Below are positions 1-64,000 of a stretch of 64,000 bases of DNA, piece after piece. The first letter of the stretch is position 1. The number at the start of each line of letters is the position of its first letter. Origin of the DNA: Ariolimax columbianus (taxonomy: Eukaryota; Mollusca; Gastropoda; Stylommatophora; Arionidae); contig JAVGWX010000013.1 of NCBI GenBank assembly GCA_036924085.1, forward strand, positions 55,243,904 through 55,307,903. The letters run 5' to 3'. The notes under the pieces were generated by a model. It was not told the DNA's origin and made no database searches. It was given only the letters and a program-made list of their open reading frames with translations. The position numbers and the translations under genes were made by a program.

Positions 1-74
1 ACAGATCATTTGCAAATTTAATATTTTCTATTTGTTTATCAAATGTTCATTGAATGGGAGGAAGATTAACTTCT

Positions 75-185
75 GGTCAGGCAAAACATACTGATTAGAC
101 ATGTTAATCAGGGTCAGGCAAAACATACTGATTAGACATGTTAATCAGGGTCAGGCAAAACATACTGGCCAAGATCCTCACCTCG
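75..185 (+). repeat. 37-bp tandem repeat, ~3 copies
   Basis: The motif GGTCAGGCAAAACATACTG recurs at 75, 112 and 149, an exact 37-bp period. It is the 5' part of a family A element that was locally triplicated. Confidence 0.9.
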
Positions 186-436
186 ACTTCCCAGTTGTCC
201 CCCTGGAAACACACTGTTTTCATGGAAGTCTAGCTAACTAGGTGAGAGATCAACGTGATCCTTGTAGCAGTGAGAGACAGGCAGATGAAGCCAAGCATAA
301 CACAAACACCTGGAGGACCTCATTCCACCTTCATCAGCACGCTCAAGATGTGAGGAAAGCTACAATAACCCGCCACTAAACATCCTTTCCAGGGCATATA
401 AAAATCGTAATCCTACTCATTGTGGGCATTCAATAA
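75..436 (+). mobile_element. Dispersed short element, family A, copy 1
   Basis: This matches the 7076-7431 element along its length: GGTCAGGCAAAACATACT, CCAAGATCCTCACCT, CCTGGAGGACC, CTTCATCAG and ATTGTGGGCATT occur in the same order. Its boundaries are poorer than in copy 2. I see no ORF and no clear Pol III boxes. A third, partial and inverted piece lies near 1990-2060. Confidence 0.7.
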
Positions 437-581
437 CAAGAACAAATGTTCATTGTATTCCTGTTTTCTTGCGATTGGTTTGTCACATCACCCAGTCCAT
501 AATCATGAGTAAGATTATTGGAAATAGAAATTAGCCTTAAGGTTGAGGTAAGAGAAGTAATGCAGTTTTACCTATTTAAGA

Positions 582-748
582 ATTAAGATCAAGATTAAGA
601 TCAAGATTAAGATCAAGATTAAGATCAAGATTAAGATCAAGATTAAGATCAAGATTAAGATCAAGATTAAGATCAAGATTAAGATCAAGATTAAGATCAA
701 GATTAAGATCAAGATTAAGATCAAGATTAAGATCAAGATTAAGATCAA
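582..748. repeat. 12-bp microsatellite/minisatellite, ~14 copies
   Basis: Near-perfect tandem unit AAGATCAAGATT. The minus strand stays open as an Asn-Leu-Asp-Leu repeat only because the unit length is divisible by three. Confidence 0.95.
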
Positions 749-1724
749 TCCAGCATGTCAACACCTAGGATTAAGAAAGTCACATTTGCTTTTCCTTCTC
801 AATATGGAACATGACAGTTTTCCCTCATGGAAATAATATTAGACGTTTCAACAGCAAATCTGTCCAGTTCTATAGTTCAGAAACACATCACAATCAACTG
901 TGACCCTCACTAACATGACTGCATGGCATACTATGTATTAGATATCTAGAAATGCAGATGTCGCCTGCCATTTTACTGTCTACTTTTAGATGATGCACTC
1001 TTTCAACCATTTTCAATTAAACACAACTTATACATTTGACACATGGTCCGTTCTTCCAAAGTATTTTGTCGTGTTTCAATGACCTATGCACTTCTGCGAC
1101 AGCGCACTGGTTTTTCTTTCATTCTAGGGTGCTGATGACTAAAGAATTAAGAAGAAGGAATCTCCAAAAAGCAGGTTGCAACTGCATTCTATGACTGGGG
1201 TTGTCAGTTTCAAAAGACTTTACTTGGTCGTCAACCGCAGTGGAAAATATGAAATAACATTGATAATATATCAGAAAAAAACATTGAAGGCAAGAAGGTA
1301 GAAATAAGAAAAGGAAACTGGATTGGAAGGATAAATCAGCTGGGCAGAATATATATATGAACTGTTCAGTAACAACAGAGGAAACAAACAGTCAACATTT
1401 AATTATGAAGACCACAGTAATATTCTTAGGAGGGTTGGGGCATGGGGCTTGCTATCCCTATGCTGTAGAGATTGTAAGGCACATAAACTTCTATAGATAT
1501 GCACAGGTCATCATTTGATGACTTAGCGTGTATTTGTTGAAGACCTAAGCTCCACAGGAAGTTGACAAGGTTTCAATTGATTAAAACAAACAATGCATAA
1601 ATTAAATATAAGTTACTGTTGTTGTCAGTGCCACTTGTACTCAAGTTAGGTGTTCTTGATGACTTTCTTTGGTGGCAGGTCACAGTGGTTTTTCTCATAT
1701 CCTCAAATGCATTTGAGAAGGCGG

Positions 1725-1850
1725 ACTGGCGCCCTCCTGGCTGTAATAAAATGTGAGGTCCTCAGTAAGCTCCTCTATGGGCATCACAGTGCTAATCCCC
1801 ACCTCGTTAGCCAGACCCATTAAACACCTGTCCAGAGAGAACTACTTTGG
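1725..1850 (+). repeat. Dispersed repeat family B, copy 1
   Basis: Sequence around CTGTAATAAAATGTGAGG and GGGCATCACAGTG to GCCAGA aligns with 60200-60290 in the same orientation. It is too short and diverged to classify. The rest of 440-2486 is AT-rich intron or intergenic sequence with nothing recognised, apart from the inverted family A scrap near 1990-2060. Confidence 0.45.
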
Positions 1851-2486
1851 AAGTTTTGTTTTGTTTTATTTTGTTTATATATGTTTAATAAGTTGTCTTT
1901 CAGCATGACCTCCATCAATACATTATCATTTATTGGTGGGATTTTTTATATTATTATATAAAAATCACAGCTGTGTGACCTTGTTTGTTTATCTTCATCA
2001 GTATTTTTGACCTGACCCTGACTAACATTGTTTGATTAGTATATCTTGCCTGACCGAATATTAGTTTCCTCTCTGCTAAATATGACTTCATTATAAAGAT
2101 ATGACTGTGTGGCATAGAAAACATGTATGATGAACAAGTCGCTGGAGAGGAAAATTGAGCCCTTGGATATGTGGATATTATAGAAAAATGAGGCAACCAT
2201 CTCGCGGAAAGAGAAAAATAAATAAGCTAGTCTAGGCACCATTTTGAGTATAAGGAATGAAATCAGAACCTCACATTTAAGATATTTTGATATAAAAAGA
2301 AATCTTGCTGAAAACTGTACTTAAAGGAAATGTAGAGGGCAAATGTGCAAACCTTTGGTGTGGATATGGCTTCTAAACTGAATTGAACGCTTTATAAACT
2401 TTGTTATTTGTATTAGAACAGTTACAATGTTCAGAATTGAACTCTACAAACCTTTTCAGACAGTTTTTTCCCCCCTTCTTTGACAG

Positions 2487-2567
2487 ACATTTTGCCATCT
2501 CAGTACTCCACACCTTTGTATTGGACACCTGTTGAATTACAGCTGCTTAGAGGTTCCTCTGTGCAAG
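2487..2567 (+). CDS. SETD3: SETD3 exon, SET-domain insert (first exon in window)
   Basis: The acceptor is a pyrimidine-rich stretch ending tgacag at 2486. The exon starts with two bases of a split codon and then reads [19 protein letters not shown], matching human SETD3 from about residue 178. The donor is G|GTATAC after 2567, leaving one base of a split Gly codon. Confidence 0.93.
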
Positions 2568-5500
2568 GTATACAAGTAATCTAAATGGCTCTGTGAGAGT
2601 AAATTTGATTTTAAGCTATTCAATATTTACATTTATAGTTGTTTGTAATATTGTACCAGAGCCGGTTGGTTTGATGGAGCTCTGTCGCAGATGGTAAAGG
2701 GGTCTGCTCTATTCTATTTCACTCTACACTCACTCTAAACAAATTCAAGTAACACTAAACATAAACACAATACAATAAATATAAACACAATACAACAGAT
2801 TATTTAATCAAGAAACACTGCCAACTATAAACTCTCTAAAAACTTAAATTCTTTCTCTTACCATTTATACATCACGATACCCTATTCTCTTAATCTGGTC
2901 TGCTGATCTGCTCTCCTAATCTGGTCTGCTAATCTGGCCTGCTGATCTTCTCTCCTAATCTGGTGGTGATGTCGTCATGATCAGTGGAACTGTGTCACTA
3001 TGGTGAATGGGATGATTGGAAAACTGCCTCTTTAAGCTACTGTCAGCTTGTAAATACAACCACTACATAATATGAGAGTAGTTATGTTGCTTGTTGAGTG
3101 TCTATATCAATCGCCTCTCCATCGCCTAAATCTCAACTCAACTGCATATCTCCGTCGCCTGCCCTCCACTGAGCATCTCTTTCCAAAGTACCTCTGTCTC
3201 TGAAGTGAAGTGTTCTCTCTCTGTTTCTGAAGGGAAATGTTCTCTATCTGTGGTTCTCGACTCAAAAGTCAAAAGACTTCTCTCCGCCACCTACACTCCA
3301 CTGTGCGTTTCTTTCCAATTCTGTCTCAAGTAATGATCCTCTCGACCGTTCTCCACGGCCTATCTCATGTAATCTCCTCCCAAGTAATGATCCTCTCGAC
3401 CGTTCTCCACGGCCTATCTCATGTAATCTCCTCTCAAATAATGATCCTCACGTCTCTCTACGCTGGAATTTATATTCGATCTGCCTCCCAGATCACGTGA
3501 TTTCCAAAACGGCGCATGTTTTTTGTCCATCTGCTTGCCATTATCCCCCATCCTATTCGTGTGATTTCCAGAAGACGCGGGTTTGCATTGTCACATTGTC
3601 AACATATTTATTGAAAGAGAGACTTTTGTCGAATGTGATACCCAGGTATTTCATGTCATGTCCTCTCTCAATTTTGGTGTTGATGCAGGTGGCCCCTGGT
3701 AGTGTATCTGAGACCAACCTATTGTTTAGAGAAATCAAGATAATCTGGGCCTTAGATTTATTGATTTCGGCGTTGTAGTTGGTACAACATTCAGATACAC
3801 ATTCAGTGAAGAATTTGCGGTGATTTAATACAGGTTTATAGGATAATCAAGGGTAAGTATAAATTAGACTATAACAAGTTTTTCAAAGTATCGTTGATTG
3901 TCTCTCATGCCATGTCTTCAAACTGTCTAATATTTACTCTCTTTTTTGCGGCCCCCCCTCCCCCCCCCCCCCCTCCCGCCTCTCCTCTTGTCTGCAGTTC
4001 TACCCATCGTCACTGTAATAAACTCGCCTCTTCTCATGATATGCCAGAAAAAGGATGACTGCTGTGTCCTGCTTTTTCCATAATCTTTCTTTGTGTCTTT
4101 GTGTCTGTGCTTCTTCAAGAGCCACATTAATAGCTTTCTTTGTGTCTGTGCTTCTTCAAGAGCCACATTAATAGCTTTCTTTGTGTCTGTGCTTCTTCAA
4201 AAGCCACATTAATAGCTTTCTTTGTGTCTGTGCTTCTTCAAGAGCCACATTAATAGCTTTCTTTGTGTCTGTGCTTCTTCAAGAGCCACATTAATAGCTT
4301 TCTTTGTGTCTGTGCTTCTTCAAGAGCCACATTGATAGCTTTCTTTGTGTCTGTGCTTCTTCAAGAGCCACATTAATAGCTTTCTTTGTGTCTGTGCTTC
4401 TTCAAGAGCCACATTAATAGCTTTCTTTGTGTCTGTGCTTCTTCAAGAGCCACATTAATAGCTTTCTTTGCAGTCCATGGATTTTTCAACATTTTTCTGT
4501 AAATCCACATTTCCATCATCTCCATTGATTCCTGTACTTGCCTGCTGATTGTCAATGACTCACTGCCATATGTCAGTACTGGTTCCACGTAGCATCCAAT
4601 AAGTCTCTTCCTTAAATCCAGTGATAGGCTTTTGTTGTGCAAGATTTCCCTCATACTCTGGACGACTGATTGTGTCTTGACTATTCTGTTCTTTATTTCA
4701 TAATGCGTCTCCCATCAGATCTGACAGGGTTGTCCAAGTATTGAAATGAGTACTTGTTGTAAGTCTATCTCCTTCAGCTTTATGCAACATTTTGGAGATT
4801 TGTGCTTCATAGTTACTACCATTGCATTTTGTTTTTTTTGTTTTAAGCTTAGGCCTTTATTTTTGCTTTGAAGAATTACAATGTAGACCAGTTCTTGTAA
4901 ATCAGACTCATTCTGCGCTATTAACACAGTGTCATCAGGGCAACGCAAGTTGTTAATGTTCTATCCACCAATTGATATTCCAAACATTGCCTCTAGAGAT
5001 CGCAATATAAATTTCCTGTTCAGAGAATTCCATCACTAGTATTTTTAATTCACGTTGACCATATATGTATAAACAAAAAGTTAAGATCATCACTTCTTCT
5101 TTTCGCTTTTGACCTGCTTGTGCCTTTCAGTGTCAGGTTATGAAGAACTTTCTTGATGGGGCCCTAGTATGTGCCTTTTACATTGGCAGCTTCACTGCTT
5201 CTGTTATTTCTGCTGTCCATCTTTTCCATGGCCGGCCCTCGGCTCTGTATCCATTGTTTCTGTATAGCATTGCTTTCTGAGGGATACTATCTGGTGTTTG
5301 TCATGTCACGTCGACGGATCATTTGGTTTGTTGTCTCTTGATGAAGTCTAACACTTGTGTTGTGCCCACTTGTCTCCTAATATCTACGTATCTGATTGTA
5401 TCCATTCTTGTTACACCAAACATTCGTTACAGGCATTTAATTTCTGTTATTCTGATGTTTTTAAAATCTTTGTTGGCTTGTTATCTACAGCTTTTTCAAT

Positions 5501-8500
5501 CTTTCTATTAAAGGTCTGTTTAACACTTTACCAGGTGCTGATAAGGGCACATTATTCCTTTGTAATTTTTATATTTTTGTAGATTACTTTTCCGTGGTAG
5601 CTTAACCAGATAATCTTCTTTCCAATGCATTTTGGTAATGCAACAGAAGGGATTTGCCATCACACTGATCAGATTGCCGTCTGTTTAATCTTGCGAGACT
5701 CAAAGCTAAAACCAAGATCAGGAAAATTACTGTCAGGGACAAGTTGTTTCCTGTTGTACGCTACATTTGTCACATACAGTCAGTAGAAATTAATAGATTG
5801 CTTCTCCCAGGTGTGCAAATATTTTGGCCTCACAATAAGCATAAAATAAAACAAATGTGCTTTGACAAGGTGTAGATACCACCCCAACCATCACTATCAA
5901 TAACTACAAACTGGCAACTGGGGAACAGCTCATTTACCTTCCTCATCAATGAAAAGCTCCCTAGACCCCGAAATAGGCAATCGCATTGGCAGTGCTTATA
6001 CCGTATTTTCTCATCTCTCAACACTTACCCCAAAACTTACAAAACTCAACTTACAGCCAAAACCAAGGCCATGGTCTACAATGCCTGTGTTATCAATATG
6101 CTTCTAAATGGCAGTGAAACATGGACAACTTATACCAACCAAGAGCATAGGCTCAACACCTTTCACACCTACAGCGCCTAAGATCCACCCATGGTGTTTT
6201 ATGGAGAGACAGGGTGACAAATGTGGAGGGACATTTTCGCATCAGTCTTTCAAGTATGTTCACCCTTCTTCGCCAATGAAGACTCTCATGGCTTGGTCAT
6301 GTTCGTCGCATGGAAGACAATCGCATCCCCAAAGATATTCTTTATGGGCAGCTGCGGTTCAAAGATGCTGCGGTTCAAAGATGCATGTAAGCATGACATG
6401 AATGCTCTGGATATGGATCTGACATCTTAGGAAGACCGATCCAAATGGAGATGCAACCTGAAGAGCCACCTCAGGCTAGGCGAAAATAAGCTCATGCAAC
6501 ACGTGGAAGTGAAGAGACAATGCCGAAAGGAAAAGGAAACTCCAAAAACTCTGTAGAAAGTTGCTACATCACGGTTGCGTCAACCTATAGTCAGACATAA
6601 CTAAAAAGGGGCTTCTTTCCAATCTTATGGAATGTTTTCTGAATCCCATCATATATTTCCAATAAAACTAAACATGTTGGTGGATGCTTCATTTTCTGCT
6701 TTAACATCTTCAGTTTGTATTCCAACAGGTCATGTAGCGTTTCCATTTTTTTAGTAGGTTACTTGCTTCCTGTTGATTACTTGCCTTATCACAGTTAATT
6801 TTGAGGTCTTCTTCTTCTAAAATATGAGGTGAATTGTCTGTGGGTTGCCTATTGAGGAGCTCTTCAAAACATTCCGTCAATCTTTTCTTATGTTATTCAA
6901 CGATTTGTTATTCTTCTTTGTCTTTTATTAATCTGCTTGGCATTTTTTGGGCAGCTTTCTTGTAGCATACAGAACTTTAAAGTTTACTCTAGCTGCAGCC
7001 TCTTTGACTTATGTAGCCAGACTTCTTTTGTCTAACTTAACTTAACTTAACTTAATGTCTTTATACTGGTTTAGAGGGATGAGGCTAACGTCTGTTAAGG
7101 CAAAACACACTAATCAAACAATGTCAGGGTCAGGAGAAATATACTAGCCAAGACCCTCACCTGACCTCCTCGTTGGTCATTCTGGAAATGGGCTGTTGTC
7201 GAGGACAATAGTCTGGCTAACAAAGTGAAGTTCGATGTGATCCCCGTAGTAGTGAGTGGACACGCAGATGAAACCACGCATTGCACAATCGCCTGGAGGA
7301 CCCTGGTATACTTCATCAGTACGCTTGGGATGTCAGGAAAGCTACTATATTCTGCCACAAGTTTCGTCCTTTTCAGGGCGTACAAAAGGGTTACCAACCC
7401 ATTGTGGGCATTAGCAACCAACTAACCAACCATACTGGTTTAGAAGACTGCAGTCTGTACACAACCAGTTTCATTTACATTTCCTTGCTCTAAAAGCAAT
7501 GTGCGTACAATCTGTTCTTAAATGCATTAACTTTTCCCTGTCTCCACTACTTCCACTGGCAATGCATTCCAAACATTCACCACTCTCTGACTAAAAAATA
7601 TTTCCTAATATCTAATCTGGACCTTTCTTTAATTAATTTGTAGCTATGCCTACCTTGATGCTTTTTTTTAGACTTCTTTGTGTAAATCTGTGTAGTCTTT
7701 CTGTGCTTTAGCTTTGGTGGCTTTAGTTTTCATGTTGAGTAATGCCACTTTTTCTTTTCTCGTCTCTCTTCAGTCTTTGTCAGCGTTTCTGTTATCCATT
7801 CTTTGTGCTGTCATTCCTTTTTACCCAAAACTTCCTCACACATTATTTTCCATACCTTTTGTAGCTGCTCCCATTTTTCATAAATGCCAGACTATCTAGT
7901 TGTTCCAGTGCTTGAAATGTAATGCTGAGTGTGAAACTGAACTCCTTTTTCTTCTCATCTCCTTTGAGATATCCCACATTATAGTAAGGCCTGTTGACTT
8001 GAGTTATTCAATTCTTTTGAAGGTTAAGCTTAACTTTTTGCCATCACTTGATGGTGGTCTGAAGCGACTTCTGCTCCTATGTAGACCCTGACATCTTGTA
8101 GAAATAATCTATCTATGCAGCTGTGATCAGTTTAGTTCTACATTATCTGGAGATATGCATGTTGCTTTAGGAATAACAATACTTTCTGTAAGACTTAATT
8201 CTCTAGTATCTGAGTCTGAAGACAGTTACACTTAGTTATGATTCACCTTCAAGGTTCTGAAGATATGTGTCAGAGGTATTCCCTGCTGAGTCTATCACAG
8301 GAGAGTAACATTGTATGATGTTTAGTTTTATATGTTTATTTGTGGTTCTAAAGGATACCATAACCAGTGTTCATCCAGATGTATGGCACGCAATAAGAGC
8401 ACCTTGGGCTTCTGGCATTCTCGTCTTCCTTACCTGAATATATAGTCTCGCCTGATGTTAGCTGCACTTTACCTGCTTGTGTCCATCTTATTTTGCTGTG

Positions 8501-11500
8501 CACAAGGATGTCTATGTTATATTTGTCCCCTTTTTATTGCAAATTGAGTTGTTTTCCCTGTTTTCCAGATGGTTCTCACATTCCAGGTGCAGAGTCTGGA
8601 ATTGTTCCTTGTCAATTTAAAGTAGGTCGGCAAAGCATTTTCCTAGCGGATTTGCTGGTCAATGTCTTAGACCCTGCTGAAGGGCATTTCTCCTTCAAGG
8701 TCTGCTCATTAGATATGTTCGTTGATGTTTTTGTAGCATGGCAAAGAAAAGGCCGCCATCCATCATAGAAGATGATGATATAATTAATTTTGCTAGCGCT
8801 ATTTTAGTAAGGATTAACTGCGCTACTTTTTATCCTCACTCTCTCGTCTCGAGCCGCCTGACCCCAGAGATTTTGTAGCAAGATGGTTTTATTTAATACA
8901 TTGAGGATGCTGACCCATGCCCTACCCTCCTCCTTTCTCATGTGGGCTTAGAATCGGCATTGGCAGAGTTCATGTTAACCTCACAGATGATCGAAAGTTA
9001 GCTTAGAATGTTTTCCAGCAAGTGACCTTGCCGGTTCATGAATTAAAAAGTACGCAAATTTGGTTTGTAAATGAAGATTGAGACTGGATATCAGGTATAG
9101 ATTTTGCAGTCTTTAAAGCTAAACAATTTGCCTATTGTTTTGATATTAGAGTTATAATTTCAACTTTATTTACCAATGTGCACCTTGAAGATTGACCATA
9201 GTGGTGTTAGGATTCAATTTGTAACAGACAATTATTTGCCAGTGTGTACTTTGAAGATTGAATATAGTTGTATTAGGATTCAGCCTGTGATAAACAATCA
9301 TTTGCAAGCATGTGGAGTCCAGTCTCCACAGTTTGTTTCACGATTATCATTTTGAATCTTTCTCAACCACAGAATATGAAATGGCCCTATTCTACCAGCA
9401 AACTAATGAAGGTTTACTCTGTAACATCTGTTGTGTTAAGCTTGAGGAATCACATCACCTTGACCATCTGAAGTATTCTGTAGCTTTTCAACAGACATAA
9501 TTGTTTTTATATTTTTGTGAATGAGAGATTATGATAGACCAGCAGAAAGATCTTTCAGTATAGATCACTAGGTCTAGGTTGAAACAATGTACTTCAAACA
9601 GAAGTGAAGCCCACTGCCAACAACACCGGCACATCACGTTCAATGTATGCGATTAAAACGTTGTCCTAATGGCAGGTATAACAACTGGCTTTTGTTCTTT
9701 TCAGTAGTTCATCAGATTATATTAGTCTGAAATAAATTAACATATAATTTTTTAAAGTTTCAATTTGATCTGCCTATACAGATAAGTGTTCTAGAAAAAA
9801 CAAAATATTTGTTTACAGGTGATGCTATCAATCAATACAGAAATATTGCAAGGCAGTATGCATACTTTTACAGATTGCTACAGGCAAGTATGTTATAGAC
9901 TTTAGATGATGGAAAAGACCTGTTAGACATCTATACAAGGCCCAAAAAAAACATTTCTTCTTACACAGTATAACATACATGCGGTGGTGTTATAAACTGC
10001 ATGTGAATGTTGATCAATGATATAATATGTTTTGTGAAGTTTAACAGCTATGCCTTTCCTTAAGATATATATTTGCTCGAAAAGTTAGTTTTTGATCGTT
10101 ACAATGATGAGCTATCTGAATTAGGTTTGAATATTGAATACAAGCCTAATTTATACTGTAAAACTGTCAGATCACAATTCAGTAGAGATTAAAATAGCCA
10201 TCAAACTAAACAATTTGGAAAGAAGAAATAAAAAGGATCCCCAAATAGGTATATTAGCATTAAACAGAAATATCTTGTGGAAGTCAAAAACAAATATGAT
10301 AGCCTGCTGTCAGAAAGTATGGAACATTACTAAAGAGAAAGCCTAGAAGGGAATGTAAGCACTAAGTGGAACTGTCTAAAAACATGCATATAAATGGCAA
10401 ATATAACTCTACCGATAAAAGAGTTTATGAAAAATCAAATATGGATAACAGACAATATTGAGCAAAATGAAAGAAAGCAAAAGAGCAAAAAAAATATTCC
10501 AGAATGATGCAATGCATAACTATGTGCCAACATACAAAACAACACTGGTTAGAATCAAAATGCAAGGAATTTAAAACATTCAGAAGAAGTACAGCACAAT
10601 GCTCAGACAGTTAAGTGCCTCTGATTTAGTCCTCTACAATAAGGACTCCACACCTGAACACAGAACTCAAATATAGGTCTAACTAATGTTTATGCAGCTT
10701 GACTATCAATTCGTTTCTTCTATGTTTAATAGTTCTTGTTATCAAACCTAACATTGCATATGTCTTTTTTACTGCTACATTGACTTGCTCATTACTTTAC
10801 CTGTATGGTCTATTATAACACCTAGGTCCCTTTCCTTTTCTATATTTCTAATATTGTTCTCTCCCATTCTGTAATTATGTTCTATATTGGAATTGCAAAT
10901 GGGGATGACTGTGTATTGATCTACATTATTCATTTTCCAGTTCTTAGACCATTCTCAAATTTTATCTAAATTCGACCTCAATATGTCCACCTCTGCTTTA
11001 GATGAGACACTTCTGCATAGTTTTGTGTCATCCTCAAATTTTGCAATCTTTGATCTGATATTGTCCAAATAATTTATATATATCAAGAACAACAATTGGT
11101 CCCAAAACCGAGCCATGATGCATTCCACTTCATCACCTATTCAATGTGATTTTAACTTTTGAAATAATCTTTGATCAGGTGCCCTATTAAAGGCCTTTGT
11201 AAAATCTAGATAAATAATATCCACTGGCTTTCCTCTATCAATTTTGTAACCTCTTCCATGAATTCTAATAGATTTGTTAAGCACGGTTTCTCTTTAGTAA
11301 ATCTATGCTGACTATTTCTGATTAGATTAAATTTGTCTAAATGCATTACAATGTTTTCTTTGATTATTGACTCTAACATTCTACAGACTATGCTCGTTAA
11401 ATTCACTGGTCTATAATTTGATGGATCTGATTTTCTGCCATTTTTTAACAAGGAGATCACTCCTGCATCTTTTCATTCCCCTGCAACAATCCCCTTTGCA

Positions 11501-14500
11501 AGTGATTGAGAACATAATATAGCTAATGGTGTTGCTAACAGGTCTATAATTTCAAACAGCAATCTGGGGACGGCGTGGTTAAGTGGCACGGCTCACAACC
11601 AGAAGGTGCTGGGTTCGATCCCCATCACAGCACCGGCCGTTACCCCGGGGAAGCAAACCCTTAGAAAATGCAGGAGGAAGCAGACCCTTACACAAAATGC
11701 ATGCTGAAGTCGGATGCACTGGGCCGACAGGCGCAAAATAAAAACCACAGTGTAACGCACACACGCCTTGGGAAATAGATTAATAAGGCGAACGCAAAAA
11801 AACAAAACAAAAAATAAAACAGCAATCTTGGATGAATACCATCAACCCGGTCATTTATCCACTTTCAACCCTTCTAATTGATTAAAAATCATTTCCTCTG
11901 TAATGCAGACAGACCTTAATACCTCTGTATACATGTCCCTTTAGAAAATATCTATGGGCTCTGAGATCTTGGGGCAGTTTTCTTTGTGGTAGACTGTGTG
12001 CCAAAGTACTGATTGAGTAGATTAGCAGCAACCCTGTTCTCACTTACTATTTATTCCTGTGCTATTGTTGAGAGGGCCTACTTTGTCTTTTGTTCTGTTT
12101 ATTTATCCTGTCTCTTAATAATAGCTGTCCATCGTTGTCGATGAGGACCGCCGACATCATCCTTGTCACAGATTTCCCTGTTGGGTGTGGGTGCGCATGT
12201 GGCTGAACAGGCCAATGCGGGCATGAAAACTTCTGCTACATAGCGAGCACATGAGGTTTATAGTAGGTGACGGTGTAGCCGCTGTTCGGGATTTCCGGGT
12301 CTCGCGTCTGCTCTGGGCTTTCACAATATGGTTATCTTCGCCGGTAGCTACACCCGCTTTGACTGCACGCTTCTCCAGTCAGATCTGTTTTGCGCAAGAC
12401 ATTCCCAGGTGTCGATGTCTATCTGGCAACTTTTCAGTGAGTCCTTCAGACCGTCTTTAAAACATTTTTTGGTCGCCCAAGTTGGGCTTTTTCTAACTGT
12501 GCATGGATGTTGGGCATGTTAGCCCTCGAGAGAACCTCGATGTCAGTGACACGATCTTGCCATCAGATGTGGAATATTCAACTCAGGCAACCTGTGTGGA
12601 AGTGGTTTAACCTCTTTGCATATCCAGAGTATACAGTCCAGCTTTCGCAAGCGTATAGTAGGGTCTCTTATCAGAACTTTATATATCTGTGCAGTAGCCT
12701 GAGCTCTTTGTTTGTCAGGGGGGGATGAATATGGTTATGATGTGTTTTTTGGTTGTTTCACTTTCTTTGGCTTGACCTCTTTCACTCTTATAGGAAAGAG
12801 TGATCTGATACTGAAACGACTGGTTGCAGTACCAGGCAGATTCACACCTTGCAGACCATGCTGGATTAGATGATCTTTCACAACATAATTAATGTTTACT
12901 GACTAAAGAAATAAACATGAACTTTCAGGCTGTTTATTTAAAAAAAATTATTTTTTTACGTTAGCCTTATTTCTCTTATCCCCAAGGCGGTGTGCGATGC
13001 CCTGTGGTTTTTATTTTGTGCCTGTCGGCCCAGTGCATCCGACTTCAGCGTGCATTTTATGTAAGGGTCTGCTTCCTCCTGCATTTTCTAAGGGTTTGCT
13101 TCCGCGGGGTAACGGCCAGGACCTTCTGGTTGTGAGCCGTGCCACTTAACCACTAGGCCACGCCGTCCCCGGGTTGTTTATTTAGTACAATTTAATCATT
13201 ATTATTTGCATATTCTTGTTTTCAGAAAAACCCTGTAGCTAATAATCTTCCATTGAAAGACAGTTTCTCATATGAGAATTACAGGTAAAATATTTTAAAT
13301 TATATTCTTGTTTCATGTATAATCCCATGCACTAACATTACAACAATGATTAAAACATTTCACAGAGAAGATTATTTAAAAATGTGGATGGCAACTTTTA
13401 TGAAGTGCGTTTTTCTTCTTGTCCATTATAAGTGTGAATAGTTATTAGTTGTATATATTATTTTATGCTTTGTTTGGGAAGTAGAATCCCAATATTAGTT
13501 TTATCATGAGAAAAAAAATTAATGTTCCCCGCAGTGGATGCTGATACTGATAATACATGCTTATGATGAAATTCTAACTATGCTTGAAGAAAATTTAGAA
13601 AACCTATGAAGAAAATCATTGCATTAAGCAAGTTAGAAACAAAGGTTAACTTTCAATTAAAGGTAGAAGAAAACAAAGCAAAATGTCTCACGGTCACAAA
13701 ATATCAGTGGAAATTAATACAAACGTCAATAACTGGAATGAAATTAACAAAGAAAGTCGAACACAGAAAACCTTGAGTGGTAAATGAAATCCTGAGTAGA
13801 ATGGAAGAAAGATAGCAGTGGAATAACATTAATTATGAACAGTGAATGACCATGTATAGCGTAAAGTAATAAATAAAGAATGAAATAGATCAAAAATGTA
13901 GAATAGCATGAGAGAACGTGGTAGAAAGGTTACTAAGAAATTGAAGACTTAAGTGGAAGAGGGATGTCAGATCTTGTAAATAAGACAATAGAAAAACATA
14001 CAGAAAGAATAATAGAACAATTCAGATATATAAGACAATAGAAAAACATACAGAAAGAATAATAGAACAATTCAGATATATAAGACAATAGAAAAACATA
14101 CAGAAAGAATAATAGAACAATTCAGATATATAAGACAATAGAAAAACATACAGAAAGAATAATAGAACAATTCAGATATATAAGACAATAGAAAAACATA
14201 CAGAAAGAATAATAGAACAATTCAGATATATAAGACAATAGAAAAACATACAGAAAGAATAATAGAACAATTCAGATATATAAGACAATAGAAAAACATA
14301 CAGAAAGAATAATAGAACAATTCAGATATATAAGACAATAGAAAAACATACAGAAAGAATAATAGAACAATTCAGAACTTCTTCTTCTTCTTCTTCTGCG
14401 TACACAGTCAGACAGTAACCATTATTTTCTCGAAAAAAGCGGCGGTCATCCTGAGACTCTCGCCACTACCATAGAGCTTGTCTTGCAGTTCCACTGGCAA

Positions 14501-17500
14501 TGGCCACATCTGCTCTCTCTGATCCTCGTATGTCGGGCAGTTCTGCAGCAGATGTTCAGTGGTCATTTTACCAGTACCGCACGGGCATTCGTCGGTACAC
14601 CCTATCTTCAATTTGTTGAAGAGGTGGTACCTCAGTCTGTTGTGGCCAGTGCGAAGTCTGAAGACAACGACCTGCTCTCTTCGGTTCAACTGGTAATAGG
14701 CATCGTTTTTGGTGTAACCAGTATGTTCGGTTTCCCATTTGGACATGTACCTGGCTTTGATAAGCCGTTTTGACTCTTCGTACGTCATACTGGTATCTAT
14801 TTGTGGTAGCCTTGCACCTTCTTTTGCCAGTCTGTCTGCCTCCTCGTTGCCTTGGATGTTGCAGTGTGACGGAACCCACTGTACCACTACCCTTTTTGGT
14901 GCGGACTGTTGGCACAGTTTGCAGAGTGCTGCTCTTAAGTCATTAAGCTCAGTGTTTTTCTGGCTTTTTAGCGCTGTGACTACTTCGAGAGCATCTGTCA
15001 GCAGGACTATATGGCTCTCATTTTCACTGTGTGCAATTCAGAACAAAAATATAAACTTCCTGACAGATAGAAAATAAAACAAATGAAGAATTGGAGAGAA
15101 TATGTAACAGATTTACATTACAATTAATATTACACCATTCAAATTGACAAGATTTGTAATGAGTCTGGTTTGGAGGAGTAGAATTATTTGTCAATTGTAA
15201 GGTGTTTAGTGTAGATCATTAATGTGGTAGGTAAGACAGGACTATGAATATGTAAAGACTGCAGTCAAAAGAAAAGTAGATGATTTCAACAAGGATGCAA
15301 TTACACATTAGATTTTTACAATGTTTAAGGCACAAATGAATTTGTTACTCTTCTCAAACTCAGTTACAAGCACAATCTTCAAAATTACTCTTTGGACAGT
15401 TGTAAGAGGCAGTGGGTTTCATTTTAAGAAATCTCATGGCTGCAGGAAGATTGTCTGGAAAAAGTTACACCTGATTGCTGACCGAGGCAGATCCGCTAGT
15501 GAAGAATGAAAGGCTACAATATGATGTATTTGAATTAATCATGGGTTAATGCTCACCACACCTATGAGAAGTTATGGCAATCATTTGACAAGTAAAGAAA
15601 ATGTTCAAGTACCAAAAGGCAATGCTTGTTACTAGTACATGCTGGCAGCAGAGAGGGTGGGCTTGCCTGCAGAGCTCCTTTTCTCAGCAAAGTCTACAGA
15701 TGGTAGGAATTATCACACTGAAATGAATTGATACATTTTCAGAGATTGGATAAAGAACACTCTCCTCTCATATCTTGATAGGCCATCATGCCTAGTAATG
15801 GACAATGCATCTTATAATAATATTGTAGCACAGGAAGACAAAGTTCTAACTTCATCAAGCTCAAAAAATAAAATCATGACGTGACTTGCAAAGGAAATTG
15901 TCTATTTGAAACCAGAAATATTGTAGCTTGTGAGACATGAAGAGGGCAGATGTGTATCTTAGTTCTTCTTAGCCCTTAGTCGACCTGTACTTCTGCAGTG
16001 GCAGATACCCCTGTGCAGGTCCCAGCTCTGGTATGAGCTGGATATAGCGGGGAGAAGGATTTCCTGCTTAGCGGGCTAGGCTTGAGCAGCTTAATACTTC
16101 GCTGCGTTAGGTGGTTAACCGATATGCGAGTTCATCTTAATAGACTCAAACACAAGAGCAAAGTAGACCTGCAGCCTGTGCTGCTCTAAACAAACCACCC
16201 AACCATGGCCGGTGTTATGCTTTGTCACATTATTAGTCGCCTCTTACCACATGCTCTCTGTGAGGCAGTGGTGCTATTCTTGTCCTTGTCATACACAAAG
16301 ACCCCGGCAGACCACTCAGGTACCACATGTGTATCACATTGACCAAATCATTACATAGCTGGGCCACACTTCTCTTCGACTCCACATTACCATTTACACC
16401 TTAATCGAAAAGAACCTTGTGTAGACTTCAATGAAAGGACAAGTGGCCCCACAGAACATTGAAAAGAACCTTGTGTAGACTTCAATGAAAGGACAAGTGG
16501 CCCCACAGAACATTGAAAAGAACCTTGTGTAGACTTCAATGAAAGGACAAGTGGCCGCACAGAACATTGAAAAGAACCTTGTGTAGACTTCAATGAAAGG
16601 ACAAGTGGCCCCACAGAACATTGAAGCTCTTCAACCTGAGTGCTATGGCGATTATACTAGTGGTCGATTGTAGTTTTCAGATGGGCGGTTGCAGAATAAT
16701 AACATCCTGTATTAAAACACAACCTGCGTGAACAATAGCAGAATACCAAGGAACCAACCCAAAAAAAGTGCAAATTTTGAGAACTTGTGCTTATTTTTAC
16801 CGTGGCAGCATATGGCTGTGAAACATGGGCAGTTACCCAAACCTCGATTCCTTCAAGTCAAAATGTTATTAAAAAAACCTCAGAATACATGACCCAAAGA
16901 AAAGAATGCAATCATTCGAGAAGAATTAGACATAGAGGAGAACTGGTTCAAAAGTTTCACCATGAACACAAAATCTAAATACTTTATCCATATCAAAAGA
17001 CACAATGGTCTTGAGAGAACGTTAATGGAAGGTATGGTGCCTGGTGCGGACAAGAATGGCAAAGGCAGACCAAGAAGAAGATGGCACCAATGTGTCAAGG
17101 AATGCTTATGCATTGCTCTGGAGTAGGCAGGAGATTGGGCAAGAGATCGAGTTTTTTACAGATAGGCTGTGGTGAGAGCGACATTATGCAAAGAACACGC
17201 TGCATGATAATTAAAAACATACAAAGCTCACAGACTCAGTGGACGATCACGGAATTTTCTTTAATTTAGATTTTAGTGGGCGATAAGATAAATTTACCGT
17301 CATGAAAGTTATAAAAGTGGGTGCCATGTATAGAAAGGTTGACGAGCATTGATTTAAATTGTATGATGTTAAAGACTTGACATGTCGTGCCCTTTCAAAA
17401 TAGACATTGAGTATTTGAAGAAATGTGAAGAGCACATGCTCCAATAGAAAAAAGACAAACTGCCAGCGAGATGGATTGCAGTTTCTCTAGCCGGTAACAG

Positions 17501-20500
17501 CTGTAAATGAGTTGTCAGATTCAGATTAATGTAGTGTCAATCCATGTTGCCTTTACCACTTGCCCCACTATATGCACCAGAACATATTCTTTGATCCACA
17601 TTGTTGACAAATTATTTACCATTCCCTGTGTTCATCTTATGTGACATAAAGGTTGCACTCTTCTCTATGGGTAAGGATACACATTTGAATCGTCTCGAAA
17701 AATAATTCAGCTGTGTTGTACTGTAAAATGCAATGATTGGGTCATACAGGTATTTTAATTTTTCTTTAAATATAAGTGCTAGATCCATGTATTCTTTGCA
17801 TTTATCAATAATTAAATCTTAAGGTCATAAACAATCTAAGACTGCATGAAAATATTTACTGCAATACATTAATTAGTTTTATGGAAAAAATTGAAGATTA
17901 TAACTTAACTTAACGTCTTTATACTGGTTTAGAAAACCCTGCATAGTCTGTATACAACCAGTTTCATTTACATCAACTTGCTAGAAAGAATACAAAAAAG
18001 AGCGACAAAGATGATAGTGGGATTCCAGAATTACAGTTATGAGGAACGACTCAGAAAAACCGGTCTACAGTGTCTCAAAGAGAGAAGAATTCGTGGTGAC
18101 TTGATACAGGTTTATAAGATGATCAGAGGAATTGATAAATTAGACTATAACAAGTTTTTTAAAATACAGCCACCTACAATAACACGAGGGCATAGCTACA
18201 AGTTGACTAAAGAGAGGTCCAGGTTAGATATTAGGAAATATTATTTTAGTCAGAGAGTGGTGTCTGCTTGGAATGCATTGCCAGGGGAGGTAGTGGAGGC
18301 GAGGACAGTTAATGCATTTAAGAATAAACTGGATGCGCATAGCTTTTAGAGTAAGGTTATGTAAATGTAACTGGTTGTATACAGACTCTGCAGGGTCTTC
18401 TAAACCAGTATAAAGACGTTAAGTTAAGTTAAGTTGTTATTGTGGGTGGCTGTATTTAAAAAAAACTTGTTTAGTCTAATTTATCCATTCCTCTGATCAT
18501 CTTATAAACCTGTATTAAGTCACCATAAATTCTTCTCTCTTCTAGACACTGTAGGCCGGTTTTTCTGAGTCTTTCCTCATAACTGTAATTCTGGAACCCC
18601 ACTATCAGCTTTGTCGCTTTTTTTTGTATTCTTTCCAGCATGTTTATATCCCCTCAATGATAAGGACTCCACACCTGTACACAGTACTCCAATCTAGGTC
18701 TAATTAATGCTTTATACAGTTTGACTATCATTTCCTTGCTCCTATGTTTAATATTTCTTTTTATCATACCTAACATTGCATTTGCCTTTTTCACTGCTAC
18801 CTTAACTTTGCTCATTCACCTTACTTGTATGATCTATTATAACCCCTAGGTCCCTTTCCTTATCTATCTTTCTAATATTGTTCTCTCCCATTCTGTAATT
18901 ATGTTCTATATTGGATCTACCCATGTGGATGACTGTACATTTATCTACATTAAACTCAATTTGCCAGCTTACAGACCATTCTCGAATTTTATCTAAATCC
19001 GACCTCAATATATCCACTTCTGCTTTAGATGAGACACTACTGCATAGTTTTGTGTCATCGACAAATTTTGCAATCATGGATCCCAAATCAATGTCCAAAT
19101 CATTTATATATATCAAGAACAAAAATTGGTCCCAAAACCGAGCCCTGTGGCACACCACTTTTCACTTCACTCCACTCAGAGTACTCCTTATTTATGCCCA
19201 CCCTCTGCCTTCTTCCCGTTAACAAATTTTCAATCCATTTGGCAACTTCCCCACCTATTCCATGTGATTTTAACTTTTGAAATAATCTTTGATGAGGTAC
19301 TCTATCAAAGGCCTTTGCAAAATCTAGATAAATAACATCTACTGGCTCCCCTTTATCTATCATTTTAGTAACCTCCCCCATGAATTCTAATAGATTTGTT
19401 AAGCATGATCTCCCTCTAGTAAACTCATGCTGACTATTTCTGATTAGATTAAACTTGTTTAAATGCATTACAATGTTTTCTTTGATTATTGACTCTAACA
19501 ATTTATAGACTATGCTCGTTAAACTCACCGGTCTATAATTCGCTGGATCTGATTTTTTGCCCTTTTTGAATAAGGGGATCACTCCTGCATATTTCCAATC
19601 CTGTGGAACAATCCCTTTTGTAAGTGATTGAGAACATAATATAGATAATGGTTTTGCTAGCTGGTCTCTAAATTCAAACATCAATTTTGGATCAATACCA
19701 TCTTGACCTGGACATTTATCCACTTTCAACCCCTCCAATCTTTTTAAAACAATTTCTTATTTAATACAGATTGATCTTAATCCCGCTGTATCCATGTCTC
19801 TTTGAAAAATATCTAAAGGCTCTGGGATCTTGGAGGAGTCCTCTTTTGTGTAGACTGTGCCAAAGTACTGACTGATTGAGTAGATTAGCTGCCTCCCTAT
19901 TCTCACTTATTATTTTACCTGTACTGTCTATGAGAGGGCCTACTTTGTCTTTCGTTCTTTGTTTATTTCTAACATAAGAGAAGAAGCTTTTACTATCAGT
20001 CTTGATCCTCTGAGCAAGTTTTTTTTCGAAGTCTATTTTTTGTGTTTTATTCGCTTTCTGAGATATGTTCTGCTTGTCCAAATATTTTAAATATATTTCT
20101 TTTGATTTACCTGCCTCTATATATTTTTTGCATGCTTTATTTTTAGCTCTTCTACATTTCACTACAAATCTAGTTATCCACTTTTTACACTTTGGGTTTT
20201 ACTTCCCTACATGGAACACATTCCTCTTTTAGCGTTTCTAGAACTGTTTTAAAACTTTCCCACTCCTGTCAACATCTGTTCCTCCGACAATATCTTTCCA
20301 GATTATGTGGTTCGCTGCCTCTTTCATCCTTTTAACATCTGTCTTAGAGTAGTCATATGTTCGCGTGTTTATGTTTACTTCTTTCCCTGCAATAAGATCC
20401 CAACGGATGATTTGATGGTCCCTTGAGCCAAACAATTCCCCAACGGTAATGTTTTCAATCATATTTTTCTCTGTAGTAAAAACTAGGTTGAGAGTGTTTT

Positions 20501-23500
20501 TGCCTTATGGCTGCTTCTATATGTTGAATTAAAAAATTGTCAGTTATGCACTTAACAAAAGGTTTTCACTCTACAAGTGCTTCTGCCATATCCTATTTTA
20601 TTTCTGGAAAGTTGAAATCCCCCATTAATAATAATTTCCCTTCACTTGCATTTTCTATGCTACTAATCAGCTCCTCATCTTCCTCTTTTTGACTTGATGG
20701 ACATCTATAGCACACTCCAATCACTGTTTATGTGCACAAATTCCTGAATGAACTGTAATACTGAACTTATAAGTAAATCAAATGGCGAATATAGCGCTCA
20801 GGGAGGGAATAACACGCACAGTACTAACCAGAAAATGATTGGGTCAGGTGTGTTTATTATCACCATATCTATTTAACGCACCTTCATTGATCTGACCAAG
20901 CTATTTGATTTGGTTATCAGGGATGGACTCTCAAAGTCTTCTCTAAAATAAGCTGCCGAAGCAAAATATTGTTCCATGAAGATAAAGGAATTGATGGTAG
21001 CATATCACAACCATTTGGTATTCACACTGATGTTAAACAAGGCTGTGTCCTGGTCCCAACACTGTTTGAAATCGTCTTTGCTCTGTTTCTGAAGCACGCA
21101 TTTGGTAGCACAGATGAAAGAATTGGCTTCACACTCGGTCGGATGGTCAGTTGTTTAACCTTGCAAGTCTCAAGTCCAAAATGAAGATTAGGGAGATTAC
21201 CACCAGGGGCTTGCTTTTCGCTGATAATGCTGCAATTGTCACCTAGAGTCAATAGAAACTTTAGAGCTTGATAGATCGCTTCTCACAGACGCGCAAAGAC
21301 TTTGGTCCCACAATCAGTCTCAACAAAAAAAAATGTGCTGGAACAGGTAGCAGAGGACACACCAACTCTTATCATAGTAGTTATGAACTGGCAGTTGAGC
21401 ACTAATTCACATACCTAGGGTCCCTTAATGACAGCTTTGTCTAGACCTAGTAATAGTCACATTGATAACGCAGCTGCTACATTTGCTCACCTCATAATGC
21501 ATGTTTGGGAAAACTCAGAAACTCACAATTAAAAACCCAAACCATGGTTTACAATGCATGTGTTGTCAGCACGCTCTTATATGGTAGTGAAACTTGGACA
21601 AGCTATGCCAAACAAGAGCAAAATGTGTAACACCTCCTATCTGCAATGCCTCGAGATCCATTCTTGGAATTACATGGAGAGACAAAGTGACAAATGCAAA
21701 GGTGCATTCTCCCACCAGTCTCCCAAGTATGTAAAAGTAAAGTAACCCATAGCGTTACTGATGTACGGGTGTGAGGTGTTAGCGATCTCACATTTCAAAG
21801 GCTCGGCTATATGAGGGCGGTAGCCATTTCCTCCCCCTCGTCGCTTTTACTTCCAGGGCTGAACCGGTACCCATTTAAGGCTGGGTCGACCCGGCAGCTG
21901 TTGTGGTCTGAAAAAACATTTCCGTTTCAACTAGGGAATGAACCCAGGCCCACTCAGATGCGAGGCCAGCTCGCTAACCACTGCACTGCGCGGCTTCAAG
22001 TATGTACACTCTCCTTAAGCAGCAAAGACTACGATGGCAGATGGTCATATTCCCAAAGATATCATCTATGGACAGTTGGCGGATGGCAAGACAACAGTCT
22101 GTCGACCACAGCTGAGGTTCAACGATGTGTGCAAACATGATATGAAGGCCCTGAACATGAGTGTTTGACAGCCTGGGAAGATGAAGCTGCAGACCAATCC
22201 AAGTGGAGATTTTCCCAGAAGAGCCACCTCATAATTGATGAAAAGAAGTTCTTGCAACACAGAGAAGTGGAAAAAACAACGTCGCAAGGAGAAAGAAAAC
22301 GTAAAAATGCTAAGTAGAAAATTGCCACTCCAAGGTCTTATTACCATAAAGTCAGCCATGACTGAAAGAGACTACTACTGCTATTTAATGCTCATTCTTC
22401 ATTTGTGGATGACCAAAACAGAGAAATCATTACTTACAACATCTACTCATCAAGATCAGCAATACATTCCGTATTAAGATAAATGCTAGTAAAATAAAAG
22501 CGATGGTATGAGTCAAAACAAATCCAAAAATATAAATATTGAATCATGGGATAGACCATAAAATAAATTCTGAGGTTTTAATATGTAGGTCAAATTGTTA
22601 CAGAGGATATCCGTTGGTGAAGTTTAATACAGAACCAGGATCGCAGTAGCATTAGAGGCATTCCATGAGAAACAAAAACTGCTAACATCAAGTGACATCA
22701 AGGAATCACACCTTTATCCCAAACACAGATTTTGCCAAAGAGGATATCATACCCACAGACTGGATAGGAATGTACATAAGGGTGACGTGCTTATCCTCTT
22801 TAAAATATTGATACCTTCAAAGGTGATCTCGGTAGAAACTAACAGAGAAACCAAAACAAGCATTGATGTCTATGGTCTGCTTTAAGAGCTGGTGCACAGG
22901 GACATCCTCAGCAAATAAAAAAACAAAAAACTAACATTACATTCATACCATCCTCTGTTATCAATGTCAGACACGGATCCTGACCTCGGCCGAAGACTGA
23001 TGTGTCGGACCGAAAGGTGCAAATATCGCAGTCAAGCTGTAAACTAGCGACACAGCACATTTTGTTCTCTGGACTATATCCTGTTACTTGCAAAACCCTT
23101 TTCAGGGCTTGATAGTGTGAGATTGAGAACGAACGTAGAAGAAGAAGAATCCTCTGACCAAGGAACAAGAATGAAAGATCATAACATCTGAAATGAGATA
23201 TTTGCGAAATACACTAAGGGTCTCTAGAAGAAAGTGAGACATTAGAAAATACACTAAGGGTCTCTAGAAGAAAGTGAGACATTAGAAAATACACTAAGGG
23301 TCTCTAGAAGAAAGTGAGACATTAGAAAATACACTAAGGGTCTCTAGAAGAAAGTGAGACATTAGAAAATACACTAAGGGTCTCTAGAAGAAAGTGAGAC
23401 ATTAGAAAATACACTAAGGGTCTCTAGAAGAAAGTGAGACATTAGAAAATACACTAAGGGTCTCTAGAAGAAAGTGAGACATTAGAAAATACACTAAGGG

Positions 23501-26500
23501 TCTCTAGAAGAAAGTGAGACATTAGAAAATACACTAAGGGTCTCTAGAAGAAAGTGAGACATTAGAAAATACACTAAGGGTCTCTAGAAGAAAGTGAGAC
23601 ATTAGAAAATACACTAAGGGTCTCTAGAAGAAAGTGAGACATTAGAAAATACACTAAGGGTCTCTAGAAGAAAGTGAGACATTAGAAAATACACTAAGGG
23701 TCTCTAGAAGAAAGTGAGACATTAGAAAATGCACTAAGGGTCTCTAGAAGAAAGTGAGACATTAGAAAATGCACTAAGGGTCTCTAGAAGAAAGTGAGAC
23801 ATTAGAAAATACACTAAGGGTCTCTAGAAGAAAGTGAGACATTAGAAAATACACTAAGGGTCTCTAGAAGAAAGTGAGACATTAGAAAATGCACTCAGGG
23901 TCTCTAGAAGAAAGTGAGACATTAGAAAATACACTAAGGGTCTCTAGAAGAAAGTGAGACATTAGAAAATGCACTCAGGGTCTCTAGAAGAAAGTGAGAC
24001 ATTAGAAAATACACTAAGGGTCTCTAGAAGAAAGTGAGACATTAGAAAATGCACTAAGGGTCTCTAGAAGAAAGTGAGACATTAGAAAATGCACTCAGGG
24101 TCTCTAGAAGAAAGTGAGACATTAGAAAATTCAACAGTAAGTGAAAATAATGCAAATGTATAACAGAGAATTAAGTGCTTTGGTTATATTACAAGAATAT
24201 CTCCAAACCTACCTTTTGGATGAGCTTATAACTACAGACAGCAGAGTTTTGTAGCAAGATGTAGACCCAAGAAAAAGGTGGTTTGATGGTGATAAAGAAA
24301 CACTACTCAACAGGATTGAAAATATCAATTGCGTCACAGATAGTAAATGAAAGAAGACTGCACCTCCCCACGACATGTAATGACTGAAGTGTACAGATGA
24401 GATGAGTAATATTTGTATGTTGGATATAGCCAATAGACATCATCATCGTTCCCTTTTTACTCAATTTGGAACATGTGACCACCAATGGAGATGACCTCCT
24501 TGCAGGAAGTCTGTGTCAAAGCAATTATTTGTTGCAGTAAGTCCTCTTCAATGAATGATTGCAATTACACAATAATGATAGCCATTAAGTATAGGACAAT
24601 TTTCTTTCTTAGTTGCCAAGCACTAGCCATTATAACACATAGCAAGTATGAGTAGTTGTTACATGTAAAACTGTTTGACAATTAATTTGAGATGTCTGAA
24701 CTGTGATTCATATACAATTAAGTCTTTCATATTATTGTTCATGCAGATGGGCAGTGTCATCAGTAATGACCAGGCAGAATCCAATACCTGCTAAGGATGG
24801 TTCCAGATCTACTCTAGGACTAATTCCTCTATGGGACATGTGTAACCATGCCAATGGTGTTGTGAGTGCAACAAACACATTGGAAATATTCTTTTGAAGT
24901 TACATAGACAATTATGTAAAGAAGCTATTTGCTCCTCCTTCATCCAGGTCATTTAGTTGTGCATTTCTTTGAATAGCTTCATTGGTTACGAGCTAAGAAC
25001 TGCTGCACTAATCAGCTTCATGTGTCATGCCTTGTGGTATTGATGACCAAGTTCATTCAAATTCATCTGTTTTTGAGCATTTCAAATGTTCTCTGTTTTC
25101 TTATTTAGCTTGTTATAGCATTCTAAATGTTTCTTCTCTGTTGTCTGCCCATCTTGCCCTTGATCTTTCCAGTTGTTACTGGGTTTTCAAGGTCACCTCA
25201 TTTAAATTTTACTTCTGGTCCTTTTATTTTAGTTGGCTGGATTTGAATTGTAAGACTTACACGTGTTTACAGTTTCTTAGAGATTGTGAATCTGCTTACA
25301 CTAAGCAGGAGCGGCGGCTTAACACCTTTCACATGATGTGCGTAGGGCATATGGTGTGAATTTGGTGGCAAAAGAGATTGCCACATAATGTGATTTTATT
25401 GTGAGCAAACAATCCCAGCATGTACTTGCTGTTGAGTGAACAACATCTTAGATGGTTGGGGCATGTTTACTGCATGAAAGATGAGAGGCTACCAAAGGAT
25501 ATCTTCTGTGGACAGCTGGCCATTAGAGTTAGAAGAATTGGCTGTCCTACGGATCGAGCTGTTTGGAGACAGTCAGTTGGAAGGAGCACAGTGGCTGCTG
25601 TTGCTTGTAGAGGCTTTCTGGCTGCAGAGAAAAGAGAATGGGGGACACCGCAGTAAGCTAGCCTCCTCAGGATGGTTGTATGATTTGTGGCAGGGACTGT
25701 CATTCGCGGATCGACCTTTACAGTCATAGGAAACAGTGTCAAAATATGACAGGGCGCCACGCACATGGTCTACAGATACTGAGGCGCCAATGATGATGAT
25801 TATCTTATATTCTTGATTGTCATTGCAGACATTATCATTAACATTTAGCAGACGCAGCCAAAAACCACGATTTTACACGCTATTTGTCTACAAAAATGTT
25901 CACACCTGACAGCTGTGACAAAATTATTCATATATCTTATCTTTTATTGTGTGATCATGTTTTATATATCAAAATGTTCAGCAATGATTGCTTTTTTTTA
26001 GAAACAGTGCAATAAGATGTCTGTACAGTGAAGTTGCATGCAAAAAATGATGTAATGAGTAAACAAAAATAAAAACAATAAATAATTTGTAAAACATTTT
26101 TCACTTACCATTTCATTCAAATGAATCCTTCACAATGTTGACACACAAAAATTCTTTCTTTTGTTAGTATATCCATATTTACACAATATTGGGAAGTTTC
26201 ATCACTCTTGGATTAGAAATAACAGCATTATGACCATTGAGCAGTGTTTGGTAAATTGAAAAATAAAATGGCACAAATTCTCTAAGAAAAAAAAAATTAT
26301 CTATGTACAGCTGATTTTAATTTGCATTTATTTTAAATGATGCTGTTCAAAACAGTGATTTGGATGAAGAAATGGCTGGTCTGGGCATCCTTGACAAAAC
26401 AATGTTGTCCTAACTCTCACATTTGGAGTACTGCAAACAATACATTGACGACACAGTGTAGACTTTTTGATGCGTCTTTTTCCACTGTGTCTGTTTGCAT

Positions 26501-29500
26501 GGCTGCTGATGTAAGGTTCCACCTGCATGCTAGGCGTCTCTGTAGCTGCAAAAAGGCGAAGCTCAGTAACTAATTGCCTTTTAAATTCTAGATAGGGCTG
26601 CTTTTTTGTGTTTGCAGACCTGGTCAGGGCATGCAAAATAAATGAATTCAGCTGAGCTACTTCAAAAATCCAAAAGAAAATTTTCTTCCACCATTTCCTT
26701 GTTCTTCTAGTGAAGGTACCATATGTTGCGACACACTGATCAACCTTATCACACCCATTCATGCGGTAGTTGTAGTCATCAATCATTGATGGTTTATCCT
26801 TCACTACTCCAGAACGACTTGTTAAACGTTTGGTGGTCACCGAGGCTTCACTAGAGACAAGCAAGCAGGCTTTTTTAGCCTTCTTGTCTCTGAACATCAC
26901 GCAGAGGAATGTTCTTTCTATATGGAGAAACCATTTCATTTTTAAAAAGGACAATTTTGTTGTCTTGAAAGTTTGTGGAAAATCTCTGGGGTTTATGTTG
27001 ACCATACCAGTGTGTAGTAATGGCCATTACTGGTAAGGTACTGCAGCAGCGGATAGCTGGTGTAGTAACGGTCAGCATAAATGTGATGGCCTTTCCCACA
27101 AGGTTCTAAAAGCTTGTCAAATACTTTGACGGCTTGTTGACTGCTTGGATCTAGATCTGGATTGTAAGATGTATTGCTGCCAAAATATATCAATATGTTG
27201 ACAACATAAGCAGTGCTGCTGTCGCAGAGGCCAAAGGTTTTGACGTAGTATTTTTTGGGCTTTGATGCATTGAACATCTTATGGGCCCACCTTCCCTTCC
27301 ATCCAATGACCATTTCATCCACAGAAAGTTCCTTGAATGGGTAATAGGATTTTTGAAATTGAAGTAGCAAGCTCTGTACAAATGGCTCAATTTTGGCTTT
27401 GCCCAGCGAATCAGGATCACTTACGTGAAACATTGTATGGTACAAAGCTTTGAACCTTTTCCTCGTGAATACCTTCCTGAACCAAGGTGTTTCTGTAGTC
27501 TCATCATGTGCCCAGTAGTCACTAATTTTAGGCTTCTTTAAATAGCCGATAACAATAATGACAACAAAGAATTTATGTAGCTCAGGCACAGTCACTGGTG
27601 ACCATGTTAGAAAAACTGACCGTACCGCAATTGTTTCTTTCATTGCCAGGCACCGTTGGGCCGCATAATCATTTACTGGCCTGACAAGGTCGTCCATAAT
27701 GGCATCAGTAAATAAAGCTTTAAAGCAAAATAAGGGTGATGCATTCTCTGGAATAATGTCAGGATTGACACCAGGGATTCTTGGCTGAGGTGGAATAAAC
27801 CGAAAGGTATTGTCTGTGCTGCCCTCAAATACCTCCCTCCATTGCCCCTCATCACTAACCTAGTAGTTGCCATTGGAACAGGAAACACTGTAGATGGATC
27901 TACTGTACTGCTGGTACTAGTACTAGGCCTAGGACCAGGATTCCTATCAAATACAGATCTTGACCTTGCTCCTTGTCCTCTCTTAGGCATAGGACCTTTA
28001 CCATTTCCTCTATTATGGATGAGAGACTCGCCTCCTCTTGCTCACTCGAACTATCCCTGGTGGCACTGTACAATGATGTATTTCTAACATCCCCTTCTTC
28101 TGAAGGAGAACTTTTACTGTCAGAAGTCATGTCATCTGTATCTTCTTCAGCCCAGATTTGAATCATCTTAGTGGCCTGAACAGCAGAAAATCGTGCGCCA
28201 TGAGAATTGGTAGAGGAAGCCATTTCTTCAAATAAAAAAAAGTTGAAAAAGATTGCTACTTTTGTGAGATTATTGAACAAAATGTGCCAAATTACTTCTC
28301 AAACACTTAACAAAAACACGTTGTGAGATCGAAAAAAGGACAGGAAGAGGAAATGACATTGCAGTAGTTTAAAATGTTGGACAGGAAATAAAAATATTCA
28401 AAACATGGCGTTGGTACATTTCGAACGACAACGCCCATTTTATGGAAACAAAATATCACCGACGCACTTTCCGATAAATGAATATTTCCTTCTGAATTAG
28501 AACTGTCCATGCTTAATAATTCTTCATCTACATGTCTATCTATTTCAAGTCATGATTGAATTATCTGTGAGACATGGGGAATTGGAAGGGAGGATGCCAT
28601 TTCTTCAAGTAAAAAAAAGTTGATAAAGTATTTTTGTTTACATTTTCATTTTTTAATTTAGTAGTACATAATTGATAAATATGTTAACTCATGCTCTAGA
28701 AATGGAATCTGAAATCGCATTGTTGTGTGTTTATACTAGCTGGATTTGGATTAAACCCATATTAAATACATTTAATACGTTGCAAAGAGTGGCACCAGTT
28801 CATGTGGCGGAATGTTAAAACAGGACTATCTAATCGACAAATGACGTGGCGTGGTGTCTTTTAAGGGTTAATGATTTCTCAGCTTAGCTAATATGAAGCA
28901 ACCATAAAGCGCATGTGTGCATGTTGAGGCGCCCCCTACCCCATCCAGACTTAACTGATTTGAGCTACACACAAAATTAGCTGAGATAGTAAGAGATAGT
29001 TATTCAATGCCTTTCTCCATGTAAATAAATGTGTTTTCAGTATACATCTGACTACAATGCAGAAGAGGATGCATGCCAGTGCTTTTGTCTGAAAGATTGT
29101 TTCACTGGTCAGCAGGTTAGTGGAGTCCTATTGAGTAAGCATATAAATGTGTCTTTGCCTAGCAGTATAACATATTTGAGACCTTTTCATAACAAATACT
29201 ATAATCATGTGAAGCATTAAATGATAGGAGGACATTTTCAGTGTTAATTAATACTTCAATATTTCTTTCATTTCATCTGTAATACATTTGCATATTGAAA
29301 TTGCTCTTTCCCAGATTAACTGAATTATAAGAATCAGTTATATTGCATTACAGTGCAAAAATCTAATATTGTTTGCAATTTGACAGATCTTCATCTTCTA
29401 TGGGCCACGCTCAAATGGAGAATTTCTTGTTCACAATGGTTTTGTCTACCCAGAAAATGAACATGACAGGCTTTGTTTCAAGTTAGGTGAGTCCTTATTT

Positions 29501-32500
29501 TAATGTGATGTACTTTGTACTAAATTTATCAATGTGCTTCACATTATGATTGAAACTTAGTATTAAGTTAGAAAGCACAATGCCAGTATAAGTAAACGAA
29601 CTGAGTAGTGTATGGAGCTAGTTAAGATATGTTTAATTTAATGCCATTATTAGCAATCAAACTGAGGAGTTAATTAACCCTTTACACCCTCGACCGCATA
29701 TTGGAAAATACATCCCCTACTCCTAAGCACAGGGAGATAACTATTTTTCATAAACATGTACGATTTTTAAAAAAAGAATTAAATATCGTATTACATTAAC
29801 AAATACAAATCTTCTTCTTCTTCTTTTGTCCTACTGCTCTTGCCATGAGGCGTCGCAGAAAGGTGGGATAAATAGATCTCTTGTTTGGGTCAGGTGAGAA
29901 ACTTGTGATTTTGCACACAGTGCATCTCACAGCTCTGAATCCTACTCTTGTGACGTTCCAATAAGGACCACGATTGACACTGGTAACACAAAGTAAGAAT
30001 GAAAAGTGTGTTGATCAACCTCCTCTTTGTTGAAAGTTGCACTCCAGGATGTTTTAGAATTGGTGCAAGCTGGTAGTGGACATTGCTTGCTTTCTGAATA
30101 TGATGTCCACTCTGCCATCATCAGTGAAAACACTTCCCAGGTACTTGAACTATCAAACCTACTGGAGATTCTTGTTGGTCGCTGTGGAAGCGTTGGTTCA
30201 CATGTTTCCAGGTTATTTTCAAAAACACCACCTTTTCTATGTTGATCTTCATGTTTTATCTTTGACAGGTGGAATTAATGGAGGTGAGGTGATGTTGTAG
30301 GTCATCCCCGTTGAAATAGAAGATGCTTTGATCATCAACGAACATCAGTTCATTTAGGGTTTCATCCAGAGGATTTGTTAACTGGGTAATTTTAACCATA
30401 TAAAGGATGAAAAGAAGAGGGGATAGAACACATCTCTGACGTTCACCACTCTTCACAGAGAACCTGTTAGATAAACTGGCGTTTGTTTGCACAGCACCTT
30501 TGCTGTTAACATACAAAGCAGGAATGTTATCAAGTAGCTGACCTTTTATACCATATTCCGACATTGACCTCCACAGATTACTCCTATTTACCTTGTTGAA
30601 GGCCTTTTCCTGGTCTGGTTCAGTTCTTTATTATATTCAATAGTTTTTTCGCTAAACTTCCAGAGCGTGAATATGGCATCCGTATACCCTTGGCCCTTTC
30701 TAAAACCAGATTGTGATGCACTAAGCAACGATTCCACCATTGCTCGAACTCTCTGTTCAAGGACCCTAGCAAACATTTCTCCAACATGGCTTAGAAGCGA
30801 TATACCTCTATATAATCCACATTCTGTTTTGCATCCTCTGTTCTTCCAAATAGACAACACAACCGCTCTCTGCCAATCTCTAGGCAACATTCTTTCGAGC
30901 GACGCCTGATTAAAACGTTGGACACCTACCTCCTGGCAGACTTCAATGGTGTCCGCTGGTATATTGTCCACTCCTGGGGCCTTGTTGTTAGGGCTTCGTC
31001 TTAGTGCCTCTCTGACCTCTTGTTCTAAATTATTATTCTGTCATTTTTGTCAGTTTGGCCTGGGTCTTGTACTATAGTTTGATTTTGCTCTGGTACTGAG
31101 TTGTCATCTTCTGGCGTTTCAGGATTTAGAAGTTCTGTGAAATAAGTCTCCCATCTTGTCTTTATCTGGTTCGGAATCAAAGATTGGCAGACCCTCACTG
31201 TCATTAACAAATGGGGAGGGATTGCAGCTCTCATCTCGCAAACGGAGAGCACATATCTTTTGGTAAAAACCTCTGGATGATGTGTAACATAGTTCATCAA
31301 GTATTTCCCCGTTCTGCCAAGTACTCTCACGTGCCTGCCTAGTGACCGTCTTGTATTTTTGCTTCAGTTCCTTATAAGTGACGTAGTTTTCATCGGTCTG
31401 TGAGCTCCGTCATTTCTTGAATGCCAATTATTTTGTCCTTCATCATCATCATCAGTCCCATAACCTAGAAGGTCGTTGAGGCACCGTTATTGCAGTTTGT
31501 CGAACCATATGTCTCAATTTTTTGCCAGAGTATTAGTTTCAGCTATAAACTTTCCTGTCCGCTCTTTTATATTGTCCTTCCATCTCTTTTTTGGTCTCCC
31601 TCTCCCACACTTCCCAGGCACAGTGCATTGCAGGACAGTCTTGGTCAGCCCCACCGATCATGATATATGTCCATACCATTTCAATTTTCGTGTTTTTACT
31701 ATAGTAGTAGGTTTTTATACTGGCCTAACTCCTTTCTAACAATTTCAAGAAAGCTCATTTGTAACGTGATCCAGATATGAAATGCCAAGAATTCTTAGCA
31801 AGCATCTTATTTCCATTGCGTAAATTTTACGTTCTAGTGCAGCCATCAGAGTTCAAGTCTCACACGCGTAGAGGTATACCGAGGTGACCATTGTATACAT
31901 TAAAGTCAGCTTCGATTTAAGGCTAATGTTCTTGTCTTTCTAGATCATTCGCAGTCTGGTCAGGGCGACCATGGCTATCACTGTTCTTGACTGGACCTCC
32001 GCTCTAGATCCCTCCACATTCATTTCTGCTCCCAGATATTTGAACAGCGTAACACTTTCCAGAGGTTCACTTTTTGACCATAATTGGGTTTTAAATACCC
32101 TCTGGGGAGTTGACCGTAATTCTACTCTTCTCTGCACTGATTTTTATCCCAAAATTCTGGGCAGCATTGTCCAGGTTTGTGACTAGCCTTGAAAGTTCAG
32201 GCTTTGTTCCAGCCAGAGCCTGAAATGTCGTCGGCAAACCGGTTGGTGAGTATGCGTCCACCTATACTGACCGTCCGTACATGTTCATCCAATGCTTCTG
32301 GCATAATGCGTTCTAGAAAAACATTGAAAAGTGTCAGTTCCGTTGTGGTAAACTGCATTGCTGGTATCGAAGTGTAGTTTCTCAATGACGTGGGTGAGCC
32401 GCCAACCTATCTTGTACTTGCGCAGAGTTTTCCATAGGGCCTCATGTACCACCCTATCAAGAGCCTTTTTAAAGTCAATGACGACCTGGTACAATTTCTG

Positions 32501-35500
32501 TTTGTGCTGTGTATTTTTCACTGATAAGCGCAGTTTAAAAATTTATTCTATTGTGCTTCGACCGGCTCTAAAACCTGCTTGTTCTTCTGCAACAATTTCA
32601 TCTGCTCGTGGCTGCAGTCTGTTAAGGATTACCTTGAGCATAACTTTACTGGCGTGGCTAATCAGACTGATGGTTTTGCAGTTCTGACACTGTTGGAGGT
32701 TACCCTTCTTTCGTATCACTATGATCAATGATTTTGTCCAGCTTTTCATTTTCATGTTACAGATTTTTGTTAGAAAATTTATCACCACTGTCCCTCCAAG
32801 AATTAATCGTTCGACTGGTATGTTATCCACTCCGGTCCCTTTTTAAGAGATCTAATCGCCAAATAAACTTCTTCACGCATGATGCTAAAGTTATCTTTCT
32901 TTTCTTGTTGTTTTGCTGGGGTTACATCTCTAGGGGACTTCATATTGTACAGCTGGGAGCAATATTCCGTCTATCTCTCCATGACATCCTTATCCGCAGT
33001 CATGGTATTTCCTGCCTCATCTTGAATTGTTCTTATTGTGGGCGTGAACTTCTTTGTCAGGTTTCTAACTATCTGGTAAGCTGTTCTACCATTGTTCTTG
33101 ACAATGCAGTCTTGAATTTGTGCGGACTGATCTATTATCCACTCCTACTTTGCTCTTGCCATGTCCTTTCTTATAGTCTTGCTTATAGCTCTGTATTTTT
33201 CCGCTCTGAGTGTTGTGGTTTTCTCATTTTTGAGAGCTCTCCTAGTGTCACATAGTAGTAATATATGTTCAGAGACCCAGGGTTTAGACCTCCGTTTGTA
33301 CCTTCCCAGTATTTTTTCAGCCGTATCCTTGAGAATGGTGTTGAAGTCTTCTAACATAGACTGTACATCCTGGCGTTCTGTATCTGAGTTAGTGCTGGCT
33401 GCTAGGTTAAGATTGTTCCTCAGGCTATCATGAAACGCTTCCACAGTTAGTGTATCTTTCAGTTTATCAAAGTCATATCTAATCCTTGGTTGTTGTGGTC
33501 TGGCTATGTTCTTTAGGCTAAGACGAAATGTAAGCATAAGCAGATCATCGTCCCTGCCGATGTCTGCCTATGGATAACTACTTGTTTGGGCCTTATTGAT
33601 GCTGGAGAGAAATCTGGTTTGTACCATTATGTAGTCTATCTGATTAGGGTGTTTCCCACTGGGTGAGTGCCATGTGGTTCTTCAAGATGTTTAATGGTTC
33701 CCCAGCGTATTCGCAAACACAAAATGATTGTATTCAGCAAACTCCAGAAACCTATGCCCTCTCACGTTTAAAACTCTGTTACAAAAGGGCCCGCATGTGT
33801 CCGGCCAACTTTCGCGTCCCAGTCACCCTTGCACTATGAGGATGTCTTTCTTGTGGGTTTTGTTGATGCACGTCTGTAACTGGTCATAAAAACACTGAAC
33901 CTCATCCTCCTCGTAGTCTGTTGAAGGGGCATATGCATGTATCACCGTTATGTTAAAGGGTGATGCCTTTAATCTTATAGGTATGTTAAAGGGTGATGTC
34001 TTTAATCTTATAGTTATGTTAAAGGGTGATGCATTTAATCTTATAGTTATGTTAAAGGTTGATGCCTTTAATCTTATAGTTATGTTAAAGGGGGATGCCT
34101 TTAATCTTATAGTTATGTTAAAGAGTGATGTCTTTAATCTTATAGTTATGTTAAAGAGTGATGTCTTTAATCTTATAGTTATGTTAAAGAGTGATGTCTT
34201 TAATCTTATAGGTATGTTAAAGGGTGATGCCTTTAATCTTATAGTTATGTTAAAGGGTGATGCCTTTAATCTTATAGTTATGTTAAAGGGGGATGCCTTT
34301 AATCTTATAGTTATGAGTCTACTGGATATGGGGTGGTATTCTAGCACTCTATTTCTTTTTATGGACCAGAAACTCCACACCATGTTGATGGGTGCTTTCC
34401 TCCCCACTATGGTAGAAAATATGACCTTTCTCAGTGCTCATCTCTCCAAAACCAGTACATCTTATCTCGCAAACACCTAGTACGTCCCATCTATACCTAT
34501 GCATTTCGTTCAGTTTGCCCACCTGTCTTAATGTTCTCACATTCCACAGGGCAATAATGATGTTGTCATATGTTCTGAGTTACTGTCTAGATGGGTTGGT
34601 CTTAAAGTCGTGCTTGTGTCGTCCTGGCAATATTGTCGTTCTCCCTGTTTTCCGCAAAAATGGTGTGTCTTGGGCCGCTACACACCTGACGGAGCCCATC
34701 TCTCTCCAGGTGGCCTGATAGGGAACTTGATCCTGTATATAGTCCTCAACATTTTGCAGTCACCCATGTCCTCTCTGTCCGCAGGGTTTCAGCATGCGCG
34801 ATTCACCCTGGCTGCCACATTTACTTCTCCCTCGACCTCCCCATTTCCCTCTTGATCATTTCTTTGTGCTCAGACTGGTGTGTGTACCTTTTCACCAACG
34901 CTCTTAGTTAACCGACACACGTCACTGTATTTATACGGGCTAAATGGTGATTTAGATTGTAGTGACAGAAGATACTTCCTTGAGTATTGAATTCTCTTTC
35001 TCTTTTGATTGTCTTACTCCATATATTTGATGCCCCAGACATCATTTTGAACTGTAACAGAAGGCGGTAAAAGAAAACGTTATGCCTGGTCCTACCACCG
35101 GAAATGACCTATGACCAGCGAATGTAGTTAGTCGATAATTGGGTAGTCTGCACCAGCTTGTACGTAAGATGGAACATTTGCTATGTACTATCTGTCAAAA
35201 GTTTATTTATGGAAATTCCTTACTTCTCTCGCAGCACTGCACATTTATATTTTTTAAAAATAATTGGCAACATGCGATTGCACACTAGAGAATCACAGCA
35301 AAATGCAAAATATTTTCGGACTGAAACCGATCCGCTATCTCAGCGCTAGAACCAGAGTTTTGTCCTTAATTAAATACACATGATAAGTTTTAACATATAG
35401 AAAAACAGATCAACTGTCAGAAGAATATAACTTTATTGTCATTTGTGATAAATAATGGTCATTTAAAAAATGTGAAACGCAGAAAAATTGTTTTTCTGAA

Positions 35501-38500
35501 AATATTCAGGTTTTTAACTTTTACACATTATTCGTATGTATATCATGTTTGACTGGTCTTTTTTACAACCATAACAAGCCTTAATGAAATGTCAAATGAT
35601 ATTGTCCCTTCCATTGGACAGAAATCAATAAGCATCTACACATTCCTATTAGAACACTGAAAACAGCCGTTCTTTCTGTTGGGGAATGAATCAATCTGTG
35701 GTTCTCTGAAACACGTTTCAGTATCCAGGAAACACTTGGGAGTCACCCATATTTGATATCATTCTAGACTCTTGTTGTAAAAGGTTCTTCAGTAACGACA
35801 GGGGAAAAAATCTGATGGTCATAGAAGTTTGAACACCTAAAAACACTGGGATAAAATCACTATCCTTTTCGAGTTTGCCAAGTGGTTTCACAGATATACC
35901 TTTACGCTGGAGCAAATCCTCAGCATTTTTTACTGAATGAAGTAATCAAAGTAAAAGCAGTGAAATTTATCAAGGTAATTAACTGCTTTATCGATTACAA
36001 CGTTATGATTATCGCTTATGCTATACTGCAAGGGCTCATTTACGTTTCCAGCGTAGAACCTAAAATTCAGCATGTAGCCAGTCTTGACTTCCACAGCAAG
36101 GCAGGCTTAGGATGAATTGCCATGAAATGATGAATGTATAGCTTTAAAAGAAGCCTGCCATTGAAAATAATAATCATTGCTTCAAAACGTACAATGGGTA
36201 CATGTCTGTCAGGTTTGTGAACAGAAGAGCTAGTAGCTTCTAGGCATAGACCACAGACAGGACGATGGATTCTGTGAAATTTTCAATATTCATTTCTGTC
36301 AATCCGTCACTCCAGGCTTAGGCACATTAGCAACAGTCTTAACTACGATATCCATTTCAGAATCTCCATCACGTCAACATTTTCAATAACAAGAACACTG
36401 ATGTCCTATTCAGAATCACTGTCTTCGTCACTACTGGGATTTCTATCATTATTAAGTACATTTCCCATGTCCCGAAACCTTTCATTGAAATGGCAAAAGT
36501 ACAAATTTTCACAGATTGAAGATGAACTTTTAAAACTCATAAATGTCATTATGTAAACACTAGCGATGCCATGTTGGTCTTAAACAAAACAACATCCTGC
36601 GAGGTTATTAAAAACATGGATGTTTCGTTTTCTGCAAAATTTGATCATGTTGTATCGATTTGAAAACAATGGTTCTCAAAGAGCATTTTTGGGCACGTTA
36701 GGGTGTTGGGCTATATAAAAACATTGGGTGTGCTATGGTGTAAAGGGTTAAGTCATGTATAATTAGTCAAACTGAGTATTGTAAGACGTTGATTAAGGCA
36801 TGTTTAAGTTAGTATTAGTATAATTAGTCAAACTGAGTATTGTAAGACGTTGATTAAGGTATGTTTAAGTTAGTATTAGTATAATTAGTCAAACTGAGTA
36901 TTGTAAGACGTTGATTAAGGCATGTTTAAGTTAGTATTAGTATAATTAGTCAAACTGAGTATTGTAAGAAGTTGATTAAGGCATGTTTAAGTTAGTATTA
37001 GTATAATTAGTCAAACTGAGTATTGTAAGAAGTTGATTAAGGCATGTTTAAGTTAGTATTAGTATAATTAGTCAAACTGAGTATTGTAAGACGTTGATTA
37101 AGGGATGTTTAAGTTAGTATTAGTATAATTAGTCAAACTGAGTATTGTAAGACGTTGATTAAGGCATGTTTAAGTTAGTATTAGTATAATTAGTCAAACT
37201 GAGTATTGTAAGACGTTGATTAAGGCATGTTTAAGTTAGTATTAGTATAATTAGTCAAACTGAGTATTGTAAGAAGTTGATTAAGGCATGTTTAAGTTAG
37301 TATTAGTATAATTAGTCAAACTGAGTATTGTAAGACGTTGATTAAGGCATGTTTAAGTTAGTATTAGTATAATTAGTCAAACTGAGTATTGTAAGAAGTT
37401 GATTAAGGCATGTTTAAGTTAGTATTAGTATAATTAGTCAAACTGAGTATTGTAAGACGTTGATTAAGGCATGTTTAAGTTAGTATTAGTATAATTAGTC
37501 AAACTAAGTATTGTAAGACGTTGATTAAGGCATGTTTAAGTTAGTATTAGTATAATTAGTCAAACTGAGTATTGTAAGACGTTGATTAAGGCATGTTTAA
37601 GTTAGTATTAGTATAATTAGTCAAACTGAATTAAATACTCCATTAAGGGTTAAGTTAGTGCCAGTAAAAGTAGTCACACGCAGTATTGTCTGGAGTTGAT
37701 CAAATAAATGTTTAAATTAGTGCCAATATAAGTAGTCAAACTAAGTATTGTAAAGAGGTGAACAAGTCATATTTAAGTGTGTGCCAGTAAAAGTAGTCAA
37801 ACTGAATATTGTAAGGAGTTTATTGTCAGATTTACATTAGTGCCAGTATAAATAATCAAACTGAATATTGTAAGGAGTTTATTGTCAGATTTACATTAGT
37901 GCCAGTATAAATAATCAAACCGTGTATTGTAAGGAGTTGTGCAAGATGTAAGTAAATTACCTCATGCACTGTTAGTTTCATGTTTGTCAAACATTATAAT
38001 GTAGCTGTCATCATCATCATCATCTGGTTGATCAGTCCGCAGACTGCTTGTAGGGTTATCTGAGTATGTATTCTCTATTTGACCCTATCCTCTGCAGTTC
38101 TCTTCATTGCAGCATAAGTTCATACTTTAATGAAATGTAAAGGTTTTGTCTTAGTTGCCCTGGTCATCTCTTCTCTCGAATCTTACTCTCTAGTATCTTC
38201 AGTAGAAGAAGGCTTTCATGTCTCATATTGTGACCCAGCCAACTCAACCGACGAATTTGTCTTTGTGCCTCCACTACTTCCTGTGGCAATGCATTCCAAG
38301 CATTCACCATTCTCTGACTAAACAAATATTTCCTAATATCTAATCTGGACCTTTCTTTAGTTAATTTGTAGCTATGTCCTCTTGTTCTTGTAGGTGGTAA
38401 TTTTAAAAAAAAACTTGTTATAGTCTAATTTATCCATTCCTTTGATTCTTATAAAACTGTAATTGTCACATCAAATTCTTCTCTTTTCTAGATACTGTAG

Positions 38501-41500
38501 GCCGGTTTTTCTGAGTCTTTCCTCATAACTGTAATTCTGGAATCCCACTATCATCTTTGTCACTCTTTTTTTGTAATCCTTTCCAGCATGTTTATATCCC
38601 CTCTACAATAAGGACTCCACACCTGTACACAGTACTCCAATCTAGGTCTAACTAATGTTTTATACAGTTTGACTTCTCATTGGATCTTCTTTTTGTTCAA
38701 CTCACTCTTTCCATTCTACGGTAGCACCACATTTCTAACGCTTCCAAGCTTTTTTCATCCTTCTTCGCTAAAGTCCATGTTTCAGCCCCATACAGTGCAA
38801 TTGGCCATGTATGAGTGTCGATTATTCTTTTCCTCAGCTCTATCCTGATATTCTTTGAGGTTAACAACTTCTGTTTTTTCTCCCTAATTTTACCATTGCA
38901 ATCCTTGTTTCAACTTCTGTTTTATTGTGGTCATCTTCTGTTATGGTTTGCCCCAAATATATAAACTTCGGTACTTGTACAATTATTTCTCTATTGATAG
39001 ATATATTTATTTACCTATGTTGCTTGGAAATTACTAAAGTCTTTTGTCTTCGATGCGTTTATTTTCAAGCCAAACTCTTTGGCCATGCTATTAATTTTTT
39101 CAAGCAGAATTTGCAACGTTTCTACTGATACTCCAACTATCGCTTGGTCATCTGCAAATTTGATGGCATTAACTTTCATACCATTAACTTTGACACCCCT
39201 ATTACAACTTCGCATAACCTTGGCCATCATTATCTCAGAATATGCGTTATAGAGACTCGGTGAAAGGAAGCAGCCATATTCTACCCGCTGTTTTATGGAA
39301 ACTGGATCCATGAGACCCTCTGTAATTGAAATAATCACCTCTTAGTTTTCATACAGGTTCTAGATTAACTTAATGAGGTCTTTCTATACATATTTGCTGC
39401 AGAAAATTAAATAGTTTGCTCCAGGGGACTCGATGAAATGCTTTCTCGTAGTCAATAAAACAGATTAATAGTGTACATCCTTGATTGATCATTCTTTCTG
39501 AGAGAAATCGCAATGATCTGATGGCATCCCATGTACTTCTGGCCTTGCGAAATCCAAACTGGTTATCTTTCAGTACCTCCTCTATCTTTCCATCAATTCT
39601 CATCTGAATAATCTTCAAAAGAATTTTAGATGCATGTGTTATCAAACTTATTGTTCGGAATTGACAGCATTCTATTGCATTGGATTATTTTGGCAAAGAA
39701 ATTAATATTGAAGCTGTGTGATCATTTGTCCATATTCCATTGTTGTAAATGTCATTAACTTGTTGAAAAAGTAAATTATAAAAAGTCTTTGCCGCAGCTT
39801 TGAATAGCTTGATAGGTAACTCATCTATCCTTAGTCCTTTATTGTTCGGGATTAAAGAAAGTGCTTTATTATATTCTTCTCTGATTGTAGGTAATTTCTC
39901 TTGTCAATCATATGTCATTTATTGGTGTGTTATCTTGATACAGGCCTCCATCATTGTACAGTTCCTTAATATGTTCTCTCCATCACTTGTTTGTTCTCTG
40001 GGTCTGTTATTGGTTTCACATTCTTATCAATCCGTGATTGCATTCCGTTAGGTTTACGAAACGATTGTTTTACTTTCTTATGGACTTGAATGAATGTCCC
40101 TCTTCTCTTCAGATCTTCAATTTTCCTTGCATTAGTCTATCCACCATTTTCCTTGCATTAGTCTATACACCATTTTTCTTACGCCATCTCGCATTCTCAA
40201 ACTAGTTCATTCTTGATACGTAGCAATGCCATGCTCTGTGTTAATGTTTTTCCATTTGTATCTGTCTTCCATTTTGTTTATAATTTCCAATGTTACCAAC
40301 GGTTTCTTTTTTTCTGCTTGTTTGTTACCCAATGTTGTCTCTGCTGCCTCTTTTAAATTCTGCCACTGATGATCTATATTGCCAGTAACAAATTTGTTTC
40401 CTAAAGCACAAGTTTTGGAATTTAACTCTTTTCTCCAACTCATTTAAAGCACTTAAATTCCACTTTGCTAGTTTTTGTAGCTGTACTTAGTTATTTCTAT
40501 TAGATTTTAGTATTTTGGGTATATTTCTAATTCAAAGATATCAATGCCATTTTCATCATCCATGCAAGAAAAACGTTTTCCTTAAGATCTATCTAAATAA
40601 TTTCAGTGTTGTTTGTTTGCCATCATTGTTGTTTTTGTCCTGTCAAGATTGGTTAATTTGACCTCTTCTGTATTGTTATATTCCAATATTTTAAATATGT
40701 TACTCTTGATTTACCTTCCTCTATATATTGTTTCCATTTTGTTATTTTTAAGTCTTCTACATTTAACTACAAATCTAGTTATCCACTTTTTACGCTTGGG
40801 GTTTACCTTCCTACATAAAACACATTCCTCTTTTAGTTTTTCTAGAACTGTTTTAAAAATCTCCCACTCTTGTTCAACATCTGTTCCTCTGACAAAATCT
40901 TTCCAGATTATGTGGCTCACTGTCTCTTTCCTTATCTTCTTAACATCTGCCTTAGAGTAGTTGTATGTTTGTGTGTTTATGTTTACTTCTTTCCCTGCTA
41001 TAAGATCTCAACGGAGGATCTGATGGTCACTTGAGCCAAACAGTTCCCCAACGGTAATGTTTTCAATCATATTTTCCTCTGTAAGCCGAGTTTGTTTTTG
41101 CCTCTGGTGACTGCTTCTACATGTTGAATAAAAAAATTGTCAGTTATGCACTTAACAAAAGATTTTGACTCTACAAGTGCTTCTGCCATATCCCATTTTA
41201 TTTCTGGAAAGTTGAAATCCCCCATTAATAATAATTTCCATTCACTTACCTTTGCTATGCTACTAATCAGCTCCTCATCTTCCTCTTTGACTTGATGGAC
41301 ATCTATAGCACACTCCAATCACTGTTTTTTCACCCCCACTTTCTATTTCTCCCCATACACTTTCATTTTTGTGTAGACTGTTCCAAAGTACTGATTGAGT
41401 AGATTAGTTGCCGCCCTATTCTCATTGATTATTTTTCAGAGTTATTATAGTTTTGAGTGGTCTGACGGTGTCTTTGTGTATGACAAGGACAAGAAAAGCA

Positions 41501-44500
41501 CCACTGCTTCACAGAAAGCATGTTGTAAAGGCGACTAACTGTGTGACATGGCATAACACCGGCCATGATTAGGTGGTTTGTTTAGAGAAGCATAAATGGC
41601 GCCTAACAGGCTGCAGGTCTACTTTGTTTTAGTGTTTAAGTCTATTAAGATGAATTCGCACATCGGTTAACCACTCTCCGTAAGCGCTTGTCCCAACGCA
41701 GCAGAATATTAAGCTGCTCGAGCCTATCCCGCTAATCAGGAAACCCTTCTCCCGGCTACATCCAGCTCATAGCAGAGCGGGAACCTGCACAGGGGCAGAT
41801 GCCCCTGTAGAAGTACAGATTGATTAAGAATACTTTCATTTTTGTTACCAGATGATAAATCATTTTTGATCGTTATATTAACTGAATTTGTACAGTAAAA
41901 TAAAACGCCACCTCACTTAGCCTTGTCTCCAACTACCCTATCTTTCCTTAACATTGTATATCCCTGTTTTTCAAGTTCACTATCTGCAATGTCCTCATAT
42001 ATCCATGATTCTGTTAATCCTATTATATCTGGTTTTTTCTTTTCTAAATACAGTTCCAATTCTTCTCTTTTATTTGCTATGCTTCTCACATTTGCACAAA
42101 AACATTTTAGTTTGTAATGTTGTTTTTTTTCATTTTTTGCTTTTGCTTTATCATTTTTATTTTTGCTTTTCCACTACTTATTTCACACTTCCCTGACCCT
42201 GGTAAGCGGGGACTGGCGATGTATGTGAAGCAAGAACTTCCCCATACATGGATAGATACTAGCACCTGTAAAATTGAGGATGTCGAGCTACAAGGGATTG
42301 AAGTAACAATCAACTACCAAGAATGGAGAATCTACAACGTATACGCTCACATAGATCACCTCTTCGAGGACGTAAAGTGGAAATTTCTGTTGGACGTCAG
42401 AGTTGCAGAGCAAAAAGTGTCTCATTTCAGGTGACTTTAATGCTAGGTCAAAGAAGTGGGGAAATGCCACTGAAAATAGGCAAGGGGTCGCCTTGAGCCA
42501 GGCATTAGTCCACACAAACCTCACTGTCGTGAAAGACGGACGTACGACTAGAATAGCATCTTGACCGGGAGATACGGACGGGGTCATCGACCTGGCTCTT
42601 ATATCCAGTGATGTTGCTCCATCCACACGCTGGGACGTATTAGGGGCACAAGAGAGCGACCACCTGCGATGTGTCGTACTTATACCCAGAGGAAAACACA
42701 CCAGACACTGGAAAACCAAACAGGTGTTCAGATACATGTACAAACAGGATAATGTACTGAATAAGCTGTGCCATACAATTGGACGCAGGACCACTGGTGG
42801 AATCAAGTTGTTGGGTCGGTCTGGATAGAAAAGGAGGCGGCAACAAAGGATTTGCGTAAAGCCAGAAAGAGAGCTGGTATTAATGTCAACGAGTTGAACG
42901 AGGAGGAGGAGGTAAAACGCAAAGCTACCAATTCCTTTAAAGCGTTAGCTTGGGAGTCCAAAAGCGAGCAATGGGAGGAGTTCATCACAGGTGTGGGCAA
43001 TGATAATACCCTCCAGAAGTTCTGGCACATGCATCAAAAGATAAATGGAAAGACTACAAGCCAGCTTATCTCCAACATTCAAGACACCTCAGGAAGGCTC
43101 CTGAAAACAGATGAAGAGAAGGGTCTGAGTTTTGTCAATCGATATGTTGCCCAGACTGACAAAGGCGACAGAGATGCACGCCAGGAAACTCGGAAAGGCA
43201 TCTTAGATGCAGCTATCAGGGGAGAGGCTTATGCAGACCTTATCACCAAGGCAGAGGTCGTAAATAGCCTATGTACGATAGAATGATAGAGTACCAGAGA
43301 GTCTTCATAACCTTAGGCAAGGAATGCGGAGAATGGAGCAACAAGAGAGCAGAGCACGAGGTAAATCAGCTGATAACTGAGAGTGATGCTGTCATATACA
43401 CCGACGGATCAGTCATGCGCAGTCGGACATCAGGCTGGGGTTTCTCGGCTAGAGTGAGAGGAGAGGTCGTTGCTGAGCGCAGTAGGGCATACATGTCAAC
43501 AACCTCCAGTATGAGAATGGAGATGGAAGCAGTAACCTTAGCACTGAAATGGATATCTGAGACTTCAATAACAAAGGCAGTCATCGTGACAGATGCGCAA
43601 GCCGTACTTCAGAAAGTACAGAAGGGATGGCTGCTGTTGAGGCCTCAAACCTCCAGGCGTTGACATCGATCTACTGTCCTGCCCATGCCGGGGTTCAGGG
43701 TAATGAAAGAGCTGACATCTTGGCTTCACAAACTCCAATCATGGGCACATTAGTGATGGATAGAAGTGACATTTTGAAATCAATCAATGACCGCCTGCTG
43801 GATGAGGACACCGCAATAGATAAAGCAGCAATCCACAGACTGCAAAGTTTCGGCATTAAACAAGGTTCGAGCGGAGTGGGGCGCATGAGAGGACGGCGCA
43901 GGAGAGTGTACAACCATTGACCTACAGGGACCGTCAGCAACCATACCTTACACCATTTGATTGAGTGACTGAGCACCTATGGGTATGCCCGGAGTGCAGT
44001 GACGTCGATTCTTAGAAACAGAAATAGAAACCTGACCCCAACTCTCCCCTTTGACTGCATCCTCTAAAGCACCTTATTGTAGGCCTATCTTTAGTCTCAT
44101 ACTTCATAGGTCTTACTAGTTTAAATTTCTAACACAATGATTAAACATATATTTTTCTACAACTTGCTGTTCTATCTCATTTAGATGTAAACTTCTCCTT
44201 TCTAACATTTTACTTGTGTCTATTTTCACATCAATAAATTCCATTCCCATGTCCACACACATCCCCTGCAACCTAAGGTTGATACCTATTATCTTACTAT
44301 CTAAATAGTCTGACCCATCTGCTCTATCAAAAATGCCCATCATTGTGACCTTTCTGAAATTTTTTTTTCAAGTGTTCCCATAAGACTCTTGTATCTTTGC
44401 ATAATTATTTCTGGACCATTTCTCTTTACATTATTAGTTCCTACCAATACCACAACATGACTGTTTGTTCTGTCATCTATCCTCTTTATTCTTCCCTCTA

Positions 44501-47500
44501 TGTCCTCAATTTTAGCTCCCCCAATATCCATTTTTTCAAACATTTTGTGTTGTTTAGACAAATGTCTGTCAACCTCTCTCATCATTGAATCCCCTACTAC
44601 CAACACTGAACCCTCACCTGTATTTGCATACTTCTCTGCAAAGCTCTCTGCCCCATGAACTGTTTCCTCACTAGAATCTCCCTTACCTCCTATTTCCTTC
44701 TCTAACCCATACCTAACTGACAACCCATACCTAACTGACAACCCATACCTAACTGACAACCCATACCTAACTGACAACCCATACCTAACTGACAACCCAT
44801 ACCTAACTGACAACCCATACCTAACTGACAACCCATACCTAACTGACAACCCATACCTAACTGACAACCCATACCTAACTGACAACCCATACCTAACTGA
44901 CAACCCATACCTAACTGACAACCCATACCTAACTGACAACCCATACCTAACTGACAACCCATACCTAACTGACAACCCATACCTAACTGACAACCCATAC
45001 CTAACTGACAACCCATACCTAACTGACAGTGGTTTTATTTTATCACCTTGACTACCCAACTGCAGTTTCTTTAAAACTTCTTGTTTCACTTCTATTTTGA
45101 ACTGCCTTTTTTTCTATCTCCTCCAATCTCTTCTCATGTGTCCTAATATTGCACTTCATTCGAGCCTGCCTCTCTTCTACTCTACATAACCTACATGTAA
45201 CATTTACTTCATCTTCCAACGTTGCATCTATTCCTACACTAATACTAACATTGCCGCCGCACAAATCACACACTGACACTACTCTTCACCACATTTCCCC
45301 TGGTCTTAGCATCATACTAATTATGTTATTTATTACAGTTACACTCCCTAGCCAATAAGCTATGCTAATACCTAATACAATATATATTTGTTCTAGTAAA
45401 CACCAAAAAAAACCAATGTTGTTGGTACCTTACAACTACTCTCACAAAATACTAGACCTACACATAACAGTTTACAGTACAGACAGTTACTACAGCTCAC
45501 TATACCATGATATTTAATTATGTAAAATCTCTATCTGTTACAACCAGACCTCTATATTTGAAAATATGTATGCTACAGTAAACTACAATTACAACTATGT
45601 TATTTTTACACATTAATTCTCAACACTAATACTTATCTGCATATATATTGATCTCTGTACGGTCAATCCACCGTAACTGTCCAACATGAAAAATTAATAA
45701 AAATTAATTAAATTTAACGTAACTGTCTAACCCTGATTTCGGTCATTAATTCTCTTTTCACCCCCAACTTTTGAATACCTCCAAATTTGTTTTCTTCTCT
45801 TTCCAAGAAATGCGACCCGATCTTCTATATACCCAGATTTCGAAGGCTTCAATACTCTTTTCCAACTTGTTATTCATTGTCCATGTTTCTGCGCCATAAA
45901 GTAGTGATGATTATACATATCACCTGACAATTATCATTTTCAAATTCTGATTTATCTGTTTGAATGTCAGTATGTGTCGCATGCTGTTGAATACCATCTT
46001 GGCCATACCTATTCTCTTTCTGATTTCCTTTTCACAGCTGCCATCTTCCGTTATTATATGACCTAGATAGGAGAAACTCTGTACCTGTTCAAGTAGTTGA
46101 TCTTTTATTTTTATCTGCATACATAGTTTCTTGTCACTTTTCCCAATTATCATAGCCTTTGTTTTCTTTATGTTTATGTCTAATCCAAACTCTTGACTTA
46201 TTGTGTACATTGTTGTCACAAGCTCCTGTAATTCTTGTTCACTTTTTGCTATAAAAACTGTGTCATCCTGATATCTTAGATTGTTCATTTCCGCTCCTCC
46301 AATGACAAGCCCTGGCATCCCCTCTATCTGTTTGAATATTTGTTCTGTGAAGATATGAAAAAGACAATGGTATAATACACATTACACTTTTTACATCTAT
46401 ACTTGGAGAGCATAACTTTCCTGATTTTACTGTAGCAGTTTGTTCCCAGTACAGATTACAGAGCAGTCTTATGTTTTTACCATCTAGACATATTTCATGG
46501 AGACATTTAATTAATTTTTCATGCCGTACTCTGTCAAAAGCCTTCTGGTAGTTTATAAAGCAAATTTAAATGTCATTATGTATTTCTATATATTTTTCTG
46601 TCACAGTTCGCAAACAGAAAATAGTAAAGATTAGATCACTTACTATCACCTTATCCAAGTATTTATCTGTGTTCTGTCTGTTTAAAGTTAAATTTGACTT
46701 ATCTTCTTATATATTATTACTTCTTTGCAGGGATAAGTAAAGATGACTCATTGTATGCACTGAAATCTGAAGTCTTAGAGAAGCTTAATATTGCACCGTA
46801 AGTATGACATGTTTTATTATGGTTATTATTTATTCAGAGGGGACATCAACATTTTATATACTTTCTATTTTAAAATATTGCTATATATATCATATTAACA
46901 CCATCTTTTCCAACAGGTTTTGTGTTAACTCATTCACTCTGGAATATTTTGGACCTATGGAAGCACTTTTATTTTCTTACATAACAAATCAAGCACAGCG
47001 TCACTTTAAGTGTCACTTATTTATCTTCAGTGAAGGTTTTATGAAGTACCACATGATATATACTAAACTGTTTAGAATTAAATGCAGAATACAATTGACT
47101 ACAGACACTTAATATTCCTCTTTTTCTGTGAATATTCCTCATTTTGACTGGTACTTTGAATTCTTCAATTAAGTCTGCTGTCCTTTTCAGGGTCTCAATA
47201 TCGCCGTACGGTTTCTTCTCAAGGGGAATTGACATGAACCACATCCTTCTCCTCAGATCAGTGTGCTTGGGCAATCCTTAAGTATATGTGTCACTCGGTA
47301 TGGAGAAAGGCTTTTGAGGAAAATGGGAATAGAAGGAAAAATGATCAAATGGATACAAGCTTTCCTGACCAACAGATACGAACTTTGCAAGTGCAACATC
47401 AAGTAAAAGGATGCTGGAAGAAGGACTGCCACAGGGCTCTCCTCTAAAGCTCCACCATTTTTCTCATCTATTTAAATGACCTCACTAAAAATCTAAATGT

Positions 47501-50500
47501 TTGTTGATGACTCTCACCACTGGACTACTGGAAAAATATCAAATTTTGGCAAAAGCCAAAATCAACAGAGCCCTACTAACAATTGCAGTATACTAAACTG
47601 TGGAAACTAAAGATAAATACACAGAAAACTGTATGCACCATCTTCTCCCACAGGCATAAAGAAGCAAAGAGATTCATTAACATCAAAATGAATTGAGAAT
47701 CACTAGTAAAAGAGGATACCCCAATTTATCTGGGAGTAACACTGGACAGACAGTTAAAATTGGACAGTTACATCCGCAATCTTAGATTTAAAGCAACCAA
47801 GCGTTTAAACTTAAGAGGCTCGCTAGCACAAATTCAGCAGCTGATAAAAAAACACTTTAGCAGCTATACCTTGGATATGTACAACCAGTGATGGTCTATA
47901 GCCTTCCAATAACATTTTATCTATTGACGGTTCAGAATCAAGCTCTCAATAATAATTTCAGGGAGGGGGGTTTAGGAGATGAAATCAGCACCTACAGCAG
48001 CGTGTGTCCACTAATTGAAGCCGCAGAGGGAATACAAGAGACAAGAAAATGGTCATCCAGATAGGGTACAAATAGATTCTTGGAAGCAAAAGAGAAGACT
48101 GAAGCAATGTCCTCACTGAATATAGCAGAAGAGGAAAGCCATATTCACCATCTACCAGAGGAGAGAGAAAAGGAAAATAGGTTTTTTGACCACCCACTTG
48201 GGAAAATCTTTTCCTGCCAGTCATAAAAACATACCTGCTAGAAAAGGCAGCCACCAAGGAGACTAGACCTACTTTCCTGAAGACATGTGGAGACAGTCTC
48301 TAGCTACCCAGAATCAGCAGTCCTGGTCTATTGGGATAGATCAACATTCAAATCTACCTTTTTTTTGCAGGGTATGGGATCCATATGAAATACTCAGATG
48401 GGTCCAAATATAATTTTTTAGATTCATGTGGCAAAAACTGTGCAAATGATGAAGTGGAAGCCAAGGCTATAAAAACATCAGTTGAAATTTTGTACCAACA
48501 GTTTGACTTTGGCAAATTGATGCTGATGGACACTGTGGAGCGCTTGGCCGAATAGTTTCAATGTCTGTCTGCTGATAAGGAGGGCAGCGTGTTCAATCCC
48601 AGGGATGCCAAGCATGGACTGGACCCATGCATACACCGACGGTTCTGTAACAGACACTACACAGAACGGAGGGGCATGAGCATTCCTGAACCTACCAAAT
48701 GGCAGAAAAATAACACTGTCATTCGCTACTGGTAAGTACACAAGCAATTTCAGAGCGGAGGCAGAGGCACTGAGGGCGGCAAATGAAGAAATGGTGACAC
48801 ATAAAGAAAATGAAAGCCATATAGTCCTGCTTACAGATGCTCTGGCCGTAGTCACAGCGCTAAAAAGCCAGAAAAACACTGAGCTTAATGACTTTAGAGC
48901 AGCACTCTGTCAACTATGCCAGCAGTCCGCACCAAAAAGGGTAGTGGTACAGTGGGTCCCATCACACTGCAACATCTAAGGCAACGAGGAGGCAGACAGA
49001 CTGGCAAATGAAGGTGCAAGACTACCACAAACAGATACTAGTGTGACGTACGAAGAGTCAAAACGGCTTATTAAAGCCAGATACATGACCAAATGGGAAA
49101 CCGAACATACTGGTTACACCAAAAACGATGCCTATTACCAGTTGAACAGAAGAGAGCAGGTCGTTGTCTTCAGACTTCGCACTGGCCACAATAGACTGAG
49201 GTACCACCTATTCAACAAATTGAAGATAGGTGGAACCGACGAATGCCCGTGTGGTACCGGGAAAATGACCGCTGAACATCTGCTGCAGAACTGCCCGACA
49301 TACGAGGATCAGAGAGAGCAGATGTGGTCATCACCAGTGGAACCACAAGACAAGCTCTATGGCAGTGTCGACAGCCTCAGGATGACCGCCGCTTTTTTTG
49401 AAAAAATAATGGTTACTGTCTGACTGCGTACGAAGAAGAAGAATCCCAGGGATGCATATATTGTTTTTTTGTTGGCGGTATAATAAACAAACATAGCCAG
49501 CACACGACGTGGTGGCGAAGAGGCCTGTAGTCCTCAGCCTAAAAACTCCAGCAATGGGGATAAAGTCGTACAACAATTTTTTAAACACTGATTTTTAGTG
49601 ACTCCAAAGCTAAGCACACCCCATACAATACAAAAGAGATATTTTTGGTGGGGAGAGCCATCAACAAGACTGTCACTGCTCACAGGATTAATGTCCCCTT
49701 GCAATTGATTCCTAGACATAGTGGACTACCAGGAAACGAGATGACTGACAGACTGGCAAAAACAGGAGCCTCCAAACAACAATTGGATAGACCCTGCAGT
49801 AACCACACAATAAAACAAATTATTAAGAATATACCAGGGAAATCTGGATGAGCAGGCAGGCGATGGGAACAACAGGTTGCAGTGTATTTTGCAAAATGTC
49901 ACAGCCAAAAAGTAATGATGACATAAATAAATTACATAGAAGAGATCAAAGTCTCATCTTTCAGTTCCGAATAGGACACACCAGAGTCAATACCAATTTG
50001 AACCCCATCAATCCCCAGCACCTGCCCCTGTGCAGACATTGTTCTCTTCCTGATGAAACAGATACCTACTCATTGAGTACAAGGTGCTTGCGGATATGGG
50101 GAAAAGATTCTTACAAGCACTACCGACAATTGCCAACACACAGTACGGAGCAGTAAAACAACTGAAGAAGACCTGTATTTATATTAGAATGGCATTGGGC
50201 TGCCAAGAGCAGGCTTGTTCAGCAGCTGTGGTATAACAACAACAATAACATATATTTTCGACTTCCACATCACATTTCTGGTTAATGTCTGGCTGTTTTG
50301 ATGCTGATATATCTATTTGGAGGCCCTCTTTATATCTTCTTTTTATGTTTATCATAATAAAGTAAATCTGATTATTTATTTTGTCTCATGTATTTAGTTT
50401 TCTTGCAGATTGTTGAAAAAATGTGTTACAACTAAGTAGTTCTCTGCGCAAAAATGTATTGGCTTATGCTTATGTTTATTTTGTCCAGTCCAAATTGTCC

Positions 50501-53500
50501 TATATTCTTATGTTTGTCTTTTTCTATTTTGAAGTTTATTATAACTCCTTTAACTCTCAAAACATCAGTAATTTGATTAATTTGAGGGTCTGTGGTAATT
50601 TCTCGTAATACTCTTATCATCACTGTGTGCTTGAGTTGGTACACATTTATAAAATGGCATTGAATAGGAAACAGTAGCTCTATTCTATTTGCCCAGGGAA
50701 CCACTCTGATGATTTTTTACATATTGCTGTATAAATCATTGTATATATTTTTTTGCTCTAGGTCCAGGTCTTTCTACCTACACAAAGGAACATTTCCAGT
50801 GGATGGAGATTTGCTAGCATTTCTAAGAGTCTTCAGCATGGATCAAGGTAAATTTGTAATGTTTTTTAGCAATTAAATTTAATAAATGAAGAAGTTTATG
50901 GTAGTCCAGTGTTGCAATATCTAAAACCATATTGTACTAACCAGAGTTGTGTTATTAACTGTTCAGCATCTTGGCAGTCATAAGTCATAAGTGACCCATT
51001 CCTTGACATGGTAGCACTCTTGTGTGGGTTCCAACCCTGTCTCCAGTCATGTAGTCTTGTCACAAAGTGACCAATGGGTGATTGGATTGTTCATGGCACT
51101 GAAGTTGCACCTGTGCTGGTGCTGCAGGGGTCTGGACTGTTGGTTCTGGGGCTTGTATTGGCCATCTCTTTCCTGTTCAGCAGGCCAGACTTGAGCAGGT
51201 TCATTGATTTCACTTCTTTTGTCCGGTTGCTGCACCATTCCCTCTTGTTTGCATGGGTAAATTTAGAAATTGCACTAATGAGAAAACCGGAACAGTGTAT
51301 TCTGAATGATATCTCCATGAAAATGGGCTGTGTATAGACATTTCTAGTTCAACTGTCGGCTAGGCAAGTATAGTTGACTAAGTCACAGGGATCGACAGCA
51401 TTCTTTCAACACAGGCAGGAAGGAACACAACGATGTGGAGCGTTGGGTAAGATTACATTTTTAGTGTTAAAAAATAACTAGCACACCGTGTGAGGAGCAA
51501 GTTTGTGAATTCTGATGCATGAAGCCATTTCTAATATTGTAATTGAGTGATGGTATGTCATAAAAATACTGAATTCTGTGTGAACTCACTCGAGACGAGA
51601 AAGGAGATTGAATGACTCGTTCTGCACATTTTCCCTTAATGTCTGCATGCTCACCCGTTTTTTATATTAGAAGACAAACAAAATATTTTGCATCTTGCAG
51701 TATTAAACAATAATAGACTAAACTTCTCACTTGTTGAAGGTATGAATTTTCATTTGAATCCTCTGTATCATGTTTTTGTTTCCCAGTTTGATGGTTGTTG
51801 AACTGCTAGAAGTGAATTTCTGAAATAACTTGTTGTGGACTTAATGTAGTTTCTGGAATCCCAGTATTGAAAGCAGAAATAAAAAGAGAATTCAGTAGTT
51901 AAGTTACTAGGTTTAACAGTAAATTAAATTTGAGCTTCACTTTAAAAGAAAATCTAAGAATATAAGCAATAAAATATTGGTGTCATTAAAAAAAATTAAA
52001 AATTCAGTTATTATTATATTATAAAAAATCTGGCAAAGATGGCGCCATAACTGGCTGCGAGTCTACATTTCTCTACTGTTTTGGATCATTATGGATGCCG
52101 CTAGACCACGGATTTGCCTGGAATTCACACTAATCGACGACTTCACTTGTGTTCACTGAAACGTGGTGTTGTTTTCCGTCTGGACTTGTTATTTCGTTCT
52201 TTTTTTGTGTGATTTCTTCCATCCGTTTATCCTGGTCTGGACGCCGGCTGAATGGCTCTACGCTTATACCTGTGACGTATTTCACGGGTTAGTTCTGCCG
52301 GTTCACCTTCGCGAATTTGGCGTGTGGGAATTTTAGATGCTACTATGATGAGTTCAATACAGCTGGGGAGAGATGCCAGACCCACTCACACGCTGAGTGT
52401 TGTCCATACGACCTCTTGTGGTTATCGAAAAGGCACGACAAACTGCGTTAGATGCCATTACCACCTTTCTACCCTGCAGGTTACATGTTTACGGAAAGGC
52501 TTCGGTGGTAACCCTGAGGCAAAATCTGCATCCTATGCTATCTCCAGTCGTCTCGATGAATGTCTTGCCACTGGCAAAAGGTAGCTTAGGCTCTGTGAGT
52601 GAGGTTGACAAAAGGCGCAGTTTCTTCCTCACTTTAATCCAAATCACAGCGCAAGTCACCCATTTCAGCGGACACAGCAAGAGATACGACTGTCCACACG
52701 GCTGAACAAAGAGAGTGGTCTTCATCACTTGTGATGGACAACTATTATAAAACAATCAATAGAATAATTTATAAGTATGCTTTCTGGTAATTTATTTCTT
52801 TGCATCCTGTGGAGCTCAGTCATTAACAAAGACACACCAAGTCATCTTGTCCTGACCTATCCGTTCCAACTATCTAAGTTTTCTTAATCTCTTTCATTCT
52901 GTCTCAAGCATTCTGTTTGTTTTGGTCTCCCACAATATCTCTTCCTTTGGGAATTTCTCAACTCCCGTTATGCTGTCTGGCTCTTTCCAACAGTTCCACA
53001 TTAGCGATCTTGTTATGCCATTTCAATCCCTCTATTTTGCACAAGCACCAGTTTGTAAAAGTCTGTATATCTTTGGTCGTTGTTTTTGTCTTCCATGTGT
53101 CAGTGCCATACAATATAACAATCATTACATTGCAGGTGAAGTTTGTTGTTTTTGTACTGCACTTCATCAATTTTTTATTTCTGCAAGCTTCCCAGTGCGA
53201 TTAAAGATTTGTTTGCCTTTTATTACCTTATTTTGGTATCTTTATCTGTTTCTTCTACTTTGTCTATGCTACTACCAAGATATATGAATGATTCCACATC
53301 TTGTCAGAGTGTCTCCACCAACATAATCTGTATGTCTTTAGTTTAATTTAATCTTATAATCTTTGTTTTTTTGTGTACATTTTTAGTCTAATTTCTATGA
53401 TTTCTCTCTTCGAGTGTACTTAGTTTTGCATCTGGTTACGGTTGTGGTAAAGAAGAGCCAAGTCATCAGCAATGTTCAGATCATGAAGTTGTTTTGTCAG

Positions 53501-56110
53501 AGCTTATTGAATTGCATTTTTGTTTGGTGATTTCATTGTTTTGATAATCCTGCCAGTAGGTCTCATGAATAAAAATGGTGATAGAGAATCCTAGCCACAC
53601 TCCAGTTCTTATATAAAAGTGCTAAGAAAACTGTCATGTATTAATTTTACTAGGTTAGTGAACATTAGGGCACTCCCAAAGTGTCTTAGCAATTTCCATA
53701 GCAATTCTCTGCCTAAACTGTCGAATGCATTTTCAAAGTTCACAAATTTTATATAGAGCAGTGAGTTGAATTCCACACTTTAACTATTATTATATAGAGC
53801 AGTGAGTTGAATTCCACACTTTAACTATTATTCTCAGTGCAGCTGTCTGGTCTATTTTGTCCAAAACCTGTTTGTCCTTCTACTACCCCTTTTGACCTCT
53901 CTTTTATCATCCTACCATATTTATATATGGAAAAAAGTAAGACGCTGTGCCTTAACGGTTGCGCTCTTGACTCGCGGTGGTGTTTGTGTCATTTTCTGAT
54001 GTTTGGTGGTTCCTGTTTGGATTATATTGTACAACTCCTTCACCAGGTGGTATCAAGGACTTTATTCTCTGGAATTGATGTGATTTCGATTGGGTATCCT
54101 GTTTGTTGTGCTGCATTTCACGCATGGCTTAATTGGTGGGAGACCAGTCCACGATAGAGTTCAACATTCCGCTTAACTGGACACAAGAATACAGTCCAGG
54201 TTACCACGACTCAAGGACCTTTCTGCTCGGATTGAAGGCGACTTTTTCCTGCCTGCCGTAGGTCACACGATACACAATCAGAAGCCTCGGCGGCGAGACA
54301 CGTAAAAACAGCGAGTTTGACACTGACAGACATGGAAAGCCTGACACAAACATTGGTTTAATACACTCCTCGTGGCCCCCATCCCAAGGCAGCGGAGTAC
54401 TCAGGTCCACCTGGGAAGTCTAGGGATTTCGGTCAACACACTACGCATGAACACAGCCTCAGCAGTTGAACATGATAGTGGTCCAGCAACGCAACTGGCC
54501 TTTGACGCCTACGCTAACATTATTATTATATTTGTATAACATCTATGGGGAATGTATAATGAGACACGTTAGAGAAGACGAGAACATTGAAAGTTTTGAT
54601 CCATTTACAATTGGCAGTTACGAGATTCCAGAATTACAATACGCAGATGATACAGCGATACTATCAACAAATGCAGAAGGGCCAGAGCAGCTACTTTCGG
54701 CCGTAAATGGATACTTCTTCTTCTTCGTACGCTGTCAAACGTCAACCTGTTAGGTTGTGACGTCATCATACAGTGATATACGTTGCACTGTTTCGTTAAG
54801 CCTATGGCCCAGTGCATCCGATTTCAACAGGCGTTTCTGTAGGGATGCCCTCCTTAGCCTTTGGCTGCCTATCTGCAAGGCAGCAGTTGTTTGTGGTCAG
54901 AGTTGTCTCTCTTTGGGAAGTTGTCTTACAGGACTATCGAGTCTTCCCCACTCGTGTCTATAGGGTGTGGTGATGATATGATAGACTGTATGTGCTGGTT
55001 TTTCAAGTATCGCGGAAGAGAGGCAGTCCAGTGTGTCTGTATCCCAGGATCGTCACGTCCTGCCAGAAACGTAGCATATGCATGTGAGTAGGGTATCTCC
55101 TTGCTCCGTTTATTTTCTCAGCTCCTCTGCAGTGATGGTACGCCTAGCATTCCCTGCCACCTGGGAGGTTGTCACAATAGGGCAGAGGTGCAATGTCCGC
55201 TGGCCTGCATCTCTTCTGCGTCCATTGGGATGACTGATAGCAGACAGAGGTAAAGAACGAGGCAGGAGTGCATTTAACCAGAGGACAAGCCTGGTCATGG
55301 CACGGAAATGTTGTTCGCCTGGTGTGCGGACATATCTCATGTTCAAGGGCTGAGTCTCAACAGTTCGCAGTGAGGTGGCTGCGCTACTGCTTACGACACC
55401 CCGACCGAGAACTAAGTCTTCTACTAGTGGTTTCACACATCAACGCCGTATGGGGTAAATATCGAGCAGCTCCCCACCCGCTTTGATCGGCGGGACGGCA
55501 GAGACCTCTTTCTGCGGCTCGACCGGGTCGGGCTGAGACGCGAGCCCCAGGTCCCAACCATATCGTTGCCTCCCGTTGCAGTGGTGCTGAGATTCAGGGT
55601 GGGATTCCAGCTTAGAGGCGTTCGGCCGTAATCCCTCAGATGGTAGCCTCGCTCCATTAGTTTATCAGCCAAGCACGTGGACCAAGTGTCTGAGATCTGC
55701 GATTCCTCTCGAATTGAGCAGGATTACCGTAGCAACCCCCTGTTATTAGTAGGGTAAAACTGACCTGTCTTCCGAGGGTCTAATACCAGCACCCGTTCAC
55801 TATTAGACCCAACGAATCAAGAGAGAGCTATTAGTCAGTCAATGACCAAGTGTCTGAAACCTGCGATTCCTCTCGGATTGAGCAGGATTACCGTAGCAAC
55901 GCCCTGTCATTTGTAGGGTAAAAGTGACATGTCTTCCGAGGGTCTAATTCCAGCACACGTTCCCTATTAGACCCAACGAAAGTGCTCTCGGCCTGTCAAT
56001 CATTTCAATGTTGGCGTGTTAAGTCAAATTAAGGAAAGAGCTATCAATCTGTCAATCCTTACAGTGTCCGGAACGGGTGAGTTTTCCCGTGTTGAGTCAA
56101 ATTAAGCCGC

Positions 56111-56159
<49 letters not shown>

Positions 56160-59100
56160 TTTGCAACCATACTTCCCCCGGAACCCAAACACTTTGGTTT
56201 CCCGGAAGCCGCCCGCAGAGTCATCGAAGCAACTCCTGCGGATCGCTAGTCGGCATCATTTATGGTCAAAACTACGACGGTATCTGATCGTCTTCGCGCC
56301 TCTGACTTTTGTTCTTGATTAATGAAAACATTCTTGACAAATGCTTTCGCAGTAGCTCGTCTTGCTACGATCCAAGAATTTCACCTCTAACGCCGCAATA
56401 CGAATGCTCCCGTTAATCATTACATCCAGTTCTGAAAACCAACAAAATAGAACCGAGGTCCTATTCCATTATTCCATGCACCATTATTCAGGCAGCCGAG
56501 GCCTGCTTTGAACACTCTAATTTTTTCAAAGTAAACGCGCCTGCCACCCGGGACTCAGCGAAGAGCATCAGCGGGAGAGGAGAGCCGGTAGACGGTAGGG
56601 CAGGAGACAACGGGCAGTGAACCGGCGCGAGCCGGACCCCCCGCCTGCGCCTGAGATCCAACTACGAGTTTTTTAACTGCAACAACTTTAATATACGCTA
56701 TTGGAGCTGGAATTACCGCGGCTGCTGGCACCAGACTTGCCCTCCAATAGATCATCGTTAAAGGGTTTAAAGTGTACTCATTCCAATTATGGGGCCTTGA
56801 AAGAGTCCTGTATTGTTATTTTTCGTTACTACCTCCCCGTGCCGGGAGTGGGTAAGTTGCGTGCCTGCTGCCTTCCTTGGATGTGGTAGCCGTTTCTCAT
56901 GCTCCCTCTCCAGAATCGAACCCTGATTCCCCGTTACAAACATGGTAGGCATGTCACGTACCATCGACATTTGATAGGGCAGACATTTGAAAGATGCGTC
57001 GCCGGCACATGAGGCCATGCGATCAGCACAAAGTTATCTAGAGTCACCAGTGGGGACGCCGCAACCCCACGAGGGGAAACGACGATTGGTTTTGAACTAA
57101 TAAAAGCGCTCTTTCCGCGAGGGTCGGAGCTTGGTAAGCATGTATTAGCTCTAGAATGGCCACAGTTAGCCAAGTAGGCTTGTTCTGTTCCTCACTCCGT
57201 CGACCTAGGACCGCCTGGACGGGGGCCCCCGTACACACACCAACCGACTGGCCGGGCTCGATCGGGGAGGGATGGCAGCGCTCTGAGCAGAACGGATCCC
57301 AACGGCCCCGGCAAGAGTTTTCACTCGGACTGGAGATGATTTTTGCCTGCCGGCTTGCCCTTCTCCGACCGGTTGGTCGGGCGAGGACAGGGCCTTTAGG
57401 CACGATTCCTGCTTTCCATTTGCCGGTCCCAAGCTCATTGCGAGAGAAGGACCTCAAGCGAGACGAACTGTCGAGATTGGCTATACGCGCTAGCCTTCGA
57501 CAAACCACACGGACTGACAAAGCTTCTCGATACGGACTACAGTAACGCACTGTTACCAGCAGTACGATGCCACCAAATTGGTCCTGCTAGAGTGCCGGGG
57601 AGAGGCGGGCGAGCTTGGTAGGCGAGCCTTGCTCTCACTCCATCTGGCGGGACTGAGATCGCTGTACGAACACTGGATGCGAGCCAATCGAGCCACCGAG
57701 AGACTAGCCCCAGATCGTAAATGGATACAGTAGAGATCAAAACCTGTGTATAAACATAAAGAAAACAAAGATAATGACCACCGACAAAACATGATGTCAA
57801 CATACATTTTTCAGTAAGTGGTATGGAAATAGATCAGGTCATGCATTTTGAATATCTGGGCTCCAGAATTGACCAAAATGGCGACTGCTTCAAAGAGATC
57901 AGAAGTAGACTAGCCATAGCAATGCAGAGGCTGAATAGCCTGAAGAGACATGGACATTTACAAAAACATCTAAAAAAAAGAATAAAGTACTTTGATTAAA
58001 ATGTTACAGAAAGATTCTCAGAATACCTGGACGGAGAAAAAGAAAAATATAGACATTCAGCAAGAGTTGAACATGGAGCAGAACTAGCTTATCAATTCCA
58101 TTTTGACCAGAAAAATGAAATACTTTGGTCACATCAACAGACGCAACGGACTTGAGATAACAGTGATGGAAGGTATAGTGCCAGGACAACGAGGCAGGAG
58201 TAGACCAAGAAGGCGATGGCACCAATATATCCAGGAATGCCTGAGTATGAATGTGGCGAAGGCTGGAGTTTAGAAAAGGGAAAGAGTTTATTTCAGACAG
58301 ACTGTGATGGGAGCAATGTTCTATAAAGGACATGATGATGATGATGAGTATGATCCTTTTCAATATTTTTTCAGGATAACATTATTCCTCTGTAATTTGT
58401 GTACTGCAAATGACCATTTTCTGGCAGCTTGACCACTATCCTGACATTTTTAATCCTTGGATTTTACAGAGTAATTTATATAATATCACTGTTCAGGTGC
58501 CGGTGTCTGCTTTGATTTCCTCTAATGAAATAATACTGAAATACTATTTTGGCAAGATGCTTTACTTTATCTTAGAAGTTTTATTACATACTGTTTTTGT
58601 TTTGTTTGTAAAAATGAACTTGTAGCTCAAATTCTGCAAGCTGAGTGTCTTTGGGTGCTTGTGTGGTCTATTTAAAAGCTCTGCCCATCTCTTCAGTTGT
58701 TTATTTATGTTGCGAAGCAATTTTGCCTGACGCACGCCTTTAGCACGCCACACTGAATTTTTGAAAATTTTTCACATTTCTCAATTTTGCAACTTTCAAA
58801 AATTGTAACTGTTCTGTTTGTTGGTCAATAAATATGATTTTCTTGTGTTTAGAGACACAATTGAATAAAGAACTTGTTGATGTTATTGTTGTTGGTGTGT
58901 GTTTGTTAGTTTCTGAGATACAAGAAGATGAATGTGAAATTTTTTGAAAAAATTTAAATATTTGAACTTTCCCGGCTAGGCCTAGTCTCTCCGATAGAAA
59001 ACCATGGAAACCATAACAAATAATCGATACTGTGTTTACAATATCGACACAACTGTTAGTTTCCAATTCAAGCGTAGTTCTTTCATCTAAACAAATAAAA

Positions 59101-61960
59101 TAAACAAATTTACAAGATAAAGATCTTTCTCAACAACCTACTTCACCTTTCCCCAAAAAGTCGGCCTGCTCCAATCGGCGAAAAAAAATAATAAAAAATC
59201 GTTCAAAAGCCATTTGTAATCTAACATACGATACTTTTACCGGCAAAAAGCGTGTGTAGATTGACGTGACGAATCCAGCAGTATAAAAATGGCTATCGGT
59301 AGGGTCTCCATACTTAGAGGAAAAAAATTTCAAAATTTTTTTTTTGTGACAGTGTGACAATCTGGACGTCCCCGGTTGTCTGCAGCGTGCTAATGCAATT
59401 TGCTTGCTTAAATGTTGTTGTGTATCTTTTAAGCTTCATTCGTCTTTGTTTTGGCTAAAAGAAGATGACTATGTAATGCCATGTCTTTTCTTCTACATAC
59501 TTTTACATTGTGTAATGATGATCTAAACTTCTTCATTATGCATATAAGATAATTCTGGTTTTTCTGTGGTTTGGTGATTTCCATATTGCTTTGTGTATTC
59601 TTGTATGTGGAAACATGCCTCCACCTATTGCAAGCTGATTTTAATCATAAAAGGGCACGAATATCTCCATTCTCACATTTTAGTCCCAATTGTGTCTTTT
59701 CCCCAAGATCTTTCTCATTGCTATTATCATTTTCAGTCTTATCATTTAGGTCAACCGCCAGGATTGTCAGGTTGTTTTTCTTCACCTTATCCATCATATC
59801 TTGGTGTCAGGTGTTGTTGTGGAAGCTACTCGCACCTAGTAAATTTTTTTTTTTTTTTTTGCGTTCGCCGTATTTCTCCAATCCCATCCCCAAAGCGGTG
59901 TGCGTTGCACTGCGGTTTTTATTTTGCACCTGTCGGCCCAGTGCATCTGACTTCAGCATGCATTTTTAAGTAAGGGTCTGCTTCCTCCTGGATTTTATAA
60001 GGGTTTGCTTCCCCGCGGTAAAGGCCGGTGCTGTGATGAGGATCGAACCCAGCACCTTTTGGTTGTGAGCCGTGTCACTTAACCACTAGGCCACGCCGCC
60101 CCCACCTAGTTAATTCAACTCTTTGACAACACTTCTTTAGTGATGGTTTACATTGGTTCTTCTTACAATTCAAAGCGTATTTGAGATGGTGGACCAGGGT
60201 CTTCCTGCCTGTAATGCAATGTGAGGCTCCGCTTTAAGCTCACCATTATGGGATTACATTGTGATTTCCCTTCTAATTGGCCAGATTGCTGTGACTTACT
60301 CTGTTTCCAGGGAGCACAAGAGGTTGGGGTCTTGATCAGTATGTTTGATCTGACCCCGAGGACGCCTCTTAATTTCAAGTGTAAAATTACTTTTTTTTTA
60401 CAGTCTTCTTTGTCATTTATTGGTGGATAATGTTTGTCTTGATCTACTTTTTGACATTCTAAATGTAGCTAGTATTATACTGGGTCCTCTACCTCCCATT
60501 CTGTGAGTGCTTTCTACACCTCTTTTAATAGCGTTAGTACCACACCTTGACTAAGGTGTGCACCTTATTCCTTGTGCCCCTAGGACAGCAGCATTTCTCC
60601 TCTTCTAATATCCTACTCTTCACTCCTTTCAGTCTCGTCTCACCTAGTCCCAGAATTTCCACTTTTAATTCCTTATTTCTGCTGCCACCTGTGGAGCCTT
60701 CCACTGTTTCTACATTTTATGAGCATTCCAGGTACATAAATATGTTAAAAATATGTGCCTGTGGAGATTTGCCTAGAAGAAAATCAATACATTTTCAGTG
60801 CAGATTCCTTACAGCTTTTCTGCATTGTGTCATATATTGGTTGTCATTTTCGAAAATTTATTTTTTTGAAACCTTTTTAATGATGAAGCTTTCCATATCA
60901 TAGCTATTTTTTTAGGCGTAAGGCTTCTTTAGGTTGGGGTGTCAGAGACAATGTTTTAAGTTGGAAGAAAATATCGAAAGATCAACAATGAAAAACTTGG
61001 CAAATCCATTGGAATTGGAGATCCGTTGCAGCCAAACTTCAATGTTAAGATGGCCATAACAAAAATATACAAGTAAATGTAAATGAAAATATGAGCGGAA
61101 AATAATTTCTCCTCACTCTCATCTTTAAAACATCTTTGATACTGTGTGTTCATCTTCTCCTCGGTTTGCCTCTGCCTCATTTTTCAGGTACCATAACATC
61201 CAGTATATATTGTTACAGTCTATTGTGATGTTTGATATGATAAACTTTTAAACAAACAAACAAACAAAATTATACAATAGCTATATGATTGTTGTCTTTT
61301 TCTTGGATGATAGTTGACAAATGAAGGTCACTATATTATATACTATTTAATACTTACACTTTTTCGGCTTGGATATTTTAACCATCCTAATTCTCTCTTA
61401 GTTTTTTACCATTTTCTCTGTTAATTTCTAAAAGATGTCAGGTTAATTTGTAAAGGTGACAGGTCCATTCAAACCTAATTAATTGTTTGTTTTCACACAG
61501 ATACTTTAAAAGATAAATACATAGGGGATAAAGCTACAGAACCAGAGGAACTTGAAACTTTGAAAAATGAAGACCAAGTTGTAAATGATGAGAATGAAAT
61601 GAAGATTTGGTCTTTTCTTGAGACAAGAGCTCGGCTGCTAATCAAGGCATACCCTGACTCATTAGAGGTAATAATTGTAATCTTTTTTTATTAACGCAAA
61701 TATTGAATAACATGTTTGGTAAGTTCTCCCTAAATGCTTGAACTTATCTAAATTTTGTCAGAATTATCAAGCATCATGCTTTTTTCATTGATTTATGCGC
61801 TTCATGTTTCTTTCAGGAAGATGAATCTCTCTTGCTACAAGTAGATGTGACTAATGCTGCAAAGATGGCTGCACAGCTTAGAATTGGAGAACGCCACATT
61901 TTGCAAAATACAATTAATTATGCAGAACAGAAGAAAATTGAACTGAAATCTGCTTCTTGA
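2487..61960 (+). CDS. SETD3: SETD3 orthologue, actin-histidine N-methyltransferase (10 exons, 5' part missing)
   Basis: The spliced exons give 318 residues that align without frame breaks to animal SETD3, an enzyme known to transfer a methyl group from S-adenosylmethionine to the tau nitrogen of actin His73 in the cytoplasm. Segments seen in order: [82 protein letters not shown] and [10 protein letters not shown]. Residues equivalent to human Arg254, Asn256, Trp274, Asp275, Asn278, His279 and Tyr313 are all present, so the SAM site and the histidine pocket look intact in the part seen. The first exon enters with the last two bases of a split codon; the N-terminal ~177 residues (human numbering) lie upstream. 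The protein stops soon after the substrate-binding domain, roughly 95 residues before the human end. Introns total about 58.5 kb and hold almost all repeats of this window. SETD6 or a plant LSMT is much less likely given residue-level agreement. Confidence 0.95.
2640..3326. other. Intron sequence with low-complexity CTAATCTGGTCTGCTGATCT motif
   Basis: No coding potential seen. Between about 2890 and 2965 a ~20-bp motif (CTAATCTGGTCTGCTGATCT and variants) repeats imperfectly four times. Confidence 0.6.
3327..3450. repeat. 54-bp tandem repeat, ~2.3 copies
   Basis: CAAGTAATGATCCTCTCGAC starts at 3327 and 3381, and a variant starts at 3435, giving a 54-bp period. Confidence 0.9.
3545..3830 (-). 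mobile_element. LINE reverse transcriptase fragment (jockey/I-like)
   Basis: The minus strand reads [20 protein letters not shown] and then [27 protein letters not shown] followed by SFNKYVD is the region just after the RT palm in many LINEs. It is isolated and truncated at both ends. Confidence 0.6.
3835..3900 (+). mobile_element. CR1-like LINE scrap (C-terminal coding)
   Basis: The sequence closely matches the CR1 C-terminal region at about 18100-18165 (GATACAGGTTTATA, AAATTAGACTATAACAAGTT). Only ~65 bp remain. Confidence 0.6.
3905..4985 (-). mobile_element. RTE-like LINE, RT C-terminal part, carrying a minisatellite
   Basis: The minus strand reads [20 protein letters not shown] (a YADD-type motif), then [20 protein letters not shown] and [19 protein letters not shown], then HIMRRGEF. 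This is the thumb and C-terminal region of RTE/BovB-type endonuclease-RTs. The copy is dead: several frame changes, and a 41-bp array expanded in the middle. A poly-C tract lies at its 3' side (3956-3973). Confidence 0.75.
4090..4470. repeat. 41-bp minisatellite, 9 copies, seeded inside an RTE LINE
   Basis: The core GAGCCACATTAATAGCTT recurs every 41 bp from about 4119 to 4447, with one A/G variant in copy 3 and one in copy 6. One unit is the antisense of the LINE coding segment ending [13 protein letters not shown]. Since 41 is not a multiple of three, the expansion breaks the frame. Confidence 0.93.
4986..5640. other. Diverged LINE-derived intron sequence, not resolved
   Basis: Antisense sequence resembles LINE linker remnants (for example around 5150-5320) but no motif is clean enough to classify. 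No host gene feature is seen. Confidence 0.35.
5640..6590 (+). mobile_element. LINE RT C-terminal remnant
   Basis: Broken frames on the plus strand read [13 protein letters not shown], then [29 protein letters not shown] sequence and [24 protein letters not shown] sequence with frame jumps. The order matches the C-terminal half of the LINE family also seen at 20860-22370 and 25290-25800. Many frameshifts. Confidence 0.65.
7029..7669 (-). mobile_element. 5'-truncated CR1-like LINE 3' end
   Basis: It starts on the minus-strand 3' side with the (TTAAG)n terminal repeat and TCTAAACCAGTATAAAGAC also seen at 18400-18436, and continues into the C-terminal coding region. Direct repeats AGACTTCTTT at 7019-7028 and 7670-7679 flank it and look like the target-site duplication in the older RTE copy. 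A family A element is nested at 7076-7431. Confidence 0.75.
7076..7431 (+). mobile_element. Family A short retroelement, copy 2, with 13-bp target-site duplication
   Basis: A 356-bp block interrupts a CR1 3' end. ATACTGGTTTAGA occurs exactly at 7063-7075 and 7432-7444, so these are the real insertion borders. The right end is a short AACC-type simple tail (CCAACTAACCAACC), as in LINE-mobilised elements. No coding capacity is seen. The 5' head is not recognised. Confidence 0.8.
8780..9818. other. Intron sequence without recognised feature
   Basis: AT-rich; two diverged direct copies (~65 bp) of a CCTTGAAGATTGA-containing segment occur around 9180 and 9247. No exon, RNA gene or known repeat seen. 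Confidence 0.5.
9819..9883 (+). CDS. SETD3: SETD3 exon, [13 protein letters not shown] segment
   Basis: The acceptor is tttacag at 9818. The exon completes the split Gly codon and encodes [21 protein letters not shown], aligned to human residues about 203-225. Phase requires it to end after CAG at 9883, so the donor is GCAAGT, a GC-AG intron. Confidence 0.93.
10050..10600 (+). mobile_element. RTE-like LINE endonuclease/linker remnant
   Basis: Plus strand reads [20 protein letters not shown], where SDHNxV is the conserved end motif of AP endonucleases, followed by the basic [13 protein letters not shown] linker. It degrades quickly after 10346. Confidence 0.6.
10610..12115 (-). mobile_element. 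CR1-like LINE, central RT part, interrupted by a SINE
   Basis: The minus strand includes [40 protein letters not shown] and [15 protein letters not shown], the N-terminal RT motifs of the CR1 copy at 18437-20750, to which it is close in sequence throughout. A tRNA-headed SINE sits at 11566-11816. Frameshifted and non-functional. Confidence 0.8.
11566..11816 (+). mobile_element. tRNA-headed SINE, copy 1, complete, with 12-bp target-site duplication
   Basis: The element is 251 bp. The head has a Pol III box A-like TGGTTAAGTGGC at 11576-11587 and a box B GGTTCGATCCC at 11612-11622. The body contains TCGGATGCACTGGGCC (11708-11723) and CAGTGTAACG (11748-11757). The tail is A-rich after AAGGCGAACGC. 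AAACAGCAATCT flanks it at 11554-11565 and 11817-11828. It lies inside a CR1 copy. Not a tRNA gene: there is no acceptor-stem pairing and the tail and TSD are those of a retroposon. Confidence 0.9.
12120..12740 (-). mobile_element. LINE C-terminal region with zinc-finger-like end
   Basis: Minus-strand frames read [20 protein letters not shown], then [20 protein letters not shown] followed by [15 protein letters not shown], then a decayed Cys/His knuckle near the end. That order (thumb, basic segment, C-terminal finger) is typical of the ends of several LINE groups. Truncated and frameshifted. Confidence 0.6.
12941..13174 (-). mobile_element. tRNA-headed SINE, copy 2, box B deleted
   Basis: Same family as 11566-11816. 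Flanking TGTTTATTTA at 12931-12940 and 13175-13184 is the target-site duplication. On the minus strand the head and box A are present, but ~28 bp containing box B (the GGTTCGATCCC region) are missing between the CCAGAAGGT and GGCCGTTACC segments. It ends 51 bp upstream of a SETD3 exon. Confidence 0.88.
13226..13284 (+). CDS. SETD3: SETD3 exon, [14 protein letters not shown] segment
   Basis: The acceptor is ttttcag at 13225. The exon encodes [19 protein letters not shown] plus two bases of Arg, and the donor is AG|GTAAAA. It starts in phase 0, which fixes the upstream GC donor. Confidence 0.93.
13600..13980 (+). mobile_element. RTE-like LINE linker remnant, source of the next array
   Basis: Plus-strand broken frames read [20 protein letters not shown] and [10 protein letters not shown], the EN-RT linker of RTE-type LINEs (compare the minus-strand linker near 40260: [20 protein letters not shown]). 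The 50-bp array begins at its end. Confidence 0.6.
13981..14375. repeat. 50-bp minisatellite, ~7.9 identical copies
   Basis: TAAGACAATAGAAAAACATA starts at 13981, 14031, 14081 and so on to 14331, an exact 50-bp period with almost no differences. It grew out of LINE linker coding sequence and is cut on its right by a LINE insertion at 14379. Confidence 0.95.
14379..15033 (-). mobile_element. 5'-truncated I-like LINE 3' end: RNase H end plus CCHC-like domain, GAA tail
   Basis: This 655-bp insert is flanked by CAATTCAGAAC at 14368-14378 and 15034-15044. The minus strand encodes [20 protein letters not shown] (end of a ribonuclease H), then [20 protein letters not shown] and [20 protein letters not shown], a Cys/His-rich C-terminal domain, and stops. 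The 3' UTR is only a few bases before GCGTACxxAGAAGAAGAAG. The 159-residue frame is open, so the copy is young. It is a near twin of 48609-49441. It cannot move on its own because the EN and RT are missing. Confidence 0.9.
15045..15400. other. Intron sequence without recognised feature
   Basis: AT-rich; starts with LINE-linker-like remains at 15045-15110, then nothing classifiable. Confidence 0.4.
15400..15950 (+). pseudogene. Decayed DDE transposase (DDE_3, Tc1/mariner-IS630-like)
   Basis: Plus-strand fragments read [20 protein letters not shown], then after stops [20 protein letters not shown] and then [10 protein letters not shown]...[13 protein letters not shown] followed by [10 protein letters not shown]. 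The order (basic segment, [13 protein letters not shown], the catalytic-type VMDNASYN) is that of DDE_3-type transposases common in invertebrates. Several stops and frameshifts. Element ends were not found. Confidence 0.55.
15975..16325 (+). mobile_element. Dispersed short element, family C, copy 1
   Basis: This ~350-bp block is the reverse complement of 41432-41818: CCTGTGCAGGT, AGCAGCTTAATA, GGTTAACCGAT, TTCATCTTAATAGACT, GCCGGTGTTATGC and AGTCGCCTCTTA occur in matching order. No ORF seen. Confidence 0.75.
16407..16622. repeat. 54-bp minisatellite, exactly 4 copies
   Basis: GAAAAGAACCTTGTGTAGAC starts at 16407, 16461, 16515 and 16569. Copies are identical except one C/G change. Two overlapping minus-strand frames stay open only because 54 is divisible by three. 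Confidence 0.95.
16790..17260 (+). mobile_element. RTE-like LINE C-terminal end
   Basis: The plus strand reads [12 protein letters not shown], then frameshifted [20 protein letters not shown] and [20 protein letters not shown], ending near CKEH. This is the C-terminal end of the same LINE subfamily as 57729-58345. Truncated 5'. No feature is recognised from 17260 to 17904. Confidence 0.7.
17905..18436 (+). mobile_element. CR1-like LINE 3' end with inverted 3'-terminal duplication
   Basis: Plus strand 17978-18349 is open for 123 residues: [20 protein letters not shown], then [40 protein letters not shown] and [20 protein letters not shown], the CR1/L2-type C-terminus. It is followed by a ~75-bp 3' UTR ending in (GTTAA)n at 18436. 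The left arm, 17905-17975, is the reverse complement of that UTR. The junction has CTTGCTAG microhomology. Confidence 0.85.
18437..20750 (-). mobile_element. CR1-like LINE, RT and endonuclease remnant
   Basis: The minus strand gives, in order from high to low coordinates: a linker ([20 protein letters not shown]), then [80 protein letters not shown] and [20 protein letters not shown]. These are RT motifs including the FVDD catalytic box, of the CR1 group. The 212-residue piece is still open, but the whole has several frameshifts. Endonuclease remains reach about 20750. Confidence 0.88.
20860..22370 (+). mobile_element. LINE RT remnant, interrupted by a SINE
   Basis: The plus strand reads [20 protein letters not shown] and [20 protein letters not shown], the RT motif-B region with VKQGCVLxPTLF. 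Further frames give the C-terminus ([26 protein letters not shown]...WEDEA). The SINE at 21734-21993 splits it. Frameshifted throughout. Confidence 0.7.
21734..21993 (-). mobile_element. tRNA-headed SINE of a second family
   Basis: On the minus strand the head reads GCAGTGGTTAGCGAGCTGG (box A-like) and GGGTTCATTCC (box B-like), then a ~180-bp unrelated body ending in a TTTACTTTTA-type tail. The target-site repeat (C)AAGTATGTA occurs at about 21724-21733 and 21995-22004. Body and tail differ from the 11566-11816 family. Confidence 0.75.
22957..23148 (+). mobile_element. Short GAA-tailed insertion
   Basis: A 192-bp segment ends CGTAGAAGAAGAAGAA. It lies between ATCCTCTG at 22949-22956 and 23149-23156 (8-bp direct repeat). 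It holds GACTGATGTGTCGGACCG and no ORF. The tail resembles that of the I-like LINE at 14379 and 48609. It may be a SINE or a deeply truncated LINE. Confidence 0.6.
23203..24130. repeat. 40-bp minisatellite, ~23 copies
   Basis: TCTCTAGAAGAAAGTGAGAC recurs every 40 bp. The first half of the array is nearly invariant (ACACTAAGGG). The 3' third contains GCACTAAGGG and GCACTCAGGG variants in partly regular order. It lies inside LINE-derived sequence. Confidence 0.95.
24747..24861 (+). CDS. SETD3: SETD3 exon, catalytic core with RQN and WDMCNH motifs
   Basis: The acceptor is catgcag at 24746. The exon reads [15 protein letters not shown]...[15 protein letters not shown]. It carries the equivalents of human Arg254, Asn256, Trp274, Asp275, Asn278 and His279, which bind SAM and position the actin histidine. 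The donor is GTGAGT after 24861. Confidence 0.96.
25290..25800 (+). mobile_element. LINE C-terminal remnant
   Basis: Plus strand reads [19 protein letters not shown], then [20 protein letters not shown] followed by CGQLA, matching the RLNxFHxRCLR and LRWLGHVxRM motifs of LINE C-termini. It ends near the GATGATGAT simple tail at 25788. Nothing is recognised in 24870-25290. Confidence 0.65.
26328..28222 (-). pseudogene. piggyBac transposase pseudogene
   Basis: The start ATG (MASSTN...) is near 28222 and the stop is at 26328. An acidic N-terminus is followed by the DDE_Tnp_1_7 domain with [12 protein letters not shown] (first catalytic Asp), [19 protein letters not shown] (second Asp) and [14 protein letters not shown] (third Asp), then a Cys-rich C-terminal domain (CRQCIVC...FCQGC...HPNHCFEQH). 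So catalytic and DNA-binding residues are still visible. The frame is broken at about 27000, where an extra AC sits in an ACAC run after GHYYT, and again near 27690 and 27990. An excised and domesticated copy is unlikely given three frameshifts. Confidence 0.88.
28310..28630 (-). pseudogene. N-terminal scrap of a second, related piggyBac transposase
   Basis: Sequence around 28595-28640 (CCATTTCTTCAAGTAAAAAA) repeats the start-codon region of the first transposase at 28219-28250. The minus strand then reads [16 protein letters not shown], an acidic N-terminus. It lies within the same TTAA bounds. Confidence 0.5.
29041..29115 (+). CDS. SETD3: SETD3 exon, loop before the SET C-terminal motif
   Basis: The acceptor is gttttcag at 29040. 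The 25 codons include [13 protein letters not shown] and end in TGQQ, matching the human segment from the TTGYN motif to GEQ. The donor is GTTAGT. Both ends are in phase 0. Confidence 0.92.
29387..29486 (+). CDS. SETD3: SETD3 exon, catalytic Tyr (FYGPRSN)
   Basis: The acceptor is tttgacag at 29386. The exon encodes [19 protein letters not shown] and then [12 protein letters not shown] plus one base. It contains the SET Tyr equivalent to human Tyr313. The residue after Gly is Pro where human SETD3 has Thr. The donor is GTGAGT. Confidence 0.96.
29583..29673 (+). repeat. Left remnant of the 61-bp satellite
   Basis: Degenerate units (GCCAGTATAAGTAAACGAAC, then CAATCAAACTGAGGAGTTAA) match the diverged units at 37640-37960. 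They end exactly at the TTAA used by the piggyBac insertion. Confidence 0.7.
29815..31435 (-). mobile_element. LINE RT remnant with AAG tail
   Basis: The minus strand reads [20 protein letters not shown], then [60 protein letters not shown] and [20 protein letters not shown], followed by FVDDQSI. These are RT motifs with an FVDD box. The 3' end is an AAGAAGAAGAAG tail at 29815-29828. Several frameshifts. Confidence 0.78.
31437..34960 (-). mobile_element. RTE-like LINE, nearly full coding length, with internal minisatellite
   Basis: The minus strand gives an AP endonuclease ([20 protein letters not shown], then [13 protein letters not shown], and after the array [20 protein letters not shown]), a linker ([20 protein letters not shown]) and RT ([61 protein letters not shown]). 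The 3' end is a GAT-type tail at 31437-31452. Motif spacing fits RTE elements often annotated as endonuclease-reverse transcriptase. Frameshifts and a 33-bp in-frame expansion in the endonuclease show it is dead. Confidence 0.85.
33950..34312. repeat. 33-bp minisatellite, 11 copies, inside a LINE endonuclease
   Basis: ATGTTAAAGGGTGATGCCTT variants recur every 33 bp for exactly 363 bp. On the LINE coding strand each unit adds 11 residues ([11 protein letters not shown]), so frame is kept in a 194-residue open stretch of the endonuclease. Confidence 0.95.
35640..36520 (-). pseudogene. Decayed piggyBac transposase of the second element
   Basis: The minus strand near 36110-35940 reads [20 protein letters not shown] and later HCFYFDYF, matching the segment between the first and second catalytic Asp of piggyBac transposases. 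An acidic N-terminus-like stretch ([15 protein letters not shown]) lies near 36400-36460. Large parts of the catalytic domain are missing. Confidence 0.65.
36752..37626 (+). repeat. 61-bp satellite array, ~14 copies
   Basis: ATAATTAGTCAAACTGAGTA recurs every 61 bp. The units differ mainly at one site (AAGACGTTG or AAGAAGTTG). Each unit contains TTGATTAAGG, the TTAA context hit by the piggyBac. Confidence 0.95.
37627..37960 (+). repeat. Diverged flank of the 61-bp satellite
   Basis: Five or so degenerate units (GCCAGTAAAAGTAGTCA, AGTATTGTAAGGAGTT) with variable length. They look like the older form of the array; a ~60-bp piece is itself duplicated at 37805-37920. Confidence 0.8.
38010..40600 (-). 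mobile_element. RTE-like LINE, RT part, split by a CR1 fragment
   Basis: Minus strand reads [20 protein letters not shown] (linker), [80 protein letters not shown], then [20 protein letters not shown] and [10 protein letters not shown]. These are RT motifs with a FADD box. The 3' end has a GAT tail at 38012-38024. An internal CR1 fragment occupies 38275-38685. Confidence 0.82.
38275..38685 (-). mobile_element. Internal CR1 fragment inside an RTE copy
   Basis: The sequence matches the CR1 C-terminal coding region of 18240-18330 and 18440-18735 on the minus strand, but it lacks the CR1 3' end (no TTAAG tail). It is bordered on both sides by RTE sequence. Confidence 0.7.
41432..41818 (-). mobile_element. 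Dispersed short element, family C, copy 2
   Basis: A 387-bp block, the reverse complement of 15975-16325, flanked by ATTGATTA at 41424-41431 and 41819-41826 (8-bp direct repeat). No ORF and no clear Pol III boxes. Confidence 0.75.
42200..44030 (+). mobile_element. I-like LINE with endonuclease and RNase H but no RT domain
   Basis: The insert is flanked by CCTGACCC at 42192-42199 and 44031-44038. Plus strand: endonuclease parts ([40 protein letters not shown], then [28 protein letters not shown]), a linker open for 172 residues (42768-43286: [20 protein letters not shown] ... [20 protein letters not shown] ... AEVVNSLC), then directly RNase H (43389-: [65 protein letters not shown]). The whole RT fingers-palm-thumb is missing between about 43260 and 43290. 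Stops elsewhere. Not autonomous. Confidence 0.85.
44116..45279 (-). pseudogene. CR1 ORF1 with SGNH/GDSL esterase-like domain
   Basis: The N-terminus has a Cys-pair motif (CDLCGG...CRLCRVEE), then an 18-bp array coding (LSVRYG)n. An esterase-like domain follows: [20 protein letters not shown] (the GDS nucleophile block), [16 protein letters not shown] and [11 protein letters not shown] (the GTNN block). Such esterase ORF1 proteins are known in CR1-group LINEs and are thought to act with the RNP. The frame breaks after ISERSQ near 44345. Confidence 0.8.
44705..45028. repeat. 18-bp minisatellite, ~18 copies, inside CR1 ORF1
   Basis: The unit AACCCATACCTAACTGAC is repeated with essentially no variation. 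It keeps the ORF1 frame, adding a six-residue LSVRYG unit each time. Confidence 0.97.
45301..45769. other. Intron sequence, probable CR1 5' UTR and unclassified
   Basis: AT-rich sequence directly 5' of the CR1 ORF1 (on the minus strand). Its first part may be the CR1 5' UTR; no boundary or TSD was found. Confidence 0.35.
45770..46680 (-). mobile_element. RTE-like LINE RT fragment
   Basis: The minus strand has an open 132-residue stretch: [20 protein letters not shown], then [40 protein letters not shown] and [24 protein letters not shown] replaces the usual YADD. Upstream RT is broken; the 5' edge is 50 bp from a SETD3 exon. Confidence 0.82.
46731..46797 (+). CDS. SETD3: SETD3 exon, SET to substrate-binding domain linker
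   Basis: The acceptor is ctttgcag at 46730. The exon completes a Gly codon and reads [20 protein letters not shown], matching human VSKSDRLYAMKAEVL. The donor is CC|GTAAGT. It follows a 17.2-kb intron that holds the nested piggyBac, satellite and LINEs. Confidence 0.94.
46800..47274. other. Intron sequence, unclassified minus-strand reading frame
   Basis: A minus-strand frame at 47017-47274 ([20 protein letters not shown]) looks protein-like but I cannot place it; it may be LINE- or transposon-derived. Otherwise AT-rich intron. Confidence 0.3.
48537..49590 (+). mobile_element. tRNA-headed SINE (third family), split by a LINE
   Basis: Left half 48537-48608 has TTGGCCGAATAG (box A-like) and GTTCAATCCC (box B-like at 48591-48600), resembling a Ser/Leu-type tRNA. 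The right half resumes at 49442 after the inserted LINE and runs to about 49590. ACACTG occurs at both outer edges and may be the target duplication. Degenerate; not a tRNA gene. Confidence 0.6.
48609..49441 (+). mobile_element. 5'-truncated I-like LINE 3' end, GAA tail, 14-bp target-site duplication
   Basis: AATCCCAGGGATGC flanks it at 48595-48608 and 49442-49455. It begins within RNase H ([56 protein letters not shown] then a stop in place of Gln, GNEEADRLA) and continues into [20 protein letters not shown], then [18 protein letters not shown]. The stop lies just before GCGTACGAAGAAGAAGAA. A near twin of 14379-15033. Confidence 0.92.
50762..50847 (+). CDS. SETD3: SETD3 exon, LLAFLRVF motif
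   Basis: The acceptor is gctctag at 50761. The exon reads [20 protein letters not shown] and then LRVFSMDQ, the conserved LLAFLRVF helix of the Rubisco-LSMT-type substrate-binding domain. The donor is AAG|GTAAAT. Confidence 0.94.
50848..51989. other. SETD3 intron without recognised feature
   Basis: AT-rich. The stretch 51000-51340 is less AT-rich and could be an old repeat, but no motif, TSD or second copy was seen in the window. Confidence 0.4.
51990..52760 (+). mobile_element. Possible LINE 5' region
   Basis: Starts with AAAGATGGCGCC, similar to the first bases of many L1/Tx1-type LINE 5' UTRs, followed by a GC-richer ~700-bp segment with short frames but no EN or RT motif. The assignment rests mainly on base composition and the start motif. 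Confidence 0.35.
52800..53930 (-). mobile_element. RTE-like LINE RT C-terminal remnant
   Basis: The minus strand reads [20 protein letters not shown] and [20 protein letters not shown], matching the LYGxExW...KIQTFxNxCLRKI motif of LINE thumbs. Upstream RT is decayed (53340-53900). A ~41-bp direct duplication is present at 53746-53826. Confidence 0.7.
53746..53826. repeat. 41-bp direct duplication
   Basis: TATATAGAGCAGTGAGTTGA...TTTAACTATTAT occurs twice in tandem inside the LINE remnant. Confidence 0.9.
55330..55990 (-). rRNA. 28S rRNA 3' end fragment, pseudogene, with partial tandem copy
   Basis: Reverse complement matches the last few hundred bases of animal 28S: GAGCAGGATTACC (plus strand), CTTAGAGGCGTTC, GGGTAAAACTGACC and a 3' end with GTCGGGGTGTCGTA and CTGCGAACTGTTGA on the minus strand. 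The block 55678-55812 is repeated, diverged, at 55849-55980. Most of 28S, all of 5.8S and the spacers are absent. Confidence 0.85.
56035..57178 (-). rRNA. 18S rRNA 5'/central fragment, pseudogene
   Basis: The minus strand runs from ACTTGGCTAACTGTGG (about nt 120 of 18S) through GGTTCGATTCTGGAGAGGGA, the 530-loop region (GCTGCCAGCAGCCGCGGTAA-type, with GCCAGCAGCCGCGG visible), AAACTTAAAGGAATTGACGG and GGATTGACAGATTGATAGCT at 56037-56056. The first ~120 and last ~500 bases are missing. Several changes in universally conserved sites suggest no functional constraint. Confidence 0.9.
57179..57715 (-). other. Unidentified GC-rich head of the rRNA-chimera element
   Basis: About 537 bp with GC content well above the flanking LINE, joined to 18S at nt ~120. 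It could be transcribed spacer (5' ETS or IGS) or another RNA. I cannot match it. Short open frames here look like chance. Confidence 0.45.
58346..59840. other. SETD3 intron without recognised feature
   Basis: Mostly AT-rich. Between 58740 and 59400 there are protein-like minus-strand frames without motifs that I recognise. No exon with conserved SETD3 content is expected or seen here. Confidence 0.4.
59841..60102 (-). mobile_element. tRNA-headed SINE, copy 3, complete
   Basis: Same family as 11566-11816, with both Pol III boxes (GGTTCGATCCTC-type box B near 60040; TGGTTAAGTGAC near 60080) and the conserved body motif (GGCCCAGTGCATC near 59937 on the plus strand). The poly-A tail appears as T-run at 59843-59859. 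Flanking CACCTAGT at 59833-59840 and 60103-60110 is the target duplication. Confidence 0.9.
60190..60325 (+). repeat. Dispersed repeat family B, copy 2
   Basis: CCTGTAATGCAATGTGAGGC...TTATGGGATTACATTGTGAT and GGCCAGA align with 1730-1830 in the same order. Only two diverged copies seen. The remaining 60330-61500 has no recognised feature. Confidence 0.4.
61501..61667 (+). CDS. SETD3: SETD3 exon, substrate-binding domain
   Basis: The acceptor is ttcacacag at 61500. Fifty-five full codons include [20 protein letters not shown], matching human DNEVKLWTFLEDRASLLLK. The stretch before it is acidic and poorly conserved. The donor is GAG|GTAATA. Confidence 0.94.
61817..61960 (+). CDS. SETD3: SETD3 last coding exon and stop codon
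   Basis: The acceptor is tttcag at 61816. The exon reads [20 protein letters not shown] and then RIGERHILQ...[12 protein letters not shown] and TGA at 61958-61960. It matches the human segment from the LKNHDLSVRAKMA region to about residue 500; the long disordered C-tail of vertebrate SETD3 is absent. Confidence 0.93.
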   Translation, partial: EDESLLLQVDVTNAAKMAAQLRIGERHILQNTINYAEQKKIELKSAS

Positions 61961-63850
61961 ACATTCTTTTGAAAAATGATTATTTTTAGAATGTAATGCT
62001 GAGCTCATATCACTAATTTTGACCAGTGAATCTAAATACTGCTATAAATGATGCTCACTTCAGTGAAAGACAATTATCGTTTGTATTTTTTTAAATGAAG
62101 GATGACATGGCATTTTGTGTGTACTGGACTGTTTTTAAGTATATACTGGTCTTTAGTGTTAACTTTGTCAACATTTTCTTTGTGTGTTGGCCTTGTCCTG
62201 TTATTAGAATTGCATGGTTTGACATGAAGTTGCTTTATAATGCTTTCTGTAGATTGACCATTGTTCTTCCTTTCTCTTCTTTAAAACATTCATTGTCAAA
62301 AGACATCTTTATTTTCTCAGTCATCCGTGATTTATATTTTTAATGTGCAGTTTCTTTATTCCCTTGAATATTGGGCTGTAACCAAATAGCATATGCAAGA
62401 TCTGTTATTTGTTTTCATGCTATATTTTTGTAACTATACCAATTACACTGGACAACAAATATTATTTACTCAGTCACAGCAAACTTGTAAATTAACAAGT
62501 AAATACTAGATTAGCTGGTGCTATCATTAACTTGTTTACACCCTAACACAACCAATAGTGCTCACTAAATTTTCATGTGCTTACACATTGGAAAGAAATG
62601 GAAATTGGCTTATAGAACCATCTTCATATGTGCTCATTGGCTGAAAGTGCAGACAATAGAACATCAACTCTGTAGCTATCGTGGCAGCTTGTCCCATGTC
62701 TTATCAGATACCTATTAACAGCTTGGTTGACTGGAAAAAGTGATAATACTATGAAAAAACCCATGACAAACTCTTTCAAACTGAGTGCGATGTGATTTAA
62801 ACCTGGTGAACTTTGAGATTGTAAAACACGCTCACAATCCCTAGGCCACACACTCCCTATGTCCTCAAAAGTGCTTGTCAGACCCCCCCCAGTCATTTGT
62901 TTCACTCACTTTCATGTGGAAACAGCAATGAGGTTACTTTATATTTTAGAATCACGTGACATGCTGTAGTTTAAATGAATGCTAAAAATCATCCTTGAGT
63001 TTCTTGTAGAGAAGTTATAATTTTTCATAAAATTGGACACCAGTATGACAAAAAAAACCATGGCTTATGCCTTGGTCAGTGGCTGGTTTCAGGAATAGAT
63101 AGATGGTGTATGCAGTGATTAAGAGGACAGTACTGATTGAGAAAGTGAGACTGAATTGGGGCTTAGATGTATTTGTAAGTGAAAACGATGATAGACAACA
63201 AATTTCACATTGTGAAACACATGGCTGCCGAGACAAACAATTGTCACTTTTACATAAAAGTTATTCACAAATGGAGTTAACATTTCATTATTTCAGTTCT
63301 GTGGACTTTTTATTATTTCGATTGCTTGATACAGCTTGGGAGAATGAAATATTATAACCTATATTATGACCAAAAGGCCTTCTGGGGCAACGGACAAAAC
63401 ATATATAAACTAATACCATGAAAGAAAATATGAACACATCAAAAGGAGATAGGAACACATAAAAGGAATATAAAATGATACTTATCAAATGGCTCCATCC
63501 AGTTTTCCATACAGAAGGAGAGAGAAAAAAGAGCTTGAATTTAATACTAAGAAAACAGGAAAGTTGATAGATGAGTTGACACTGTTGGCTCATGATAGGA
63601 CAGTCTGGGGTTATTTTGTTGAAAGTCTATGCTCCTCTGGCAGTTGACAGGATATTGATTTATTGTTTGATATTAAAATTTTCATATAAAGCAATTGTTG
63701 TGTTTAATATTTTTTTTCATGAGAATTCAATATTGGAAACTGATACAAAGCAATATTTTTTGTGATGTCCCTCATTTTGTTACCCAATGCAATTTTTCCT
63801 TTTAATTTTACATTTCCTGACAAATTTTAAATAAAAGTTTGATGGTTGAG
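61961..63850 (+). other. Probable SETD3 3' untranslated region
   Basis: This is AT-rich sequence with no credible coding region directly after the stop codon. The first canonical AATAAA that I see downstream is at 63830-63835, followed by T- and GT-rich sequence. The true cleavage site is not proven. I see nothing recognisable from 63851 to the window end. Confidence 0.4.
63830..63835 (+). promoter_or_regulatory. Candidate polyadenylation signal AATAAA
   Basis: Canonical hexamer about 1.87 kb after the SETD3 stop codon, with T/GT-rich sequence downstream. Upstream near-variants exist in the same AT-rich region, so this is only a candidate. Confidence 0.35.
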
Positions 63851-64000
63851 TTCTAATTTTCTTCTTTTTAGTTGCTGTCAAAATATTGAAGTTTTTGTGG
63901 CTTGTAGTTTCTACAGAATGAGGTAGCCAGCCCCAAGCTCAACCCTAAAAAATTGGTCTCTTATGACATACCTGACAGTGCTATTATTCTTTGCTTTCCT

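Follow-up and report, generated by a model that had tools for sequence, protein, structure and literature searches.

Why should a reverse transcriptase (RT) frame in the genome of the slug Ariolimax columbianus be interrupted by ribosomal RNA sequence, and by what kind of element was that sequence brought there? The window, by which we mean the whole stretch of DNA analysed (64,000 nucleotides), carries a 3,001-bp insert on the minus strand that is bounded by a perfect 13-bp target-site duplication (TSD) and has a (GAA)4 tail. Read by eye, the RT frame broken by the insert shows YADD before it and resumes past the second TSD copy, and a 37-nt match at 100% identity links the 3' end of the insert (its last 36 nt plus one TSD base) to the 3' end of LINE copy L048. 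The TSD, the continuing frame and the LINE-type GAA tail thus stand as a first-pass annotation of the sequence had drawn them. The insert and its borders comprise the following features.

57716..57728, plus strand: target-site duplication on the 5' side of the minus-strand element (CGTAAATGGATAC; 13/13 identical to 54702-54714)
57180..57715, minus strand: host 5' ETS from +1 to host nt ~519 (element E1-E536, with E1 = ATCTGGGG), by alignment to the host ETS
56034..57178, minus strand: 18S rRNA, host nt 134-1294 (95.6% to host 18S; Rfam)
56030..56038, minus strand: joint of 18S nt 1294 to older element sequence (CTTAATTTGACTTAACACG), with a single genome match
55332..56033, minus strand: fragments of older 18S together with roughly the final 600 nt of 28S rRNA, including a tandem repeat (Rfam, repeat comparison)
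54747..55331, minus strand: ~585 nt, candidate 3' ETS or LINE remnant, between the 28S end and the point where LINE copies start protein
54715..54750, minus strand: LINE 3' end with (GAA)4 tail (tail 54715-54726), matching LINE copy L048
54702..54714, plus strand: target-site duplication on the 3' side of the element (CGTAAATGGATAC; 13/13 identical to 57716-57728)

On the minus strand, Rfam identifies 18S (RF01960, E 2.1e-220) as well as the 3' end of 28S (RF02543, E 2.2e-33); the one remaining family at E<=0.1 is mir-1207, sub-threshold and on the plus strand. The annotated 28S 3' end is correct, and the 18S portion, given as nt ~120 to ~1300, is present with the exact span tabulated above. 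Alignment of the head and the 18S part to the species' own rDNA, as had been proposed for the rRNA parts, yields 95.6% identity for the 18S and places the head, previously called unknown, in the host 5' ETS. Host rDNA, in which one unit contains a complete 18S and starts recur about every 12 kb, reads GTATATT|ATCTGGGG at this point, and RNA polymerase I probably starts at the TATATT|ATCTGGGG boundary. Over its entire length the family head aligns with the host 5' ETS (492/616), and the family 18S consensus is identical to host 18S at 1234 of 1237 positions. Seven other near-complete copies retain 224-245 nt around the ETS/18S boundary that are missing from the window copy, whose single ORF of at least 150 aa (57044-57550) falls within ETS/18S sequence.

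The 28S part, which includes a 137-nt tandem repeat (55680-55816 and 55844-55980; 92%, spacing 164), and the ~585 nt that follow are partly accounted for. Eleven residues at the very end of the ~585-nt segment bear a weak likeness, by eye, to RKPTPKTDSLGQ of relatives P0006 and P0013, which weakly favours LINE sequence over 3' ETS at that very end only; the end of 54747-55331 may code for the C-terminal end of an upstream LINE protein that has been lost. The body motif that the insert had been said to share with a local SINE exists (window 11695-11725), but is short (31 nt, 87%).

A genome-wide search with this anatomy returns at least 124 matches, the window included (40 scored of 11,340 candidates). 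The window's exact 18S nt 1294 joint has one match in the genome at up to 3 mismatches. The 33 distinct places that were read comprise 12 of a short type (one by eye), 20 continuing into LINE sequence (two by eye) and 1 unassigned. In the full copies examined, ETS from its first base is followed by 18S and then by older 18S/28S sequence; some of them go on to code for protein and end in (GAA)n, and others pass straight to a short tail, as the window insert does. The same rRNA block is the 5' region both of a LINE family encoding endonuclease, RT and RNase H, whose clade we take to be I-like, and of short derivatives. Protein-coding frames were read in six copies, and Pfam detects Exo_endo_phos(_2), RVT_1 and RNase_H in four of five translated pieces from L045, L047 and L049, the fifth piece giving no Pfam hit. 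A search with the endonuclease part of the protein recovered 80 relatives, and the six with an organism name are all molluscs. No LINE family with a pre-rRNA 5' region was found in titles and abstract openings of the open-licence literature searched; one octopus study treats RTE and Dong LINEs (PMC9115989).

TSDs flank 11 of 12 copies tested, 10 identified by script and that of L002 by eye, while L012 has none. For L002, the script's own match lay away from the copy ends. Two further copies of a second sequence type, L053 and L055, have TSDs read by eye, and in L054 the 6 kb examined contain no tail and no match to the LINE. The 12 TSD-tested copies sit in differing flanks, and TSD-bearing copies at unrelated places argue against an assembly artefact. 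We regard a lone rDNA pseudogene or artefact as unlikely, and multiple copies with the same anatomy led us to reject a single-copy element.

As in LINEs (APE-type non-LTR retrotransposons), endonuclease, RT and RNase H lie downstream in relatives, with none in the window copy, and TSDs, 5' truncation and a fixed 3' tail are present. As in SINEs, the tail is common to the partner LINE and there is no protein of its own. A SINE head was rejected: where a Pol III-transcribed small RNA would stand, Rfam gives 18S/28S and the head is 5' ETS. ARAGORN, which also missed nearby tRNA-like SINEs, reports no tRNA in the window. The fixed rDNA insertion site of R1/R2-type elements is not seen, with 12 copies in different flanks and the 100 listed of the 1,374 type-1 starts (see below) scattered across contigs C1-C17. 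As in SIDEs, both the 5' and 3' ends are common to protein-coding relatives; the internal joint CCTAACAG|GTTGACG occurs exactly at at least four places and with one mismatch at at least six (155 at up to 3 mismatches, 100 listed), and most other listed matches look like LINE 3' ends with a different left side. The window insert is an internally deleted LINE copy, consisting of the rRNA 5' region and the last ~36 nt of the LINE, and not a classical SINE. Its earlier description as a SINE-type element captures its movement by target-primed reverse transcription with a LINE tail, and fails for the head and for the block as a whole.

The family includes two numerous sequence types, whose starts have 1,374 (type 1) and 1,231 (type 2) matches genome-wide, and the short-type 3' end has 5,403, a count of 3' ends whatever their head; reversed-pattern controls gave 0 for each of the three. 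Two type-1 start matches 194 bp apart on C2 are internal tandem start units, so that start counts are not copy numbers. Relative to the host, type 2 matches at 578/617 ETS positions (94%) and 1238/1239 18S positions, and type 1 at 495/613 ETS positions (81%); type 2 agrees with the host and not with type 1 at 83 ETS sites, and with type 1 and not with the host at 25. With the type-2 query, the 40 matches scored (of 2,766 candidates) were the query itself and 39 further ones at 96-98%; 36 of the 40 begin at the first base and 33 span the whole length. The difference in the age of the two ETS regions suggests that pre-rRNA was probably captured at least twice in the LINE lineage. A difficulty for this view is that type-1 copies diverge by 3.4-6.0% from their own consensus, whereas the type-1 ETS is 19% from the host, which requires either that the host ETS evolves several-fold faster than inert copies or that the ETS had another source.

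On the element side, the joints fall at a nearly fixed position, ATTTGAC, which corresponds to 18S nt 1226. This position is joined to many rRNA positions or to other flank, and its rRNA partners comprise 13 positions in 18S and ITS1, all in sense orientation. Type-2 places with a non-A left base number 135, and among the 100 listed left contexts 38 lie in the sense strand of host 18S and occupy 8 positions (nt 39, 135, 224, 414, 562, 670, 912 and 1397), 13 differ by one base from the main joint, 1 belongs to the element body and 48 (47 distinct) are other; shuffled left contexts matched in 4 of 500 cases. Three of the 48 are within 2 mismatches of rRNA or element, and one reading of the 48 is that they are copy ends. 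Further joints are the main one at ~1225 and those at ITS1 70 (L059) and ITS1 110/111 (L056), and the joints at 18S 529 (L038) and 1294 (window) fall within 4 nt of the main element base, not exactly there. Allowing up to 3 mismatches, the genome contains a single match to each of the ITS1-111 and 1294 joints. The joints of the window, L038, L056 and L059 are single cases each. Four of 22 18S 3' ends on large contigs were read: L056 and L059 join the element, and L057 and L058 show ITS1 alone in 450 nt, with no element joint. L011 aligns with host 18S to nt 1294 (gapped, 88.7%), and its sequence there is an old 18S-like fragment, so it was left out of the joint count. An 18S base hypermodified in yeast and human, presumably near the main joint, was considered as a candidate RT stop and set aside, the joint lying ~6 nt away by our own count.

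We consider it likely that this LINE lineage acquired its host pre-rRNA 5' region through RT jumps onto pre-rRNA. During target-primed reverse transcription, the LINE RT would leave its own RNA at ATTTGAC, jump onto pre-rRNA and copy it up to the +1 end; some chimeras would then have been transcribed themselves and turned into new source elements, and the window copy would derive from a chimeric RNA without the protein-coding middle, mobilised in trans by the LINE machinery. Transcription from E1 and RT jumping are here inferred from genomic copies. We further lean towards a lineage that repeatedly renews its 5' end from nascent or unprocessed host pre-rRNA, its promoter-proximal sequence tracking the rDNA, perhaps with Pol I or nucleolar transcription.

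The jump model gives no reason for the near-fixed element-side joint, which co-transcription would supply: copies with a fixed 5' end would have inserted at various rDNA sites, been read through by Pol I together with upstream ETS-18S(-ITS1) and retrotransposed elsewhere, the rRNA-side joints being former insertion sites. Such a history explains the constant +1 end, the near-constant element side and the variable rRNA side without template jumps, agrees with the finding, among the 100 listed, of 47 other distinct left contexts at that element base, and has a parallel in R2, which derives from a 28S co-transcript (PMC3414825). However, it requires two steps and the loss of every rDNA insertion, even for joints found once, and the main joint falls within 17 nt common to 18S and element, as homology-led switching predicts; we regard it as improbable.

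A joint upstream of 18S nt 1226 could have arisen by a jump or a deletion within element RNA; pre-rRNA, or an element holding a longer stretch of rRNA, is needed only for the joints at 1294 and 1397 and the two in ITS1. In a further alternative, ETS-18S-28S was captured a single time and the copies then diversified through deletion, gene conversion and unequal exchange. This account could draw on those early joints and on the tandem 193-bp start units and internal repeats, which show that copies rearrange; yet the two ETS types differ in distance from the host, and there are joints past the main one, in ITS1 as well as at 18S nt 1294 and 1397, leaving it very doubtful. The first-pass annotation had offered either a new family of SINEs with rRNA heads or one isolated product of template switching. 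The 12 short copies without protein among the 33 places read and the 5,403 short 3' ends fit the former, and the one match of the window's 1294 joint fits the latter. Nevertheless, protein-coding LINE copies have the rRNA block as their 5' region and the starts are numerous; the existence of LINE-type copies refutes this view as a complete account, and we give it almost no credence. Family and one-off switching are moreover a false choice, since large sequence types and single-copy joints coexist: the family is real, and template switching is the likely origin of the chimera.

Taken together, the family offers a rare view of how LINEs gain new front ends. How LINEs obtain 5' regions is an open question, and in primate LINE-1 the origin of abrupt 5' UTR changes is addressed by speculation only (PMC13174262, section 22). 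Here, one genome shows donors, joints and probably at least two capture rounds, and the known acceptor landmarks (+1, 18S, ITS1) make jump sites exactly mappable. The ETS copies are fossils of older rDNA spacers, and they raise the question of whether a Pol I start region is functional inside a dispersed mobile element; if so renewed, the lineage would be a retroelement with a host-refreshed 5' region.

Among known systems, 28S-derived SINEs (SINE28) are likewise non-autonomous retroelements that begin with rRNA sequence. SINE28 and SINE3 are short, 5S being a Pol III gene, and to our knowledge neither forms part of a LINE 5' region or contains ETS or 18S. The same arrangement of rRNA at the 5' end is seen in 5S-headed SINE3 (PMC10886601). 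SIDEs (internally deleted R2 and R2/R1) similarly join LINE 5' and 3' ends and move in trans, and R2 5' ends record template jumps to U12 snRNA and tRNA, but SIDEs occupy fixed rDNA sites and have a ribozyme 5' end, whereas the slug copies are dispersed (PMC3414825). The Magnaporthe WEIRD/Mg-SINE/MGL chimeras (33 bipartite elements and 1 tripartite, the latter flanked by 14-bp direct repeats) also reflect LINE template switching, theirs single or double and at specific first-template sites; they involve different RNA, and no 5'-renewed family is described in the abstract (PMC2104539). In LINE-1 chimeras, according to PMC13174262, U3, 5S, 28S, tRNA and other RNAs are fused, 28S/LINE-1 chimeras occur at 18 loci with a median of 269 nt, and the authors speculate that chimeras supplied new LINE-1 5' UTRs. 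The slug elements resemble these in carrying non-LINE RNA on the 5' side via target-primed reverse transcription, with TSDs, LINE-1's 28S pieces being mostly sense; they differ in being headed by the precursor from +1 through ETS and 18S, with more than 1,000 start matches for each type.

The first-pass annotation had placed 18S and 28S rRNA on the minus strand of window positions 54715-57715, flanked by a perfect 13-bp target-site duplication (TSD), and both the rRNA and the duplication were recovered here; the insert breaks a reverse transcriptase (RT) frame, as read by eye. The element is numbered from E1 (window 57715) to E3001 (window 54715). The last 36 nt match a LINE 3' end without a difference, and the window copy is, on its sequence, the LINE 5' region joined to the LINE 3' end, a joint found at 10 genome places with ≤1 mismatch.

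Other features of the window (positions, strand, description)
14381-15022 (-): 5'-truncated copy of a related LINE, 85-89% identical; a 50-bp tandem array follows its GAA tail
48608-49443 (+): second 5'-truncated copy of the related LINE, 85-89% identical
11560-11820, 12960-13170 (-): tRNA-like SINE copies with head GGGGACGGCGTGG (by eye)
26328-27697 (-): two overlapping frames, presumably resembling a piggyBac-type transposase
582-748, 4096-4470, 13980-14376, 23207-24130, 36757-37874, 44704-45028: tandem arrays, units of 12-61 bp, 91-100% matching

The motif previously noted as shared with the local SINE is also present, as a ~30-nt sequence (GTCGGATGCACTGGGCC) common to the two SINE copies and to the LINE 5' region just before the protein.

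The family head, previously described as unknown, matches the 5' external transcribed spacer (ETS) of the ribosomal DNA of the same genome (host) end to end, with 492/616 positions identical. We located the host rDNA through its 18S 3' end (30 places, 22 on large contigs C1-C22 and 8 on small ones) and read one unit, in which E1 lies 634 nt before 18S and adjoins a TATA-like GTATATT; we infer that this site is the Pol I start of the host rDNA. Searching the genome for the host rDNA start together with the sequence preceding it gave 129 matches, and the 100 listed are all exact, with 98 on small contigs and a neighbour spacing of mostly ~12 kb. Two exact matches on large contigs, off the rDNA contigs (G000:C10:58993494 and C12:62836861), are possibly stray rDNA pieces or source loci. 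Over the 18S part, family consensus and host agree at 1234/1237 positions.

The whole-genome search proposed to separate a family from a single event (2.29 Gb, 401 contigs; 40 of 11,340 candidates scored) returned at least 124 matches, including the window. The 5' part is missing from most of the copies scored, as expected from 5' truncation. Among 14 loci inspected at both ends, six start exactly at E1 and two more lie ≤3 nt from it. TSDs were found in 10 of the 12 copies tested by script and in another (L002) by eye, and none was found in the remaining one (L012). For eight near-complete copies, divergence is 3.4-6.0% from their own consensus and 6.7-10.4% pairwise, and 857 of their 974 non-consensus variants are private to a single copy, a star-like pattern.

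The family bearing the rRNA block is a LINE. The block is followed by LINE sequence in 20 of the 33 distinct places read (two by eye), short copies without the protein-coding middle account for 12 (one by eye), and one was assigned to neither class. The commoner short type, with terminus ATCGCTGTAACCAGCGTACGAAG, has 5,403 genome matches at ≤2 mismatches, counted with the 3'-end sequence alone. Reading frames were read in six copies, and Pfam searches of five translated pieces from three copies identified endonuclease, RT (twice) and RNase H, with no match in one piece. The endonuclease part is similar to mollusc proteins, and all named protein relatives are molluscan.

The layers of the 5' region appear to differ in age. 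With 14/109 differences at Rfam capital positions in the stretches compared, against 5/179 in the 18S part (and likewise 5/179 in host 18S itself), the 28S part appears to be the older of the two. Furthermore, the start sequences define two numerous types, with 1,374 (type 1) and 1,231 (type 2) genome-wide matches, counts that take in internal start units. Such units are seen in some copies as 193-bp tandem units combining ETS 1-50 with one piece each of 18S and 28S (L010, L013, L016, L037 and C12:45349058-45349470), and bring to mind the 5' monomers of mouse L1. In four type-2 copies, ETS identity to the host is 93.7%, versus 80.8% for type 1, with 83 sites common to the host only and 25 to type 1 only; judged by these sequences, the type-2 ETS is the younger. 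A 1,891-base type-2 query matched itself and 39 others at 96-98% (40 scored of 2,766 candidates), and two copies (L053, L055) carry fresh ETS-18S upstream of an old, now internal, start unit. Divergence from the host ETS is 19% for type 1 and 6% for type 2, whereas copies depart from their own consensus by 2.2-3.5% in the ETS for type 2 and by 3.4-6.0% over the whole 5' region for type 1. The rate of ETS change thus seems to be a few times that of inert copies; alternatively, the ETS may derive from a foreign source.

Fresh rRNA meets older element sequence at ATTTGAC (equivalent to 18S nt 1226), an element-side point that is the same in both types and in two further copies: L056, in which 18S is present up to its 3' terminus, followed by 110 or 111 nt of ITS1, the joint and, further on, the LINE protein region, and L059, joined from ITS1 nt 70. 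The window copy is joined from 18S nt 1294, four bases further out; in L038 the rRNA side ends at 18S nt 529 and one T is missing. The joints ITS1-111 and 18S-1294 each match the genome at a single place. L038 (oriented 256-2994) is a type-2 short element with TSD ACCCTCGGAA (by eye), inserted at the exact border of the 28S piece and old start unit of another copy. Two large-contig loci (L057, L058) have 18S 3' ends followed by ITS1, with no joint within the 450 nt read, and are possibly longer captures or dispersed rDNA.

A pattern requiring a base other than A to the left of the type-2 joint found 135 places. Among the 100 listed, host 18S accounts for 38 left contexts, every one in sense orientation and together occupying eight positions; another 13 show the main joint (from 18S nt ~1225) altered by one base, one is element body, and the remaining 48 (47 distinct) are tentatively read as copies starting exactly at the type-2 joint base; shuffled contexts, five per left context, were equally close in 4/500. 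Taken together with the joints described above, this gives 11 rRNA-side positions joined at exactly this element base, or 13 if joints up to four bases away from it are included.

The donor point is almost constant, the acceptor points are numerous with a single acceptor end (+1, the putative Pol I start), and the rRNA is in sense orientation, a combination that fits a mechanism in which RT would jump from LINE RNA onto pre-rRNA. Joints before 18S nt 1226 could also be jumps within element RNA. The main rival is insertion into rDNA followed by co-transcription. Unless such an insertion came first, the joints in ITS1 show that unprocessed precursor was copied. The RT jump has counterparts in known elements, template jumping having been put forward for R2 (PMC3414825) and for L1 (PMC13174262).
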